Part shown: positions 1-64,000 of the stretch, piece by piece | Position numbering within the stretch: the first letter of the stretch is position 1 | How the letters are laid out: every line of letters starts with the position of its first letter | Assembly (NCBI GenBank): GCA_023512835.1 | Contig: CM042087.1 | Location: 22,096,434 to 22,160,433, forward strand | From: Taxillus chinensis | Taxonomy: Eukaryota; Streptophyta; Magnoliopsida; Santalales; Loranthaceae | Direction: 5' to 3' | DNA length: 64,000 bases | The notes under the pieces: generated by a model | Databases searched by the model: none | Told to the model about the DNA's origin: nothing | The model's input: the letters and a program-made list of their open reading frames with translations, nothing else | Position numbers and translations under genes: made by a program

Positions 1-97
1 TGTACCCATAAGACACGAACTAAAGGAATAGTCTTCGCACAAAGGATCTTATCCCGCCTATCCAAAACCCAAATAAGAGTCTCCATGATAGTGATGT
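1..97 (-). pseudogene. Chromovirus integrase C-terminal/chromodomain fragment
   Basis: Read on the minus strand, this stretch encodes LDRRDKIL followed by [10 protein letters not shown]. This matches the chromodomain-like tail at the end of the two Tekay-like integrases in this window ([20 protein letters not shown] near 45290 and 55230). It is cut off by the window edge on one side and by the copia LTR terminus at 98 on the other. It is a relic of a third chromovirus copy, different in sequence from the other two. No function is expected. Confidence 0.7.
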
Positions 98-685
98 TGT
101 TGGTCCCTGGGAGCCTAGAGGGGGGGGGTGAATAGGCTCTAATCAAAAACTCTTCTTTCGTCTTTGGCACAACACTTATCTGGTTAAATGATAAAATTAG
201 TACGGAAGATAACCAGATAGTGGAAGTATTTTGTTGTTTTATTATCAATGGATAAATACAACAAAAACAAATAGCAAATTAAAGCTAATGAAGCTTTTCG
301 ATCTACTAGAAACTCTCTTTCACTCTGTTTACAATGATTCACACACTAGCCAATATAATCTCTAAAAGCTCTTATACATGTACACACATTATATCTAAAA
401 TTTACAAGTCTTAATATATAATCATCCATTAGAAAGATATTCTTGGAACTTGTTCTTCGAGCAACATGTAGCATTGACTGTTCCTCGAAAACTCTCTACC
501 TTAATTGTTTGTGGATGTGGAGCTCAAGATCTTGAGTACGTAGAAACATAAGTATCTTCGCGTGATCCCAATTTCAATTAAAGCTTTGTCCACATCTCCG
601 TGTATTCCACGTGTAAGATAATTTATATATTCAACAAGTTTGTCTTACATCTGGACACGATGAGCTGACGACTTTAAATGCGAAG

Positions 686-1236
686 CTAATAAGTTAAAGT
701 GCGTCTTCTTAATCCGTCATAAAGTTCCTTACTCCATGTTAATGAAGCTCGGATCCTTACTCGTATCAATAGTTGCTTACTCCATGTTAGTTTGATACTT
801 GAATCCTTATTGCATGTCATTTCCTTACTCCGCATAAGTTCCTTACTCCGTAGGAGCTAAAAGGTCTGGATGGCTTACTCCGTATTAAGACATCCTTACT
901 TCGCTTAAGTAAAAGGTTCATATTCCTTACTCCACATCTCTTTTCCTTACTCTGTGCGAATAAAGGACTTGGGTCCTTATTCCCGCACAAGTCGTTCCTT
1001 ACTCCGCATGAATGAAAGACTCGATTCCTTACTGTGTCTTCTTGTCCTTAGTCCACTTGAGTGGAAGACTTAGCTTTTTATTTCACGATAACTTTCTCTT
1101 ATTCCGTGCGAGATGTAGATAGGATTCTTATTCCGCCTTTATTTAACTTAGTCCGTTTAAAGTGAAAGACGCGGATTCTTTACTCCGTAACTTTAAGCAT
1201 TTGGTCTACACAAGTGGTACTTATTCCGTATAAAGA
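686..1236 (-). repeat. Degenerate CCTTACTCCGN array in LTR A
   Basis: About nineteen irregularly spaced copies of a motif near CCTTACTCCG (GGAGTAAGG on the other strand) occur here, separated by 15-40 bp of variable sequence. The same array is present in the other LTR A copy at about 20395-20920. It therefore belongs to the LTR rather than to a later insertion. Its position well upstream of the LTR 3' end suggests the U3 region, but no function can be shown. Confidence 0.65.
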
Positions 1237-1516
1237 CACTACAAGAAATCTAGCCTACGGTAACATCAAATAATAACATTATTGAAAAAGTGTTATGGTA
1301 TTAAACAAAAATCGGGGCGGCAACTTGATTGACTTGCGCGGGATTTTTTTCTACGAGAGGGATATTTTTTGGTGAAATGTTAGTGTTACCGAAGCATACG
1401 ACCTAAAAAATCTCTCTAATATTTATATGTCCCCAAAAAATGCATACTCTCTCTCATTTATCGACGAACCCTAGGAAATCTCTCCTTTACCGCAAGGTCG
1501 TCCTCCTTGTATCCAT

Positions 1517-1518
<2 letters not shown>

Positions 1519-1561
<43 letters not shown>
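1519..1561. repeat. (CT)n microsatellite
   Basis: An uninterrupted CT dinucleotide run of about 43 bp inside the CACTA-like element. Confidence 0.95.
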
Positions 1562-1564
<3 letters not shown>

Positions 1565-1739
1565 GCGTCAATCTGGACGATTCCGGATTTAAGTTTCTTA
1601 GGCGAGCATAACCATCCTTATTCTTGTCTTTTCTCTCATGGGGGCTTTTTAGGCTTTAGGGTTATCTCATATCTCTTGCGGCTCGAGAGAAGACTCAATC
1701 TGAGCTAGGGTTTATTGGTCGCTTCTGCTGGTGGTGAGG

Positions 1740-2065
1740 GCCTTGGGATATGGCGGCTTTCCCCTTGAGATGCTCCGGCGACTACTCGTCCTCACCTTCC
1801 AACGATGGGATCTTTAGTTTTGTTAGGGCGAATTTTCGGGCGGCGCTACGGATCCGGCTCCTCCACGACGAACCTTGCCTCCCTTGTGTCAACGGGCTAC
1901 AAGCAATGGCGTTCCCGGCCTTTCCGACCTCGGTGCTTTATCCGCCATGGCGGCACGGAATGGGCTATCTCCTCTTGTGGAAAAGCCCATCGCACCGCCA
2001 AGGATGGTGCCCGGCTCCACATCTTCTTATCTCGGTGTATATAGGCTACGGACTGTCGGTAAGTA
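1740..2065 (+). other. GC-richer ORF-like block inside the CACTA-like element
   Basis: A 111-codon open frame (1750-2085) and overlapping frames sit in a GC-richer island within AT-rich transposon sequence. A donor-like GGTAAGTATG occurs at about 2059, so the block resembles a first exon followed by an intron. I do not recognise any domain. It could be a gene fragment captured by the transposon, or merely the element's own leader. No coding function is claimed. Confidence 0.3.
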
Positions 2066-2317
2066 TGGTTCTTCACCTCTTCTAGTTTTGTCTTGCGATC
2101 TACTACACATACCTCGTCTTTCGACCCTGTGAGCTTGATTGTTAAGCATGCCGATCGGTCGCCGATATGCCCCACCAGGTTCCCCACGCGTTACGGTAGG
2201 ATACCAAGGTGACCTAGTAGTTAACCCATCTGCACGTAAGCCACCTCCCTCTCGCCTCTTTCATTTTCTATTTCAATTCATGTTTTTTGTCTTTCTTGTT
2301 TTACCTATATATATATA

Positions 2318-2332
2318 CACACACACACACAC
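2318..2332. repeat. (AC)n microsatellite
   Basis: A short alternating CA tract directly follows a TATATATA tract within the CACTA-like element. Confidence 0.8.
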
Positions 2333-2711
2333 GCTTTATTCAAAATGTAGGCGGTTTAAAGTAGTTTTATCTTACGTGTTTACCCACATATATTCCTAGA
2401 TCTCTTTATTTTCCTTGAATATGACTTTGGTCACTAAGTTTCCTCTAATCTATTCCTTTTTGTTGTTTTTTAGGTACAATACTTGAGTTTGATAAGCATT
2501 CATCCGATTTTGAATTTTATAGTATCTTGGCTATTCGTATAATGCAATCTGTGTTTTTATTTTGTTTTGTTTCTATGTGGCCACTATAATTATTTTGATT
2601 TAATGTGATCTTCATATGTGAACATTGCGAATTCATTTCATTGATGGCATGTATGTGTATATATATTTACTTATATATTTTTAAGAAAAGTGATCTTCAT
2701 ATGTGAACATT

Positions 2712-3211
2712 NNNNNNNNNNNNNNNNNNNNNNNNNNNNNNNNNNNNNNNNNNNNNNNNNNNNNNNNNNNNNNNNNNNNNNNNNNNNNNNNNNNNNNNNN
2801 NNNNNNNNNNNNNNNNNNNNNNNNNNNNNNNNNNNNNNNNNNNNNNNNNNNNNNNNNNNNNNNNNNNNNNNNNNNNNNNNNNNNNNNNNNNNNNNNNNNN
2901 NNNNNNNNNNNNNNNNNNNNNNNNNNNNNNNNNNNNNNNNNNNNNNNNNNNNNNNNNNNNNNNNNNNNNNNNNNNNNNNNNNNNNNNNNNNNNNNNNNNN
3001 NNNNNNNNNNNNNNNNNNNNNNNNNNNNNNNNNNNNNNNNNNNNNNNNNNNNNNNNNNNNNNNNNNNNNNNNNNNNNNNNNNNNNNNNNNNNNNNNNNNN
3101 NNNNNNNNNNNNNNNNNNNNNNNNNNNNNNNNNNNNNNNNNNNNNNNNNNNNNNNNNNNNNNNNNNNNNNNNNNNNNNNNNNNNNNNNNNNNNNNNNNNN
3201 NNNNNNNNNNN
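2712..3211. other. Assembly gap (500 N)
   Basis: Exactly 500 N, the conventional length for a gap of unknown size. The 22 bases directly before the gap repeat a stretch at about 2606-2627, so the assembly probably broke in a local repeat of the CACTA-like element. Reading frames that cross the gap are meaningless. Confidence 0.99.
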
Positions 3212-3415
3212 ACTTGGTTATTTACCAAATGTTTGTCAACACTCACGATGATCCAGATCAGGATTATGTATCTTGCCCTTAGCTTTTCTCTCACGAGTGA
3301 AGGTCTGTATTAAGGTAATATCTTCTGCAACAACTAAGAATAAACATACAAGGTCTCAAATTAAATTACATAGGGTTTTATCCACATTATCCAAATTCTG
3401 GGCTTGATCCAACAA

Positions 3416-3428
3416 TCTCCCCCAATAT
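3416..3428 (-). promoter_or_regulatory. Polypurine tract of minus-strand copia A
   Basis: On the minus strand the sequence ATTGGGGGAGAT lies directly before the LTR start TGTTGG. It is the plus-strand primer site for reverse transcription of a copia element. It shows that the sequence above this point is the element's internal region. Confidence 0.75.
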
Positions 3429-3557
3429 GGATATGCCAAAACCCTTTGTAATCTGATCTGGTAAGTGAAGCAAAAAGATAACATACAGAAATAAAGATAA
3501 CTTCCACATTCTATTTAGTCAGCAACAAGAGTACAATTCAGCCTTGATACGAGAATT

Positions 3558-4755
3558 TTACATTAAGGTACTATACTTGAAGATCATTGTTGCTACTTTC
3601 TCTCGAAGCTCCATTGTCTGCTCCATCGTATAGTTGGGGATGTTGTTCCAGTCTTCATCCACCTTTATGAAAGACTTGATGAAGAAACAGACAAAAGCTC
3701 CACAGCTATCTCCATTGGGCAGTTGAGGCACCTGCTTCCTACTCCGGATAGCCGCTTTCAGTAGGAGCCAAAGGAGTTTGACCCATTTCTTCATAAAGCC
3801 CGGATTGCTTTACTGCTTCTGTCAGCTGAAGCCGTAATGGTTCCAATTGATTCTTTCTAACTTTGTTATCCACAACTTGATGAGAATCAATTAAGAGTAT
3901 CTGCTTTGACGGAATCAGAAAAACAATCAGCATAAAATGCGGCGTCTTGACTTGGTACGGGATGAGGACAGAAGAAAGATTTCTCCATGGTTTGTTATCC
4001 TCAGCAGTTCTGTCAATGAAGGTCCGGATGTGGGCTATGTCTGGAAGATAACTCTCAGACCAACATGGCAAGACATCAGACAAGTGTCCGTCCTTGTATA
4101 GAGACGGAAACAGCCTCATCTCCATCTTTACTACCCGAGAGAAGTTGTCTATATCATCAGTGGTTAAGAGACCCTTCTCAGAATGTAGAGTTTGAATATC
4201 TTGAGATTAAAAGGGATAGATATCTGATAGACATCTTCGCTCGGCAGAAGACGTGGCATACTTGGTCATTTCATTGAAAACACTTCCATCCGCATCATGT
4301 GGATCAAGTTCAGCGTATGATGGGAGGAAGGTGACAGCCACAGATGGAGACGTCAATGGAGGAGCTGCACTTGAGGAGCTAGGCTAAGAGAAATGCCTGC
4401 ATTTGGAGATAAAAACTCCCAGAAGAAGTGTAGAGGCAGACCGCTTACCAGTAGGAGCGGAGGAAGTTGCAACGGGATCAAATGGCACTCTCTTCCCCGT
4501 TTTGGCAGATCGCCGGGGAGCGACAAAAGGACGAGCCATTATGTGAGCCAAATTCGCAAATGAAGTAGACAGAGAATGCACGGAAGAGGCTACAAGATCC
4601 ATCTTCTGCTCGATGGAAGTAGAGGAGTCAGTAAGCGCAGAAATGAGATGAACGCCAAGGGCATCAACCTTAGCTGCAATGGAAGCTATTTGAGTGTTTT
4701 GGGCTTGGGTGTGGCGGTCCAATTGTGCAGAGATCACAGCGTCGGAGTGGACCAT
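3558..4755 (-). pseudogene. Ulp1/C48 SUMO-protease-like protein carried by copia A, frameshifted
   Basis: Minus-strand coding in at least two frames. The first part (4755-4384) has a heptad-like, probably coiled-coil segment and then a basic, Pro/Ser/Thr-rich linker. The next part (4125-3739) contains TPHFMLIVF with a His codon at about 3939 and LLIDSH with an Asp codon at about 3888. After a frameshift, 3794-3558 contains QLPNGDSCGAFVC with a Cys codon at about 3704. This His-Asp-Gln-Cys order is that of C48 cysteine peptidases, which cut SUMO from proteins. The stop lies about 140 bp from the polypurine tract, so it is the last ORF before the 3' LTR. Copia elements do not normally carry such a domain. 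The frameshift makes it non-functional as sequenced. A separate nested insertion remains possible. Confidence 0.6.
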
Positions 4756-5008
4756 GCCAAAAGATATGCGCCCAAGAGCAAATTTCAGTGCTTTGGAGGA
4801 CTATCCTGCATGAAGAGTTGTATAAGTGCATTGGGTAGAGGAGTCAGCAGGAGGAGAGAGGGGTTGGTTATCAGTAGCAACATAGGGATCAACCAGAGCA
4901 TCGAAGGCATCCGGGGTAGCAGATTTGCTTTGACCAGAGAGGTTAACAACGGGAATGGCTATAGCAGGAGAAGAAGGCCCGACCTCAGTAGGGGAAGGAA
5001 CCCGTGCT

Positions 5009-5295
5009 ATCGAACTGACTCCAAAAAGAACTCATCATAGAACACCTATAGGAAATCATCCCATAACATGTTCCCCACCTCATGGCGACCCGCCAAGCTT
5101 AACCACCACTCTAAGGCCTCTCCCTCCAGCTGCCAGATTGCCAGTCGAACCTTCTCTTCCTATGGTGGAAGAAGGACAGAGAACACATGCTCCACATGCC
5201 GCAACCACTGCTTTGCTGCGGCTGGGTCTCCACCTCCCTTGAACCTTGTAGGTTTTTCTTTCCTGAACCTGGCTGCCAAATCCTATGAAGCTCTT
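5009..5295 (-). pseudogene. Chromovirus gag fragment, inverted arm
   Basis: The minus strand encodes a Ty3/gypsy gag core (retrotransposon gag domain) similar to the plus-strand copy at 5483-5760. The two arms are near-identical reverse complements, separated by about 190 bp. There are no start, zinc knuckle or downstream pol sequences, so this is only a fragment. Confidence 0.75.
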
Positions 5296-5300
5296 GACCA

Positions 5301-5770
5301 ATGACACAAGTGTTGGCTCAGCTTCAGGCCCTGAGCGATACGATGCATGGGATGAGAGATAGCAACGGTCAAGAGCTTCGGGAGGAGATAAGAGCAGAGA
5401 TGGCTACTCAGCGAGGGATACCTCCTCCACCACCTCGGGAAAACATGTTCCACATGATGGGGAAATTCAGAAGAGAGCTTCAAAGGATTGGGCAGCCAAG
5501 TTCAGGAAAGAGAAACCTGCAAGGTTCAAGGGAGGTGGAAACCCAGCCGCAGCAGAGCAGTGGTTGCGGCATGTAGAGCATGTGTTCTTCGTTCTTCTTC
5601 CACCAGAGGAAGAGAAGGTTCGACTGGCAGTCTGGCAGCTAGAGGGAGAGGCCTTAGAGTGGTGGTTGAGCTTGGAGGGTCGCCATGAGGTGGGAAACAT
5701 GTTGTGGGATGATTTCTTACAGGTGTTCTATGACGAGTTCTTTTCAGAGTCAGTTTGATGGCGCAAGAGG
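5301..5770 (+). pseudogene. Chromovirus gag fragment (Tekay-like), frameshifted
   Basis: The plus strand encodes an N-terminal gag stretch (AQLQALSDTMHGMR, then a PPPPP tract), a frameshift near 5480, then EQWLRHVEHVFF and GEALEWWLSLEG. This is the same order as the gag of the Tekay-like elements in this window (compare EQWLRQIEHVFS and GDALEWW near 59540 on the minus strand). It breaks off just after ESV*WRKR at about 5770. It is a gag relic without pol or LTRs. With the arm at 5009-5295 it forms a long inverted repeat. Confidence 0.75.
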
Positions 5771-5917
5771 AGATATCACCTCCCGCTAACCGTCTAGCTA
5801 AGAGTCCTTGCCCAACCACACCAATAACTAACTTTTCACCTCCCTAAAGACGAATCATTACAATAAGGCACCTCACAACCTCAAATTCTCAAGACTAGGA
5901 CACGGGTCCTCACACGA

Positions 5918-6858
5918 AGACTTGTCGGGTGTAGAGTGACAATGTTGTAAAGTCGAAGCTCATAGGGTCAAAGCTTGCAGGGTCGAAGATTGGGAGACCC
6001 GTTGGAATGAAAAGATGATTAGCCAAGGTAGAATGCGATTGTGACTGACTCAAAACTGGAGATTTGAAAACTTGAATACTCGTAGATTGAAAAGTCAGTT
6101 GATCACAGGTACCTAGCTTCGAAGCCGAAGAGCAAAAGAATTGGAAGATCAATTCCCAAGGCTCGAAGGCTCAGAGTCTAAGATTCGAAGGTGAAGACTT
6201 GGAGGCAATAACATGTGTAGTTGGAGAAGTAACAACGAAGCTACGAGGCATACATCTTCGAGGCTGTGGCTAGTCGAAGGAGTGAAATGCGCTAAAGGTC
6301 ATCGTTTAAGTAAGTTATCACTCAGATAACGTTTTTGAGCACGCTAAGTACTAGAAAACACGTGACCGTGATCTTGGCTTAACATGTTTCAACAATGAAG
6401 ATCAAAAGGTGAAACATGCTTAACCCTAGCATAAGGGTTTCATACTACGACCATCCTATAAATGCAAAGATATGCCTTACTTCAAGGGGCACTTCAGAAT
6501 ATTAGAGAATACAAGAAAGGTATCTAGAGCGATACAAAAGCTAGAGCCTACTGTATTGAAAGCATATAGTGGATTGGACACGGTGTAGGTACACCCTCAC
6601 CACCATAGAGTAAATTACATTGATCGAATCACGTAAACTGTGTGTCTTTGTCTTTTACTTCCCATACATACTTGTTGTTAATCTGATATTGCATAAGACA
6701 CTGAAATACCACCCAAAGAAGAACCACATACGTAGAATACCTCTGAGTATCATATTACTCTTAAAACTAAAGAAAATAATTTTAATTATACATATTCACC
6801 CCCCTCTTTGTATACACACACATACCCAGATGATCTTTCTTGGATCTTGGGAATATCA
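5918..6858 (+). mobile_element. LTR fragment of copia family C
   Basis: Shares successive blocks with the family C LTR at 52106-62338: TCGGGT plus clustered TCGAAG motifs, the 'ACCCTCACCACCAT' block near 6590, ATTCACCCCCCTCT near 6795, and the terminal GGAATATCA ending at 6858. The start of the LTR is missing. It is a truncated LTR, with TATA-like sequence near 6460 (CTATAAATGC). Confidence 0.7.
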
Positions 6859-7290
6859 AAGACTATACTGCACGTCCCTAAACCGCTTTATTACCGAAAA
6901 AGTATTTTTTAAATTTTTCAAAAATAAGCTCTGTGAGCGAATATATGTAATATATATGTGAAAATTATCAAAATGATAAGAAGATTAAGAAAATGAGGTT
7001 TGTGACCTGATCTAGGGTGTCATTTTAAAGGTCGAGTGTCGTTTGCTCGCTGTCAGCGGTCCAAATGCTGTTTTAACAATAACTTCCTCATTTGACCTCG
7101 AAATTGAGCGCGGCCGAAGGCATTGGTCGTAAAATTTAATTCTTTATCACCGAGACTAGATTTTTAGCATTTGAAATCCTTTTTAAAGAAGTTATTGAAA
7201 TACACTCTTCGAACCGACGGTCATGTCTCTTTATTTATATGTATAAAGTGATTAACAAATAAAAAGAAGTGTATATCCTACCCGAACAAA
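6859..7290. other. Unassigned AT-rich spacer
   Basis: Low-complexity AT-rich DNA with one moderately GC-rich stretch at 7020-7110. I see no domain, RNA gene or terminal repeat. It may be the 5' part of the hAT relic that follows. Confidence 0.4.
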
Positions 7291-8900
7291 ATGAGGTCCA
7301 ACAAATTGCCTTTTATATTTGTAAAGAAGAAGGGATTTAGACAATTTATGTTAGTTGTGTGTCCTAAATTGATTCAAATCCCATCTCATTATATAATTAC
7401 TAGGGATTGCTTGACTATTTTCATGGAAGAGAAGAGTAAATTGAGGATTACATTAAAAGGTCAACGAGTGTACCTAACCATAGACACATGGGCATCCACC
7501 CAAAATCTCAACTACATGTGTTTGTTGCATATTTTATCGTCTATGACTGGAAATTACACAAAAGAATTATAAACTTTTGTTTAGTTGAAAGTCATAAAGG
7601 TGAGAAGCTTGGTCAGGTTGTTGAGCTTTGTTTGCTTGAGTGAAACTTACAACATTTTCTTTGTGTAATTGTTGACAATGCAAGCTCCAACAATTTACTT
7701 GTTAATTTTTTTAAGAAAAAAAACCAAAAGTAGAAAGGGTATTGTATTGGAACGTGATTTTCTTGCATGTTAAGTGTTGTGCACATATATTGAACCTTAT
7801 TGTTTGTGATGGTTTAAAGGAGCATGATGATTCCATTGTTAGGGTGTGCAATGTTATTCGGTATGTGCGTTCATTGCCATCTAGATTGAGTGTTTCCAAA
7901 CTTTGTGCTAAAAAAAAAAAAACAAATTTCTTATTCTAAGGGGCTTTGCTTGGATGTTCCCACTAGATGGAACTCCATATTTGAGATGACTAATGTAATT
8001 GAAAAATATCAAAAGATTTTTGAGAAATTGGAAGATGAATACCCAAACTTTTTGTCTACAGTGGGATATGACATTAATGAAGAAGGAGGTGAAGGGAAAG
8101 AAAGTGCTCCAACTCATTTTGATTGGGAAAGAGTAAGAATGTTCATTCAATTTCTACAACTCTTTAAAGATGCAATTTTGAAGTTCTCTAGTTCTTTGCA
8201 TGTTACGTGTAATATCTTTTCTGAAGAGCTTGTGATACTTTAAGCTGAAATTAATGTCATATGTGCAAGTGATGATGTTTATTTGAAATCTATGGCAATG
8301 AGGATGAAAACCAAATTTGAAAAGTAATGAGGGAATGTTGATAAGATGAATCTTTTGTTATTCATTGGTGTTGTATTAGATTCGATATACAAATTGAGGT
8401 TTGTGAGCTTTTGTTTTTCGATGTAATTTGAGAGTGATAAAGTTATAGAAATGACAATAAAAGTTAAAGATGCTTTGATTAGGTTGTATGGATAGTATGC
8501 TAACAATCAAGCTTGTTGTGGAATGCAAGTTCCAACTTTATGTGAAGACTCATCTTTACCTTCAACCCAACCAAATGTTGTGCGTTTAAACTTGGCATCC
8601 CAATTTAGGAACCACTTGGAGGAGCAAGATGTTTTCAATATCAAAACCGACGTGGGCAAGTACTTAGGCGAAGCTCGTGAACCTCAAAATGATAATTTTC
8701 ATCTTTTAGGTTGGTGGAAAATCAATTTTTTTAGGTTTCACGTCCTCTCCCAAGTGGCACGAGATATTTTGGTAATACTTATATCGGCTGTTACATTTGT
8801 GCCTGCATTTAGCACAGGGGGCTGTGTTTTTGACTCTTTTAGGAGTTCTTTATCACCATGTATGGTAGAGGCCTTAATATATGCACAAAATTGGCTTTAA
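7291..8900 (+). pseudogene. hAT-superfamily transposase relic
   Basis: Successive fragments in different frames match the plant hAT (RICESLEEPER/Daysleeper type) order. 7291-7572 contains LTIDTWASTQNLNYMCL, part of the RNase H-like catalytic core. 7742-7939 contains VKCCAHILNLIVCDGLK. 7930-8243 contains CLDVPTRWNSIFEM. 8523-8900 is the C-terminal hAT dimerisation region, with FSTGGCVFDSFRSSLSP and a final ALIYAQNWL. Several stops and frameshifts separate them, and a poly-A run at about 7910-7922 marks one break. The order of motifs is intact, so this is an old whole copy that decayed in place. No terminal inverted repeats were identified. Confidence 0.8.
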
Positions 8901-9180
8901 GATTCATTACTCCTATTAACCTCCAAGCTTCGATGCGTGGAATTGAGAAAATGGATAACATCAACTCAGATATGTGTTTACTTTTAAAAAATCATTATTA
9001 GTATTTGGTAAGGTATCTATATTTATTTCTATTTATATTTTCTTATTTTTTTTTCTTCACTTTTAGAAGGGAATGATGAATTAATAATTATTAATTATTG
9101 AATTGATGATAGAGGATGTGAGGTAAGACATAAGATTAAGTAGTTTAGTTATTATTACAAGTCTGGATTCTGTTTGCTGC
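8901..9180. other. AT-rich spacer after hAT relic
   Basis: A/T-rich DNA, probably the transposon's 3' untranslated end followed by host spacer. No feature is recognised. Confidence 0.4.
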
Positions 9181-9575
9181 ATATTCTGGCCACTTTGGAG
9201 ACCAATAGATTATATTTTTCTGTTCATAGTTGGATTACCAAACTGAAGAAAAATTTGAGAACAGAAGCTGCTCAAGTTTTGGGTATATTCAAATTGCAGT
9301 TTTAGTTACTTATATGTATTCATATTTCTGTATTGTTTTAAACTTGTTTGTTTACACTTCTTTCTAATTTTCTTTCATTGTTAGGGGCTGCTTGATGTTT
9401 TTCAATGACTGTCTAATTGGTTTAATGTGTTTTTCTTACCTTGGGATGAAGTCTTATTGTGGCAGACAATTGCACTCCCAATGAAGACAATTGCATACAC
9501 AGTTTCACTTATTGATTACGGGAAGGAAGCGGAGGATCATCTCTCAAAAGCCGTAAGTGAGAACTCATATTACTC
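9181..9575 (+). other. Exon-like remnants of an unrecognised gene
   Basis: 9181-9299 reads as an open stretch including RLYFSVHSWITKLKKNL. After an intron-like AT-rich stretch ending TTGTTAG at about 9385, a second open stretch (about 9386-9553) includes LLWQTIALPMKTIAYTV and ends at a donor-like GCCGTAAGT. Base composition and splice-like borders suggest exons, but one in-frame stop (near 9407) is present and I recognise no family. This could be part of a decayed host gene or of an untranslated transcript. Confidence 0.25.
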
Positions 9576-10012
9576 TTGTTGATTTAGTCTGGTTGAACCG
9601 CTTAAGTCTTCATCGGAGGACCATGAATTGAAATGACAGTTTTATTCACCAGGTTAAATGAATCCATCTATTACAGATGCTTGGTCATGCTTAGGTAAAA
9701 AATATATTTACATAATTTGTCAGGAGCTTTACACAAAAATATATTACAAATATAGAGCTCTGAGCTTTTGTCCAATAAAACAAGTCAACGAATTCACACA
9801 TCACAATTAACATCTACTGAATTAGTGATCTATTAATTAGATATTTCTCGGGTTTTGTTTTCTACACATGAATTAATACATTAAAATTCAGCACCTTGTT
9901 TGAGATTGGGCCTTGTGCAAGATAGGGCTTTCATTACATAAATGGTGGAAATCATGAGCAACCTGAGTATCCATTCCTGAAACACCACAGTTAATGTTGA
10001 TTATGCGAATCA
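9576..10012. other. Intergenic spacer
   Basis: AT-rich sequence with no coding or structural signal that I can support. Confidence 0.4.
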
Positions 10013-10280
10013 TTCTTTTCCTGTTCTGTGCCGTTGCTTAATTGCTGGTTTTATTTCTCGTGTTCAATTTATATGTGAATCTATTAATAAATCCCTTACT
10101 GTCTGCAAGGGAATGGGGAGAAGGCATTGAATGTCTTTAACTGTACTGTTCTTTTCCTGTTCTGTGTCGTTGCTCAATTGCTGGTTTTATTTCTCGTGTT
10201 CAGTTCATATGTATCTATTACTAAATCCCTTACTATCTGCAAGGGAACGGGGAGAAGCCATTGAATGTCTTTAACTGCAT
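10013..10280. repeat. Tandem duplication, 136-bp period
   Basis: Two adjacent copies start TTCTTTTCCTGTTCTGTG at 10013 and 10149. Each runs through TTTCTCGTGTTCA and CTGCAAGGGAA to GAATGTCTTTAACTG. The copies differ by scattered substitutions and a small indel, so the duplication is not recent. Confidence 0.85.
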
Positions 10281-11040
10281 GACTCATAGGGGCTGCTATA
10301 TTTCTTTACTCTTTCTTTGGATGCCTTTTGATACATTTTCTGCACTAAAAAAACTCTCAATTGCTTTCCATTTTCTAATTGCACCTTTTTTTTTCTCATG
10401 TTTCTTATAGACTGTTTCAGTGAAAGTTATAAGAACAATAAGTAAGCGAAGTAGCCAGACTGAGGTGTTTGCAACATGTGATAGACTGCTTTGTAGTGTT
10501 TGCAACATGTGATAGACTGTTTAGTGGTTTGCAACACGATGCCGCAACAAAAAGGGACTTATAGTTATGGACATACAACATTATTGTCTTTGTATATTTT
10601 TTGTTGGAGATTTAGCTTTTGATATTGCAGATTATTTTTGTTACCTTTCATTTTATATTATCATTATTGATTTGTTTTCTTTACACGTCATTTTAGGTGA
10701 AATTGAACCAACCCTGATTGGGTGTGCAGCAAAATTGTTTTGTATTTAAAAAGGTTTTTAAAATTTTTATTTGAATATTAATTTTTTTTATATTTACTTT
10801 ATGGGTTGCTGTTATTATTATTATTTTAATATTTTAATATTTATTTTCCTGTTTAAATTTAAAAATTAATTTAAACAGAAAAGCTGACCAAAAAATTATA
10901 AATCAAATCAAATTCAAAACTAATAATTTTTTATATTTGTTATTTGATTTTAGTTTGATAATTTCCTAAAAGCATTAGATTCGATTTAAAATATTATATA
11001 AATCAAGATACACATACCCAAAAAGAACAGTGCTAGATAT
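10281..11040. other. AT-rich intergenic DNA
   Basis: Very AT-rich. It includes a short internal repeat of GTGTTTGCAACATGTGATAG at about 10464 and 10496. No gene is supported. Confidence 0.4.
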
Positions 11041-11330
11041 AATCGGCGTTGCGACATTTTTTTTTTTACGATTTGGTGTGCTTTCGGATCATTGCTCGAG
11101 CAGGGACTTGAGTAGGGGCTTAAGCCACCATGCTTGAGGCTTCCCCTCGCTCTAGCCCTTGCTCTCGGCCCGGCGAGGTTGCTCAAGCCCTTGCTCGAGA
11201 CCGCCTCGAGCAAGCCTCCAATAGAGTGGCTCGAGCTCATAAGCTCAAGCCTATGCCCCTCGCGAGCCGGGTTTCGAGCAAGTCTCGGGCCGGTCGCCAA
11301 CGCATTGAGTAAAAGCTTGATCATATCTCT
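11041..11330. repeat. CTCGAGC-rich GC island, probable old transposon piece
   Basis: A sharp GC-rich block in AT-rich DNA, full of CTCGAG/GCTCGAGC words on both strands (for example at 11094, 11189, 11204 and 11230). Open frames on both strands are side effects of this composition. It looks like a decayed repeat. Its family is not recognised. Confidence 0.4.
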
Positions 11331-11780
11331 CATGGCTATATTTACGGGTTTTTGGGTTTTATAATTTTTTTAAATTTAGAGCCAGCTCATAGCTCAAGCC
11401 AATTCAGTCCCCTCTTGAGTAAACTTGATCATCTCTCAGGCTATATCTTTTGCCCCAATTTAATTGATGAAAACGCATTTTGCGCACAATGATCTGATTT
11501 AAGTCTATTTTTTTATTTATAGGTATCGACGAGATGCACGACTTTCAAATATCCGTATGAGAGTTTGTCACTCAAATTTTCAAAAAACATACTCTTTTAT
11601 CTATAAATTCATATCTTATGCCATATTCTTCTTTCGCCCGATCAAATATACTGTTCCTTCTTACCTAGTTTTTTTTTTCTATCACGATTGCCAAACATAA
11701 CCGAAACACAACACCCGTTACATTTTAGACTTTTTCGCCAAAACATACACCACAACCAAGATCCATATCCGGTATCTTCC
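11331..11780. other. AT-rich sequence upstream of DnaJ gene
   Basis: No coding sequence. It precedes the promoter region of the DnaJ gene. Confidence 0.4.
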
Positions 11781-11783
11781 TCC

Positions 11784-11830
11784 CCACGTCATGCCACACC
11801 ACACAGGCCCGCCCACGTGCTGCACACGTG
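11784..11830 (+). promoter_or_regulatory. ACGT-core/G-box cluster in DnaJ promoter
   Basis: CCACGTCA at about 11784 and two CACGTG G-boxes at 11814-11819 and 11825-11830 lie about 190-235 bp upstream of the DnaJ start codon. ACGT-core sites are typical targets of plant bZIP and bHLH factors in light, abscisic-acid and stress control. I found no convincing heat-shock element (GAANNTTC repeats) in the same stretch. Regulation by these sites is inferred. Confidence 0.5.
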
Positions 11831-11936
11831 TCTTCAGAAAGCAAATTAAAGTCGGCCTCGAGCATTCCATCGTTCTTTCCCTTCATCTTCTTCCCCGCCG
11901 CGGAAAACGAAAACAAACAGAACCATACGCACACAG

Positions 11937-11982
<46 letters not shown>
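11937..11982 (+). repeat. (AT)n/(GA)n tract in DnaJ 5' leader
   Basis: ATATATATATATATAT followed by a long AGAGAGA tract ends about 40 bp before the start codon. GA-rich 5' leaders are common in plant genes. The AT run could act as a TATA region, but this is not proven. Confidence 0.7.
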
Positions 11983-12018
11983 GAGAAGATAAGAGAGGGT
12001 TGGTAATAGTAGGAAGGA

Positions 12019-14669
12019 ATGGGGGTGGATTACTACAACATACTGAAAGTGAATAGAAGCGCGAGCGAGGAGGACCTGAAGAAGGCGTACAGGAGGCTGG
12101 CCATGATCTGGCACCCCGACAAGAACCCCACCAACAAGTCCGAGGCGGAGGCCAAGTTCAAACGCATCTCCGAGGCCTACGACGTCCTCAGCGACCCCCA
12201 GAAGCGTCAGATCTACGATCTCTACGGCGAGGAGGCCCTCAAGTCCGGCCAGGTCCCCCCTCCTCCCCCCGCCTCCTCATCCTCCTCCTCCTCCTCCTGG
12301 ACTCATCACCACCGCCACCACCACCCTAATCCCTCCTTCCGCTTCAGGCCTCGCGACGCCGATGACATTTACGCCGAGCTCTTCGGATCAGAGGCCTCCT
12401 CCGCCTCCGCCGCTGCCAGGAGCCGCACCTTTAGGGATTTCAGGACTTCCAATGGAGATTTCGGCGGTGCTTCGCAGCATCAGCCGCCGCCGCCGTCCGA
12501 GCCGCCCAGGAAGGTTCCTGCGGTGGAGCGGATGCTGCTTTGTAGCCTAGAGGATCTGTACAAGGGGGCCAAGAAGAAGATGAAGATTTCTAGAAACATC
12601 GTCGGTGCTTCTGGGTATTCAAGTTACACCGTTTAATTTATTTTATAATTAATATATGGATTAATACCGTCTCTTTTGTGTTGTTACTCGATGGAATGCT
12701 AAGAAGACATTGATTGGCAAGTCAGGGTACTTAAACTTTTTTTTTTTGTGGTTGGTTGCTAATAACGTGTGTAAATACTGGAACTTGGGTGGATTTGCGT
12801 TGAGTCTTTTTATAGGACTTGGGATAGAATAGATATGATGATTTTAGATAAGTTGGTGGGGAACAAAGACCTATATAGATAGTTATGATTTTTATTATAT
12901 TTATTTTATGTGGTTGGCTAGTTCTGAGACATTTTTTATGCAATGACTGTTACTTGCGAGCAGAATAGCATCACTAAGAATGTGCTTGCGTAAGATTTTG
13001 ACAGCGATGAACTGTTTGTTTCTATTCTTGCAATGGCAACACAATTTCCATGAAAAGTAAACGAAGTGAAATTGTATTTCTGCTACAATTTCACTTTGAA
13101 TCAGAGGCGCTTTGTATTTGGGTTTACATTTCAAGAGGTAATTTTTTTTTTCCCCAAGTTTTCCTGTGAAGAAAATGTTTCCTAAGTTGGGCTTTGAATC
13201 AGACACAAAATTTCATTTCCATTCAATGTTGGGAGTCGAACAGGCATTTCATTGCTATCAGCATCTGCCCCTTTTTTCTTCAAGTTTTTGTTTAGATCTT
13301 ATTGGTATGAATTTAGTTATGAGATTCTAAACAGGCTGTCTGATTTGTATGTTTGGTTAGTGTGAAATCCAACAATAGGCATTGCCTTCCTAAGCATAAA
13401 TTAAACACGTACAAGTTATTGGTTAATAATCATGGTGTTGACCTAATATACCAGTTCTCAAACTAGCAAAAGTATGAACGTATTATGAAGAACTACTTTA
13501 TTAATATTTATGTCTAGTTGTGTCCCATTGCAATTTCCAGCTATATTCTTTCTTGTGTTGTTGCAGTTTGCACATTCTTTTCTGAATCTACATCCTTACA
13601 TCTGTTTCATTTTATTTTTATTGCATCATTCCATGTTGCTATGTTTCGATACATCAGATCTCATAGTAAGTGCAGTTTTTAGGAATGATGATCCTTATGC
13701 ATCGATGTGGAAAGATACCTGCCTTTTGTTTCAACTACTGTAATTGGTGGCTTCTAGGCACCATTTTGCAATAAAGTTTGGATCAGTCTGAAATTCTTAC
13801 CTTACCTCAAGTAATGCACTGATATTTTTTTTATTTTTGCAAGGAACACCATTAACGGTTGAGAAATGGAATTTGCACCTTTCCTTAACTAGATTCAGAT
13901 AGCTCATTAATGTGATCAACGTTGTATGAAAATATTTCCAGATCTATAGTAAATGTGCAGAAGATTTCACAATATGTTCAGTATAAGGTAAAAGAGAAAC
14001 CAATACTATCAGACCAAGAGGCTTTACCTTCACATCTTATAGAATGGTTTCATGTGTTTAGCCGTTGTGGATAAAAGGAGTTTCATATAATTCATATAAA
14101 AGGAGTCTCTTAATTTGAATGATTATGACATAGTATTAACTATGTTCTGGGCAAGCTACTTTTGCTTCTTTTTTTGTTGTTTTTTTGTTTTTTTGCCCTT
14201 AATGCACTGATTTATAATTTGAAGGAAGGGTCAGAATGCTGAAGAGATCTTAACTATTGATATAAAACCTGGTTGGAAGAAAGGCACGAAGATTACTTTT
14301 CCAGAGAAGGGTAATCAGGAGCCTGGTGTCATTCCTGCAGATCTTATCTTTGTTGTGCAAGAGAAACCTCATGCTGTTTACTTGAGGGATGGTAATAATC
14401 TGGTGTTCAATCAGGATATAACACTGTTGGAAGCCCTTACTGGAAAGACCATTGAACTGACAGCCTTGGATGGAAGAACTCTTACTGCCCAGGTGACTGA
14501 GATTGTTAGACCTGGTTATGAGATGGTGATTGCTAATGAAGGAATGCCAGTCTCGAAGGAACCAAGGAGGAAGGGAAACCTCATAATCAAGTTTGATGTC
14601 AAGTACCCCTCAAGGCTCAACGCAGAACAGAAATCTGACCTAAAAAGAGTTCTGGGAGGAATTTCTTGA
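12019..14669 (+). CDS. Class B DnaJ/HSP40 co-chaperone, two exons
   Basis: Exons 12019-12614 and 14225-14669 join in frame to 346 codons plus stop. The donor is GG|GTATTC and the acceptor TTTGAAG|G, phase 2. Residues 1-70 form a J domain with the Hsp70-stimulating HPD motif (WHPDKN, His32-Asp34). Residues about 80-175 are a low-complexity Pro/Ser/His-rich linker in place of a classic G/F region, with HHHRHHHP. From [15 protein letters not shown] onward it has the two substrate-binding C-terminal domains (for example [20 protein letters not shown]) and the final LKRVLGG. No CXXCXGXG zinc finger is present, hence class B (Sis1/DNAJB type). It should deliver unfolded clients to cytosolic or nuclear Hsp70 and stimulate its ATPase. 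There is no signal peptide or CaaX end. This is the only gene here that looks intact and host-derived. Confidence 0.93.
12615..14224 (+). other. Intron of the DnaJ gene
   Basis: A 1,610-base AT-rich intron with GT at 12615 and AG at 14223-14224. Its boundaries were chosen because they restore the continuous DnaJ reading frame ([15 protein letters not shown] across the junction). Reading past the donor gives only a short tail and a stop at 12636. No nested gene is seen inside it. Confidence 0.85.
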
Positions 14670-15310
14670 TGGTTTCAAATTTCGTTGTCTGGGTTAATTA
14701 TATCAGCACAGAGACTGCAACTGCTGTTGGATGTATATATTGTGTGTTGTGAAGGAAGTTAGTGAGCACTAGGAATTAAGTTTTTGAAGGTTGGATGGGG
14801 AATTGGGAGTCAGAAGTGTTCAATTCCTTCAAGTCTATTGTTTGCACACTGATGACAGGTGAAGACTGACAATAGTGAGTTTCAACATCTGATTGTTTAG
14901 ATGGAATGCCCTGAGTGTTTTTTTTACCCCTTTTGCTATTTTACATTTGATGGGGTGTTATTTGCAGGGAAATTAAAATTGTTTTACGTGCAATAGGAGT
15001 TCATCCTGCAGATTCAGTTCCTTGCATTAAAGGGATGCATTTATTACCCAACAAAATCAATCCGGAACTGCAGTGTTCTTGCCTCTTGGTAGAGATTTTA
15101 TGCTTGGCAGGTTAAAATCAACTTGCCTCTTGGTAATGGATGCATTTGTTTCTTTTTTGTATCAAACCAAAGGGGCATTTCTATACAAAGTGTTATAAAT
15201 ACTGATTTTCTTGGAAATTTTGGAGAAGTGGTAGCTAACAAAACAGACATCGCGATGATTTATAGACATTTGAAAATTTCTGTTGGACTTATTGTTGAAG
15301 ATTGAACCTG
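14670..15310 (+). other. Probable 3' UTR and downstream sequence of DnaJ gene
   Basis: T/G-rich non-coding sequence after the TGA. No canonical AATAAA can be tied to an end here, so the transcript end is not placed. The short open frame at 15123-15305 has no recognisable domain and is not called. Confidence 0.4.
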
Positions 15311-16890
15311 TCATCCCAATGCTCAATAATTTGTGGTAGCCGCCTACGTTTGTGTTGTATCAAGATTGTAACCTTTTTGGTACACTACTGAACACATATA
15401 TAGCTGATTTATATTGGAAATGGAATTATGTTTTACTTTCTTACACGGATGCGTGATTGAACTATTTATTTTGTGAAGAGGGATGTTTCTTTGGGCCTGT
15501 GATCTATTATTTTGGTCTATACGGCGCCCGTAATAAGTTGTGAAATGTAGAAGAGGCAACTGAGTTAGGGAAGCAGTCGTGCTCTGATCCCTGCGATCAG
15601 ATCTTTATAGAAACGCAGGCCTGCTTTGAGTTCAGTTCCCTTCCCAAATAAAACCCAAGTTGGTTTTTGTGGAAACTGATGAGCCAGTTGTTCCATTAAT
15701 CATTGTGGTCGGTAAGGGTCGGTTTAGTAAGTTTGATAATTAGTGATATATTCGCCTCATTGAACCGCTAAGAACTAAAACCTATGATTGATCTTCAATT
15801 TTCAAATGATGTTACTTTACTTTAGGGAAAAAACCCTTTATATAACAAATACTGCGCTTAAGTGTGTAGAAATTTAATCATGAGAAAAGAAATTGACCTT
15901 GAGATTTAATTTTCAAAATTGTAGGCATATAATTTTGATTTTAGGTATTTTTGATTTAATTTTTGATTTATTCGTGAGAAAAGAAATTGGCGGTGTTTGT
16001 TATTTTAGGTATTTTTGATTTTATGTTTTAGTTTTATGATTTGAATTTTTATTTGAATTACAGTTTGCATTTTAAATTTTGAATATAAATTTTGTTTTGT
16101 TAAGAAAATAAATATGTTTTAAAAAGAATATGATCTTTCAAATTAAGCATCACAAAAATTGATAAAAAATATATAGTGAATAAAAGAGAAGATTTAAAAA
16201 ACAATTAAATAGGATTCTCAAAAAATCAAATTTGAATTTTAAAATAGAAAATAACTTAAATTTGTTCTTAAAAATTGCAAATTTATTTAGATAAGGATTT
16301 AAATAAAATATTATTTATTCATAAACAGATATGCTAATAGACTTTGTTGGTCATATTCCATTATTGAAAACAGAATTACATTTCGATATAAACCTATCAA
16401 ACAAGCCCTAACAGCATTTCAACTGCACTTTTCAATATAAACTTTTATATGAGTTTATTATTATTTTGTTATTATCTTTAGTTATGTATTTTGTTTTGCA
16501 AGACTTATTATTATTATCATCATTATCTTGTAAATAAATAAATATGAGAAAAAAAAAAAGAAAAAATGATAAATATTGTTTATTATTACTATTATTATGA
16601 TTGATATGTAAAAAAAAGGAGATGTGATCGTTTGTATGGAAAAAACAAACGCAAAAAGAAAACAAGAAAAAAAGAAAGAGTGTTGGGCTCATCCTTTGGC
16701 TTCCATTGCACCAATAGAGAAAAGACAAAATCAAAAAAGAAAGATTGAGTTTGGGTAAGAGATGAAAGATAAAGGAAAACACCTAGAAAACTAAGGCAAT
16801 CACTCGTCTATTTTCTTCTCGCTCCAACACAATTCAAACCACCTACAACTCGACACCTTCTTACAAATATCAAAATATAGTACTACATGC
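15311..16890. other. AT-rich intergenic region
   Basis: Long AT-rich stretch with poly-A/poly-T runs and no supported gene. Minus-strand open frames near 16432-16782 come from A-rich sequence. No terminal repeats were recognised. Confidence 0.5.
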
Positions 16891-16918
16891 TCGGGTGTAT
16901 ATATATATATATATATTA
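16891..16918. repeat. (TA)n microsatellite
   Basis: Alternating TA tract at the border between the AT-rich spacer and the LTR-like sequence that follows. Confidence 0.9.
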
Positions 16919-18347
16919 GTATAGTGTTTTAACTAATCACACAATCATTAATCATATAATTTAACACAACTCAACCATGTATCAAAACATGTATCAACGG
17001 AAAGATTATCCCTCAAATCAATCGCAACTCATTATATCATCATTATAAATACCATAACATATAACAACAGTAAACACTAACTAGTGTAGTCACTTAACTC
17101 ACTCAGTCATACCATATCATCTTTGTGTTTACGGGTCAACAATACTATCACTTTATCTTTTGTCATGTCATAACAAGCTACCATGTCATGTCATATCATA
17201 TTAAATTATTTTGTAACAATGTTAATAAAGAAATAATGGGTAAACCACACGTATAATATAGTCATAACCCAGGATCACCAAACAATTAAATCACCATTGC
17301 TTCTTTTTTTTTTTTTCACATAAAAAACCATCAACCCTTAGCTTTAATCCAAATCAAGCTCAAGCCTAAGTCTGTCAATCAGGGATTTCATACATACAAT
17401 AACTCATATATGCAGTAATTTACCAACTTAAGGCTAATGGCCCTATCATATCAATATCCAATTCCCAACTCAGGCCTTAACTTGTCCAAGCTTAACCTCC
17501 CAATACACCAGCTCAGGGATCTCAACCACTTGTCATTGTTAATAATCATTAATTCATTACTCATGGGCCTTAGCCCCTGTCAATAACCATCCCTCCATTT
17601 CCTAGCTCATAAGCCTCAGCTACTTGTCTAAACTAACCCTTCACACTCAAGCTATCACGTAGACCAAAATGTCTCATAACTAACATCACAAATACAAGCA
17701 TAACCAAGTATATACATGAAATCCAAACATGGTACAAACACTATCAATAGAGCATCACAACAACTAAAATTCAATAACACATAGTTAGCATATAGCATTT
17801 GGGTTCCCTACGGGAACTCCCATCATCAACACAGGCCAAACATGGCTCCAGCAATGCAGATTTGCACAATCATGCCTCGTAAGCCAAAATATTGTATAAC
17901 TCTTCATATGTTATCATAATAAGTCAAATAAATATCATAACATCATAATACATCTTATTACATCATCATACATGATGAAAATATCAACATTAAAGGTTCT
18001 AATTAACCTAAACAAGATCAAAAGTAGCTTAAACAGATCAAACCAAGCAAAATAACACAACTAGCAACACCAACTAGCCCACTAGCCTTAAACAACTTAG
18101 CTCAATTGCCGTGGCAGTGCACCGCAGTTGCCCCAACCCCTACAACCATTTTCACCTGACGGTTGCGACAACGCATCGTGGTCATACAATACCCTACACT
18201 TCCTACATTTTGGTGAAATACTCGTACCACAACTCAACATATATACCCAAGCTCTACTCAATTTTGACACTAAAAACACCCAAATAAGCTACCTAATAGC
18301 ATCATAGTAATCAAACAAGACAAAAAATAAATTTCCAAGTGACTTAA
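16919..18347 (-). mobile_element. LTR-like sequence of unknown gypsy family
   Basis: Non-coding sequence with repeated CTCA/GCCTTAGC-type blocks (for example AGCTCAGGGATCTCAACC near 17510 and GGGCCTTAGCCCC near 17563). These resemble the R/U5 parts of gypsy LTRs read on the minus strand, such as 'ATAGCTCAGCAGGGGTTATA' at 19982. It carries no coding domain, and termini were not found, so the assignment is weak. Confidence 0.35.
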
Positions 18348-18490
18348 TGTCACGCCCCTAACTCTAGGAGACCCAAAATCGAGAACGCGACTTCTCCATG
18401 CACCAAAAGGCGAGGGGTTGGTGATTGACACCAGAAGAGACACACAACAGGTGCCATCTAGAATGCACATATACAATCATATAACAAAGG
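18348..18490 (-). mobile_element. Gypsy LTR terminal fragment (family E)
   Basis: Starts TGTCACGCCCCTAACTC, the reverse complement of a chromovirus-type LTR 3' end. It shares the GAGGGGTTGGTGA block with the fragment at 19587. It is cut at 18490 by the family C LTR. Only about 143 bp remain. Confidence 0.5.
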
Positions 18491-19586
18491 TGATATTCCC
18501 AAGATCCAAACAAGATCGTACAGGTATATGCGTGTATATATAGAGAGTGGAGTGAATCTGTATACTTAAAACTAATTCATTTAGTTTTAAGGAGTAGTTT
18601 ACTTATCAGAGATATTTTTATAAATACAGTTATTGTTTGGGTGGTATCTTAGTGTCTTATGCAAGATCAAGTTAACAGTAGAGATGTATGGGAAATAAAA
18701 GACAAAGACATACGATCTATGTGATCTACTCTATGGTAGTGAGGGTGTACCTGCACCGAGTCTAATCCACTATATACTTTTAATACAGTATTAACCTTTT
18801 ACAGATACAACAGGATTAACTCTCTTCTCTCTTAAATGCAGATACAAAATAGTATTACTTCAGTACTCACTCACTGTGATGAACTGTTTAGCATAACTTG
18901 ATCCTATGTGTTCAACTGTTTGCACCTCTTGACCTTTAACCACTCTTTTGCCAAACTCACTATCTTTTCGTTGAATGTATGAGGTATGAGGCTAGATGAA
19001 CTCACTGTTATCTTGTTCTCTATCTCCTTCTCTCTGTGTATCAGTACGAACTACTCTACGTTTTTTGTATCTCTCAAGATACTTTTTGTATTCTAAAAAT
19101 ATTTTGACACATACCTGAAGTAAGGCATATGCTTTTTTTTATAGGATGGCCATTGCATAAAAACCTTTTGCTAGGTTTAGACATATTCATCTTCTGATCT
19201 CCATCGTTGAAACATATTACTCCAACCTCGGATAATGTCCACGTATTTATTCTGATAGGTAGCGTGCTAAGATATGTTGTCTGAATAACTTACTTAAATG
19301 GTGGCCTTAACTGCGTTTTGATCTTTCGATTAGCTATAGCCTTGAAGATGATTTCTTTGTAGCCTCATAGATGCTTCACATAGTACACACACTACGACCT
19401 TCGAGTATGAATCTTCTAACCTTAGGACCAGGTTAGAGCCGGTGACCAACTCAACTCTGACTTAGCTAATCATCTGTTTACATCAATGAGTCTCTGTTCA
19501 CATCAATGAGTCTCTAAATATTCGAACCTTCAAGCTTCAACTTTGTGACACTGCCACTCTTCACCTGATGAGTCTTCAAGTCTATG
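18491..19586 (-). mobile_element. LTR fragment of copia family C (minus strand)
   Basis: Begins TGATATTCCCAAGATCC, the reverse complement of the family C LTR end seen at 6858 and 62338. It continues with the same blocks in reverse order (GTGAGGGTGTACC near 18739, CTCGGATAATGTCC near 19226). The LTR 5' part is lost at 19586, where a family E fragment begins. Confidence 0.75.
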
Positions 19587-20174
19587 TGTCATACCCCAGA
19601 TTTCCCAATATTGAGAAACTGGTTAGTGATGCCGCATGCCTTGCACCCAAGAGGACAAGGGGTTGGTGAATGGTCACCTAATAGGGCTCCCACAAGGGTG
19701 CTGCCCCAAACCTGTTATAATCTAATATATGACATGCACAAACCATACGTAAACCACACCATGTAACAAAACTATATCCCATACTAAACAGGGTCACTAG
19801 CCCTAAAACATGGCGTCTCAGTTAAATACACCAATCTCAAATAAATACATGAGTTTCAATCTCATCAATTACAATATTTCAAACAAAATAACAAATCAAA
19901 TACACATGCTCCTCAGCGGTGAAATCTTCTAATGCCTACTAGGTCCTGCAGAAAATGACATTAAAGGTGGGTGAGCAAGCCATAGCTCAGCAGGGGTTAT
20001 ACCTTCCTAGACCAACCCAACATCTCCTCCGCAATATGCTTAGTGTGAATATGTGCAGTGCAGTATAGTTAAAATAACTCATGTCCATTCCATGGACTGT
20101 TCCCTCAATAGAACCTTAATATCTCATGTCCAATCCAGGACTGTCCTCTTAAGAGGACCTCGATAACTCATGTC
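19587..20174 (-). mobile_element. Gypsy LTR fragment (family E), truncated by copia A
   Basis: Starts TGTCATACCCCAGATTTCC, a chromovirus-like LTR end on the minus strand, and contains CTCATGTCCA(A/T)TCCA repeats near 20078 and 20127. It is cut at 20175 by the family A copia LTR. Confidence 0.55.
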
Positions 20175-20394
20175 TGTTGGATCAAGCCCAGAATTTGGAT
20201 GATACTAATAAAACCTTATGTAATTTGATCTGAGACTTTTTTTGATTTTCATCTTGAGTTATTGCAGAAGATATGAACTTAATCTGGACCTACACTCGTG
20301 AGAGCAAAGCAAAGGACAAGATACATAATCCTGATCCGGACAAGAGTGAGTGTTATCAAATACTTGGTATCTAACCAAGTCTTTACTTCTTACA

Positions 20395-20920
20395 GAATAA
20401 GGATCCTTCATGCGGACTAATCACTAAGAGCTCAGGACTAAGGAAACTGCGCTTAACACCTTAAATGGATCAAGTCAAATAGATGCGGGATAAGAATCTA
20501 GTCTACAAGTCGCATGGAGTAAAAGACAAAGTTATCGTAGAGTAAAAGGCTAAGTCTTCCACTCAAGCGGACTAAGGAAAAGAAGATACGGAGTAAGAAA
20601 TTCGAGTCTTTTATACATGCTGAGTAAGGAATGACTTGTGTGGAATAAGGACCCGAGTCTTTATTCGCACGGAGTAAGGAAACTAGATGCGGAGTAAGGA
20701 ATCTGAACTTGTTACTCATGTGGAGTAAGGATATACCGATACGGAGTAAGCCATCTGAGTCTTTAACTCACGCGGAGTAAGAAACTCTCATAGAGTAAGA
20801 AAGCACTGACACGGAATAAAGATTCCATTACTGAATTGATACAGAGTAAGCAATCACTGGCACGGAGTAAGGATCCGAGCTTAGTTAACACAGAGTAAGG
20901 AACCTTACACCGGATTAAGA
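20395..20920 (+). repeat. Degenerate GGAGTAAGG array in LTR A
   Basis: More than fifteen copies of a motif near (C/G)ACGGAGTAAGGA at irregular spacing, for example at 20694, 20731 and 20775. They are homologous to the array in the minus-strand copy. Confidence 0.7.
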
Positions 20921-21371
20921 AGACGCTGTTTCAACTTATCTCTTCACATTTAAAGTCACCAGCTCGCTGCTTCCCAATGTAAGACAAATTTGTTGAAAAC
21001 CTAAAGTATCTTACACGTGGATTATCCAGATATATGGACACAACTTTGACTGAATTTGGGTACTCACAAACACACTTATGCTTTGCAAACCCAAGACCTT
21101 GAGCTCCACATCCGCAGCATTCAAGGTAGATAGAATTCCGAGGAACAGTCAATGTGCACATAGTCTGGAACAACAAGTTTCAAGATTGTCTCTCAAAGAT
21201 GTGTTATATATATAATGTAAACCTTGTCATAAACAGATCTAGCAGTTGATGTTTGTGAGTTTTGTAATAAGCTAGTGTGTACTAGAGCTCATTGAGATAA
21301 CAGAGGCTAGTGTGTGAGTCATTTTGTAAATAGAGTGTAAGAGAGTCTTGCAGTAGATCTAAAAGCTTTAT

Positions 21372-22876
21372 TGACAAACGGGTATTTCGTGAGTGAAACC
21401 CAAGTGAGGGTTAAGCTACTGTCGTTTAAATCCCTTCTCAAAATATTAATTCCCTTAACTATTGCTAAATAGAATAGCGACAAGAAAGGGGTCGATCCCA
21501 CAGATATTACCAAGTTATCTAGCTTTAACTCAAATCACCAAATTAATCTTGCTTAAAACAATGTCTCGGCAAACAAAATTGTGTTTTAAAATTACTTTAC
21601 TGAAAACAGAATTGCAATTGAAATAACTAAAAAACGTTGGATTTAGAATCAAGGATTAAGGCATCTAGGGTCACAATTTCACCTCCCTATGTTATCTCTG
21701 CTGGTTCATGGTATTAGGGCTGTCTGATTGAAAACATGCTAAACATAAGCCAAGGACAACAAATGGTCATTGAGGTCCTTTTAAGAGTTGTATGCTAGAA
21801 TGGTCATCTAAACACACAAACATGCAAAGCCAATAAATCATACTTGCAAAAGGATAATGATCACACCAATTACAAATAAGTTATGAATCTCAATCCGCCC
21901 CAGACTAGGGCTAAGAATACCAAGGTGTACATCCAAAGATAGAAATTAAGAACAGATTCATAAAACATGCAAAACTCAATCATCCAAACCCAATATTCAT
22001 AAACACAGCAAAGCAACAAGGGGGCTACATTGCTCCCCTAGATTATAAGAACTACTCACGCATGATTACAAGCAAAACCATAGCAGTAAAGCTAAACATC
22101 TTCTTCTAATCCACGCACGCAACAAGGCTTCAAATCCAGGCTCCAAAATCCGCGACGGGTGACTGCGACGGCTACGACGGCTGCTCTCCTAGGTCAAGGA
22201 GCAGCCTCCAAGTCGTGAAGCCTCTCTCTCCCTCTAAAAACATGTAAGGGGGTCTAGGTTACATAGCATGGGGCGTGGAGCCTCTATTTATAGAGGTTGG
22301 ATGGGCCTTGAGGTGTGTACCCTAGCCCATCTATCAAAACGACGTAGTTTTGATAAGTAACACTCCACACTTTAAAATCTCTATCTTCCATCTACAATTT
22401 GGACATGGGCCTTCAGGAACAAATGATCAGCATGGAAAAACGATAGGATCGGTTCAAAAATGTCTCTGCACGTCAATTTGCACGTGATATGGTGAATTCA
22501 CGTACAGCTCCAAATCAGCTCAAACTTCTCCCCAAGCTTCCTTGAATCCTGTAGAGGCCTGAGAACCAAAAATATGCTTGCACGTGAAATGGGTGAATTC
22601 ACGTGCAGCTCCAAATGCTCTGAAATTTCTGTGGTAGGTAGAGGACATCATTCTAAGCAACTTTTGTTCTTGCACACCAATTGTTTGAGGCCATCTACTA
22701 TATCAAAAGTGAGCTCTAAAATCTCCCAAAACAGCTTAAAAACGCATGTATTTGCAAATAGCATCTTCCTAGGGGTTAGAGCAAATATATATGATATATA
22801 AAGCAATAAGGCTCTAATCATGCTTTTAAACATCCTAAATAAACACTAGAATAACGGCATAAAATGCACGTTATCA
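21372..22876 (-). mobile_element. Solo LTR, Athila-like gypsy (minus strand)
   Basis: Termini TGACAAACGGG and GTTATCA are flanked by a perfect 5-bp duplication TTTAT (21367-21371 and 22877-22881) inside the copia LTR. On the minus strand it starts TGATAACG, like the Athila 3' LTR at 49373 (TGATAATG). It shares the CATTTTATGCCGTTAT block and a TATAAATAGAGG promoter box near 22285. With no interior left, it is a solo LTR formed by LTR-LTR recombination. Confidence 0.85.
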
Positions 22877-23070
22877 TTTATAAGTTTTAATCTGCTTCTA
22901 TTTTGTTGTACTTATCCTTTGATAATAAAACAAAATATTTCCACTATCTAGTTATCTTCCACATTGATTCTATCTCTTAAACAGATAAGTGTAGTGCCAA
23001 AGAGTGAGAGAAGAGTTTTCAATAAGAGCCTATTCAGCCCCCTCCCTCTAGGCTCTAAGGGACCAACAAG

Positions 23071-23082
23071 TGGTATTAGAGC
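23071..23082 (+). promoter_or_regulatory. Primer-binding site (initiator tRNA-Met type), copia A
   Basis: TGGTATTAGAGC, two bases after the LTR end. It differs by one base from the usual TGGTATCAGAGC complement of initiator tRNA-Met. Confidence 0.85.
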
Positions 23083-23129
23083 AAGTTCTACCTACTCAAA
23101 GTAGAGATCCCACTCTTTCTCTCTTGACA

Positions 23130-24400
23130 ATGGCTGAAGAAAGAAGTATGCTATTTAACACTCGCCTGAACTCCGGCGGTGCACAAGAGCCCCTCCCTAA
23201 TCGAAGCAGCAGTGAAAATGTCGACCCACCTCAACCTGCTACTGCCGCTGCACCACAACCATGGAGTTTTGGTTTCACTCTGACCAAACCGCCAAAATTC
23301 ACACCAGAGCTTTTCTCGCAGTGGAAAGCTTGCATGAGAATGTTCATGGTATGCCATGATCATCTCATGTGGCCATGTCTTCATCAGGAGATACCGATTC
23401 CGATGACAATCGGAGAACATAGAGTTAGAAGGCCAAAGACTGATGCTGAACTTACCCATGATGAAAGAGCCTGGCAGTGTGCTGCGAAAAGGCTCTGGCA
23501 TATGTCACATCGTCTTTGGACTTTGAAGCTTTCACAGACGTCCAGGGCTGTACAACAGCGAAAGCTGTATAGGATAAGCTGACAATTCTCTATGAGGGAA
23601 GTCAGTCCCAAATGCAGAACATCATCTGTGCTCTCAGGCAGAACTTTGAGAGCTTTAATCACAAACCTGGTGAATCCCTTGAAAGCATCTATCGGAGATT
23701 TGGCAATCTTATCCTTGAGCTAAAAACTGTCAATGAGCACTACTCTTAATCCCAAATCAATGACAAATTTTTTCGCTCATTCCTGGATCGCTACTACTCC
23801 AAGCAGCTCCAGATGCAAGCCGACAAGAACTGGCAGTATGTTCCCTTTGAAGAATTATATGGAGAGCTACGGACCCATGAGGTCAGGTTCAAATACTCTG
23901 ACCGGGATAAGAAAATAGCTCGGAAAGAAAAGTGGGTAGCTTTCAAAGCCACGGAATGCTTCAGCATACAACATGATGATGAGACGGAAGAGTCAGGGAA
24001 CTCTGACTCAGACGCTGAAGAAGAAATAGCTCTTCTGGTCAAATCCTTCGAGCGATTCCTATGAAAAAGCAGAAAAGGATTCAGAAGGAGCAATTGGAGT
24101 CTAGTTCCCAAGAATGCTACAACTGTGGGAAACCCGGTCACTGGGCCAAGGATTATAAATCCAAATCTAAGACGGCCGAGAAGAGTGACAAGGTTACTCC
24201 TTGATGCTCCACCTCAAACAAAAACAAGAACAAGAGGAAGGCGTTTGTCACAAAATACGTTAGTGGCTCAGAAGAAGAGGAGGAATCCTTTGATGATGAG
24301 CCAACCCCAAAGCCGTACGTCTGCCTCATGGCAAATACTATCACTATGAATGTTGGAGCTTATCTGATAACTGGGTATGTAATCAAATTCGTATTAATAA
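23130..24400 (+). pseudogene. Copia A gag with zinc knuckle, frameshifted
   Basis: Starts MAEERSMLFN at 23130. The capsid region (WSFGFTLTKPPKFTPELFSQW) is followed by frameshifts and stops near 23580 and 23748. Coding resumes with KQLQMQADKNWQYVPFEELY and an acidic stretch near 24000. A CCHC knuckle (CYNCGKPGHWAKDYKSK) lies at about 24118-24168 in another frame. This is the SIRE-lineage gag order. It formed the virus-like particle shell and bound RNA in the ancestral element. Several frame breaks show it is dead. Confidence 0.8.
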
Positions 24401-24662
24401 AGATCAGTTTATCAAAAAGGGTTCTTTGAGCAAATCTAAATCTAAATCTCAAAGGAGTATCTCTCCCAAGAAAACCCAAATGAAAGAAGCAACTGACACT
24501 GACAAAGTTAAGTCAACTTGGAAAGCTAAAGTTCCTAATAAAAGTAAATTCTGGAACTGTTGACACTACTGTTGTTTCTCCTAACCGCCCGAAACAAGTT
24601 TGGCACCAAAAGTGTAAACTGTTGTCTTGTAGGAGCATCTCTGGAATGCATTACCGGATCAC

Positions 24663-26142
24663 TTGAAGTTAAAGATCAATCAAAGCAAGTGGATCCTCGA
24701 TAGTGGATGCTCCGGACATATGACGGGTGATCAGTCTCTACTCGTTGAAGTTACTGACAAACGAGGCCCATCCGTATCATATGGGGACAACAATAAAGGT
24801 AAGACTGTGGGGTGTGTCACTTTAGCCAATGACTGTGTATCAATCACTAAAGTTGCACTAGTCGAAGGTTTGAAGCATAATCTGCTAAGTATTAGTAATT
24901 TATGTGACAAAGGGTTTACTGTTTCCTTTATGTCCAACACCTGCACAGTTAGGGATAACTTATCCGGATATGTTAAGTTATTTGGTTTAAAAGATGGGGA
25001 CATATACTCAGTGGTCTTAAGAAATAATTCTTCTGACCAAGTATGCTTTCTCACTAAAGCATCAGATGAAGAAAGTTGGCTATGGCACAAGCATTGCGTA
25101 CATTTAAATTTTAAAACCTTATCTAAATTAGCGTCGCTTGACTTAGTAAATGGTTTGCCCAAACATAAATTCTCCAGAGAGTCTCTGTAGAGAATGCCAA
25201 CTCGGTAAGTAGACCAAGCACAGCTTTAAGAGCAAATCCGTTAATTCAATAACTGCTCCGTTGCAACTTCTTCACATGGATCTTTGTGGTCCCATTTCTA
25301 TTGCTTCTCTGGCCGGTGCGAGATATACCCTTGTGGTTATTGATGATTTCACTAGGTATACATGGGTGATGTTCCTGAAATCAAAGGATCAAACCTTTGA
25401 ACATCTAATAGATCTCTTCAACTGGATAAGCAATTCACAAGGACTAAGCATCAAATGCATCAGAAGTGATCATGGTACTGAATTTGATTTTTCAGAAATG
25501 AGATCCTATTGTTCTGAACAGGGCATTCAACACGACTTTTCTACACCCAGGACTCCACAGCAAAATGGAGTTGCTGAGCATAAGAATCGCACGTTAGTTG
25601 AAGCTAGTAGATCAATGTTAGCAGGGGCAAAACTTCCTCTCAGTTTATGGGCTGAAGCTATGTCAACTACATGCTATGTTCAGAATAGAACTCTTAGAAA
25701 TAAGGTTACCATGAAAACACCCTATGAAATGTGGAGAGGCAGAAAGCCATCAATCTCTCATTTCAAAGCTTTTGGGTGTGCTTGCTACGTGTTAAACAAT
25801 GGGAAAGAGGCCCGGAGTAAATTTGAGCCAAAATCCGATGATGGGATCTTTGTCGGATATTGTTTACACAGCAAGGCTTATCATATTTTCAACCAAAAAC
25901 GTCTAATAGTTGAAGAATCTATCCATGTTGATTTTGATGAATCTAACCTTGATTGGTCGAGTATAGGATTTTCAAATTCAATTGCACAGGATCATATGGA
26001 CAGTACGATCGATTATTCTCAGTTCAGACATGTCCCTACTGCAACTCCTGATGAATCAACTAACACTAGTGAAGCAACAAGAGATGCTACTGATGATGCT
26101 GTAGAACCCTATTTTGTCCGGGTTGGACATACTAACCCCATT
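24663..26142 (+). pseudogene. Copia A protease and integrase part of pol
   Basis: 24663-25190 holds the aspartic protease motif ILDSGCSGHM (DSG) and the GAG-pre-integrase zinc region (LWHKHCVHLNFKTLSKL). After a stop at 25189, CRECQLGK follows. 25261-26145 is the integrase core with LLHMDLCGPI, RSDHGTEFD and TPQQNGVAEHKNRT, so the DDE residues are visible. It ends with the conserved copia tail FGCACYVLNNG and GIFVGY. The protein normally inserts element cDNA into the genome. The frame is broken by the stop at 25189 and the Tat/Ogre-like insertion at 26143. Confidence 0.85.
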
Positions 26143-26638
26143 TGATATACCTTTCTGCCCATGCCATATACCTTGTTGAACAGGTCCACAATGATCCCAT
26201 ACTTCCAAGGAATGGTCTACCCCAATCGGCCCGAGATGGATACAATTGACACGGATGGGGGAGTTCAAAATTAATGACTTTTCGCTACAAGTCCTTGAAG
26301 CGCCCCAAGACCAACACCAGGTGATGGAGGATGAAAATTCGAGACCAACGCACTTGACCGAGCTCAAATCGGACTTAAAATGAAGAAGTTATGGCCAAAA
26401 CAACTTTCGTTGGAAAAAGTCAAACTTGCCAAAAGACGGTCAATGCCTCTGGTCAAACTGCCTGCAAAAGTGATCATGCGAAACCCTTCAAAATGCCTAT
26501 GTAGGCGAATACGGATCTCCCCAAACAATTCCTGGAAGGTTACCCATTTTTGCATTTTTGGTGGGGGTAAAAAGGTAATTAAAAGTTAAAAAAAAAACTT
26601 CGGGGTTGACCGTTGACCTGCCGACACTGCAACCCGTT

Positions 26639-26805
26639 GACCTTCGAAGCCTCGAAGCCTCGAAGCCCGAAGCCCCGAAGCCTCGAAGCCTCGAAGGCTC
26701 GAAGCCCCGAAGCCTCGAAGCCCCGAAGCTCGAAGCCCCGAAGCCTCGAAGCTCGAAGCCTCGAAGCCCCGAAGCCCCGAAGCCTCGAAGCCTCGAAGCC
26801 TGTTG
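26639..26805. repeat. CTCGAAGCC minisatellite
   Basis: Tandem array of 8-10-bp units (CTCGAAGC, CCCGAAGC and similar), then a looser CTTCGACC-rich stretch to about 27020. It creates overlapping open frames on both strands that are artefacts of the repeat. Confidence 0.9.
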
Positions 26806-27379
26806 ACCTGCTGATTCCACCTTCGATCCTTCGACCCTCGAAGCTCCGACCCTGTCGACACTCCGACCTTCGAACCTCGACACTTCGACCTTCGACCCGC
26901 GACTTATAGTGCCGACTTGCAACGCCGACCCGCAGCACCCGTATGCCTTCCACCCTTCGACCGCCGAAGCTTCGACCCTGCCGATGCTCCGACCTGCCGA
27001 TGCTCCGACCTGCCGACACTTCGAACCTCCGACCCTTTCTGCCTTTGCTGATTTTTCTCGCTGGTTTCTCGCGCCGACTTTTTTCTCACGGACTTCCTTT
27101 TTTCCTCTCGCTGGTCATTCACGGGACTCATCTTCTGCGCTGACCATCAGACAGGGAATTATTTCTCACCAACCTGTCGGTCACATGTGCTGCTAAAGTA
27201 CAAATGCAAAAAGGCAATCACGAGCTCCCCTTTCTTCCACATAGGCTGTCCACCCGACAAGGCATTAAAACCAGCAAATTAAAATACTGCATCAAATAAT
27301 GCAGCAATTATGACAGTCCAGCCAAAAAACTCTTCTGCAGCACTTTAAAAAGAGCCCTCATCGTCCCAGCGCAGGGGAG

Positions 27380-28070
27380 ATTCTGGAGAGAGAAAAAAAT
27401 TCGTGGAAAAAAGAAGAGTGTGGGTTTTCGTTGGAGAGAGAGTTCTGAAAAAAGAAAAAAAGAGAAAAAGAGATCTGTCATAAGAAAAAACAGTTGCCCG
27501 TCCCTGCAAAAAAAAAAAAAAAAGAGAGAGAGGGAGTTCTTTGAAAGATTCTGGGGGGAGGAAAAAAATTCGTTAGAAAAAAGGAGGGTTCAAACAAAAA
27601 AAAAGAGAGAGACACAAAGAGACCCTTCATTATTGAAACCTGCTGCCATTCCTCATCCCAGCGCAAAAACCAAAGAAACAAAAGACAGAGAGTTGAGTCC
27701 CAAAATAAAAAAAAAAACCAGATCCCGTCAGCTTCTTCCCTGCAAAAAAAAAAAAAGAAAAAAGAAGGAGAGTGGAGTCCCAAATTCCTCCCCGCGTGAA
27801 AAGAGAGAAAACAAAGAGGACAAACAGGAATCACACCCAACAAAATTGCCCAATCTTGCTGCTATCCTGCAATTACACGTTGCCCCTTTGATCCCATTTC
27901 TCTCTTATCTCGTTCTGGTTTGTTTTTCTTTTTTTTTTAGCAAAAGAAAAACACAAAAAAACAACTCCAATTTCAGCCCTCTCTTTCTGCGTTTTCAGCA
28001 AAAGAAGCAGGAAAACCAGTTCCCAATTCTTTCTCCTGCCCCTGCCTCCCACGCCCACTTTGATTATTGC
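27380..28070. repeat. A/G-rich low-complexity block in Tat/Ogre-like LTR
   Basis: Strongly purine-rich sequence with poly-A tracts and GAGAGA runs. A 229-codon open frame here is lysine/glutamate/serine-rich only because of composition, so it is not called as a gene. Confidence 0.7.
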
Positions 28071-28569
28071 CAGCTGCCAGGAAATCTTAGCTTCAAAAAA
28101 TCACTCTAGCCTCCAAATACCAGGAAAGCCTCTCCACAAGTCCCGCTGCCAGATCGGTTGGTTCCAATTTGAGCAAGTAACTATCAGTGCCGACAGAAGC
28201 TCAAACAGAAGGTTGGCGTTGCAAGCCCCAAAGTCGGTTTAGCTCTTATTACTTTTCAACTTATTTGCATTGATTTTGATGTAATCCTTAATACTTCTTT
28301 GCATTTCTTTTCTTTTTTTTTTATTTTATTTGTTGCGTCATGTTTCCTTTGCATTTCACTTTCCTTTGTATATATGTATATTGTAAGATGTAAAGTATAG
28401 CAAATAAAAAAAAACAAACAACAAAGAAAGAAAAGAGAGAGAGCAAAAGGAGAAGATGAAAAAAAAGAAAAAAAAAAGAGTGATTTGCTTTTTCTTTTGT
28501 GGATGCCATAACTACACACTTCACGCTTTTATTTTCATGCATATATTCCTACATTTGCTTTAAGATTTT

Positions 28570-28793
28570 GGGTTCACAAAAAAAAAAAAAAAACAAAACA
28601 AAAAAAGATAAAACAAAAACAAACAAAAAATGTTTTTTTCATGTTTTAAAGCCAAAAAAAACGTTTTACAAAAAACAAAAAAAAAAACAAAACAAAACAA
28701 AACGTTTTTTCAATAAAATATCTTTTTTAAAAATCTCTTCCATAACATGTTTTGAAAATGTTTTCATAAAATGTATTCCAAGTGTCTTTCAAA

Positions 28794-28825
<32 letters not shown>

Positions 28826-28890
28826 AAAGGGGGAAAATAATAAAAATCATTTTCTAGGACTCCAAAACAAAACCAAAAAACCAAAACCAA
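28570..28890. repeat. (AAAAC)n-like tracts
   Basis: Repeated AAAACAAAAC pentamers and long poly-A runs within the same LTR, for example at 28598, 28687 and 28798. Confidence 0.85.
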
Positions 28891-29223
28891 CCCATAGGAC
28901 CTCATTCTCCACTTCAAAACAAAAACCCAAAATTTTTAGGATTTCCTTTTTAGACATTTGGGATAAATCCATTTTAACCATAACTTTAATAAATAACTTA
29001 GCTAAATAAAAATCATAGACTTTTTAGGAAACTTAACCCAGTTATGACAGTACAAACAAAAGAAAAACCTCCTCCTCCTAAATTAGATACCAAAAGGGCG
29101 CTGTAGGGGTGCTAATCCTTCCCTACACGTAACCAACTCCCGAACCCATCTCTGATAACGCAAACCACACATTTAAGACTACTCAAGGTAGAGGGTATCC
29201 AACTGTACCCCAAAAACAATTGG

Positions 29224-29232
29224 TGGCGACTC
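29224..29232 (+). promoter_or_regulatory. Candidate primer-binding site, Tat/Ogre type
   Basis: TGGCGACTC, five bases after the putative LTR end CAAAAACA. This word is known as the tRNA-Arg-type site of Ogre/Tat elements. The assignment rests on this word and on the LTR's length. Confidence 0.55.
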
Positions 29233-29285
29233 TAAAATTTCTCACCATTGGTTTAGTTTGAGCTCACCCCAAAAGGGCCCAGACG

Positions 29286-29827
29286 AAAACCAGTGATGAC
29301 AGATGCTTCAGAAGAATCGGACTTAGGACTTTCACGTGACTCCATACAAAATGTTACAGATATTCATTACACCGGAGAACCTTCAAATCTGTTCGGACAA
29401 GTTAATACTAAAAGTCATAGTGCTGAAGAACCTCCAAGTTCTTCCGGAACTGTTCATCCTACGGATAAAATTAGCCCAGAAGAAGATCAACCAGCCGATG
29501 TACGAGATCCACCCGATCTGGCAGAGCTTCAAATCATTAACTATTCACCACCACTTGCACAGAACTATAGGTGGACTCGGAACCACCCATCAGATCAAGT
29601 GATTGGTGATCCTACTGTTGGAGTAAGAACGAGGGCAACCACTTTCAATCTGTGCCTCTACTCATGTTTTCTACCACAGATAGAGCCAAAGGTGGTGGAT
29701 GAAGCCCTTCAGGACTCAAACTGGATAGACACTATGCAAGAAGAGCTTAATCAATTCAAGAGGAATGAAGTGTGGACTTTAGTACCAAGGCCAAGGTCGC
29801 AACAAGTGATTGGAGTTAAATGTGTGT
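29286..29827 (+). pseudogene. Copia A pol: linker and start of reverse transcriptase
   Basis: Continues the copia pol after the Tat/Ogre-like insertion. A Ser/Glu-rich linker leads to EPKVVDEALQDSNWIDTMQ and NEVWTLVPRP, the conserved N-terminal end of copia reverse transcriptase (RVT_2). It breaks off right after QVIGVKCV at about 29827, where an unrelated LTR-like sequence begins. The catalytic YVDD region is missing. Confidence 0.85.
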
Positions 29828-30220
29828 TATAAAGACTCGTATTTGGGTAGTTTTGAGAGATATCCATTCTATGGGAATGCAACTATTTGGACGGTAGTAT
29901 AGTCGTCGATGTGAGCTTTTTGACTGTACCTGGGCCCGATTTCGAGTCGAGGCCCCGTTTGACCCAATTGTTGACTTTGCATTTGGGCAGTCATGTGTGT
30001 GTGATATTATCTGAATAGTGTTGTGCTCATCATTTCGAATGTTTTTACTGTAATTTGACTCAATTTGGAGTTCGGGACCTTGGAGGTCAATTATTGTGTT
30101 GGGAGGTCAATTATTGACTAGGTCAATGATTGACTAGGTCAGTTATTGGTCAATGACTGGCGGAAATATAAATAGCAGGAAAAAGAAAGAGCTTTCACTT
30201 TACGCTATCACGTTTGTGCG

Positions 30221-30223
30221 TTT

Positions 30224-30272
<49 letters not shown>
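30221..30272. repeat. (GA)n microsatellite
   Basis: GAGAGA run of about 50 bp with one interruption, just downstream of a TATAAATAG box. Confidence 0.95.
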
Positions 30273-30276
<4 letters not shown>

Positions 30277-31184
30277 TGTCTTGGAGATTTGGAGCGATTG
30301 GGGTTCGTGGAGCTCAAAGAATCACTCCAAGTAGGTGTCCTTGAACTTCTTATCTTGATTTTATCCTTGGTATGCACGAATTTGTCATGATTTATGAAAT
30401 TAAGCATGAACCCTAGGTTTTGGGGGAATCTAATTTTGGGTTAGATCTAATGGTTTAACATAAGATCTATGGTTAAGAATTGTTTTATATCAGTTTTAAT
30501 ATGTGTTTCTGTGATCTGGGGCTGTTTGTAGTTCGTAGTTCGTAGTTCGTAGCTTCGTAGGTCGAAGATCGAAGACCAGCTTCGAGTCTTCGAGGCGCGC
30601 TGCAGTTCCGCGCTCTGCATCTACAAGTCTTCGAGGCGTGCTACAGTTCCGCGCTATGAGTCGCAGCTCCAACAGTGTAACTGAACACTGGACTACACTA
30701 GACTGGACTATTTATATTGTAAGCTATACCAAGTATTATACTTAAGTTACAGTGTAAATAATGAAATACCCCCCATTTGGATTCAAAGAAAAATACTAGA
30801 AAATTAAATTCCTACTCCTTCAAAATGTGAAAATTGGGATTTAGTGTAAAATCTCAGAAAAATCCAATTTTTCGTAGAGGTGAATTTTTGGAAAGTGGGG
30901 TTAAACATCTTCGAAAAATCCCTAAAAATCAGATTATCTTAGTTATGATATGGGAACCCAATGTCGGGACTTTTTTATTTCAAGAAAACAACTCCTATGG
31001 GTATCTCCTTCCTTGGTCAAGGAATGATGATCGGTTTGTGAAGATTGGCTTCAGTTATAAAGGGAGTATGGTGAACCTTAATGCCATATTGGTGTTAATA
31101 TGTTGGTTTGAGGAATTGGGGCTTGGGCTCTATGACTTGTTGGCTTCTCACCGTGGAGCACAGATGATGCTATGTGGTTGACGG

Positions 31185-31313
31185 GGCAGGCATATGCGCT
31201 GATGGCAGGCCTGTGTGGCACTATGGCCGGGCATATTACGCTGTGGCCGTGGCAGGCATATGCGCGGATAGCAGGCCTGTGTAGCACTGTGTCCGGGCAT
31301 ATAGTGCTGTGGT
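31185..31313. repeat. Tandem repeat, 66-bp period
   Basis: Two copies start GGCAGGCATATGCGC at 31185 and 31251, each with GCAGGCCTGTGT and CCGGGCATAT blocks. Confidence 0.85.
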
Positions 31314-31559
31314 AGGATTGAGTGCCATGAGCTGGGATCCTGTTGAGGATCGTGGACAAGCTGTCCTGTGTGGGCAGGATGGGTCCTAATGTTTGTTTGC
31401 AGGCTGAGTCCTGATGATTGTACACACTGCACAGTGCACGAGTACACAAAGCATGTAGTATAGACTTGTATGTTTGCATGATGTGGAGTATTGGGGTCAC
31501 CTACTGAGCTTGTCGCTCACCCCAACTTGTTGTTTACCTTTTTTAGGTGTGACCCGAGA

Positions 31560-33423
31560 TGTCACGCCCCGGATTTCCAACCCGAGGAAACCGGTACGTG
31601 ACTCCCCTTGTACCCACATGGAGGGCAAAGGGGTTAGGATGCAAACCCCGAATATAACATTTTAACATCCACAACACATTCAAGAAAGTAATGTTCATAA
31701 AAGCAATCCACAATCCAAACCAGTCTTTATTACAACAAAATCCTTTTCCAATCCATCCCCACTGGGGTTACATCAATTCCCATAAAAATAACATAAATGG
31801 AAGACAGTAAAATCAATAAGGTCTTCCACCTTGGGGTCCCACCTAACGCCTGTATGTTCCTAAAAGAAAACACAACATAGAGGGAGGGGTGAGCAACCAC
31901 AGCTCAATAGGGATCATGTCTCCCCAATCCATCCCATGCCCCTAGCGTCTACATGAGTGTGTACAGGTGCAGTGTAGTGACAATAAAATATAAACAAGTT
32001 ATATTCCACATTCACATGGCACACACATATCCGACCATACAAGGCTAGCCATATAGGCTAACATATCCACGGCCACTAAGGCTTAGCCACACGGCTAACA
32101 TATCCACGGCCACTCAGGCTTAGCCACACGGGCTAACATATCCACAACCATATAGGCTTAGCCACACAGGCTAACAGTTCCAGTCTCGGGCTTCCATAAC
32201 CATCGGGTTCCACAAACACAGCATACAAGGTCACATAGGCATTAAACCAAACACGTAGCATACACACTTTCACAGGCATAATACCAAACACTTAGTTCGC
32301 ACAGCCCATTGGGCATAAAATCAAACACTTGACATGCAGAGTCTCACAGGTATTTTACCAAACGCTTAACATGCATACATTCACAAACCCACAAACCCAG
32401 CCACACAGGCATATTATCAAACACATACTAGGCATATTCACACAGGCATTTTATCGAACACTTAATATGTACTCACCATCCAACACCAGAATACATCAAA
32501 AACCGCCATTGAAGGCCAACATCCATATAGGAGATCACACCTATATGGATTACATATATATATAAACAGGTATAACTCCATAATCTGCCCTAGAACCCTA
32601 GGACAGAGGAGGATTTAGGAAGAACAGAACCCTTACCTTGTATGTTCTCCTGCTCCCGCTTCCACGCAAGACTCCGACCACCCACGCAAGACGCTCCGAC
32701 AGCCACCAGAAGCTCTCCTTCTCTCTCTCTCTCTCTCTGCGACAGCTGGTGGAGCAACAAAGCCTAAACCTAAAACAAAGGGGCTTCTCCTCCTTATATA
32801 GACAACACAACATCAAAACGACATAGTTTTGATTAAGTGAATCCCAGCATCAAAACGACGTAGTTTTGATGGAACAAGCTATGACCTTCCCACATCCATA
32901 CACACCAAAATATTCACAATTCCAACATGGTCCTTTGGGAAAAGATGATTAGAATGACAAAACCAAGGTAATCATGCAAAAACATGCCTGCACGCCAATT
33001 TGAACGCCAATTCCCCAATTGGCGTGCATATCCAAATGCACTTAAACTTCACCCCAAGCCTCCTTGCATCTTGTAGAGGTCTGAGAAGCAAAAATATGCT
33101 TGCACGTGAAATGGGTGAATTCACGTGCAGCTCCAAATGCTCTGAAATTTCTGTGGTAGATAGAGGACCTCATTCTAAGCAACTTTTGTTCTTGCACGCC
33201 AATTGTTTGAGGCCATCTACTATACCAAAAGTGAGCTCCAAAATCTGCCAAAACAGCTTAAAACCGCATGTATATGCATAGCATCTTCCTAGGGTATAAA
33301 TGTACGTTATCACTTTTCACATGCACCTCCCAAAAGTCCCCTCTTGGGCTCATCTCTTACCTCAAACTTGTGCACCAACATCCAAGGTGTTTGTGGTTAA
33401 CTTCTTACACACGGGTCATTACA
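31560..33423 (-). mobile_element. Solo LTR of Tekay-like family B, mosaic with Athila LTR sequence
   Basis: Begins TGTCACGCCCCGGATTTCC and ends GTCATTACA, the reverse complement of family B LTR termini (compare 53194-54782). It contains the family's ACGT palindromes near 32812 and 32848, a TATATAAGG box on the minus strand near 32795, and a local 42-bp repeat array (32060-32180). Between about 33000 and 33312 it instead matches the first part of the Athila-type LTR at 22876, up to and including the terminal GTTATCA. The 5-bp flanks CGAGA and AGTTG do not match, so recombination rather than simple insertion is likely. Confidence 0.65.
32060..32180. repeat. 42-bp tandem array in mosaic LTR
   Basis: Repeated units containing CTAACATATCCAC and GGCTTAGCCACAC. 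They occupy the place where other family B LTRs have a 50-bp AGGCGGTTAAA array. Confidence 0.7.
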
Positions 33424-34945
33424 AGTTGAGCCGCAGCCTTCATCATCAACTGCGTCTTCAGTAACCATGGAACCCTTGCCAGTTCTGAAGCAACTCCCAG
33501 AACACTTAAGGTATGAGTTCTTGGATTCACAGGGACGTTATCCTGTGATAGTGGTTGCGTCCTGAACGGTAGAAGAATGCAATCAGCTACTTGAAGTGTT
33601 AAGGAGGCATAAGCAGGCCCTGGGATGGTCTCTGGATGATATCAAAGGTATTAGTCCAGTGGTCTGCATGCATAAGATATTGATGGAGGAGTCTTATACT
33701 CCTACTGTGGAGCGTCAATGCAGGCTCAATCCTGCGATGAAGGAAGTAGTTGGCAAGGAGATTCTGAAGTGGAGGAAAGCTGGAATCATATATGCCATTT
33801 CAAACAGCTCCTAGGTTAGCCCTGTTCAAGTGGTTCCCAAGAAGGGCGGAATGACGGTGATACGCAATGGGAACAACAAGCTCATTCCGTCCCGCATAGT
33901 GACCGGGTGGCGAGTATGTATCGATTATCACAAGTTGAACAAGGCCACTCGTAAGGACCACTTTCCTTTATTGTTTATTGATCAAATGTTGATCATTTGG
34001 CTGGCTATCCATATTATTGCTTTTTGGACGGATATTCCGGATACAACCAGATAGCAGTTGCCCCGGAGGATCAAGAGAAGACCACGTTCACGTGTCCCTT
34101 TGGCACGTATGCTTTCAGTCATGTCGTTCGGTCTCTGCAATGCACCTACTACTTTCCAGAGGTGCATGATGGCAATATTTCAGGGGTTGGTAGAGGATAT
34201 TATGGAAGTCTTCATGGATGACTTCTCAGTTTTCGGTTCGTCATTCTCCATCTGCCTCAAGAATCTGGAAACGATATTGATCCGGTGCGAAGAGAAGAAC
34301 TTGGTTTTGAACTGAGAGAAGTGCCACTTCATGGTCAAGGAGGGAGTCGTCCTTGGGCATAAAGTGTCAGCAGCTGGGTTGGAAGTGGACAGAGCAAAGA
34401 TTTCCACAATTGAGAATCTACCTCCACCCACAAATGTGAAGGGCATCTGGAGCTTTTTGGGTCATGCGGGGTTTTACCGGCGGTTTATCAAAGACTTTTC
34501 CAAGATTGCCAAGCCCCTCAGCATGCTTTTAGCGAAGGATGTACCCTTCGTCTTTTCAAAAGAAGCCTTCAGGCATTGCTAGCTGTTGTCTTCGCTTGCG
34601 ACAAGTTCAGATCGTACTTGCTGGGCATGAAAGTGAAAGTTTATATTGACCATGCGGCCCTCAAGTACCTGTTTAGCAAGAAGGATGCTAAACCCAGATT
34701 GATCAGATGGGTTCTGCTTCTCTAGGAGTTCGACTTGGAGATTAAGGATTTGAAAGGCACATCCAACACTGTAGCAAATCATCTGTCAAGGCTAGAGTCG
34801 GGGGAAGGGAAGTCCAATGAAGCAACAACCTCTGATACCTTCCCTGACGAGCAATTATTTTCAGCAGAAGCTCACGTTCCATGGTATGATGATATTGTGA
34901 ACTTTCATGCATGTTCCTATATACCGACTGAGTTCACGTATTAGT
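33424..34945 (+). pseudogene. Athila-like gypsy pol: reverse transcriptase/RNase H part
   Basis: Contains Athila-type RT blocks: LGWSLDDIKGISP, WRVCIDYHKLNKATRKDHFPL, CPFGTYAF, MEVFMDDFSVFG (the DD catalytic pair), LEVDRAKI and [17 protein letters not shown]. An RNase H remnant follows ([12 protein letters not shown], then EIKDLKGTSNTVANHLSRLE). It is broken by several stops and frameshifts, many at places where relatives have Gln or Trp. The gag, protease and 5' LTR of this element are not present to the left. The left end abuts the family B LTR. Confidence 0.88.
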
Positions 34946-36056
34946 AAGAGAAGAAGTTTCTTGCTGATGTTCGAAAGTATATCTGGGATGACCCGTATCT
35001 ATTCAGGCGATGTGCTGATCCGATGATACGAAAATGTGTACTAGAAGAAGAAGTGGACAGTATCCTAAAGCATTGTCACTCATCTGACTATGCTGGCCAC
35101 TTTGAAGTTTAGAGAACCGTGGCTAAGATCTTGCAGAGTGGTTTTTACTGGCCCACCATGTTCCGCGACACGTATACCTTCATTAAGGCCTATGATAAGT
35201 GTCAGCGAGCAAGGGGGATAACACGGAAGCAAGAGATGCCCCAAATTGGAATTCTTCCAGTTGAACTCTTCGATATCTGGGGTATCGACTTCATGGGCCC
35301 ATTTCCACCATCAGAGGGGTTCTCATACATTCTACTGGCCGTTGATTACATATCCAAGTGGGTTGAAGCGATTCCCACTAGAAGGAATGACGCTCAAGTG
35401 GTTATCAAATTCTTGCATCGGAATATTTTTAGTCGATTTGGTACACCGCGAGCTATCATCAGTGCCGAGGGAAGTCACTTCTGCAACAAATAGTTCGAGA
35501 GACTGTTGACGAAGTATGGAGTGCAGCATAGGCGAACACTTGCATATCATCCACAAGAAAATGGGCTAGCTGAGGTCTCCCATCGCGAAATCAAGCAAAT
35601 ACTGGAGAAAATAGTGGGAGGCAACCGGAAGGTATGGTCTCAAAATTGGATGAGGCTCTATGGGCCTATCGGACTGCATATAAGGCACCTATAGGAATGT
35701 CTCCTTACCGCCTGTTGCATGGAAAGGCATGTCATCTGCCAGTAGAACTGGAGCACAAGGCGTTCTGGGCAGTTCAGAAGCTGAACCTGGATCCTACTGT
35801 TGCTAAGGAGCTCCGCTTGTATCAACTCAATGAATTAGATGAGTTCCGATACCATGCCTATGGAAGTGCAAGGTTGTACAAGGAGCGGACCAAAGCCGCG
35901 CATGACAGAAAGATAAATCCCTCTTTGGTTCAGCCAGGCCAACAGGTGCTGTTGTTCGATTCGCGACTGAAGCTTTTCCTAGGGAAGCTGAGATCAAAGT
36001 GGATGGGGCCATTCATAGTGACCCGAATGTTTCCCTATGGCAGTGTAAAACTGTAA
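34946..36056 (+). pseudogene. Athila-like integrase
   Basis: Order seen: zinc-finger region remnants, ILQSGFYWPTMFRDTY and CQRARGITRKQEMP, core GIDFMGPFPPSEGFSYILLAVDY, the second DDE block as AIISAEGSHFCNK, then YHPQENGLAEVSHREIK and ALWAYRTAYKAPIGMSPY. The end is LRSKWMGPFIVTRMFPYGSVKL. In the second block the usual Asp before the GSHFCN motif is replaced by Ala-Glu. Together with stops at about 35112 and 35492, this means no active integrase. The sequence AGCGCTTCATGGGAGGCAA at 36197, typical just after Athila pol, follows. Confidence 0.88.
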
Positions 36057-36459
36057 TCAACTTCTGGTCATATTTTCAAGGTCAACGGGCAGCGGATAAA
36101 GCCTTACTTTTCGCCCGAAGAGGTCAAAGAAGTTGACCTGTTTACTCTCTGTGTTGTTTGACGACCAGGACGGTCTAGCTAAAGACCTTAACTCAGCGCT
36201 TCATGGGAGGCAACCCATGGTGAATTCTTTCCTTTTAATTTTTATTTTAAGTATTTTCTATTATTTTGCTTTAACCTTTCTTTTGCAGGAGTGTTTTTGT
36301 TTTGTTTTCTAATTTTTATTTTGCAGTAATGGGCTAAGGTTTGTTTTAAGTGGCTATCTTCATTAACTTCAATTGGGCCTTTTATAAGAACTTTAGACAA
36401 CTTTTCTAAGGTCCAAGTCTAAGCCCAATTGAGCTGAACCAGAGGGGCCCACTGCCTTT
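36057..36459 (+). other. Athila post-pol spacer
   Basis: Contains the conserved GGGAGGCAACCCATGG stretch (36208-36223) that usually follows Athila pol. T-rich non-coding sequence follows. Confidence 0.6.
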
Positions 36460-37154
36460 TAATGCCAAAGAGAGGAGATGCATTTATGAAAATTTAGATG
36501 GGATTCGTGGCAAAATAAGTGACACGTTTTGGTCCTTGGGAGATGGGCTGCCAACCTGTCAAATTTCAGCTAATTTGGAGGTCATGTAAGGTGAAAAAGG
36601 CTTGCCCACCAAAAGCATCTTTTCATGTGCACATGTAGGCATGATATACTGTTCATTCGTGACCTACTGGTGAAGTTTGGATGAAAAAGGCCTGCCCGCG
36701 AAAAGCCTATTCGCGTTCACAAGGTTATAAAGGTCATTTCAAGCTGAAATGTTTTAGGGAGACAGCTGACATCCTCTAGAGGCTTTCGCAACCTGCCCGC
36801 GAAAAGCCTTTTCGCGTGCACATGGGTAGAGACGTCCTTTCACTTTGAAATTTTGGTGCACGACAGCTGGCAACGTCCAGAGTCTTCTAAGCTCTACCCG
36901 TGAAAAACATGTTTTCGCGTGCATCCAAAATAGCAGCCAATCAAGCTGGAATTTGGGTGGAAGTTAGCTGGCAATATCTAAAGTCTTCTTTGCTCTGACC
37001 GCAAAAATAAAGAAGCACTTTAGGAGGGTCATTTTGGTCTTTTTCCCTTGTGGCGAAGCACTATAAATAGGGAGGAGCTCCAAGCTTAAAAATCACAACT
37101 CATACTCTCTTCTTCCTTCCTATTGAGAGCAAATTTCTTTCTGAGTTAGAAGTT
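36460..37154 (+). promoter_or_regulatory. LTR-like leader with TATA box upstream of Athila 3' ORF
   Basis: Contains several copies of a GCCCGCGAAAAGCC...TTCGCGTGCAC hairpin word (near 36690, 36797 and 36895). This word is also found in the Athila LTR (near 49635 and 49733). A TATAAATAGGGAGG box follows at 37062. The LTR promoter has a near-identical TATAAATAGGGGG at 50198. The ATG of the next ORF lies 86 bp after the TATA box. This suggests the ORF had its own promoter, perhaps a captured LTR promoter. Transcription is inferred only. Confidence 0.5.
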
Positions 37155-38886
37155 ATGGTGCGCACAAGGAAAGCCTGCCAAGGAGAAGGCAGCCCTGAAG
37201 CCTCTGCCACCTCTATGCCTTCGGAGTTGAGAGAAGCCGACACGATCTTTGTGGGAAATGTGCTTGATTGGGAGATCCTGGAGTCCTCCACGCTTGACTG
37301 GGTTGAAGAAGTTATGAGCAAGCTGCAGGCTCTTGGGCTGAGAAGGTTAGTATGCGCTCGCAGTGATCTATACTATCCTACCATGTTAGACTTTTACAAT
37401 TCAGTCTATGTCAATGAGGAAGATGATGAGATAATTGGGGAAGTTCAAGGTGTATTAATTTCTATTTTCCCTGCTATGTTGAGAGACTGCTTTAATCTGC
37501 CAAATCTTATGCATGAAATACCTGATTTGAACTTAGGAGATTATGGTGAAGCTTTACAGTATAATAAGGAATTTGGGAGACGTCGGAAATTTACTAAAAA
37601 CGGATTTCATGGGAAATACCGTTGCCTTGCCAATTTGGTAGGGAGGTGCTTACTGTTACAAACTAGTGGCGTAGACTCAGTCCCTAAGTCCCATTTGGAG
37701 TTTATGTTTTGCATAGATCGTCAGTTACACATCGGTTGGGCTGCTGAAAATTTTAAATTGTGGAAACGGGACATTCACAAATGCTTATATGGTAGACTAC
37801 TTAGCATGCTTCTGCAATATCAATACGGTCATCTTTGTGCTCAAGTAGTCCCCACTGTTTTGCCGGATAACCAACGATTATGAGTTCTCTATCCAGAGGG
37901 TGCCTTAGGAGTTAGCTACAAAGGCAAATGGGGAGATAGTATCCACGTCACTCCACAGCCTTCACGTCACAGCATGCATATAGAGTGACCCACTGAGCAG
38001 TTTAGGGACACCTCTACTCCCATGAACGCCCACCGACAACACATCTTCCAGTTAACTGCCATGTACATGCAGTTCAACGTTCATAAGGAGGAAGTCTACA
38101 ACTTCTTCCAAGGCGTCAGTGGCCAAGTTATCTGTGAAGCTGACGTTCTTAACTGAGCCTTCACTAATGGCCACATCACAAGACTTCAGCTGGAGGAGTT
38201 GCTCGAGTACATCTCTCATGACCAATAAGCAACCTCTCGTCCATCGGCCCGACCCTGGGAAGCCCCGGAGCTAACTCCTACTGCTTCTTATGAAGATTTA
38301 CAGAGGCAAACTGCTCAACTACAAGAGGCACAGGCGGAAACCGCTCAGGAGATCGGGCTACTGAAGAAAAATCAAACTCTCATCCTCAAGGAGCAGAAGG
38401 AAGTCAAAGGTCTGCTCGGCAAGATCTGGAAGGCCCTGGGGAAGAAGAAGAAAACTCCTACACCTCCTATGGTGGATCCATTTGCCGCGCCGTCACCTGC
38501 AGTACAGCAGCCTACTGCACATAGCGAAGAGACACCAGAGTATCCACAGTATCCACAAGAGGTGGAGCCCTACACATCTCCACCTGCCCCTCCAGCAGCT
38601 CCCGTTTATTTTACACCACTAGCAGGGCCCAGCTCTTCACAGGCCCTTGTTCCTTTAATCTGGCCATTGCAATGGTGGTCCAGCACTTCATCAAAAGCTC
38701 CCCAGGAAGACAACCTCGGGGAGCCCACATCTACATTCATCTTAATCCGGCCCTCTCCACTGCTGATGCCAAAGCTGCTTTTCAGCAGTTTACTCATGGA
38801 GAAACCTTGCAAGCACACTTTACGCGTGATTCCGAAGTCTTCACGTCATCCTCTTTGCAGCGTATCCTAGCTGATGAGTACTTATC
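37155..38886 (+). pseudogene. Athila-type 3' ORF, N-terminal and middle part
   Basis: 37155-37883 is open for 242 codons (MVRTRKACQGEGSPEAS to VVPTVLPDNQRL). It resembles the 'putative plant transposon protein' region found in the env-like ORF of Athila elements. After a stop it continues with RQHIFQLTAMYMQFNVHKEE, a Gln/Glu/Lys-rich likely coiled coil (38280-38440), and a Pro-rich linker (38460-38640) with frameshifts. It ends at ILADEYLS, where the Tekay-like element is inserted. The C48 domain resumes at 47426. Whether it acted as an envelope protein is unknown. Confidence 0.65.
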
Positions 38887-39624
38887 TGTAGTGACCCGTG
38901 TTTGCGGGTGGCCTTTTGAGTGGAAATTGTTGGGTTTTAAGGGATTTTTCTTTCCACAAACTTTGGCTAAATCATCTTGTATGTTGATGAGCAAGCAAGA
39001 GGCAAAGTTTGAGCCCAATAAGGAGTGCACGTGAGAATGCACGTGAGAATGGCTTTTCACGTGCAGTGATATTTTTGCATGGGAGCCTTCCTGATGTTGT
39101 TCTAAGGCTTGTGGAAAAATTCTAGGCCATTTGGAGCTGCACGCGAGAATGCACGTGAGATGGGCTTTTCGCGTGTAGGCATATTTTTGCATGGTTGTCT
39201 TCCTTTTGTTTTGCTGATGATTTCTTCCTAAAGGACCAAGTTCAAATAGTGAGTATTTTGGTGTGTATGGATGTGGGAAGGTCATAGCTTGTTCCATCAA
39301 AACTACGTCATTTTGATGCTGGGATTCACTTAATCAAAACTACGTCGTTTTGATGTTGTGTTGTCTATATAAGGAGGAGAAGCCCCTCTGTTTTAGGTTT
39401 AGGGTTTGTTGCTCCACCAGCCATCGGAGAGAGAGAGAGAGAGAGAGAGGGAAGGAGAGCTCCTGGTTGCTGCCGGGCGTCTTGCATGGGTCGTCGGTGT
39501 CTCGTGGGTGGACGGCGTTCGGTGTGGGAACAGAATATTGCTGTGTTGTTGCGTTTTACTTGAGGTAGGGGTTCTTTTCTGCTTGTCCTAGGGTTCTTAG
39601 GTAGAATTCGGTCTATACCGCTAT

Positions 39625-39626
<2 letters not shown>

Positions 39627-39660
<34 letters not shown>
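39627..39660. repeat. (AT)n microsatellite in Tekay LTR
   Basis: Alternating AT tract that is much longer here than in the 3' LTR (46454-46465). It explains part of the LTR length difference. Confidence 0.9.
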
Positions 39661-39662
<2 letters not shown>

Positions 39663-39976
39663 CCATATAGGTGTGATCTCCTATATGGATGTTGGCCTTC
39701 AATGGCATTTTGGTGTGATTCTGTTGTTGGGTGGTCAGTGCATGTTACATGTTCGATGAAATGCCTGAGTGAATATTGCTGTGTGTATATGCCTAGTACA
39801 TGTTTGATAATATGCCTGTGTGCTGGACTTGTGATTTGGTGTATGTATGCATCTTTGGGTGTTTGTTCTATTGCCTGAATGGCCGGGTTTGTGCACTTGT
39901 GAACGGGTGCACACCAAGTGTTTGGTTTCATGCTTGAGTGATCGTAGTGTATGTTGTATGCATGATTGTGGTATCT

Positions 39977-40113
39977 GGCCTGAAGAGGCGGTTAAATTAC
40001 TTTGCCTGAGAGGCGGTTAAACCAAGGGCCTGAAGAGGCGATTAAATTACTTTGCCTGAGAGGCGGTTAAATCAGTGGCCTGAAGAGGCGGTTAAATTAC
40101 TTGCTTGAGATGT
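39977..40113. repeat. 50-bp tandem array in Tekay LTR
   Basis: Units start GGCCTGAAGAGGCG at 39977, 40027 and 40077, each with two GGCGGTTAAA-type words. Homologous arrays lie at about 46793-46915 (plus), 53720-53845 and 60838-60935 (minus), with different unit numbers and decay. Confidence 0.9.
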
Positions 40114-40621
40114 GGTTTGTTAGCCAATGTGGCTGGGGCTGAGGTTATGCCCGTTTGTGTGGAATGCTTTATTTTCTTAATACTGTCACGTCACTACACC
40201 CTATGCACATGCATGTAGCCGCTAGGAGCATGGGAAGGGTTGGGGAGACTTGATCCCTACTGAGCTGTGGTTGCTCACCCCTCCTACTGTGTTTGCTTGT
40301 TTTCCAGGGACTTACAGGCATTAGGTGGATACACCAAGGTGGAAGACCATCTTCATTTTATTGTTCACTTCAGTAATGTACTTTTATAATTTATGTAACC
40401 CCAGGGGGGGAATGTACTAAGGGATTGAATTGTAGTAAGGAACATGGTTGGTTTGTGAACCTTTGATGTTTGAAATTAAATAAAGATGTGGCTTGTTTGA
40501 TTTATTGTAATTGTTAGTCTTGCTTGTGTGGCATCCAGTAATCCAACCCCGTTGCCCTCCATGTGGGTGAATGGGGAGTCACGTACCGGTTTCCCGAGTC
40601 GGAAATCCGGGCGGTGACGTA

Positions 40622-40633
40622 TGGTATCAGAGC
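40622..40633 (+). promoter_or_regulatory. Primer-binding site, Tekay-like copy 1
   Basis: TGGTATCAGAGC, two bases after the 5' LTR, complementary to initiator tRNA-Met. An untranslated leader without genes follows to 41032. Confidence 0.93.
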
Positions 40634-41032
40634 ATGGTCTAGTTGGCCTAGGGTAGTGGGCGGACCTGGTTATCCTAAGTCCTTTGGAGGAGCCTGGAGG
40701 GACATGCCTGCTCAACATGGTCCTCTTTGAGCCTCCAAGGTGTACTTAGGGTAGTCCGGTCTTGTGGTGGATTTGCATGCATTGGCATTATGGCACTAGT
40801 TGCATTTGCTGTGAATGTGTGCTAAACTGTGGAAATTGTGGATAACATGATTAAGTGTGAAATGTGCAACTCTGATTTGTTTGGCAATGTGTACTGAACT
40901 GTGAAATGTGATTGATACAATGTATGTGTGTAATGTCATGTGATAGTGGAATTGATCAGTGGGGTAGAGGTAGTGACGCGATAGATTATAAATTCGTTTT
41001 GACGTTTGTGTTTCTTACTTTGTGTAGTAAGA

Positions 41033-42330
41033 ATGCCGCCGAGGAGAGAGACACGTGCGTCCGGGGCAGTAGCGGATGAGTCATCTGCCCATGAGGGTCC
41101 GGGTGCGGGACAATCCATTGGAGGGCATGCGTTGTTGCTGGCACAGCTACGAGAAGCCATCCGGCTGGAAGTACGAGAGCTACGGGAGGGAATCTGGCAG
41201 GAGGTTCGGGAGGAGGTGCGCCGCGAGATGACAGCACAGCAGGTGGTGCCACCACCACCACCAGTAGGGGAGCTGCCTCGTGAGCATGAGAGTTCGCTGG
41301 GTGGTGTACCGACTCGTGCAAAGGATGACGTGGTGACACAATTTCGAAAGGAACAACCTCCGCGATTCAAGGGGGAAGGTGATCCCGTGGTAGCTGAGTA
41401 GTGGTTAAGGCAGATCGAGCATGTGTTCTCTTTTCTCCTGCCCCGGGAGGAGGATAAGGTGCGACTGGCCATTCGGCAGCTGGAGGGGGATGCTTTGGAG
41501 TGGTGGACGAGTGTCGCGGGGAGCCGTGCGGTGCAACTCATGCTTTGAGAGGAGTTCTTGCAACTCTTCCATGATGAGTTCTTCCCGGAATCAGTGAGAT
41601 GGCAGAAGAGGGAGGAATTCGGCAGCCTGAAGCAGGGATCCAGGACGGTACCTGAGTATGAGCGGGAGTTCTGGAGCTTAAGTAGGTTTGCTCCTGAGAC
41701 TGTGGCAAGGGAGGACCTGAAGGCCCACAAGTTCACCTTGGGCCTTAAGCCAGCCCTTAGGCAGAGGGTGGCAATTCTACGCTTGAGGACCTATGCTGAG
41801 GTTATGGAGACGGCCCGTATAACTGAGAGAGAGTTGGATGATGGGAGGCAGGCCCATCAGGGTCGCCAGTTGCAGAGTGGGCCTGATCGAGATGCATGGC
41901 CCAAGAGGCTCAAGACGGAGGAGAGAGATAGCAGTTCTTTTCGCGATCGGGGTCGGACATCTGTGAACCCCGGGAGGTTCACCTTTGGCGGCGAAAGACA
42001 GGGTGGTCCATCTGGGGGTCTACCTAGCGGTTGTCAACTGCTTGTGGGGAGCAAGGGTCACTTCAAGGGGGAGTGCCCCAAGAAGGACCGGCGATGCAAC
42101 AACCGTGGATGAGAGGGCCATTTGCGCCGGGTTTGCGGGAGTGGCAACGGGGGAGCAGGGGGCGTGGCATCCGGCGTGAGGAGTGATGCTAGCTTCCGTG
42201 CACCAGCCGAGAGACCGGCTCGTCGGTGGCGGGCCAGCCAGGCAGGATCCAGTCAGACCCGACCTCAGGGGAGGCCAGAGCGACAGCAGGCTGATGCTAG
42301 AGGCAGTCAGGGCGGGAGCCTCCCAGTGAG
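41033..42330 (+). pseudogene. Tekay-like gag, copy 1, with stops
   Basis: Starts MPPRRETRASG at 41033. The capsid core includes RFKGEGDP, WLRQIEHVFSFLLPREEDKVRLAI, GDALEWWTSV and the RTVPEYEREFWSLSRFAPE block. A zinc-knuckle remnant follows (GHFKGECPKKDRRCNNRG, then EGHLRRVC). In-frame stops occur at 41399 (TAG where copy 2 has CAG) and 41546 (TGA where copy 2 has TGG). Near 42330 the reading jumps from the gag tail directly into the end of the protease region. Confidence 0.88.
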
Positions 42331-43250
42331 GATTGGCTTATGGCTTTCCAGGCCAAGATCGACTATTACCGGCGGCGTGTATCCTTCGTGTCACCCGCAA
42401 GAATCTCTTGTACCCTGCAAGGGGGGTGGGATCGTGAGGTGAGTCGAGTCGGGCCAGTGTTGGACCAATGGGGTGCCATTACCCACAGGTTGGCAGCCCT
42501 GACCTTTGCTGAGGAAGGGAAGGTGGAAAAGAGGGTGTGGCCCGCTATTGTGGACCAATTTCAGGATGTTTTTCCTGAAGAGTTGAGGAGTTTGCCACCT
42601 AAGAGGAGTGTGGAGTTCACCATTGAGTTGGTGCCGGGGACGGGTCCGATTTCCCAAGTAGCGTATCGTATGGGGCCAGCGAGTTGAGGGAGCTTCAGAG
42701 GCAAATCGAGGAGTTGGTGGGCCAGGGGTATATCAGACCGCGTACCTCACCTTGGGGTGCTCCGGTGCTCTTTGCTAAGAAGGCAGATGGCACGCTTCGT
42801 CTCTGCATCGACTACAGGAAGCTGAATTCAGTGACTGTGAAGACCAAGTATCCGTTGCCTCGGATAGATGACCTGTTTGACCAATTGAGTGGGGCCTAGT
42901 GGTTTTCCAAGATAGATTTACGGTCGGGGTATCACCATCTCAGGGTTAGGGAGGAGGACATCCCTAAGACGGCTTTTCGGTGCAGGTATGGGCATTATGA
43001 GTGGGTAGTGATGCCTTTCGGGCTCACTAATGCGCCAGCGGTGTTCATGCATTTGATGAACCAGGTCTTTGCTCCATACTTGGATTCGTTTGTGGTGGTG
43101 TTTATTGATGATATCTTGGTGTATTCCAAGACCGAGAGGGAGCATGTGGAGCATTTGGCAACAGTGTTGCACACCTTGAGGGACTAGCAGCTGTATGCTA
43201 AGTTTAGCAAGTGTGAGTTTTGGCTATAGGAGGTTCACTTTCTTGGCCAT
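42331..43250 (+). pseudogene. Tekay-like reverse transcriptase, copy 1; protease deleted
   Basis: Begins with [19 protein letters not shown], which in copy 2 lies about 95 residues after the DTG protease site, so the catalytic protease segment is missing here. RT blocks follow: [65 protein letters not shown] and [12 protein letters not shown] (catalytic DD). A frameshift lies near 42687. TAG stops at 42897, 43185 and 43227 replace CAG codons (compare copy 2 at the first two). Confidence 0.9.
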
Positions 43251-45404
43251 GTGGTGTCAGCTGAGGGAGTTAGGGTGGACCTAGCCAAGATTGAGGCTGT
43301 GGCATCGTGGGCGAGGCCAACCAATGTTTTTGAGATCCGTAGCTTTGTTGGCTTAGCTGGGTACTATCGTCATTTTGTAGAGGGCTTCTCGCGTTTGGCG
43401 GCTCCTATGACAGCGTTGACTAGGAAAGGAGTGAAGTTTGAGTGGACGGACAAGTGCCAGCAGGCGTTTGGGACTCTCAAAACCCGTTTGACCACTGCAC
43501 CTGTGTTGAGGTTGCCTAGGGAGGATATTCCGTATGAGGTATTTTGCGATGCGTCCAGGGTTGGTTTGGGGTGTGTGCTTATGCAGGAGCACAGTGTGGT
43601 AGCCTATGGATCGAGGCAGCTGAAGCCTCACGAGCAGAATTATCCTACCCATGACCTTGAGTTGGCGGCTATCATCTTCGCGCTGAAGAGTTGGCAGCAC
43701 TACCTCTTGGGGGAGAAGTTTGTAGTGTTCTCGGATCACAAGAGCCTTCAGTACATCTTTACTCAGAGGGACTTGAATCTGAGACAGAGGAGATGGGTGG
43801 AGTATCTGCAGACCTTTGACTTTACCCTTGCCTATACCCCAGGCAAGGGCAATGTTGTGGCTGACGCGTTAAGCAGGAAAGGGAAGGTTGAGGTGGCCGT
43901 GAGGGAGTGGAAGCTGATGGAGCAGTTGGCCATGTTACAGTTGCAGCCTGTGGTTGATGATGGTAGGACAGTGCTGGGTCTTATGGTGGTTATACCTGAG
44001 TTATATCAGCAAGTCCGGGAAGGACAGTTGGGTGATATTGAGTGTGAGGTTCTCCGTGCCCGTATTGAGGCTGGCGAACTATCGGAGGACTGGGCAGAGG
44101 GTCCTGAGCATGAGTTGTCCTTTCAAGGGCGTTTGGTAGTAGCTTCTTCTCTCAGGGATGAGGTGATGAGGGGGTTTCATCAATCTAGAGTTGCTGTGCA
44201 TCCAGGGGGCACGAAGATGTACCATGCGCTTCGGGGGCATTTCTGGTGGCCTGGGATGAAACGTGACGTCACTGCTTTCGTTTTGAGGTGCCTCACTTGT
44301 CAACAAGTAAAAGCTGAGCATCAGCGGCCGGCAGGCATGTTACAGCCGTTGCCAATAGCAGAGTGGAAGTGGGATCACATCGCAATGGACTTTGTGACTG
44401 GTCTTCCACCCACCACTGGGAGGAAGGATATGATTTGGGTGATTGTGGATCGACTCACCAAGTTGGCCCATTTTCTAGCGGTCCATGAGCGGGATTCCAT
44501 CGGGGTTTTAAGTCAACTGTATGTGAACGAGATTGTGCGACTGCATGGGGTGCCATCGTCGATTGTGTCCGACAGAGACTCGAGGTTCACTTCCCGTTTT
44601 TGGGAAGGCTTGCAGGAGGCTATGGGAACAAAACTTAACTTGAGTACGGCCTTTCACCCTGAGACTGATGGCCAGACGGAGAGGATGAATCAGACCTTGG
44701 AGGACATGTTGCGGGCCTGTGTGTTAGATTTCGGGGGTTCGTGGGCAACTCACCTTCCTTTGGTGGAGTTTGCCTACAACAACAGGTTTCAGGCGTCTAT
44801 TGGGATGGCTCCTTTTGAGGCGTTGTATGGCAGACTGTGCCGATCACCATTGTGTTGGACTGAGGTAGGAGAGGCCGCTCTCTTGGGACCACAGATGGTT
44901 CAAGAGGCTACCGAGAAGGTTAAGTTGATTCGTCAGCGTTTGTTATCAGCTCAGAGTCGGCAGAAATCTTATGCGGATCGGCGGCGGCGACCTTTGGAGT
45001 TTTCTGTTGGTGATCATGTGTTTCTTCGTGTTTCTCCACGTCGTGGACATCGACGGTTTGGGCGAGGTTCCAAGCTATCTCCGCGGTTTATTGGTCCTTT
45101 TGAGATTCTGGCTCGTGTGGGGCTCGTGGCCTACCGGTTAGCGTTACCACCGCGGCTGAGTCGAGTGCACAACGTGTTTCACGTGTCCCAGTTGAGGAAG
45201 TATCACCCTGACCCCACCCATATGATCGATTGGGGGACATTGGATGTTGAGGATGACATGTCCATTGTTGAGGCCCCTATCCGTATACTCGACCGGCGGG
45301 AGAAACTATTGCGTGGTCGTGCTATTCCTTTGGTTCGCGTGCTGTGGCAGCACCGTGGCATTGAGGAGGAGACTTGGGAGCGTGAGTCCTTGATGCGGGA
45401 GTAG
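43251..45404 (+). CDS. Tekay-like RNase H-integrase-chromodomain ORF, copy 1
   Basis: An unbroken 717-codon frame. Order: RT thumb ([20 protein letters not shown]), RNase H ([56 protein letters not shown]), the integrase HHCC finger ([18 protein letters not shown] to [11 protein letters not shown]), the DDE core ([41 protein letters not shown]), a GPY/F-type segment ([10 protein letters not shown]) and a C-terminal chromodomain-like tail ([20 protein letters not shown]). The integrase would insert cDNA, and the tail would steer it to histone marks. It is the 3' part of a pol frame whose upstream portion is broken, so it is not a stand-alone host gene. A TAG at 45402 replaces a CAG found in copy 2. 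Confidence 0.9.
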
Positions 45405-45697
45405 CATCCAGAGTTGTTCGCGGACGACCAATCTTAAAGGTGGGAGGTGGCTGTTAGCCAATGATAGTAACATGTTTTCTTGTTTATGATTTGGTGTGTA
45501 TTGTCCTTGTAGACATGTGTTTATATTTGTGAGTTTGAAATTGGTATTTGTGACATGTGTATGTGGCATTGTTATGTGCTATTGTGTGCTGTGTGCGATG
45601 TATGACCCATTTGGGTGTTGTGGCTTGCCGTGCGGCAAATGGGTAACTTGTGTTTGTTTTCCTTGCATTTTGTTTTTTTTCGAGGACGAAAAGTCTT
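45405..45697 (+). other. Tekay-like 3' untranslated spacer, copy 1
   Basis: G/T-rich non-coding sequence between the integrase end and the purine tract. It ends with TTTCGAGGACGAAAAGTCTTAAG, whose GAGGACGAA word also occurs in reverse at the homologous place in copy 2 (near 54805 and 55130). Confidence 0.7.
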
Positions 45698-45710
45698 AAG
45701 GGGGAGAGGA
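45698..45710 (+). promoter_or_regulatory. Polypurine tract, Tekay-like copy 1
   Basis: AAGGGGGAGAGGA directly before the 3' LTR start TGTAGTGACC. Confidence 0.9.
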
Positions 45711-47425
45711 TGTAGTGACCCGTGTTTGCGGGTGGCCTTTTGAGTGGAAATTGTTGGGTTTTAAGGGATTTTTCTTTCCACACACTTTGGCTAAATCATC
45801 TTGTATGTTGATGAGCAAGCAAGAGGCAAAGCTTGAGCCCAATAAGGAGTCCACATGAGAATGCACGTGAGAATGGCTTTTCACGTGCAGTGATATTTTT
45901 GCATGGGAGCCTTCCTGATGTTGTTCTAAGGCTTGTGGAAAAATTCTAGGCCATTTGGAGCTGCACGCGAGAATGCACGTGAAATGGGCTTTTCGCGTGC
46001 AGGCAAGTTTTTGCATGGTTGTCTTCCTTTTGTTTTGCTGATGATTTCTTCCTAAAGGACCAAGTTCAAATAGTGAGTATTTTGGTGTGTATGGATGTGG
46101 GAAGGTCATAGCTTATTCCATCAAAACTACGTCGTTTTGATGCTGGGATTCACTTAATCAAAACTACGTCGTTTTGATGTTGTGTTGTCTATATAAGGAG
46201 AAGCCCCTCTATTTAAGGTTTAGGGTTTGTTGCTCCACCAGCCGGAGAGAGAGAGAGAGAGAGAGAGGGAAGGAGAGCTCTTGGTTGCTATCGGGCGTCT
46301 TGCGTGGGTGGTCGGTGTCCCGTGGGTGGACGGCGTTCTGCGTGGGAACAGAATATTGCTGTGTTGTTGCGTTTTATAGGTAGGGGTTCTGTTCTTGCTA
46401 ATCCCTCTCAGTCCTAGGGTTCTTAGGTAGAATTCGGTCTATACCTTCTATTATATATATATATAAATCCATATAGGTGTGATCTCCTATATGGATGTTG
46501 GCCTTCAATGGCATTTTGGTGTGATTATGTTATTGGGTGGTCAGTGCATGTTACATGTTCGATGAAATGCCTGAGTGAATATTGCTGTGTGTATATGCCT
46601 AGTACATGTTTGATAGTATGCCTGTGTGGCTGGACTTGTGATTTGGTGTATGTATGCATGTTGGGTGTTTGTTCTATTGCTTGAATGGCTGGGTTTGTGC
46701 ACTTGTGAACGGGTGCACACCAAGTGTTTGGTTTTATGCTTGAGTGACCGTGGTGTATGTTGTGTGCATGACTGTGGTATCTGGCCTGAAGAGGCGGTTA
46801 AATTACTTTGCCTGAGAGGCGGTTAAACCAGTGGCCTGAAGAGGCAGTTAAATTACTTTGCCTGAGAGGCGGTTAAATCAGTGGCCTGAAGAGGCGGTTA
46901 AATTACTTGCTTGAGATGTGGTTTGTTAGCCAGTGTGACTGGGGCTGAGGTTACGCCCGTTTGTGTGGAATGCTTTATTTTCTTAATACTGTCACATCAC
47001 TACACCTATGCACATGCATGTAGCTGCTAGGAGCATGGGAAGGGTTGGGGAGACTTGATTCCAAATGAGCTGTGGTTGCTCACCCCTCCTACTGTGTTTG
47101 CTTGTTTTCCAGGGACTTACAGGCGTTAGGTGGATACACTAAGGTGGAAGACCATCTTCATTTTATTGTTCACTTCAGTAATATACGTTTATAATTTATG
47201 TAACCCCAGGGGGGAAATGTACTAAGGGATTGAATTGTAGTAAGGAACATGGTTGGTTTGTGAACCTTTGATGTTTGAAATTAAATAAAGATGTGGCTTG
47301 TTTGATTTATTGTAATTGTTAGTCTTGCTTGTGTGGCATCCAGTAATCTAACCCCGTTGCCCTCCGTGTGGGTGAATGGGGAGTCACGTACCGGTTTCCC
47401 GGAGTCAGAAATCCGGGGCGTGACA
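45711..47425 (+). repeat. 3' LTR of Tekay-like copy 1
   Basis: Starts TGTAGTGACCCG and ends GGGGCGTGACA, followed by the TTATC target duplication. It shares all modules with the 5' LTR, including palindromes near 46126 and 46158 and a TATATAAGG box near 46190. It differs mainly by microsatellite length and scattered substitutions. Confidence 0.93.
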
Positions 47426-48019
47426 TTATCTGCCGATGACGTTGACTTATTCTACCGTACGATGCGACACGTGGTGGAGGCTGAGCCCAATGATTATCCT
47501 ATGACTCAGTCTACCTCCATCATGTTGTGCGAGATATATGAGCAACCTTTAGAGGAGCACATTTTCCGCCGGCGGATGACTAAAGCAACAGAAGGACATC
47601 ACTCTTGGCACCAGGTCCATGAGGTTCTTATACCGGTCCTCCTTGATCAACACTTTGTACTCTTGCAGTTGGACCTGAGTATGGGCCATGCAGTCCTCTA
47701 TGACACGAGCCAAGCCCATGGGTTTTCCACACGAAAGAAGAAATTGGTGCATGGCTTTCTGCGAAATGTTAAGGATGCCCTATGCAAAGAAGGACTACTA
47801 CACTCAAAGCTGCCCCTTGTTCATTTCAATGAGATGGAGCTTCCCCAACAGCCTGATCAGTTTAGCTGTGGGATTTTTGTTTGCTACTACATGATAGCTC
47901 TACTCCAGTGGCGTGAAGCTTGGGCACTAACTGGCGAAACGTCCACTGAGTTCGTGGCCCGGCTGAGGCGTATGGTGGCCCACATCATCTTCTTCTTTAG
48001 CGTACCCACCAACCGGTAA
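47426..48019 (+). pseudogene. C48 (Ulp1-like) cysteine protease domain of Athila 3' ORF
   Basis: Continues the ORF interrupted at 38886 (ADDVDLFYRTMRH onward) and stays open to the stop at 48017-48019. It shows the C48 order: His in LLDQHFVLLQLDL (codon at 47651), Asp in AVLYDTSQ (47702), Gln in PQQPDQF, and Cys in QFSCGIFVCYYM (47867). These residues form the catalytic centre of SUMO proteases, which cleave SUMO after the diglycine. The domain looks intact apart from the Tekay insertion, which cuts it from its N-terminal part, and upstream frameshifts. C48 domains are known in some Mutator-like and CACTA transposons. Here the position is between Athila pol and the 3' LTR. Confidence 0.75.
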
Positions 48020-49357
48020 CGGTCTTCCTTTTTCTTTTTCCATTGCTCTAAGGACATCGTATAGTTTAAGTGTGGGGGGGGGGGGGGGTCTCCCTTGAAC
48101 CGGTTGCTTGTGTGGTTGAATGCATGATTTGTTTTTATGTTTTTCTTTTCTTTTTCTTTTTTTTTATGTGAATGTATGTTTTGCCTATGAGGTGCATGGC
48201 TACAAGGGTATGTAATTCTGGTTGACTATGTTGACCACCTTAGTATCCTGTTGTGATAAAGATGTTTCAGTAGTTAAGGTGTGTTATAAGTTAGTCGAGC
48301 ATGTCTTTACTTCTTGTATGATATCACCATGATTTTAGAGTTGACATTTGAATAGTAAGCTAAGCATGTTATGTTAGGATGAGCTTTGTAAACCCTGAAG
48401 TTGAGTGTAGAATAGACATATACTTTTTGATAGCACCATTATCTTGCCTTTGAGTGTATTTTATGGGTTATTAGGTTACCAATTTGCTCTTAATATTCAA
48501 TACTAGCTATTTAATGGTTGGAGTTAATTAGGCATAAGAAGTACCTGTTAGTGGCTCAATGTTTGGTGTATGGTGTTAGTGATTCAAGTATTTCAGTTTG
48601 TGATGTTGAGTATCGTTCTTGTAAAAAAAACACCCCTATTGATATTTATGTGTAATAAAAGGGTTACGTGAGGAAAATAGCAGGGTGAATAATCCATCAA
48701 GGGAGAGCATAAAATGCAACATTGTAAGGTTATTATAAAAAAGTGTGAAAAAAAAAATTACAAGGGCTTGTTGTTTTAGTTCAATGTGCAGCCACATAGA
48801 CTAAGTGATTTTTATTGAGAGTGTTGAGCCTAAGTTGCTAGCTCCAGTGTGGAGTGTGAGTTATTGAGTTAGAATAGTGTATGAGTTGCAAAAAGTAGAA
48901 TAGAGGGTGTGTTTTCCTTGATGAGCACAATAGGGACCTCTCATGTTTACTTGGCAAAAACTTAATCAATAGCTAGTAGCGAGTGTGAGAGTAGATTGTA
49001 CATATCCTCTTTAGCTGTTAGGCATTGATAGTAAGGCATGAGAGGAGAAAAAAGAAAGATATATTTGAGTGAGGCTGCTCTAACCTTGGTGAGGACTTTC
49101 AGGGGAAGCTAAGTTTCATTTTATCATTGCATGTTTGCTTCTATCTAAACTGTTAGTAATGATATTACATGGTTGTTGGACTTGATAGTAAGGGCATGTT
49201 TAGATTAATTTGTGATTCATTTTAGCTGCTGGAATGTCTACTTCATCATGATAGAGTTGTATGCCTTAGGAAACCATGCCTCTCTTGTTTGTTATTTTAT
49301 TTGTTTCCAGTTTGACTGTGTGTTTGTTTCTTTTTGCTTGAGGACAAGCAAAGGTTC
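48020..49357 (+). other. Athila 3' non-coding region
   Basis: A G/T-rich region without genes. Soon after the protease stop it contains TTTAAGTGTG followed by 15 G (48074-48088), a polypurine-like tract. The real 3' tract lies at 49358. Long non-coding 3' parts with two GTGTGGGGG tracts are a known Athila trait. Confidence 0.6.
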
Positions 49358-49370
49358 AAGTGTGGGGGGA
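49358..49370 (+). promoter_or_regulatory. Polypurine tract, Athila-like element
   Basis: AAGTGTGGGGGGA, two bases before the LTR start TGATAATG. The word GAGGACAAGCAAAGGTTCAAG just before it is typical of this position in Athila-type elements. Confidence 0.8.
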
Positions 49371-49372
49371 TT

Positions 49373-51130
49373 TGATAATGAGCATTTATGCCGTTATCCT
49401 ATGCCATATTTAGGGTGTTTTAAAGTATGTTTTGAGCCTATTTGCATGGTATTTTGCATATATTTGCTTTAACCCCTAGGAAGACTTTGTTTGGTGTATA
49501 GTTGTACTTTTTGAGTGTTTTTGGCAGGTTTTGGAGCAACTTTTTCCCACACACCTTGGCTAGATCACTCCATACACTCAAGAGGAAGCTATAGGAAGAA
49601 GATGAAAGCAAAATAAGAGTAAAATGAAGGTGCACGCGAAAAGGTGTTTCTCGTATGTAAGGAGTTTGATGCGTGGATACTTTCTACAAGTTCTACTAAA
49701 ACTTTGGAGCAAATTTGGGCTGATTTGGAGCTGCCCGCGAAAAGGACCTTCTCACGTGCATTCTCGTGGGCAGGCAGTTTTGAGCTCCAAATGATGTGTT
49801 TTGTTGTTTTAATCATTTTCATCTAAAGAACTTGGGTCAAATTTGGTGTAATGTTGGGTCTCTAACGTCCCATAGATCAATCCCACATCGGTTAGGGCGA
49901 ACATTGAGGTCGTCCTAATGAGGAGGCTCATGTGCACCTTGTCACAACGCGTTTTAATGGGTCGCGGCCCGTTAGAAACAAATCCGTGCGGGCTGCGGCC
50001 CATGGGTGGGTGCGTGAGTGCCAAAGCGGACAATATTGTGATAGTGAGTGCCCTGGCCGAGGTCCAACATGTAGTTTGAGTTTTATTGAGCCTAGAACGT
50101 TGAATAGTGTCACTAACCAAAACGACGTCGTTTTGGCTGTGACCACGCTTATAATTAGGGCACACCTTTTGTTACCCTAATTTGGCCCACTAAATCTTAT
50201 AAATAGGGGGCTTGGGAGGCATTGTAAATCATCCTTGGTTAGACAATCTGATCTGAGTTCTGAAGAAGAGCTATAGCCATTGCTGAAAGATTGGATTGTC
50301 CTTTGGCGGCACTAGAGTTGGAGAGGAGTGATTTTGGGCAGCAGATGCCGGAGTCTTTGGAGGCCGGAGTCCTGGTTCATCTTGGGTTCTTCCTTTATTG
50401 TCCCGGTACTGTAATCATATTCTTTCTTGTAATTTCTATTGCTTTCATTATGACTATGGGGTAGTTTTGTTAGTCTAGGGGAGCAATGTAGCCCCCAATA
50501 TGTTGTAATTAGTTTGGTTTATGGTTTATTCTTGTTCAAGGAAATGAAATTCAGTTCTTGTTTAATTCACTTGTATGAAAGCAAATGCCTGATTTATGCA
50601 TGATTAGGTAATCTTAGCCCTTGTCTAGGGTGGAACACTAGTGAATTAGGTTTAATGTTGTATGATGGACCAAGTCTACAACTATTAGATTGTTTATCTA
50701 CCTTGATCACTTTTATTCACATGGGCTAAATGGGATAAAAGCCTTAAATCTATCTTAGCATGGACCAAATGTAAGATAGGTAGGAGATAATCAACATGAA
50801 CATGAATTAGAGCTTAAATCAAGAACAAGTGCCATAATCCAAATTATTACAATCCATTGGGTGGTAAACATTGTGACCCTAGATCCTTAATCATTGAAAT
50901 CTTTATACCAACTGCTTGCCAACAATCTGATTTATTCACTTTTACTTTAGCTATTCAGAATTCAAACTATTTGCACAACTTAAATCATATTTCTAGACAT
51001 GGACCAAATCTGTTAGTTTAGTGATCATCTGTCTTTCAGCAATAGTTCCTTCCCTGTGGGATCGATAATCGGGGTTTCAATACTCCACTTATTACTTGGC
51101 CAGTGCACTTGCCGCATACCTATACAATCA
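49373..51130 (+). mobile_element. 3' LTR of Athila-like element
   Basis: Starts TGATAATGAGCATTTATGCC and ends ATACAATCA, about 1.76 kb. It contains CGCGAAAAGG hairpin words (49635 and 49733), a perfect 20-bp palindrome at 50117-50136 (CCAAAACGACGTCGTTTTGG) and a TATAAATAGGGGG box at 50198. It ends with GGGATCGATAATC-type sequence also seen in the solo LTR. The 5' LTR of this element is absent, so no target duplication can be tested. Confidence 0.75.
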
Positions 51131-51836
51131 AGAACTCTCTCTCTCTCCCTTCTTGTGCGACAGCTGCGGCGGTTGACAACAAAAACCCTAAACCTAAAAT
51201 AAAGAGAGCTCCTCCTCCTTATATAGACACCTCACTTATCAAAACGACGTAGTTTTGATAAGTGAAACCCATCATCAAAATGACGTAGTTTTGATAAATG
51301 AAACCCACCATCAAAACGACGTAGTTTTGATAAATGAAATCCACCATCAAAACGACATAGTTTTGATAAATGAAACGCATCATCAAAACAACGTAGTTTT
51401 AATAAATGAAACATGTAATAACCACTCCGCTCCCACACGGGACAAAATACCTACAATTCGAACATGGTCTTTTAGGAAAAGATTATCAGAATGACAAAAC
51501 GAAGATGACGGTGCAAAAATATGCTGCGCGTGACAAAGACCATTGTCACGTGCAAGCTCCAAATGCCCTAGGATTTTGCCACAAGCTTTAGAACTAAGTC
51601 TGGAAGGCTCCCATGCAAAAACATCACTGCATGTGACAAGCCATTGTCACGTGCATTGTCACGTGCACCCTCTAAAAGTGTTCTCTTGGGTTCATCTCTT
51701 GCCTCATGCTTGCTCATTAACAAACAAGTGTTCTAGCTAATGTGTGTGGGAATAAAACTCCTAAAAACCCGACAATTGCCACCCAAAAGACAAAACTGTG
51801 ACTAACTCTTCACATCCCAAAACATGGGTTATTACA
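51131..51836 (-). mobile_element. Family B LTR fragment with amplified ACGT palindromes
   Basis: Reverse-strand family B LTR: GA-type leader remnants, a TATATAAGGAGG box on the minus strand near 51220, palindrome array, GCACGTGAC words, and the terminal GGGTTATTACA at 51836. The part downstream of the promoter is missing because it abuts the Athila LTR end at 51130. Confidence 0.65.
51238..51417. repeat. Five-unit, 36-bp array of ACGT palindromes
   Basis: Units of ATCAAAACGACGTAGTTTTGA type start at 51238, 51274, 51310, 51346 and 51382, exactly 36 bp apart. Other family B LTRs have two. The arms of each unit are inverted repeats around an ACGT core (TCAAAAC...GTTTTGA). Confidence 0.95.
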
Positions 51837-51915
51837 GGCACAAACTGCTGATATTCTCACCAAACCTCTATCTATCGAATTATTTGATAGACACAAATGC
51901 GGATTGTCTGTGTAA
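51837..51915 (+). pseudogene. Copia pol C-terminal end (RNase H tail)
   Basis: Encodes QTADILTKPLSIELFDRHKCGLSV and a stop, the conserved end of copia polyproteins (ADI(F/L)TKPL motif). It is the last piece of a family C copia element. Everything upstream was lost at 51836. Confidence 0.8.
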
Positions 51916-52093
51916 TTCTCTCCTCACGACTAACGGTATTACAGGGGGTTCCCCTCCCTTCTTTGCAATTGGTTGGCAAAAGGGGGAAAAAGAGTGTATT
52001 GTATGCAGGGGGAGTACAGTGTGAGGTATTTGGGGGGAGAGCCTCGAAGGTTCGTAGGCTCAGAGCATGTTCACATATGTTGCCAACAATTCC

Positions 52094-52104
52094 AAAGTGA
52101 GAGA
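52094..52104 (+). promoter_or_regulatory. Polypurine tract, copia family C
   Basis: AAAGTGAGAGA directly before the LTR start TTGTTGTTCCC. A second G-rich tract with the word AAAAGGGGGAAAAAGAG lies at about 51978, typical of SIRE-like 3' regions. Confidence 0.65.
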
Positions 52105-53193
52105 TTGTTGTTCCCGTGATCTTATTGGTAGTCATTGTTGTCAACATTATGCGGAAGTGGGTAAACATTGGGTCGAAGATCCGTACTGGGTTGGATAACT
52201 TCGAAGAGTGATCTCTTAGAGTGAGCTCGTAGAGTGAGTCTAACCATGTACTTACCAATGTCGAAGATCTGGGTCGGAGACTCGTAGATTACTGGGTTAA
52301 AGATCAGATGACTCGAAGGTGCTGGGTCGAAGATCATCTGGCCAGCAGGCTCAAAGCACCACTGAAGGTACACAAGGTCGCAGACTCGTAGATCCACAAG
52401 GTCGAAGATTCGAAGACTATAGGTGTAGAGCAGCGTCTCGGAGACTCAAAGACTTGCAGGCTCGAAGACCCGTCGGGTATTGAGTAGCAGTGTTGTAGAG
52501 TCGAAGTTCGTAGATCGAAGCTCACAGGGTCGAAGATTAGTAGACCCATTGAGGTGAACAGAAGATTAGCCAAGGAAGAGTATGGTTATACCTAACGCAA
52601 AACTAGTGACTCGTAGAGTGAGATGTCAGTTGAGCACCAGTTCTACTTAACTTCGAAGCCAGAGAGCAGAAGAATTGGAAGATCAATTCTCAAGGTTCAA
52701 AGACTCAGACTCGAAGATTTGTAGACAAAGACTCAGAGGTAGCTTGTGAAGTAATAGCAAAGCTACGAGGCACATATATCTACGAGGTTGTGGCTAGTTG
52801 AAGATGCGAAACGCACTGAAGACCACGCTTAAGTAAGCTATCACTCTGACGACATCGCTGAGCATGCTAAGTGCTAGGAAACACGTGGACATCATTCGGG
52901 GCTAGCATAACATGTTTCAACGGTGAAGATCAAAAGGTGAAATATGCTTAACCCAAGCACAGGGGTTTGTTACTGAGGCTGACCTATAAAAGCAAGGGAT
53001 ATGCCTTACTCAAAAGCGCATCAGAATATCACAGAAGATAAGAAACATATCAGCGGCGATATAAGAGAGACGCAGAGTAGTTCGTTTAGAATACACAAAG
53101 AGAGAGGACGATCGATAGCAAGATAACAATGAGTTAATCAGTTCTTCTTCCTCATACATTTGGTGAGTTGTGTGTAAGTTCGGCAAAGGAGTG

Positions 53194-54782
53194 TGTCACG
53201 CCCCGGATTTCCAACCCGAGGAAACCGGTACGTGACTCCCCGTTCACCCACACGGAGGGCAATGGGGTTGGATTACTGGATGCCACAAGCAAGTCTAACC
53301 ATTTCAATAAATCAAACAAGTCACATCTTTATTTAATTCCAAATATTAAAGGTTCACAAAACAACCATGTTCCTTACTACAATTCAATCCCTTAGTACAT
53401 TTCCCTCCCTGGGGTTACATAAATCATAAAATTACATTTCAGAAGAGAACAATATAATGAAGATGGTCTTCCACCTTGGTGTATCCACCTAACGCCTGTA
53501 AGTCCTTGGAAAACAAGCAAACACAGTAGGAGGGGTGAGCAACCACAGCTCAGTAGGGATCAAGTCTCCCCAACCCTTCCCATGCTCCTAGTGGCTACAT
53601 GCATGTGTACAAGTGCAGTGTCGTGTTACAATAATTTCAACAGACATAACAACAACCACATCAACAATTACAATCTTCCACTGCCACACAGGCTAACAAA
53701 ACACATCTCAAGCAAGTAGTTTAACCGCCTCTTCAGGCCACTAATTTAATCGCCTCTCAGGCAAAGTAGTTTAACCGCCTCTTCAGGCCACCCTGGTTTA
53801 ACCGCCTCTCAGGCAAAGTAGTTTAACCGCCTCTTCAGGCCAGATAGCACAGTCAAGCACACAACACACACCATGGTCACTCAAGCATACAACCAAACAC
53901 TTGGTGTGCACCCGTTCACAAGTGCACAAACCCAGCCATTCAGGCCATAGAACAAACACCCAGCATACATACATACACTAAACCACAAGTCCAGCCACAC
54001 AGACATATTACCAAACACGTAATGGGCATATACACACAGCTAAATTCACACAGGCATTTCATCAAACATATAGCATGTAATCCACAGAATCACACCAAAA
54101 TGCCACTGAAGGCCAACATCCATATAGGAGATCACACCTATATGGATTACATATGTATATATAACCAGATATAACCCATAATCTGCCCTAGGACCCTAGG
54201 ACAGAGGAGGATTTAGGAAGAACAGAACCCCTACCTCAAGTAAAACGCGACAACACAGCAGTGTCCCGATCCCACGTCGAACGCCGTCCACCCACGAGTC
54301 ACCGACCACCCACGCAAGACGCCCGGCAGCAACCAGGAGCTCTCCTTCCCTCTCTCTCTTTCTCTGCGACGGCTGGTGGAGCAACAAACCCTAACCCTAA
54401 AAACAGAGGGGCTTCTCCTCCTTATATAGACAACACAACATCAAAACGACGTAGTTTTGATTAAGTGAAACCCAGCATCAAAACGACGTAGTTTTAATCA
54501 CACAAGTTAGCACCATTCCGCACCCATATAGGCCAAAATACTCAGAATTTCAACATGGTCCTAAAAACAGAGGGGCTTCTTCTCCTTCCCTCTCTCCCAT
54601 TTCACGTGCACCTCACATACACGTCTGTTTGGCCTGAAACTTCTGTGGTAGATAGAGGACATCATTCTAAGCATCTTTCCTTTTGCACGTGAATTCATTT
54701 GAGTCCATTTACTAGGTCAAAATCTAGAAAAACTCTACTCAGAAGGCAGAACTGTGACTAACTCAAGGTACGGGTCCTTACA
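53194..54782 (-). repeat. 3' LTR of Tekay-like copy 2
   Basis: Minus-strand LTR from TGTAAGGACCCG (54782) to GGGCGTGACA (53194). It contains two ACGT palindromes (near 54440 and 54477), a TATATAAGG box near 54421 and a decayed 50-bp array (53720-53845). It is nearly identical to the 5' LTR. Confidence 0.92.
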
Positions 54783-54798
54783 TCCTCTCCCCCTTAAG
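54783..54798 (-). promoter_or_regulatory. Polypurine tract, Tekay-like copy 2
   Basis: Minus-strand AAGGGGGAGAGGA directly before the 3' LTR, identical to that of copy 1. Non-coding spacer follows up to 55115, with a local duplication of ATCCCTTGGCCAACAGCCAC (55046 and 55067) and of CCACGCTTAAGATTGTTCGTCCTC (55085 and 55110). Confidence 0.85.
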
Positions 54799-55115
54799 AC
54801 TTTTCGTCCTTGAAAAGAAATGACATACAAGGAAAAACAAACACAAGCTACCCATTTTCCACCCGGCAAGCCACCACACCCAAATGGGTCATACACCGCA
54901 CACAGCACAACAGCACATAACAAAGTACCACCATAATCCATAACCACAATAATGCATATAACACAAAGAAGAACACCTGTCTTTAAAAGACAATACAAAT
55001 ACACCAAATCGTACACAACTAATACAAGAAAACACAAAACACATCACTATCCCTTGGCCAACAGCCACTATCCCTTGGCCAACAGCCACGCTTAAGATTG
55101 TTCGTCCTCCCACGC

Positions 55116-56571
55116 TTAAGATTGTTCGTCCTCGAACAAGTCTGGGTGCTGCTCACGCATCACGGACTCACGTTCCCATGTCTCCTCCTCAATGCCACGG
55201 TGCTGCCACAGCACGCGAACTAAAGGAATAGCACGACCACGCAAAAGCTTCTCTCGCCGATCTAGGATACGGATAGGGGCCTCAACAACGGACATGTCAT
55301 CCGCAATGTCTAATGTCCCCCAATCGATCACATGAGTGGGGTCAGGGTGATACTTCCGCAACTGGGACACGTGAAACACGTTGTGCACTCAACTCAGCCG
55401 CGGTGGTAACGCTAACCGGTAGGCCACAGGCCCCACACGATCCGGGAATCTCAAAAGGACCAATAAACCGCGGAGATAGCTTGGAACCTCGCCCAAACCG
55501 TTGATGACCACGACGTGGAGAGACACGAAGGAACACATGATCACCAACAGAAAACTCCAAAGGTCGCCGCCGCTGATCCGCATAAGATTTCTGCCGACTC
55601 TGAGCTGACAACAAACGCTGACGAATCAACTTGACCTTCTCAGTAGCCTCTTGAACCAACTGTGGCCCCAAGAGAGCTGCCTCTCCTACCTCAGTCCAAC
55701 ACAAGGGTGAGCGGCACGGCCTCCCATACAACGCCTCAAAAGGAGCCATCCCAATGGATGCCTGATAACCGTTATTGTAGGCAAACTCCACCGAAGCAAG
55801 GTGAGTTGCCCACGAACCCCCAAAGTCTAACACACAGGCCCGTAACATGTCCTCCAAAGTCTGATTTGTCCTCTCTGTCCTGGCCGTCGGTCTCAGGGTG
55901 AAAGGCTGTACTCAAGTGAAGCTTGGTCCCCATAGCCTCCTGCAAACCTGCCCAGAAACGGGAAGTGAACCTCGAATCCCGGTCAGAGACAACCGATGAT
56001 GGTACTCCATGCAGTCTCACAATCTCGTTCATGTACAGCTGACTCAAGGTCCCAATGGAGTCCCGCTCGCGAACAGCAAGGAAATGGGCCGACTTTGTGA
56101 GTCGATCCACAATCACCCAAATCATGTCCTTCCTCCCAGTGGTGGGTGGAAGACCATCACAAAGTCCATCGTGATATGGTCCCACTTCCACTCCGCTATG
56201 GGCAACGGCTGTAACATGCCCGCCGGCCGCTGATGTTCTGCCTTCACCTGCTGACACGTGAGGCACCGCGAAACAAAGGCAGCCACATCGCGTTTCATCC
56301 CAGGCCACCAAAAATGTCCCCGAAGCGCATGGTACATCTTCGTACCCCCTGGATGCACAGCAACTCTAGATTGGTGAAACTCCCTCATCACCTCGTCCCT
56401 GAGGGAAGAAGCTACTACCAACAGCCCCTGAAACGACAACTCATGCTCAGGACCCTCTGTCCAGTCCTCAGATAGTTCCCCAGCCTCAATACAGGCACGG
56501 AGAACCTCACACTCAATGTCACCCAACTGTCCCTCCCGGACGTGCTGGTACAACTCAGGCACCACCACCAA
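55116..56571 (-). pseudogene. Tekay-like integrase and chromodomain, copy 2
   Basis: Minus-strand fragments in several frames: HHCC region (56571-56122, [19 protein letters not shown]), DDE core (56311-55772, [20 protein letters not shown] and [14 protein letters not shown]), middle (55857-55342, [18 protein letters not shown] and [16 protein letters not shown]) and chromodomain tail (55388-55116, [20 protein letters not shown]). Frameshifts near 56160, 55880 and 55400 separate them. The final stop follows QHPDLFEDEQS. Confidence 0.9.
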
Positions 56572-56607
56572 AGGACTCAGGACTGTCCCCCCATCATGAG
56601 CAACAGG

Positions 56608-57303
56608 CTACAGCTGCAACATTGCCAACTGCTCCATCAGCTTCCACTCTCTCACGGCCACCTCGGCTTTCCCTTTCCTGCTCAACGCGTCAGCTACAAC
56701 ATTACCCTTGCCCGGGGTATAGGCAAGAGTAAAGTCAAAGGTCTGCAAATACTCCACCCATCTCCTTTGCCTCAAATTCAAGTCCTTCTGAGTAAAGATG
56801 TACTGAAGGCTCTTGTGATCTGAGAACACTACAAACTTTTCCCCCAAGAGGTAGTGCTGCCAACTCTTCAGGGCGAAGATGACGGCCGCTAACTCAAGGT
56901 CATGAGTAGGATAATTCTGCTCATGAGGCTTCACTGCCTCGACCCATAAGCTACCACACCTGTGCTCCCGCATAAGCACACACCCCAAACCAACCCTGGA
57001 CGCATCACAATACACCTCATACGGAATATCCTCCCTAGGCAACCTCAACACAGGTGCAGTGGTCAAACGGGTTTTGAGAGTCTCAAATGCCTGCTGGCAC
57101 TTGTCCGTCCACTCAAATTTCACTCCTTTCCTAGTCAACGCCGTCATAGGAGCCGCCAAACGGGAGAACCCCTCTACAAAACGACGATAGTACCCCGCCA
57201 AGCCAAGAAAACTACGGATCTCAAAAACGTTGGTTGGCCTCGCCCACAATGCAAAGGCCTCAATCTTGGCTGGGTCCACCCTAACTCCCTCAGCTAACAC
57301 CAC
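56608..57303 (-). pseudogene. Tekay-like RNase H, copy 2
   Basis: A 231-codon minus-strand stretch with [64 protein letters not shown] and [13 protein letters not shown] small frame error disturbs the stretch after [14 protein letters not shown] compared with copy 1 ([13 protein letters not shown]). A stop at the end cuts it from integrase. Confidence 0.88.
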
Positions 57304-57330
57304 ATGGCCAAGAAAGTGAACCTCCTGCAG

Positions 57331-58610
57331 CTAAAACTCACACTTGCTAAACTTAGCAAACAGCTGCTGGTCCCTCAAAGTTTGCAACACTGTTGCCAAG
57401 TGCTCCACATGCTCCTTCTCGGTCTTGGAATACACCAAGATATCGTCAATAAACACCACCACGAACGAGTCTAAGTATGGGGCAAAGACTTGGTTCATCA
57501 AATGCATGAACACCGCTGGCGCATTGGTGAGCCCGAAAGGCATCACGACCCACTCATAATGCCCATACCTGCACCGAAAAGCCGTCTTAGGGATGTCCTC
57601 CTCCCTAACCCTGAGCTGGTGATACCCCGACCGTAAATCTATCTTGGAAAACCACTGGGCCCCACTCAACCGGTCAAACAAGTCATCTATCCGAGGCAAC
57701 GGATACTTGTTCTTCACATCCACCGAATTCGGCTTCTGTAGTCGATGCAGAGACGAAGCGTGCCGTCAGCCTTCTTAGCAAAGAGCACCGGAGCACCCCA
57801 AGGTGAGGTACTCGGTCTAATATACCCCTGGCCCACCAACTCCTCGATTTGCCTCTGAAGCTCCCTCAGCTCGGCTGGCCCCATACGATACACTACTTGG
57901 GAAATCGGACCCGTCCCCGGCACCAACTCAACGGTGAACTCCACACTCCTCTTAGGTGGCAAACTCCTCAACTGTTCAGGAAAAACATCCTGAAATTGGT
58001 CCACAACAGCGGGCCACACCCTCTTTTCCACCTTACCCTCCTCAGCAAAGGTCAGGGCTGCCAACCTATGGGTAATGGCACCCCACTGGTCCAACACTGG
58101 CCCGGCCCGACTCGCCTCACAGTCCCACTCCCCCTGCAGGGTGCAAGAGGTCCCTGTAGGTGTCACGAAGGACACACGCCGCCGATAACAATCTATCTTG
58201 GCCTGGAAAGCCATAAGCCAATCCATACCCAGGATCAGGTCAAACGTCCTCAAAGGCATCACATGCAAGTTAAAACTCAACTCCACCTCGCCTATGGTTA
58301 ACACACAGTCACGACACACTCGCCGTACCTCAATCATGCCTCCCACCGGAGACTCCACAACTAGGGGCCTCGCGGCCTCCACACAGGCTAACCCCAAGCC
58401 GTCTATTACAAGCTTAGCAACAAACGAACATGATGCACCCGTATCGAAAAGAACAGAAGCTAATGTACGGGAGATCAAGAGGGTACCTCTAACCACCGAT
58501 GGTCCTGCTCCACCCTCTCGGTGGTGGGGGTGGTAGCTCGGCCTCCTCCTCCTGGTATGTCGCCTCCAGCGCAAACACCCTTCCTTGGCCCGTGCCACCG
58601 GTCGGCTCAC
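57331..58610 (-). pseudogene. Tekay-like protease and reverse transcriptase, copy 2
   Basis: 58610-57714 holds the aspartic protease with [12 protein letters not shown] (Asp codon at about 58445), then [15 protein letters not shown] and the start of RT ([20 protein letters not shown]). After a small indel near 57716, RT continues with [32 protein letters not shown] and [12 protein letters not shown] (catalytic DD) down to 57331. There a TAG replaces the Trp codon seen in copy 1. This copy retains the protease that copy 1 lost. Confidence 0.9.
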
Positions 58611-58628
58611 TCACCTGGACGCTTCCCG

Positions 58629-59911
58629 CTAAGGTTGCCTCCCGGCCTCGGTCTCTGCCGCTCCGGCCTCCCCTGGGGTCGGGTCCGACCGGATCCTACC
58701 TGGGCCTGGCCCGCCACCGACGAGCTGGTCTCTCACTGGTGCACGGAAGCTAGCATCACTCCTCACGCCGGATGCCGCGCCCCCTGTTCCCCTGTTGCCA
58801 CTCCTGCAAACCCGGCGCAAATGAGCATCACTCCTCCACGGTTGTTGCATCGCCGGTCCTTCTTGGGGCACTCCCCTTTGAAGTGACCCTGCTCTCCACA
58901 CGGTGGCATCCGCTCGGTAGACTCCCGGATGGACCACCTTGTCTTCCGCCGCCAAAGGTGAACCTCCCGGGGTTCACGGATGTCCGACCCCGATCGCGAA
59001 AAGAACTGCTATCCCTCTCCTCCGTCTTGAGCCTCTTGGACCCTGCATCTCGATCAGGCCCACTCGCAACTGGCGCCCCTGATGGGCCTGCCTCCCATCA
59101 TCCAGCTCTCTCTCAGCTATACGGGCCGTCTCCACAGCCGCAGCATATGTCCTCAAACGTAGAATCGCCACCCTCTCCCTAAGGGCTGGCCTAAGACCCA
59201 GAGTGAACTTGTGGGCCTTCAGGTCCTCCCCTAGCCACGACCTCAGGAGCAAACCTACTCAAGCTCCCAGAACTCCCGCTCATACTCAGGTACCGTCCTG
59301 GATCCCTCGCTTCAAGCCGCCGAATTCTTCCCTCTTCTGCCACCTCACTGATTCCGGAAAGAACTCATCATGGAAGAGTTGCAAGAACTCCTCCCAAAAC
59401 ATGAGTTGCACTGCACGGCTCCCCGCAACGCTCGTCCACCACTCCAAAGCATCCCCCTCCAGCTGCCGAATTGCCAGTCGCACCTTATCCTCTTCCCGGG
59501 GCAGGAGGAAGGAGAACACATGCTCGATCTGTCTCAACCACTGCTCAGCCACCACCGGATCACCTTCCCCCTTGAATCGCGGAGGTTGTTCCTTTCGGAA
59601 CCGTGTCACCACGTCATCCTCTGCACGAGTCGGTACACCACCCAGCGAACTCTCACGCTCACGAGGTAGCTCCCCTACTGGTGGTGGTGGTGGTGGCACC
59701 ACCCATCGGGCTGCCATCTCACGGCGCACCTCCTCCCGAACGTCCTGCCGGAGTCCCTCCCGTAGCTCTCGTACCTCCAGCCGGATACCTTCTTGTAGCT
59801 GTGCCAGAACAATGCATGCCCTCCAACGGACGGTCCCGCACCCGGACCCTCATGGGCAGATGACTCATCGCCCATTGCCCCGGACGCACGTGTCACTCTC
59901 CTTGGCGGCAT
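58629..59911 (-). pseudogene. Tekay-like gag, copy 2, frameshifted
   Basis: Starts MPPRRVTRASGAMGD at 59911. After a frameshift near 59810, the main capsid part (59729-59286) includes RFKGEGDPVVAEQWLRQ, GDALEWWTSV and FFPESVRWQKREEF. Further pieces at 59252-58974 and 58955-58629 cover the C-terminal part. The zinc-knuckle cysteines are no longer in one frame. A non-coding leader lies between 59912 and the 5' LTR. Confidence 0.88.
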
Positions 59912-60295
59912 TCTTACTACACGAAGTAAGAAGCACAAACGTCAAAACGAATTTATAATCTATCGCGTCACTACCTCTACCCCACTGATCAATCACATGA
60001 CATTACACACATACATTGAATCAATCACATTTCACGATTCAAGACACATTGCCAAACAAATCGAGTTGCACATTTCACTTAATCATGTGATCTTATCCAC
60101 GCTTTAGCATACATTCACAGCAAATGCAACTAGTGCCCTAATGCCAATGCATGCAAATCCTACCACAAGACTGGACTACCCTAAGTACACCTTGGAGGCT
60201 CTAAGAGGACCATGTTGATCAGGCATGTCCCTCCAGGCTCCTCCAAAGGACTTAGGATAACCAAGTCCGCCCACTACCCTAGGCCAACTAGACCA

Positions 60296-60311
60296 TGCTC
60301 TGAAAGGAGTG
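60296..60311 (-). promoter_or_regulatory. Damaged primer-binding site, Tekay-like copy 2
   Basis: On the minus strand the LTR end is followed by CACTCCTTTCAGAGC. Copy 1 has TATGGTATCAGAGC at this position, so the TGGTAT half is missing. CACTCCTTT is the same sequence that flanks the other LTR outside the element (53185-53193 reads AAAGGAGTG). Confidence 0.8.
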
Positions 60312-61870
60312 TGTCACGCCCCGGATTTCCAACCCGAGGAAACCGATACGTGACTCCCCGTTCACCCACACGGAGGGCAACGGGGTTGGATTACTGGATG
60401 CCACAAGCAAGTCTAACCATTTCAATAAATCAAACAAGTCACATCTTTATTTAATTCCAAATATTAAAGGTTCACAAAACAACCATGTTCCTTACTACAA
60501 TTCAATCCCTTAGTACATTTCCCTCCCTGGGGTTACATAAATCATAAAATTACATTTCAGAAGAGAACAATATAATGAAGATGGTCTTCCACCTTGGTGT
60601 ATCCACCTAACGCCTGTAAGTCCCTGGAAAACAAGCAAACACAGTAGGAGGGGTGAGCAACCACAGCTCAGTAGGGATCAAGTCTCCCCAACCCTTCTCA
60701 TGCTCCTAGTGGCTACATGCATGTGTACAAGTGCAGTGTCGTGTTACAATAATTTCAACAGACATAACAACAACCACATCAACAATTACAATCTTCCACT
60801 GCCACACAGGCTAACAAAACACATCTCAAGCAAGTAGTTTAACCGCCTCTCGGCAAAGTAGTTTAACCGCCTCTTCAGGCCACTGGTTTAACCGCCTCTT
60901 AGGCAAAGTAGTTTAACCGCCTCTTCAGGCCAGATAGCACAGTCAAGTACACAACACACACCATGGTCACTCAAGCATACAACCAAACACTTGGTGTGCA
61001 CCCGTTCACTAGTGCACAAACCCAGCCATTCAGACCATAGAACAAACACCCAAAGATACATACATACACTAAACCACAAGTCCGCCACACGGACATATTA
61101 CCAAACACGTAATGGGCATATACACACAGCTAAATTCACACAAGCATTTCATCAAACATATAGCATGTAATCCACGAATCACACCAAAATGCCATCAAGG
61201 CCAACATCCATATAGGAGATCACACCTATATGGATTACATATGTATATATAACAGATATAACCCATAATCTGCCCTAGGACCCTAGGACAGAGGAGGATT
61301 TAGGAAGAACAGAACCCCTACCTCAAGTAAAACGCGACAACACAGCAGTGTCCCGATCCCACGTCGAACGCCGTCCACCCACGAGTCACCGACCACCCAC
61401 GCAAGACGCCCGGCAGCAACCAGGAGCTCCCTTCCTTCCCTCTCTCTCTTTCTGCGACGGCTGGTGGAGCAACAAACCCTAACCCTAAAAACAGAGGGGC
61501 TTCTCCTCCTTATATAGACAACACAACATCAAAACGACGTAGTTTTGATTAAGTGAAACCCAGCATCAAAACGACGTAGTTTTGATCACACAAGTTAGCA
61601 CCATTCCGCACCCATATAGGCCAAAATACTCAGAATTTCAACATGGTCCTAAAAACAGAGGGGCTTCTTCTCCTTCCCTCTCTCCCATTTCACGTGCACC
61701 TCACATACATGTCTGTTTGGCCTGAAACTTCTGTGGTAGATAGAGGACATCATTCTAAGCATCTTTCCTTTTGCACGTGAATTCATTTGAGTCCATTTAC
61801 TAGGTCAAAATCTAGAAAAACTCTACTCAGAAGGCAGAACTGTGACTAACTCAAGGTACGGGTCCTTACA
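60312..61870 (-). repeat. 5' LTR of Tekay-like copy 2
   Basis: Minus-strand LTR from TGTAAGGACCCG (61870) to GGGCGTGACA (60312), nearly identical to 53194-54782. It differs by about 30 bp in length, mostly from small losses in the 50-bp array region (60835-60935). It carries the same two palindromes near 61530-61590. Confidence 0.92.
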
Positions 61871-62338
61871 GAGTGGTTGAAGGTCAAATAGTGTAAACAC
61901 TTGAATGCGCAGGAGCAGGTTATGCTAGATAGTTCTTCATAGTGAGTGAGTACTGGAGTAATACTGTTTTGTATTTGCATTTAAAAGAAGAGAGAGTTAA
62001 TCCTGTTATAACAAGGGCTAAACCCTACTATACTGAAAGAATATAGTGGATTAGACTCGGTGTAGGTTCACCCTCACCACCATGGAGTAGATCACTTTGA
62101 TCGAACCACGTAATCCGTGTGTCTTTGTCTTTTTCTTCCCATACATACCTACTGTTAACTGATATTGCATAATACACTAATATACCATCCTAAAGACCAA
62201 CTACATCTGTAGAATACCTCAGAGTATTACACTACTCTTAAAACTAAAAGGAAATAGTTTTAAGTATACAAATTCACCCCCCTCTCTGTATACAAACCCA
62301 TATACCCATTTGATCTATCTTGGATCTTAGTAATATCA

Positions 62339-63621
62339 GTTTGTAATGTGGATTTCTATCTTTGTGTGCTATATGTGTGGTATGGTTTAGGGACGGCACC
62401 CGTGCTTAGATATTTACCCCAGTCTCGGATAACGTCCATGTATTTGTTCTGATACTTAGCGTGTTCAGATACATTATCCGAATAACTTACTTAGACGGCG
62501 ATCTTCACTACGTTCCACGCCTTCGATTAGCCCCAGCCTCAAAGATGATTGCTTCGTAGCCTCACTAATTCTCTATGTAGTGCATGCGCTACGATCTTCG
62601 AGTCTGTACCTTCAACTTTACGAGTCAGAACCTTCGAGCGTATGAGTCAAATCAGCCCTAGCTTAGAACTAGTGACACTCTAATCATTAGGTTAAGGCTT
62701 CGAGTTTTCGAACCTAGGTTAGAACCTGTGATCAACTGACCTCTAACTCTATGGGTCTCTAGCTCTTCAGTTTCAAGTCAACGACAATCACGTTCTACCT
62801 TAGTTTTCCTAGGCTGGAGCGTAGGTAGGACAAGGGGCAAACCAAAGGCGTCAAGAGCAAGCTCCCTTCACTTGGCACTTACAGCCAAGGCTGTGTGCCT
62901 AGGGAGGCGCAAGCAGCAACATAACTGGGTACTGACAAGTGCAAAAAGCACCCATACTCTGGGGAATTCTGTCGGTGAAAAGCCTATTTGTGGGGGTGAA
63001 AGGCCCAATGCCTTATTGGGGAGCCGAGTACTGGGCCTCACCGGAAACCACATGTGATCGAGCCGGCATCCACCAACACTACCGAGGCTCCAGAGGCTTG
63101 TACCTTATGAGGACAGGCCCTACCTGGGCTAATCATCGGTTCACATCAATGGGTCTCTATTCACGATAATGGGTCTCTCAATCTTCGATCCTTTGAACTT
63201 TGACTCTGCGACACTGTCACTTTACACCCAATGGGTCTTCGAGTCTGCAAGTCTTCGCGTCTTCGAGATGGTGCTCTTCACCTAACTGCACTTTGGGTCT
63301 TTAAATCTTCGACCCTGTAAATCTTCGAGTCTGCGCAACCCTGAGAACTTTTGCGTATGTGGGTCTTCGACCCTGAGGATCTTCAAGGCTGTGACCCTAT
63401 GTACCTTTGAGTCAGTAGAGCTTCGAGCCTAAGGATCTTCGACCTTACAAATCTTTGAGTCAACTAATCTTCAACTTTGTGGGTCATCAAATCTTTGGAT
63501 CTTCGACTCTGAACAGATTGAAGTAGTACATGGTTAGACTCCCTCTTTGAGTTCACTCTAAGAGATCACTCAACGAAGTTATCCAACCCAATACGGATCT
63601 TCGACCCTGTGGCTACCTACT
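62339..63621 (-). mobile_element. Family C LTR fragment (minus strand) with foreign block
   Basis: From about 62418 (CTCGGATAACGTCC) to about 63608 it matches the 5' half of the family C LTR in reverse, including the GTTAGACTCCCTCTTTGAG and CAACCCAATACGGATC blocks and many CTTCGA words. 62339-62417 is unassigned. 62820-63115 has no counterpart in the other family C copies. Confidence 0.6.
62820..63115. other. Unexplained GC-rich block within LTR C fragment
   Basis: A GC-rich, non-repetitive segment (GTGCCTAGGGAGGCGCAAG near 62897, GGGGAGCCGAGTACTGGGCC near 63019). It interrupts the family C LTR and is absent from its other copies. No domain or terminal repeats were found. It could be an insertion of another repeat or a processed piece of foreign DNA. 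Confidence 0.35.
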
Positions 63622-63813
63622 TGATTTTCCCAGGTTCCAAGAGTGATCGTCTTGGTATGCATGTGTGTATACAAAGAAGGGGGCGAGTCTGTATACTTTA
63701 AAACTATTCCTTTAGTTTTAAAGAGTAGGATACTTTAGAGGTATTCCAACAAGTGTGGTTCTTGTTTGGGTGGTATGTTGGTGTCTCATGCAAGATCAAC
63801 TAAACAACAGGTA
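63622..63813 (-). mobile_element. Second family C LTR fragment (terminal part)
   Basis: Starts TGATTTTCCCAGGTTCC, a diverged copy of the LTR end TGATATTCCCAAGATCC at 18491. It continues with GTATACAAAGAAGGGGG and TTAAAACTATTCCTTTAG. It is cut by the family A LTR at 63814. Confidence 0.6.
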
Positions 63814-64000
63814 TGTTGGTCCCTGGGAGCCTAAAGGGGGGTGAATAGGCTCTAATCGAAAACTCTTCGCTCATCTCTGGCACAACACTTATTTGGTTAA
63901 AAAATATAATCAATGCGGAAGATAACCAGATAGTGGAAGTATTTTGTTTTATCATCAAGAGATAATTACAACAAAATATAGTAAATTAAAGCTAATGGAA
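63814..64000 (-). mobile_element. Start of another family A copia LTR (minus strand)
   Basis: TGTTGGTCCCTGGGAGCCTA and following bases match 98-290 closely (GGTGAATAGGCTCTAATC, GATAACCAGATAGTGGAAG). It runs off the window end. Confidence 0.85.

What the first reader, a model, noticed from the sequence alone, without database searches (positions are those of the whole stretch)
37155..48019. C48 (Ulp1-like) protease cassettes in two unrelated retroelement lineages
The Athila-like 3' ORF ends in a C48 domain with His, Asp, Gln and Cys positions visible (47651, 47702, about 47850, 47867). A second cassette of the same layout (coiled coil, Pro/Ser linker, C48 motifs) lies at 3558-4755 on the minus strand, directly inside the polypurine tract and 3' LTR of a copia element. 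Known so far: C48 genes ride on some Mutator-like and CACTA DNA transposons, and Athila ORF3 is usually called env-like. An LTR element supplying its own deSUMOylase could counter SUMO-dependent silencing or alter integrase partners. That role is inference.
Basis: partly seen in the sequence, partly recalled or inferred. Interest (0 to 1): 0.75.

Follow-up and report, generated by a model that had tools for sequence, protein, structure and literature searches.

The report
Protease gene shared by plant retrotransposons
In this plant genome two very different families of copy-and-paste mobile DNA carry, in the slot usually called 'envelope-like', related versions of one gene ending in a SUMO-protease-type domain that selection has kept intact in many copies, which suggests it helps the elements rather than being an accidental passenger.

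Summary
Cassette b (3561-4800, minus) sits just inside a Ty1/copia PPT and 3' LTR; it is broken and lacks the catalytic Gln. Other copies in the same 521-Mb genome show the cassettes are element parts: L018 and L028/L030 repeat gypsy pol, N-domain, C48; a young pol-less LTR element carries most of the ORF; L029/L031, L012 and L027 repeat cassette b with its LTR; a third copia family with Sirevirus PPTs has the same layout, one copy with a 1059-aa open frame. The N-terminal domains are homologous across the two superfamilies (hhalign 99%, 4e-20). C48 is under purifying selection (median dN/dS 0.17; catalytic residues kept in 13 of 13 copies). Best reading: the 'env-like' ORF of Athila-type and SIRE-type elements is here a shared nuclear Ubl/SUMO protease, probably anti-silencing. 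Enzyme activity and role are untested. My paper searches showed no report of it.

The parts
33982..36053 (+). Outer Ty3/gypsy (Athila-type) pol, broken into pieces: RT 33982-34312, RNase H 34414-34722, integrase 35113-35490, integrase C-terminal part 35574-36053
   Evidence: Pfam (no Pfam match for 35574-36056); tblastn to L018 and L030/L028 in collinear order
37155..37880 (+). N-terminal (Transposase_32-like) domain of the 3' ORF
   Evidence: No Transposase_32 match of its own; aligns to the L018 ORF, which matches Transposase_32 at 33 bits (below its cut-off of 45)
38229..38867 (+). Coiled-coil-like and Pro-rich middle of the 3' ORF (frame broken)
   Evidence: read from the sequence, no coil program run
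38887..47424 (+). Nested Ty3/gypsy element that splits the 3' ORF: LTRs 38887-40618 and 45711-47424 (94.3% alike), iMet-type PBS 40622, gag 41549-42109, RNase H/integrase ORF 43230-45401
38882..38886 (.). Target-site duplication TTATC, left copy
47425..47429 (.). Target-site duplication TTATC, right copy
47429..48019 (+). C48 (Ulp1-like) protease domain to stop; His 47651, Asp 47702, Gln 47849, Cys 47867
   Evidence: Pfam; aligned with three other copies
49362..49372 (+). Polypurine tract before the 3' LTR of the outer element
   Evidence: Read
49373..51116 (+). 3' LTR of the outer element (right end truncated; 49860-50069 has no match in the compared LTRs)
   Evidence: 82-84% to the LTRs of the young element in L030/L028
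4387..4800 (-). Cassette b, coiled-coil-like piece
   Evidence: 65-69% aa to L012, L027, L029
3742..4206 (-). Cassette b, N-half of the C48 domain
   Evidence: 68-70% aa to L012, L027, L029; no Pfam match alone
3561..3809 (-). Cassette b, C-half of C48 with Cys; catalytic Gln codon is CTG (Leu)
   Evidence: Pfam 2e-6
3417..3425 (-). PPT (TTGGGGGAG) of the copia element with cassette b
98..3414 (-). 3' LTR of the copia element with cassette b, interrupted (run of N 2712-3211 and unmatched DNA to about 1187)
20175..23069 (+). LTR of the same copia family starting a separate element; unmatched or other LTR DNA at about 21352-22892; iMet-type PBS at 23071 (1 mismatch)
24633..26142 (+). Copia Pol_BBD, gag_pre-integrs, integrase and SH3 of that element; 24339-25958 is 86% nt to L031, which runs into cassette b in L029
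   Evidence: Pfam

Best explanation
The C48 cassettes are the extra 3' ORF (the 'env-like' slot between pol and the 3' LTR) of two LTR-retrotransposon lineages: an Athila-type Ty3/gypsy group and a Sirevirus-like (SIRE) Ty1/copia group. In both, the ORF encodes one kind of protein: a Transposase_32-like N-terminal domain, a Pro/Ser/acidic linker with a coiled coil, and a C-terminal Ulp1-type cysteine protease. The gene moved between the superfamilies or was taken up twice from one source. SHOWN: presence, position, sharing across copies, homology of both ends, intact catalytic residues and purifying selection. INFERRED: the N-domain and coil bring the protein to element chromatin or to its own complexes in the nucleus, and the protease removes SUMO (or another ubiquitin-like tag) from host silencing or transcription factors, favouring transcription of the element. 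Odds: about 0.9 for the anatomy and sharing, about 0.75 that an active Ubl protease is what is selected, about 0.45 that relief of silencing or transcriptional repression is its use.
For: Anatomy: Pfam hits for pol and C48 in order. Gypsy copies: L018 has RT-RH-IN, then a 674-aa open frame with Transposase_32 (33 bits, cut-off 45) and C48 (5.6e-14); L030/L028 repeats pol pieces at 43-85% aa, then N-domain 44% and C48 60%. A pol-less LTR element (LTRs 98.9% alike over 1504 bases, TSD GGCTC read, tRNA-Asp-type PBS) carries most of the ORF including the whole C48 domain, so the ORF moves with the LTRs. Copia copies: L031/L029 RVT_2, RH, N-domain, cassette b, LTR; L012 and L027 share cassette b and LTR with L029 at 84-93% nt in the main matches; family F3 with gag, IN, RVT_2, RH, then a C48 ORF of up to 1059 aa. 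Of 20 loci of 9.9 kb, copia RH lies upstream on the same strand in 8, downstream on the same strand in 0, on the other strand in 1. In a systematic sample of 20 further C48 hits, 8 have it 3.6-5.4 kb upstream. Homology (pairwise hhalign, small alignments): N-domains 99.3%, 3.8e-20 and 99.1%, 4.9e-19; C48 97.7%, 1.4e-12. Selection: F3 C48 dN/dS under 0.5 in 73 of 74 defined pairs of 78, median 0.17; His/Asp/Gln/Cys kept in 13 of 13; gypsy C48, window vs L030 copy, 0.09. Role: Ulp1/SUMO status controls Ty1 transcription in yeast (PMC8585004, passages); Ulp1-bearing VANC (KIU) genes of MULEs are described as causing hypomethylation of related elements (PMC13317346, passages).
Against: No transcript, protein or enzyme data. 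C48 enzymes can act on other ubiquitin-like tags (recalled). In yeast, Ty1 was derepressed by loss of Ulp1 or of SUMO conjugation, so the sign of the effect is not settled. The copia b copies L029, L027 and L012 carry TAG at the catalytic Gln codon and the window has Leu there, so that branch amplified without an obvious active site. Six of 78 F3 pairs have dN/dS of 0.5 or more over the whole ORF, up to 0.86, as expected for decaying copies; the N-domain reaches 1.10 in one pair. Of six gypsy C48 pairs five have saturated dS, so only one ratio could be had. No second LTR was found for the L018 element, and the F3 element in L022/L032 shows only a partial LTR pair (95.6% over 790 bases) and no TSD. 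Protein searches with the gypsy C48 piece (89 candidates) and the F3 C48 region (993 candidates) found no relative at E<=1e-3, although the same database holds plant reverse transcriptases: the ORF is fast-evolving or narrowly spread. 8 of the 20 sampled C48 hits showed nothing upstream. A SUMO-interaction-like motif was seen in F3 only, not in L018.
Confidence: 0.6

Rival explanations
1. The C48 genes are passengers: host or DNA-transposon C48 genes that inserted into, or were transduced by, LTR elements and are copied without benefit.
For: C48 genes are known to ride on Mutator-like elements (PMC13317346; PMC2836005). Window copies of both cassettes are broken. The four b copies seen lack the catalytic Gln.
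Against: Same position and layout in diverged copies of two superfamilies; purifying selection with all four catalytic residues kept in 13 of 13 F3 copies; no MULE or CACTA transposase domain in the ORFs that were scanned by Pfam, a part of all ORFs.
Confidence: 0.15
2. The protease works inside the element's own life cycle: it processes or deconjugates Gag, integrase or the pre-integration complex, or promotes nuclear entry, rather than acting on host silencing.
For: The gene is carried beside pol in the element; coiled-coil-like stretch and a short basic stretch in the F3 ORF. It would equally explain selection.
Against: Nothing here ties it to Gag or integrase; elements of both lineages without such an ORF are known (Diaspora, PMC1142308; SIRE extra ORF in 74% of elements, PMC6317226).
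Confidence: 0.25
3. The ORF is an envelope-like gene and the C48 resemblance is incidental.
For: Position between pol and 3' LTR, where ORFs are called env-like (PMC2829016, PMC6317226).
Against: Pfam C48 above cut-off with the catalytic set. No transmembrane search was run here.
Confidence: 0.03
4. Two independent captures of related host genes, not one gene passed between copia and gypsy.
For: C48 and N-domains are only 23-27% alike between lineages in the profile alignments; the C48 tree has long branches and does not resolve their order.
Against: Both ends of the protein are homologous in the same order.
Confidence: 0.4

Closest known systems
Athila/Calypso/Diaspora group of Ty3/gypsy elements (3' env-like or extra ORF)
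   Same: tRNA-Asp-type PBS a few bases after the LTR; extra forward ORF between pol and 3' LTR; a sunflower Athila 3' extra ORF also matches Transposase_32 (PMC11728184, passages).
   Different: That sunflower ORF (487 aa) is reported with Transposase_32 similarity only, and the paper's main text has no 'Ulp1' or 'SUMO'; here the ORF continues into a C48 protease.
Sireviruses (SIRE/Maximus lineage, Ty1/copia)
   Same: F3 family: 3-4 exact AGGGGGAG tracts after the ORF in 9 of 12 loci, terminal AGGGGGAG-AT/TG at the 3' LTR in 8 of 12, iMet-type PBS, about 14 kb between the two LTR matches, ORF in the linker (features from PMC2829016).
   Different: The linker ORF is described as env-like and heterogeneous (PMC2829016, PMC6317226, passages); here it ends in C48. 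Family b has one PPT and TGGGGGAG instead of AGGGGGAG.
KIU/Kaonashi genes of Vandal-type MULEs (Ulp1-bearing VANC)
   Same: Element-borne protein with an Ulp1 domain, described as inducing hypomethylation of related elements; the function of the Ulp1 part is said to be unknown (PMC13317346, passages).
Ginger1 DNA transposons with C-terminal Ulp1
   Same: C48 domain attached to mobile-element proteins (PMC2836005, passages).
   Different: There it is fused to a gypsy-integrase-like transposase in TIR elements; here a separate ORF in plant LTR elements.
Orchid Ty3/gypsy elements with an AlkB RNA demethylase
   Same: An LTR element with a captured enzyme in an extra ORF, said to help its expression (PMC12786077, passage; PMC9289625, listing with abstract start only).
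   Different: Different enzyme; one superfamily.

Membership tests
Peptidase C48 (Ulp1) | Pfam PF02902 above curated cut-off | tested here: met
   Window a 36.4 bits, L018 52.9, L022 50.3, window b C-half 28.3; cut-off 20.7
Peptidase C48 (Ulp1) | His, Asp, Gln, Cys at the catalytic positions | tested here: met
   4 of 4 gypsy copies and 13 of 13 F3 copia copies; Gln not met in 4 of 4 b copies: Leu in the window, stop in L029, L027, L012
Peptidase C48 (Ulp1) | Cleavage of SUMO | not testable with these tools
   No bench data; single-sequence structure model too poor to use (pLDDT 41)
Athila (Ty3/gypsy, OTA) | Gypsy order RT-RNase H-integrase followed by a forward 3' ORF | tested here: met
   Window, L018, L030/L028
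Athila (Ty3/gypsy, OTA) | PBS complementary to tRNA-Asp a few bases after the LTR | tested here: met
   L028 minus 490 (2 mismatches, beside the LTR end) and L029 5939 (1 mismatch; LTR there not delimited) to a recalled PBS pattern; rule from PMC1142308. No such PBS in the window, whose outer element has lost its 5' end
Athila (Ty3/gypsy, OTA) | RT groups with reference Athila RTs in a tree | not tested
   No labelled reference set in hand; one search lists 120 of 7991 RT hits at 68-77% identity, without lineage names
Sirevirus (SIRE) | Multiple AGGGGGAG tracts clustered before the 3' LTR | tested here: met
   F3: 3-4 tracts in 9 of 12 loci, none after the stop in L023, L013, L014. Not met by family b: 0 of 4
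Sirevirus (SIRE) | Terminal AGGGGGAG 10 bases before the LTR with AT/TG junction | tested here: met
   F3 8 of 12; family b 4 of 4 have TGGGGGAG-AT/TG, one base off
Sirevirus (SIRE) | iMet-type PBS | tested here: met
   L032 next to the 5' LTR end, window 23071 with 1 mismatch
Sirevirus (SIRE) | RT tree placement with SIRE references | not tested
   No labelled references in hand
KIU/MULE-borne ULP genes | Lies in a Mutator-like element with its transposase | tested here: not met
   LTRs, PBS, PPT and retroelement pol found instead; no MULE domain in the ORFs scanned, a part of all ORFs

The most novel reading that the evidence does not exclude
The 'env-like' genes of both plant LTR lineages once called endogenous retroviruses (Athila and SIRE) include one homologous gene, exchanged between Ty3/gypsy and Ty1/copia, that encodes a nuclear deSUMOylating protease used to keep the elements transcribed. 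In these elements the slot is an anti-silencing gene, not an envelope gene.
Probability: 0.35. Interest if true: 0.9.

Novelty: new variant of a known kind. Interest (0 to 1): 0.72.

Why it matters
What the 'env-like' ORFs of plant Athila and SIRE elements do is an open question. If one version is a selected SUMO-type protease shared by both superfamilies, the question becomes a simple enzyme assay plus expression work. It would also show gypsy and copia elements holding the same accessory gene, and extend the MULE KIU theme of element-borne Ulp1 to LTR retrotransposons. In practice, some 'Ulp1-like' gene models in plant genomes may be retrotransposon genes.

Tried and rejected
Protein-database searches with the gypsy C48 piece and the F3 C48 region gave no relatives; the RT search shows plants are in that database, so this is not a lack of plants. 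The first of these could only see proteins of about 108-343 aa, shorter than the full ORFs. Comparison with solved structures: no hit for the L018 or L022 ORFs, weak yeast Ulp1/SENP hits for the window domain (E 0.015 and worse). A single-sequence structure model was too poor to search with. Tree of C48 domains: long branches and one row read in a bad frame (L010, 27 X) leave the order open; L018 did not group with the other gypsy copies there (the gypsy label needs two changes), so I draw no origin from it. I considered that the C48 ORF belonged to the nested gypsy element; rejected, because it lies outside that element's LTRs and TSD. I considered stop-codon readthrough in family b, since changes after the shared TAG look constrained in two of three pairs (4 non-synonymous to 6 synonymous; the third pair 8 to 6; one-sided p 0.016 for 4 of 10 under an assumed neutral share of 0.76); repeated CAG-to-TAG change by deamination is an equally simple cause, so I leave it open. 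Genome-wide numbers are limited: one search scored 150 of 4308 first-look candidates, and no whole-genome DNA or protein count could be had.

Sampling notes: the 20 loci were picked mainly for long open frames, so they are biased. The 20 were taken at about every seventh row of the 150, passing over rows already fetched (26 of 150). My note gives 122 unfetched rows; the right figure is 124. It also gives the N-domain count as 17 of 20; with L012, whose hit belongs to cassette b, it is 18.

Full report
WHAT WAS CLAIMED.

CASSETTE A. Pfam finds Peptidase_C48 at 6.5e-9 in window 47306-48019. The catalytic codons are at 47651 (His), 47702 (Asp), 47849 (Gln) and 47867 (Cys). Upstream on the same strand are gypsy RT, RNase H and integrase pieces, 33982-35490. 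The span contains an inserted Ty3/gypsy element, 38887-47424, with 94% alike LTRs, its own gag and pol, and the duplicated target TTATC. The C48 domain lies outside it. In locus L030 the same gene runs unsplit across that point (88% nt to 37631-38887 and 82% to 47426-48757; the two matches meet with six bases in common). The window copy is dead: stops in the 37155 frame and the split.

THE CASSETTE A ELEMENT. L030/L028 (neighbouring stretches of contig C4) holds RT-RH-IN collinear with the window at 43-85% aa by piece, then integrase C-part (57%), N-domain (44%), middle (49%) and C48 (60%). L018 (contig C6) holds RT-RH-IN at 49-75% by piece, then a 674-aa open frame with Transposase_32 at 33 bits (below its cut-off of 45) and C48 at 5.6e-14; to the window its N-domain is 31% and its C48 29%. 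Inside L030/L028 a young LTR element (LTRs 98.9% alike over 1504 bases, TSD GGCTC) carries a tRNA-Asp-type PBS and the 3' ORF from within the N-domain onward; none of the window pol pieces matched inside it. Its LTR matches window 49373-51116, which places the window element's 3' LTR and PPT 1.35 kb after the C48 stop. So this ORF moves with these LTRs. The tRNA-Asp PBS close behind the LTR is the rule given for Calypso and Diaspora (PMC1142308, passages). No LTR pair was found for the L018 element: L029 and L018 share no such repeat, and the stretch before its PBS found no second copy.

CASSETTE B. C48 is found at 2e-6 in 3561-3809. The other half, 3742-4206, has no Pfam match alone but is 68-70% identical to L012, L027 and L029. 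The frame is shifted between the halves. After the stop comes TTGGGGGAG-AT and then TGTTGG at 3414, the LTR start. The same LTR opens the copia element at 20175-23069, followed by an iMet-type PBS, Pol_BBD and integrase. L031/L029 (neighbouring stretches) holds both in one place: copia integrase and RVT_2 in L031; then, in L029, the RNase H end, N-domain, coil-like piece, C48 b and LTR. L012 and L027 repeat cassette b plus LTR. In L029 that LTR ends about 130 bases before the tRNA-Asp-type PBS of the L018 element, so the copia element appears to be inserted in the gypsy 5' LTR; that is inference.

A THIRD FAMILY. C48 scored over cut-off in 150 of 150 scored places of the own genome, from 4308 first-look candidates. 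Sixteen of the 20 stretches share DNA as one further copia family, F3: L011-L017, L019-L027, with L012 and L027 also holding cassette b. In 8 of 20 the copia RNase H lies 4.0-4.9 kb upstream of C48 on the same strand; in 0 of 20 it lies downstream on the same strand; in 1 (L028) on the other strand; L016 has gypsy integrase 4.5 kb downstream on the same strand. An N-domain lies upstream on the same strand in 18 of 20 (17 without L012, whose hit belongs to cassette b; none in L009 and L027). In a systematic sample of 20 further hits, 8 had copia RNase H at that distance, 2 the SIRE-type N-domain, 1 a weak gypsy integrase match, 1 an N-domain on the other strand and 8 nothing. In L022/L032, gag, Pol_BBD, integrase, SH3 and RVT_2 are followed by RNase H and a 1059-aa open frame ending in C48 at 3.5e-13; only a partial LTR pair (95.6% over 790 bases) and no TSD could be shown there. 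After the stop, 9 of 12 F3 loci have three or four exact AGGGGGAG tracts and 8 of 12 the AGGGGGAG-AT/TG junction; L023, L013 and L014 have none. These are the published Sirevirus marks (PMC2829016, passages). Family b has one tract, one base off, in 4 of 4 loci.

ONE GENE, TWO SUPERFAMILIES. Pairwise profile comparison of the N-domains gives 99.3% and 3.8e-20 (gypsy vs F3) and 99.1% and 4.9e-19 (gypsy vs b); C48 gives 97.7% and 1.4e-12 (gypsy vs F3). The alignments are small (1 to 5 rows). Order and position match. Whether the gene passed between lineages or was captured twice from one source is open; the C48 tree does not settle it, and L018 fell apart from the other gypsy copies in it.

SELECTION. 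Across 13 F3 copies, C48 dN/dS is below 0.5 in 73 of 74 defined pairs (4 of 78 undefined; highest 1.00), median 0.17; medians elsewhere are N-domain 0.23 (52 pairs, highest 1.10), linker 0.40, coil-like part 0.13, second linker 0.22; whole ORF 0.24, below 0.5 in 72 of 78. All four catalytic residues are kept in 13 of 13 and in 4 of 4 gypsy copies. Gypsy C48, window vs L030: 0.09; the other five gypsy pairs are saturated. Family b, N-half of C48: window vs three copies 0.11-0.14, among the three 0.16-0.30. Against this, all four b copies lack the catalytic Gln: Leu in the window, TAG in L029, L027 and L012. Family b may depend on others in trans, or be dying.

MECHANISM. The layout (N-domain, coil-like part, linker with a basic stretch and, in F3 only, an acidic SUMO-interaction-like motif; motif rules recalled) suits a nuclear protein. 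In yeast, Ulp1 and SUMO conjugation control Ty1 transcription (PMC8585004, passages), with loss of either raising Ty1 RNA, so which way a retroelement's own protease would push is not given. Ulp1-bearing VANC genes of MULEs are described as causing hypomethylation of related elements (PMC13317346, passages). I therefore favour relief of host repression, at about 0.45, over a use within the element's own particle or integration complex. Enzyme activity and target are untested.

KNOWN OR NEW. Ulp1 on MULEs and Ginger elements is known. A Transposase_32 match in a sunflower Athila 3' ORF is known, without Ulp1 or SUMO in that paper's main text. SIRE 3' ORFs are reported in 74% of elements and as heterogeneous. 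My ten paper searches showed no paper that puts C48 in Athila or SIRE elements. They cover open-licence PMC papers, several listings were capped (for example 20 of 343 and 20 of 57), and I read listings and passages, not whole texts, so an account elsewhere is possible.

Noticed in passing
L029 4308-4499, L027 1496-1687, L012 7693-7884 (minus): Three copia b copies share TAG exactly at the codon of the catalytic Gln (window: CTG), yet the codons after it still look constrained in two of three pairs. Readthrough, trans-dependence or repeated CAG-to-TAG deamination could each explain it.
   Followed up: partly
L030 4318-8999 with L028 1-1999: A young LTR element (LTRs 98.9% alike) with a tRNA-Asp-type PBS, no pol match and most of the C48 ORF, inserted in the integrase of a related Athila-type element: a non-autonomous carrier of the protease gene.
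   Followed up: partly
window 53185-61870 (minus): A second copy of the nested gypsy family, opposite strand, LTRs 96.7% alike, about 91% to the first copy in pol.
   Followed up: no
L009 (G000:C191:89800-99700): The best C48 hit of the genome is a 1092-aa uninterrupted frame on a small 209-kb contig, with no retroelement or N-domain match; it looks unlike the plant copies and may be a contaminant (fungal-looking, by eye only).
   Followed up: no
L002, L003, L004, L008, L010: A fourth C48 group (Transposase_32-like N-domain upstream in L010) for which no carrier element was identified.
   Followed up: partly
window 26093-29301 and L018 5520-8135 (minus): The same DNA lies after copia integrase in the window and, reversed, just after the C48 ORF of L018; its nature is unknown.
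   Followed up: no
window 5006-5294 and 5474-5762: Inverted repeat (91%) of a piece related to the gag region of the gypsy family, ending where the match of cassette b to L029 stops.
   Followed up: no
window 26627-26822: Array of 8-base units (CTCGAAGC type).
   Followed up: no
window 12013-14666 (+) and 8496-8897 (+): DnaJ and DnaJ_C domains of a DnaJ-type gene, and a hAT dimerisation domain.
   Followed up: no
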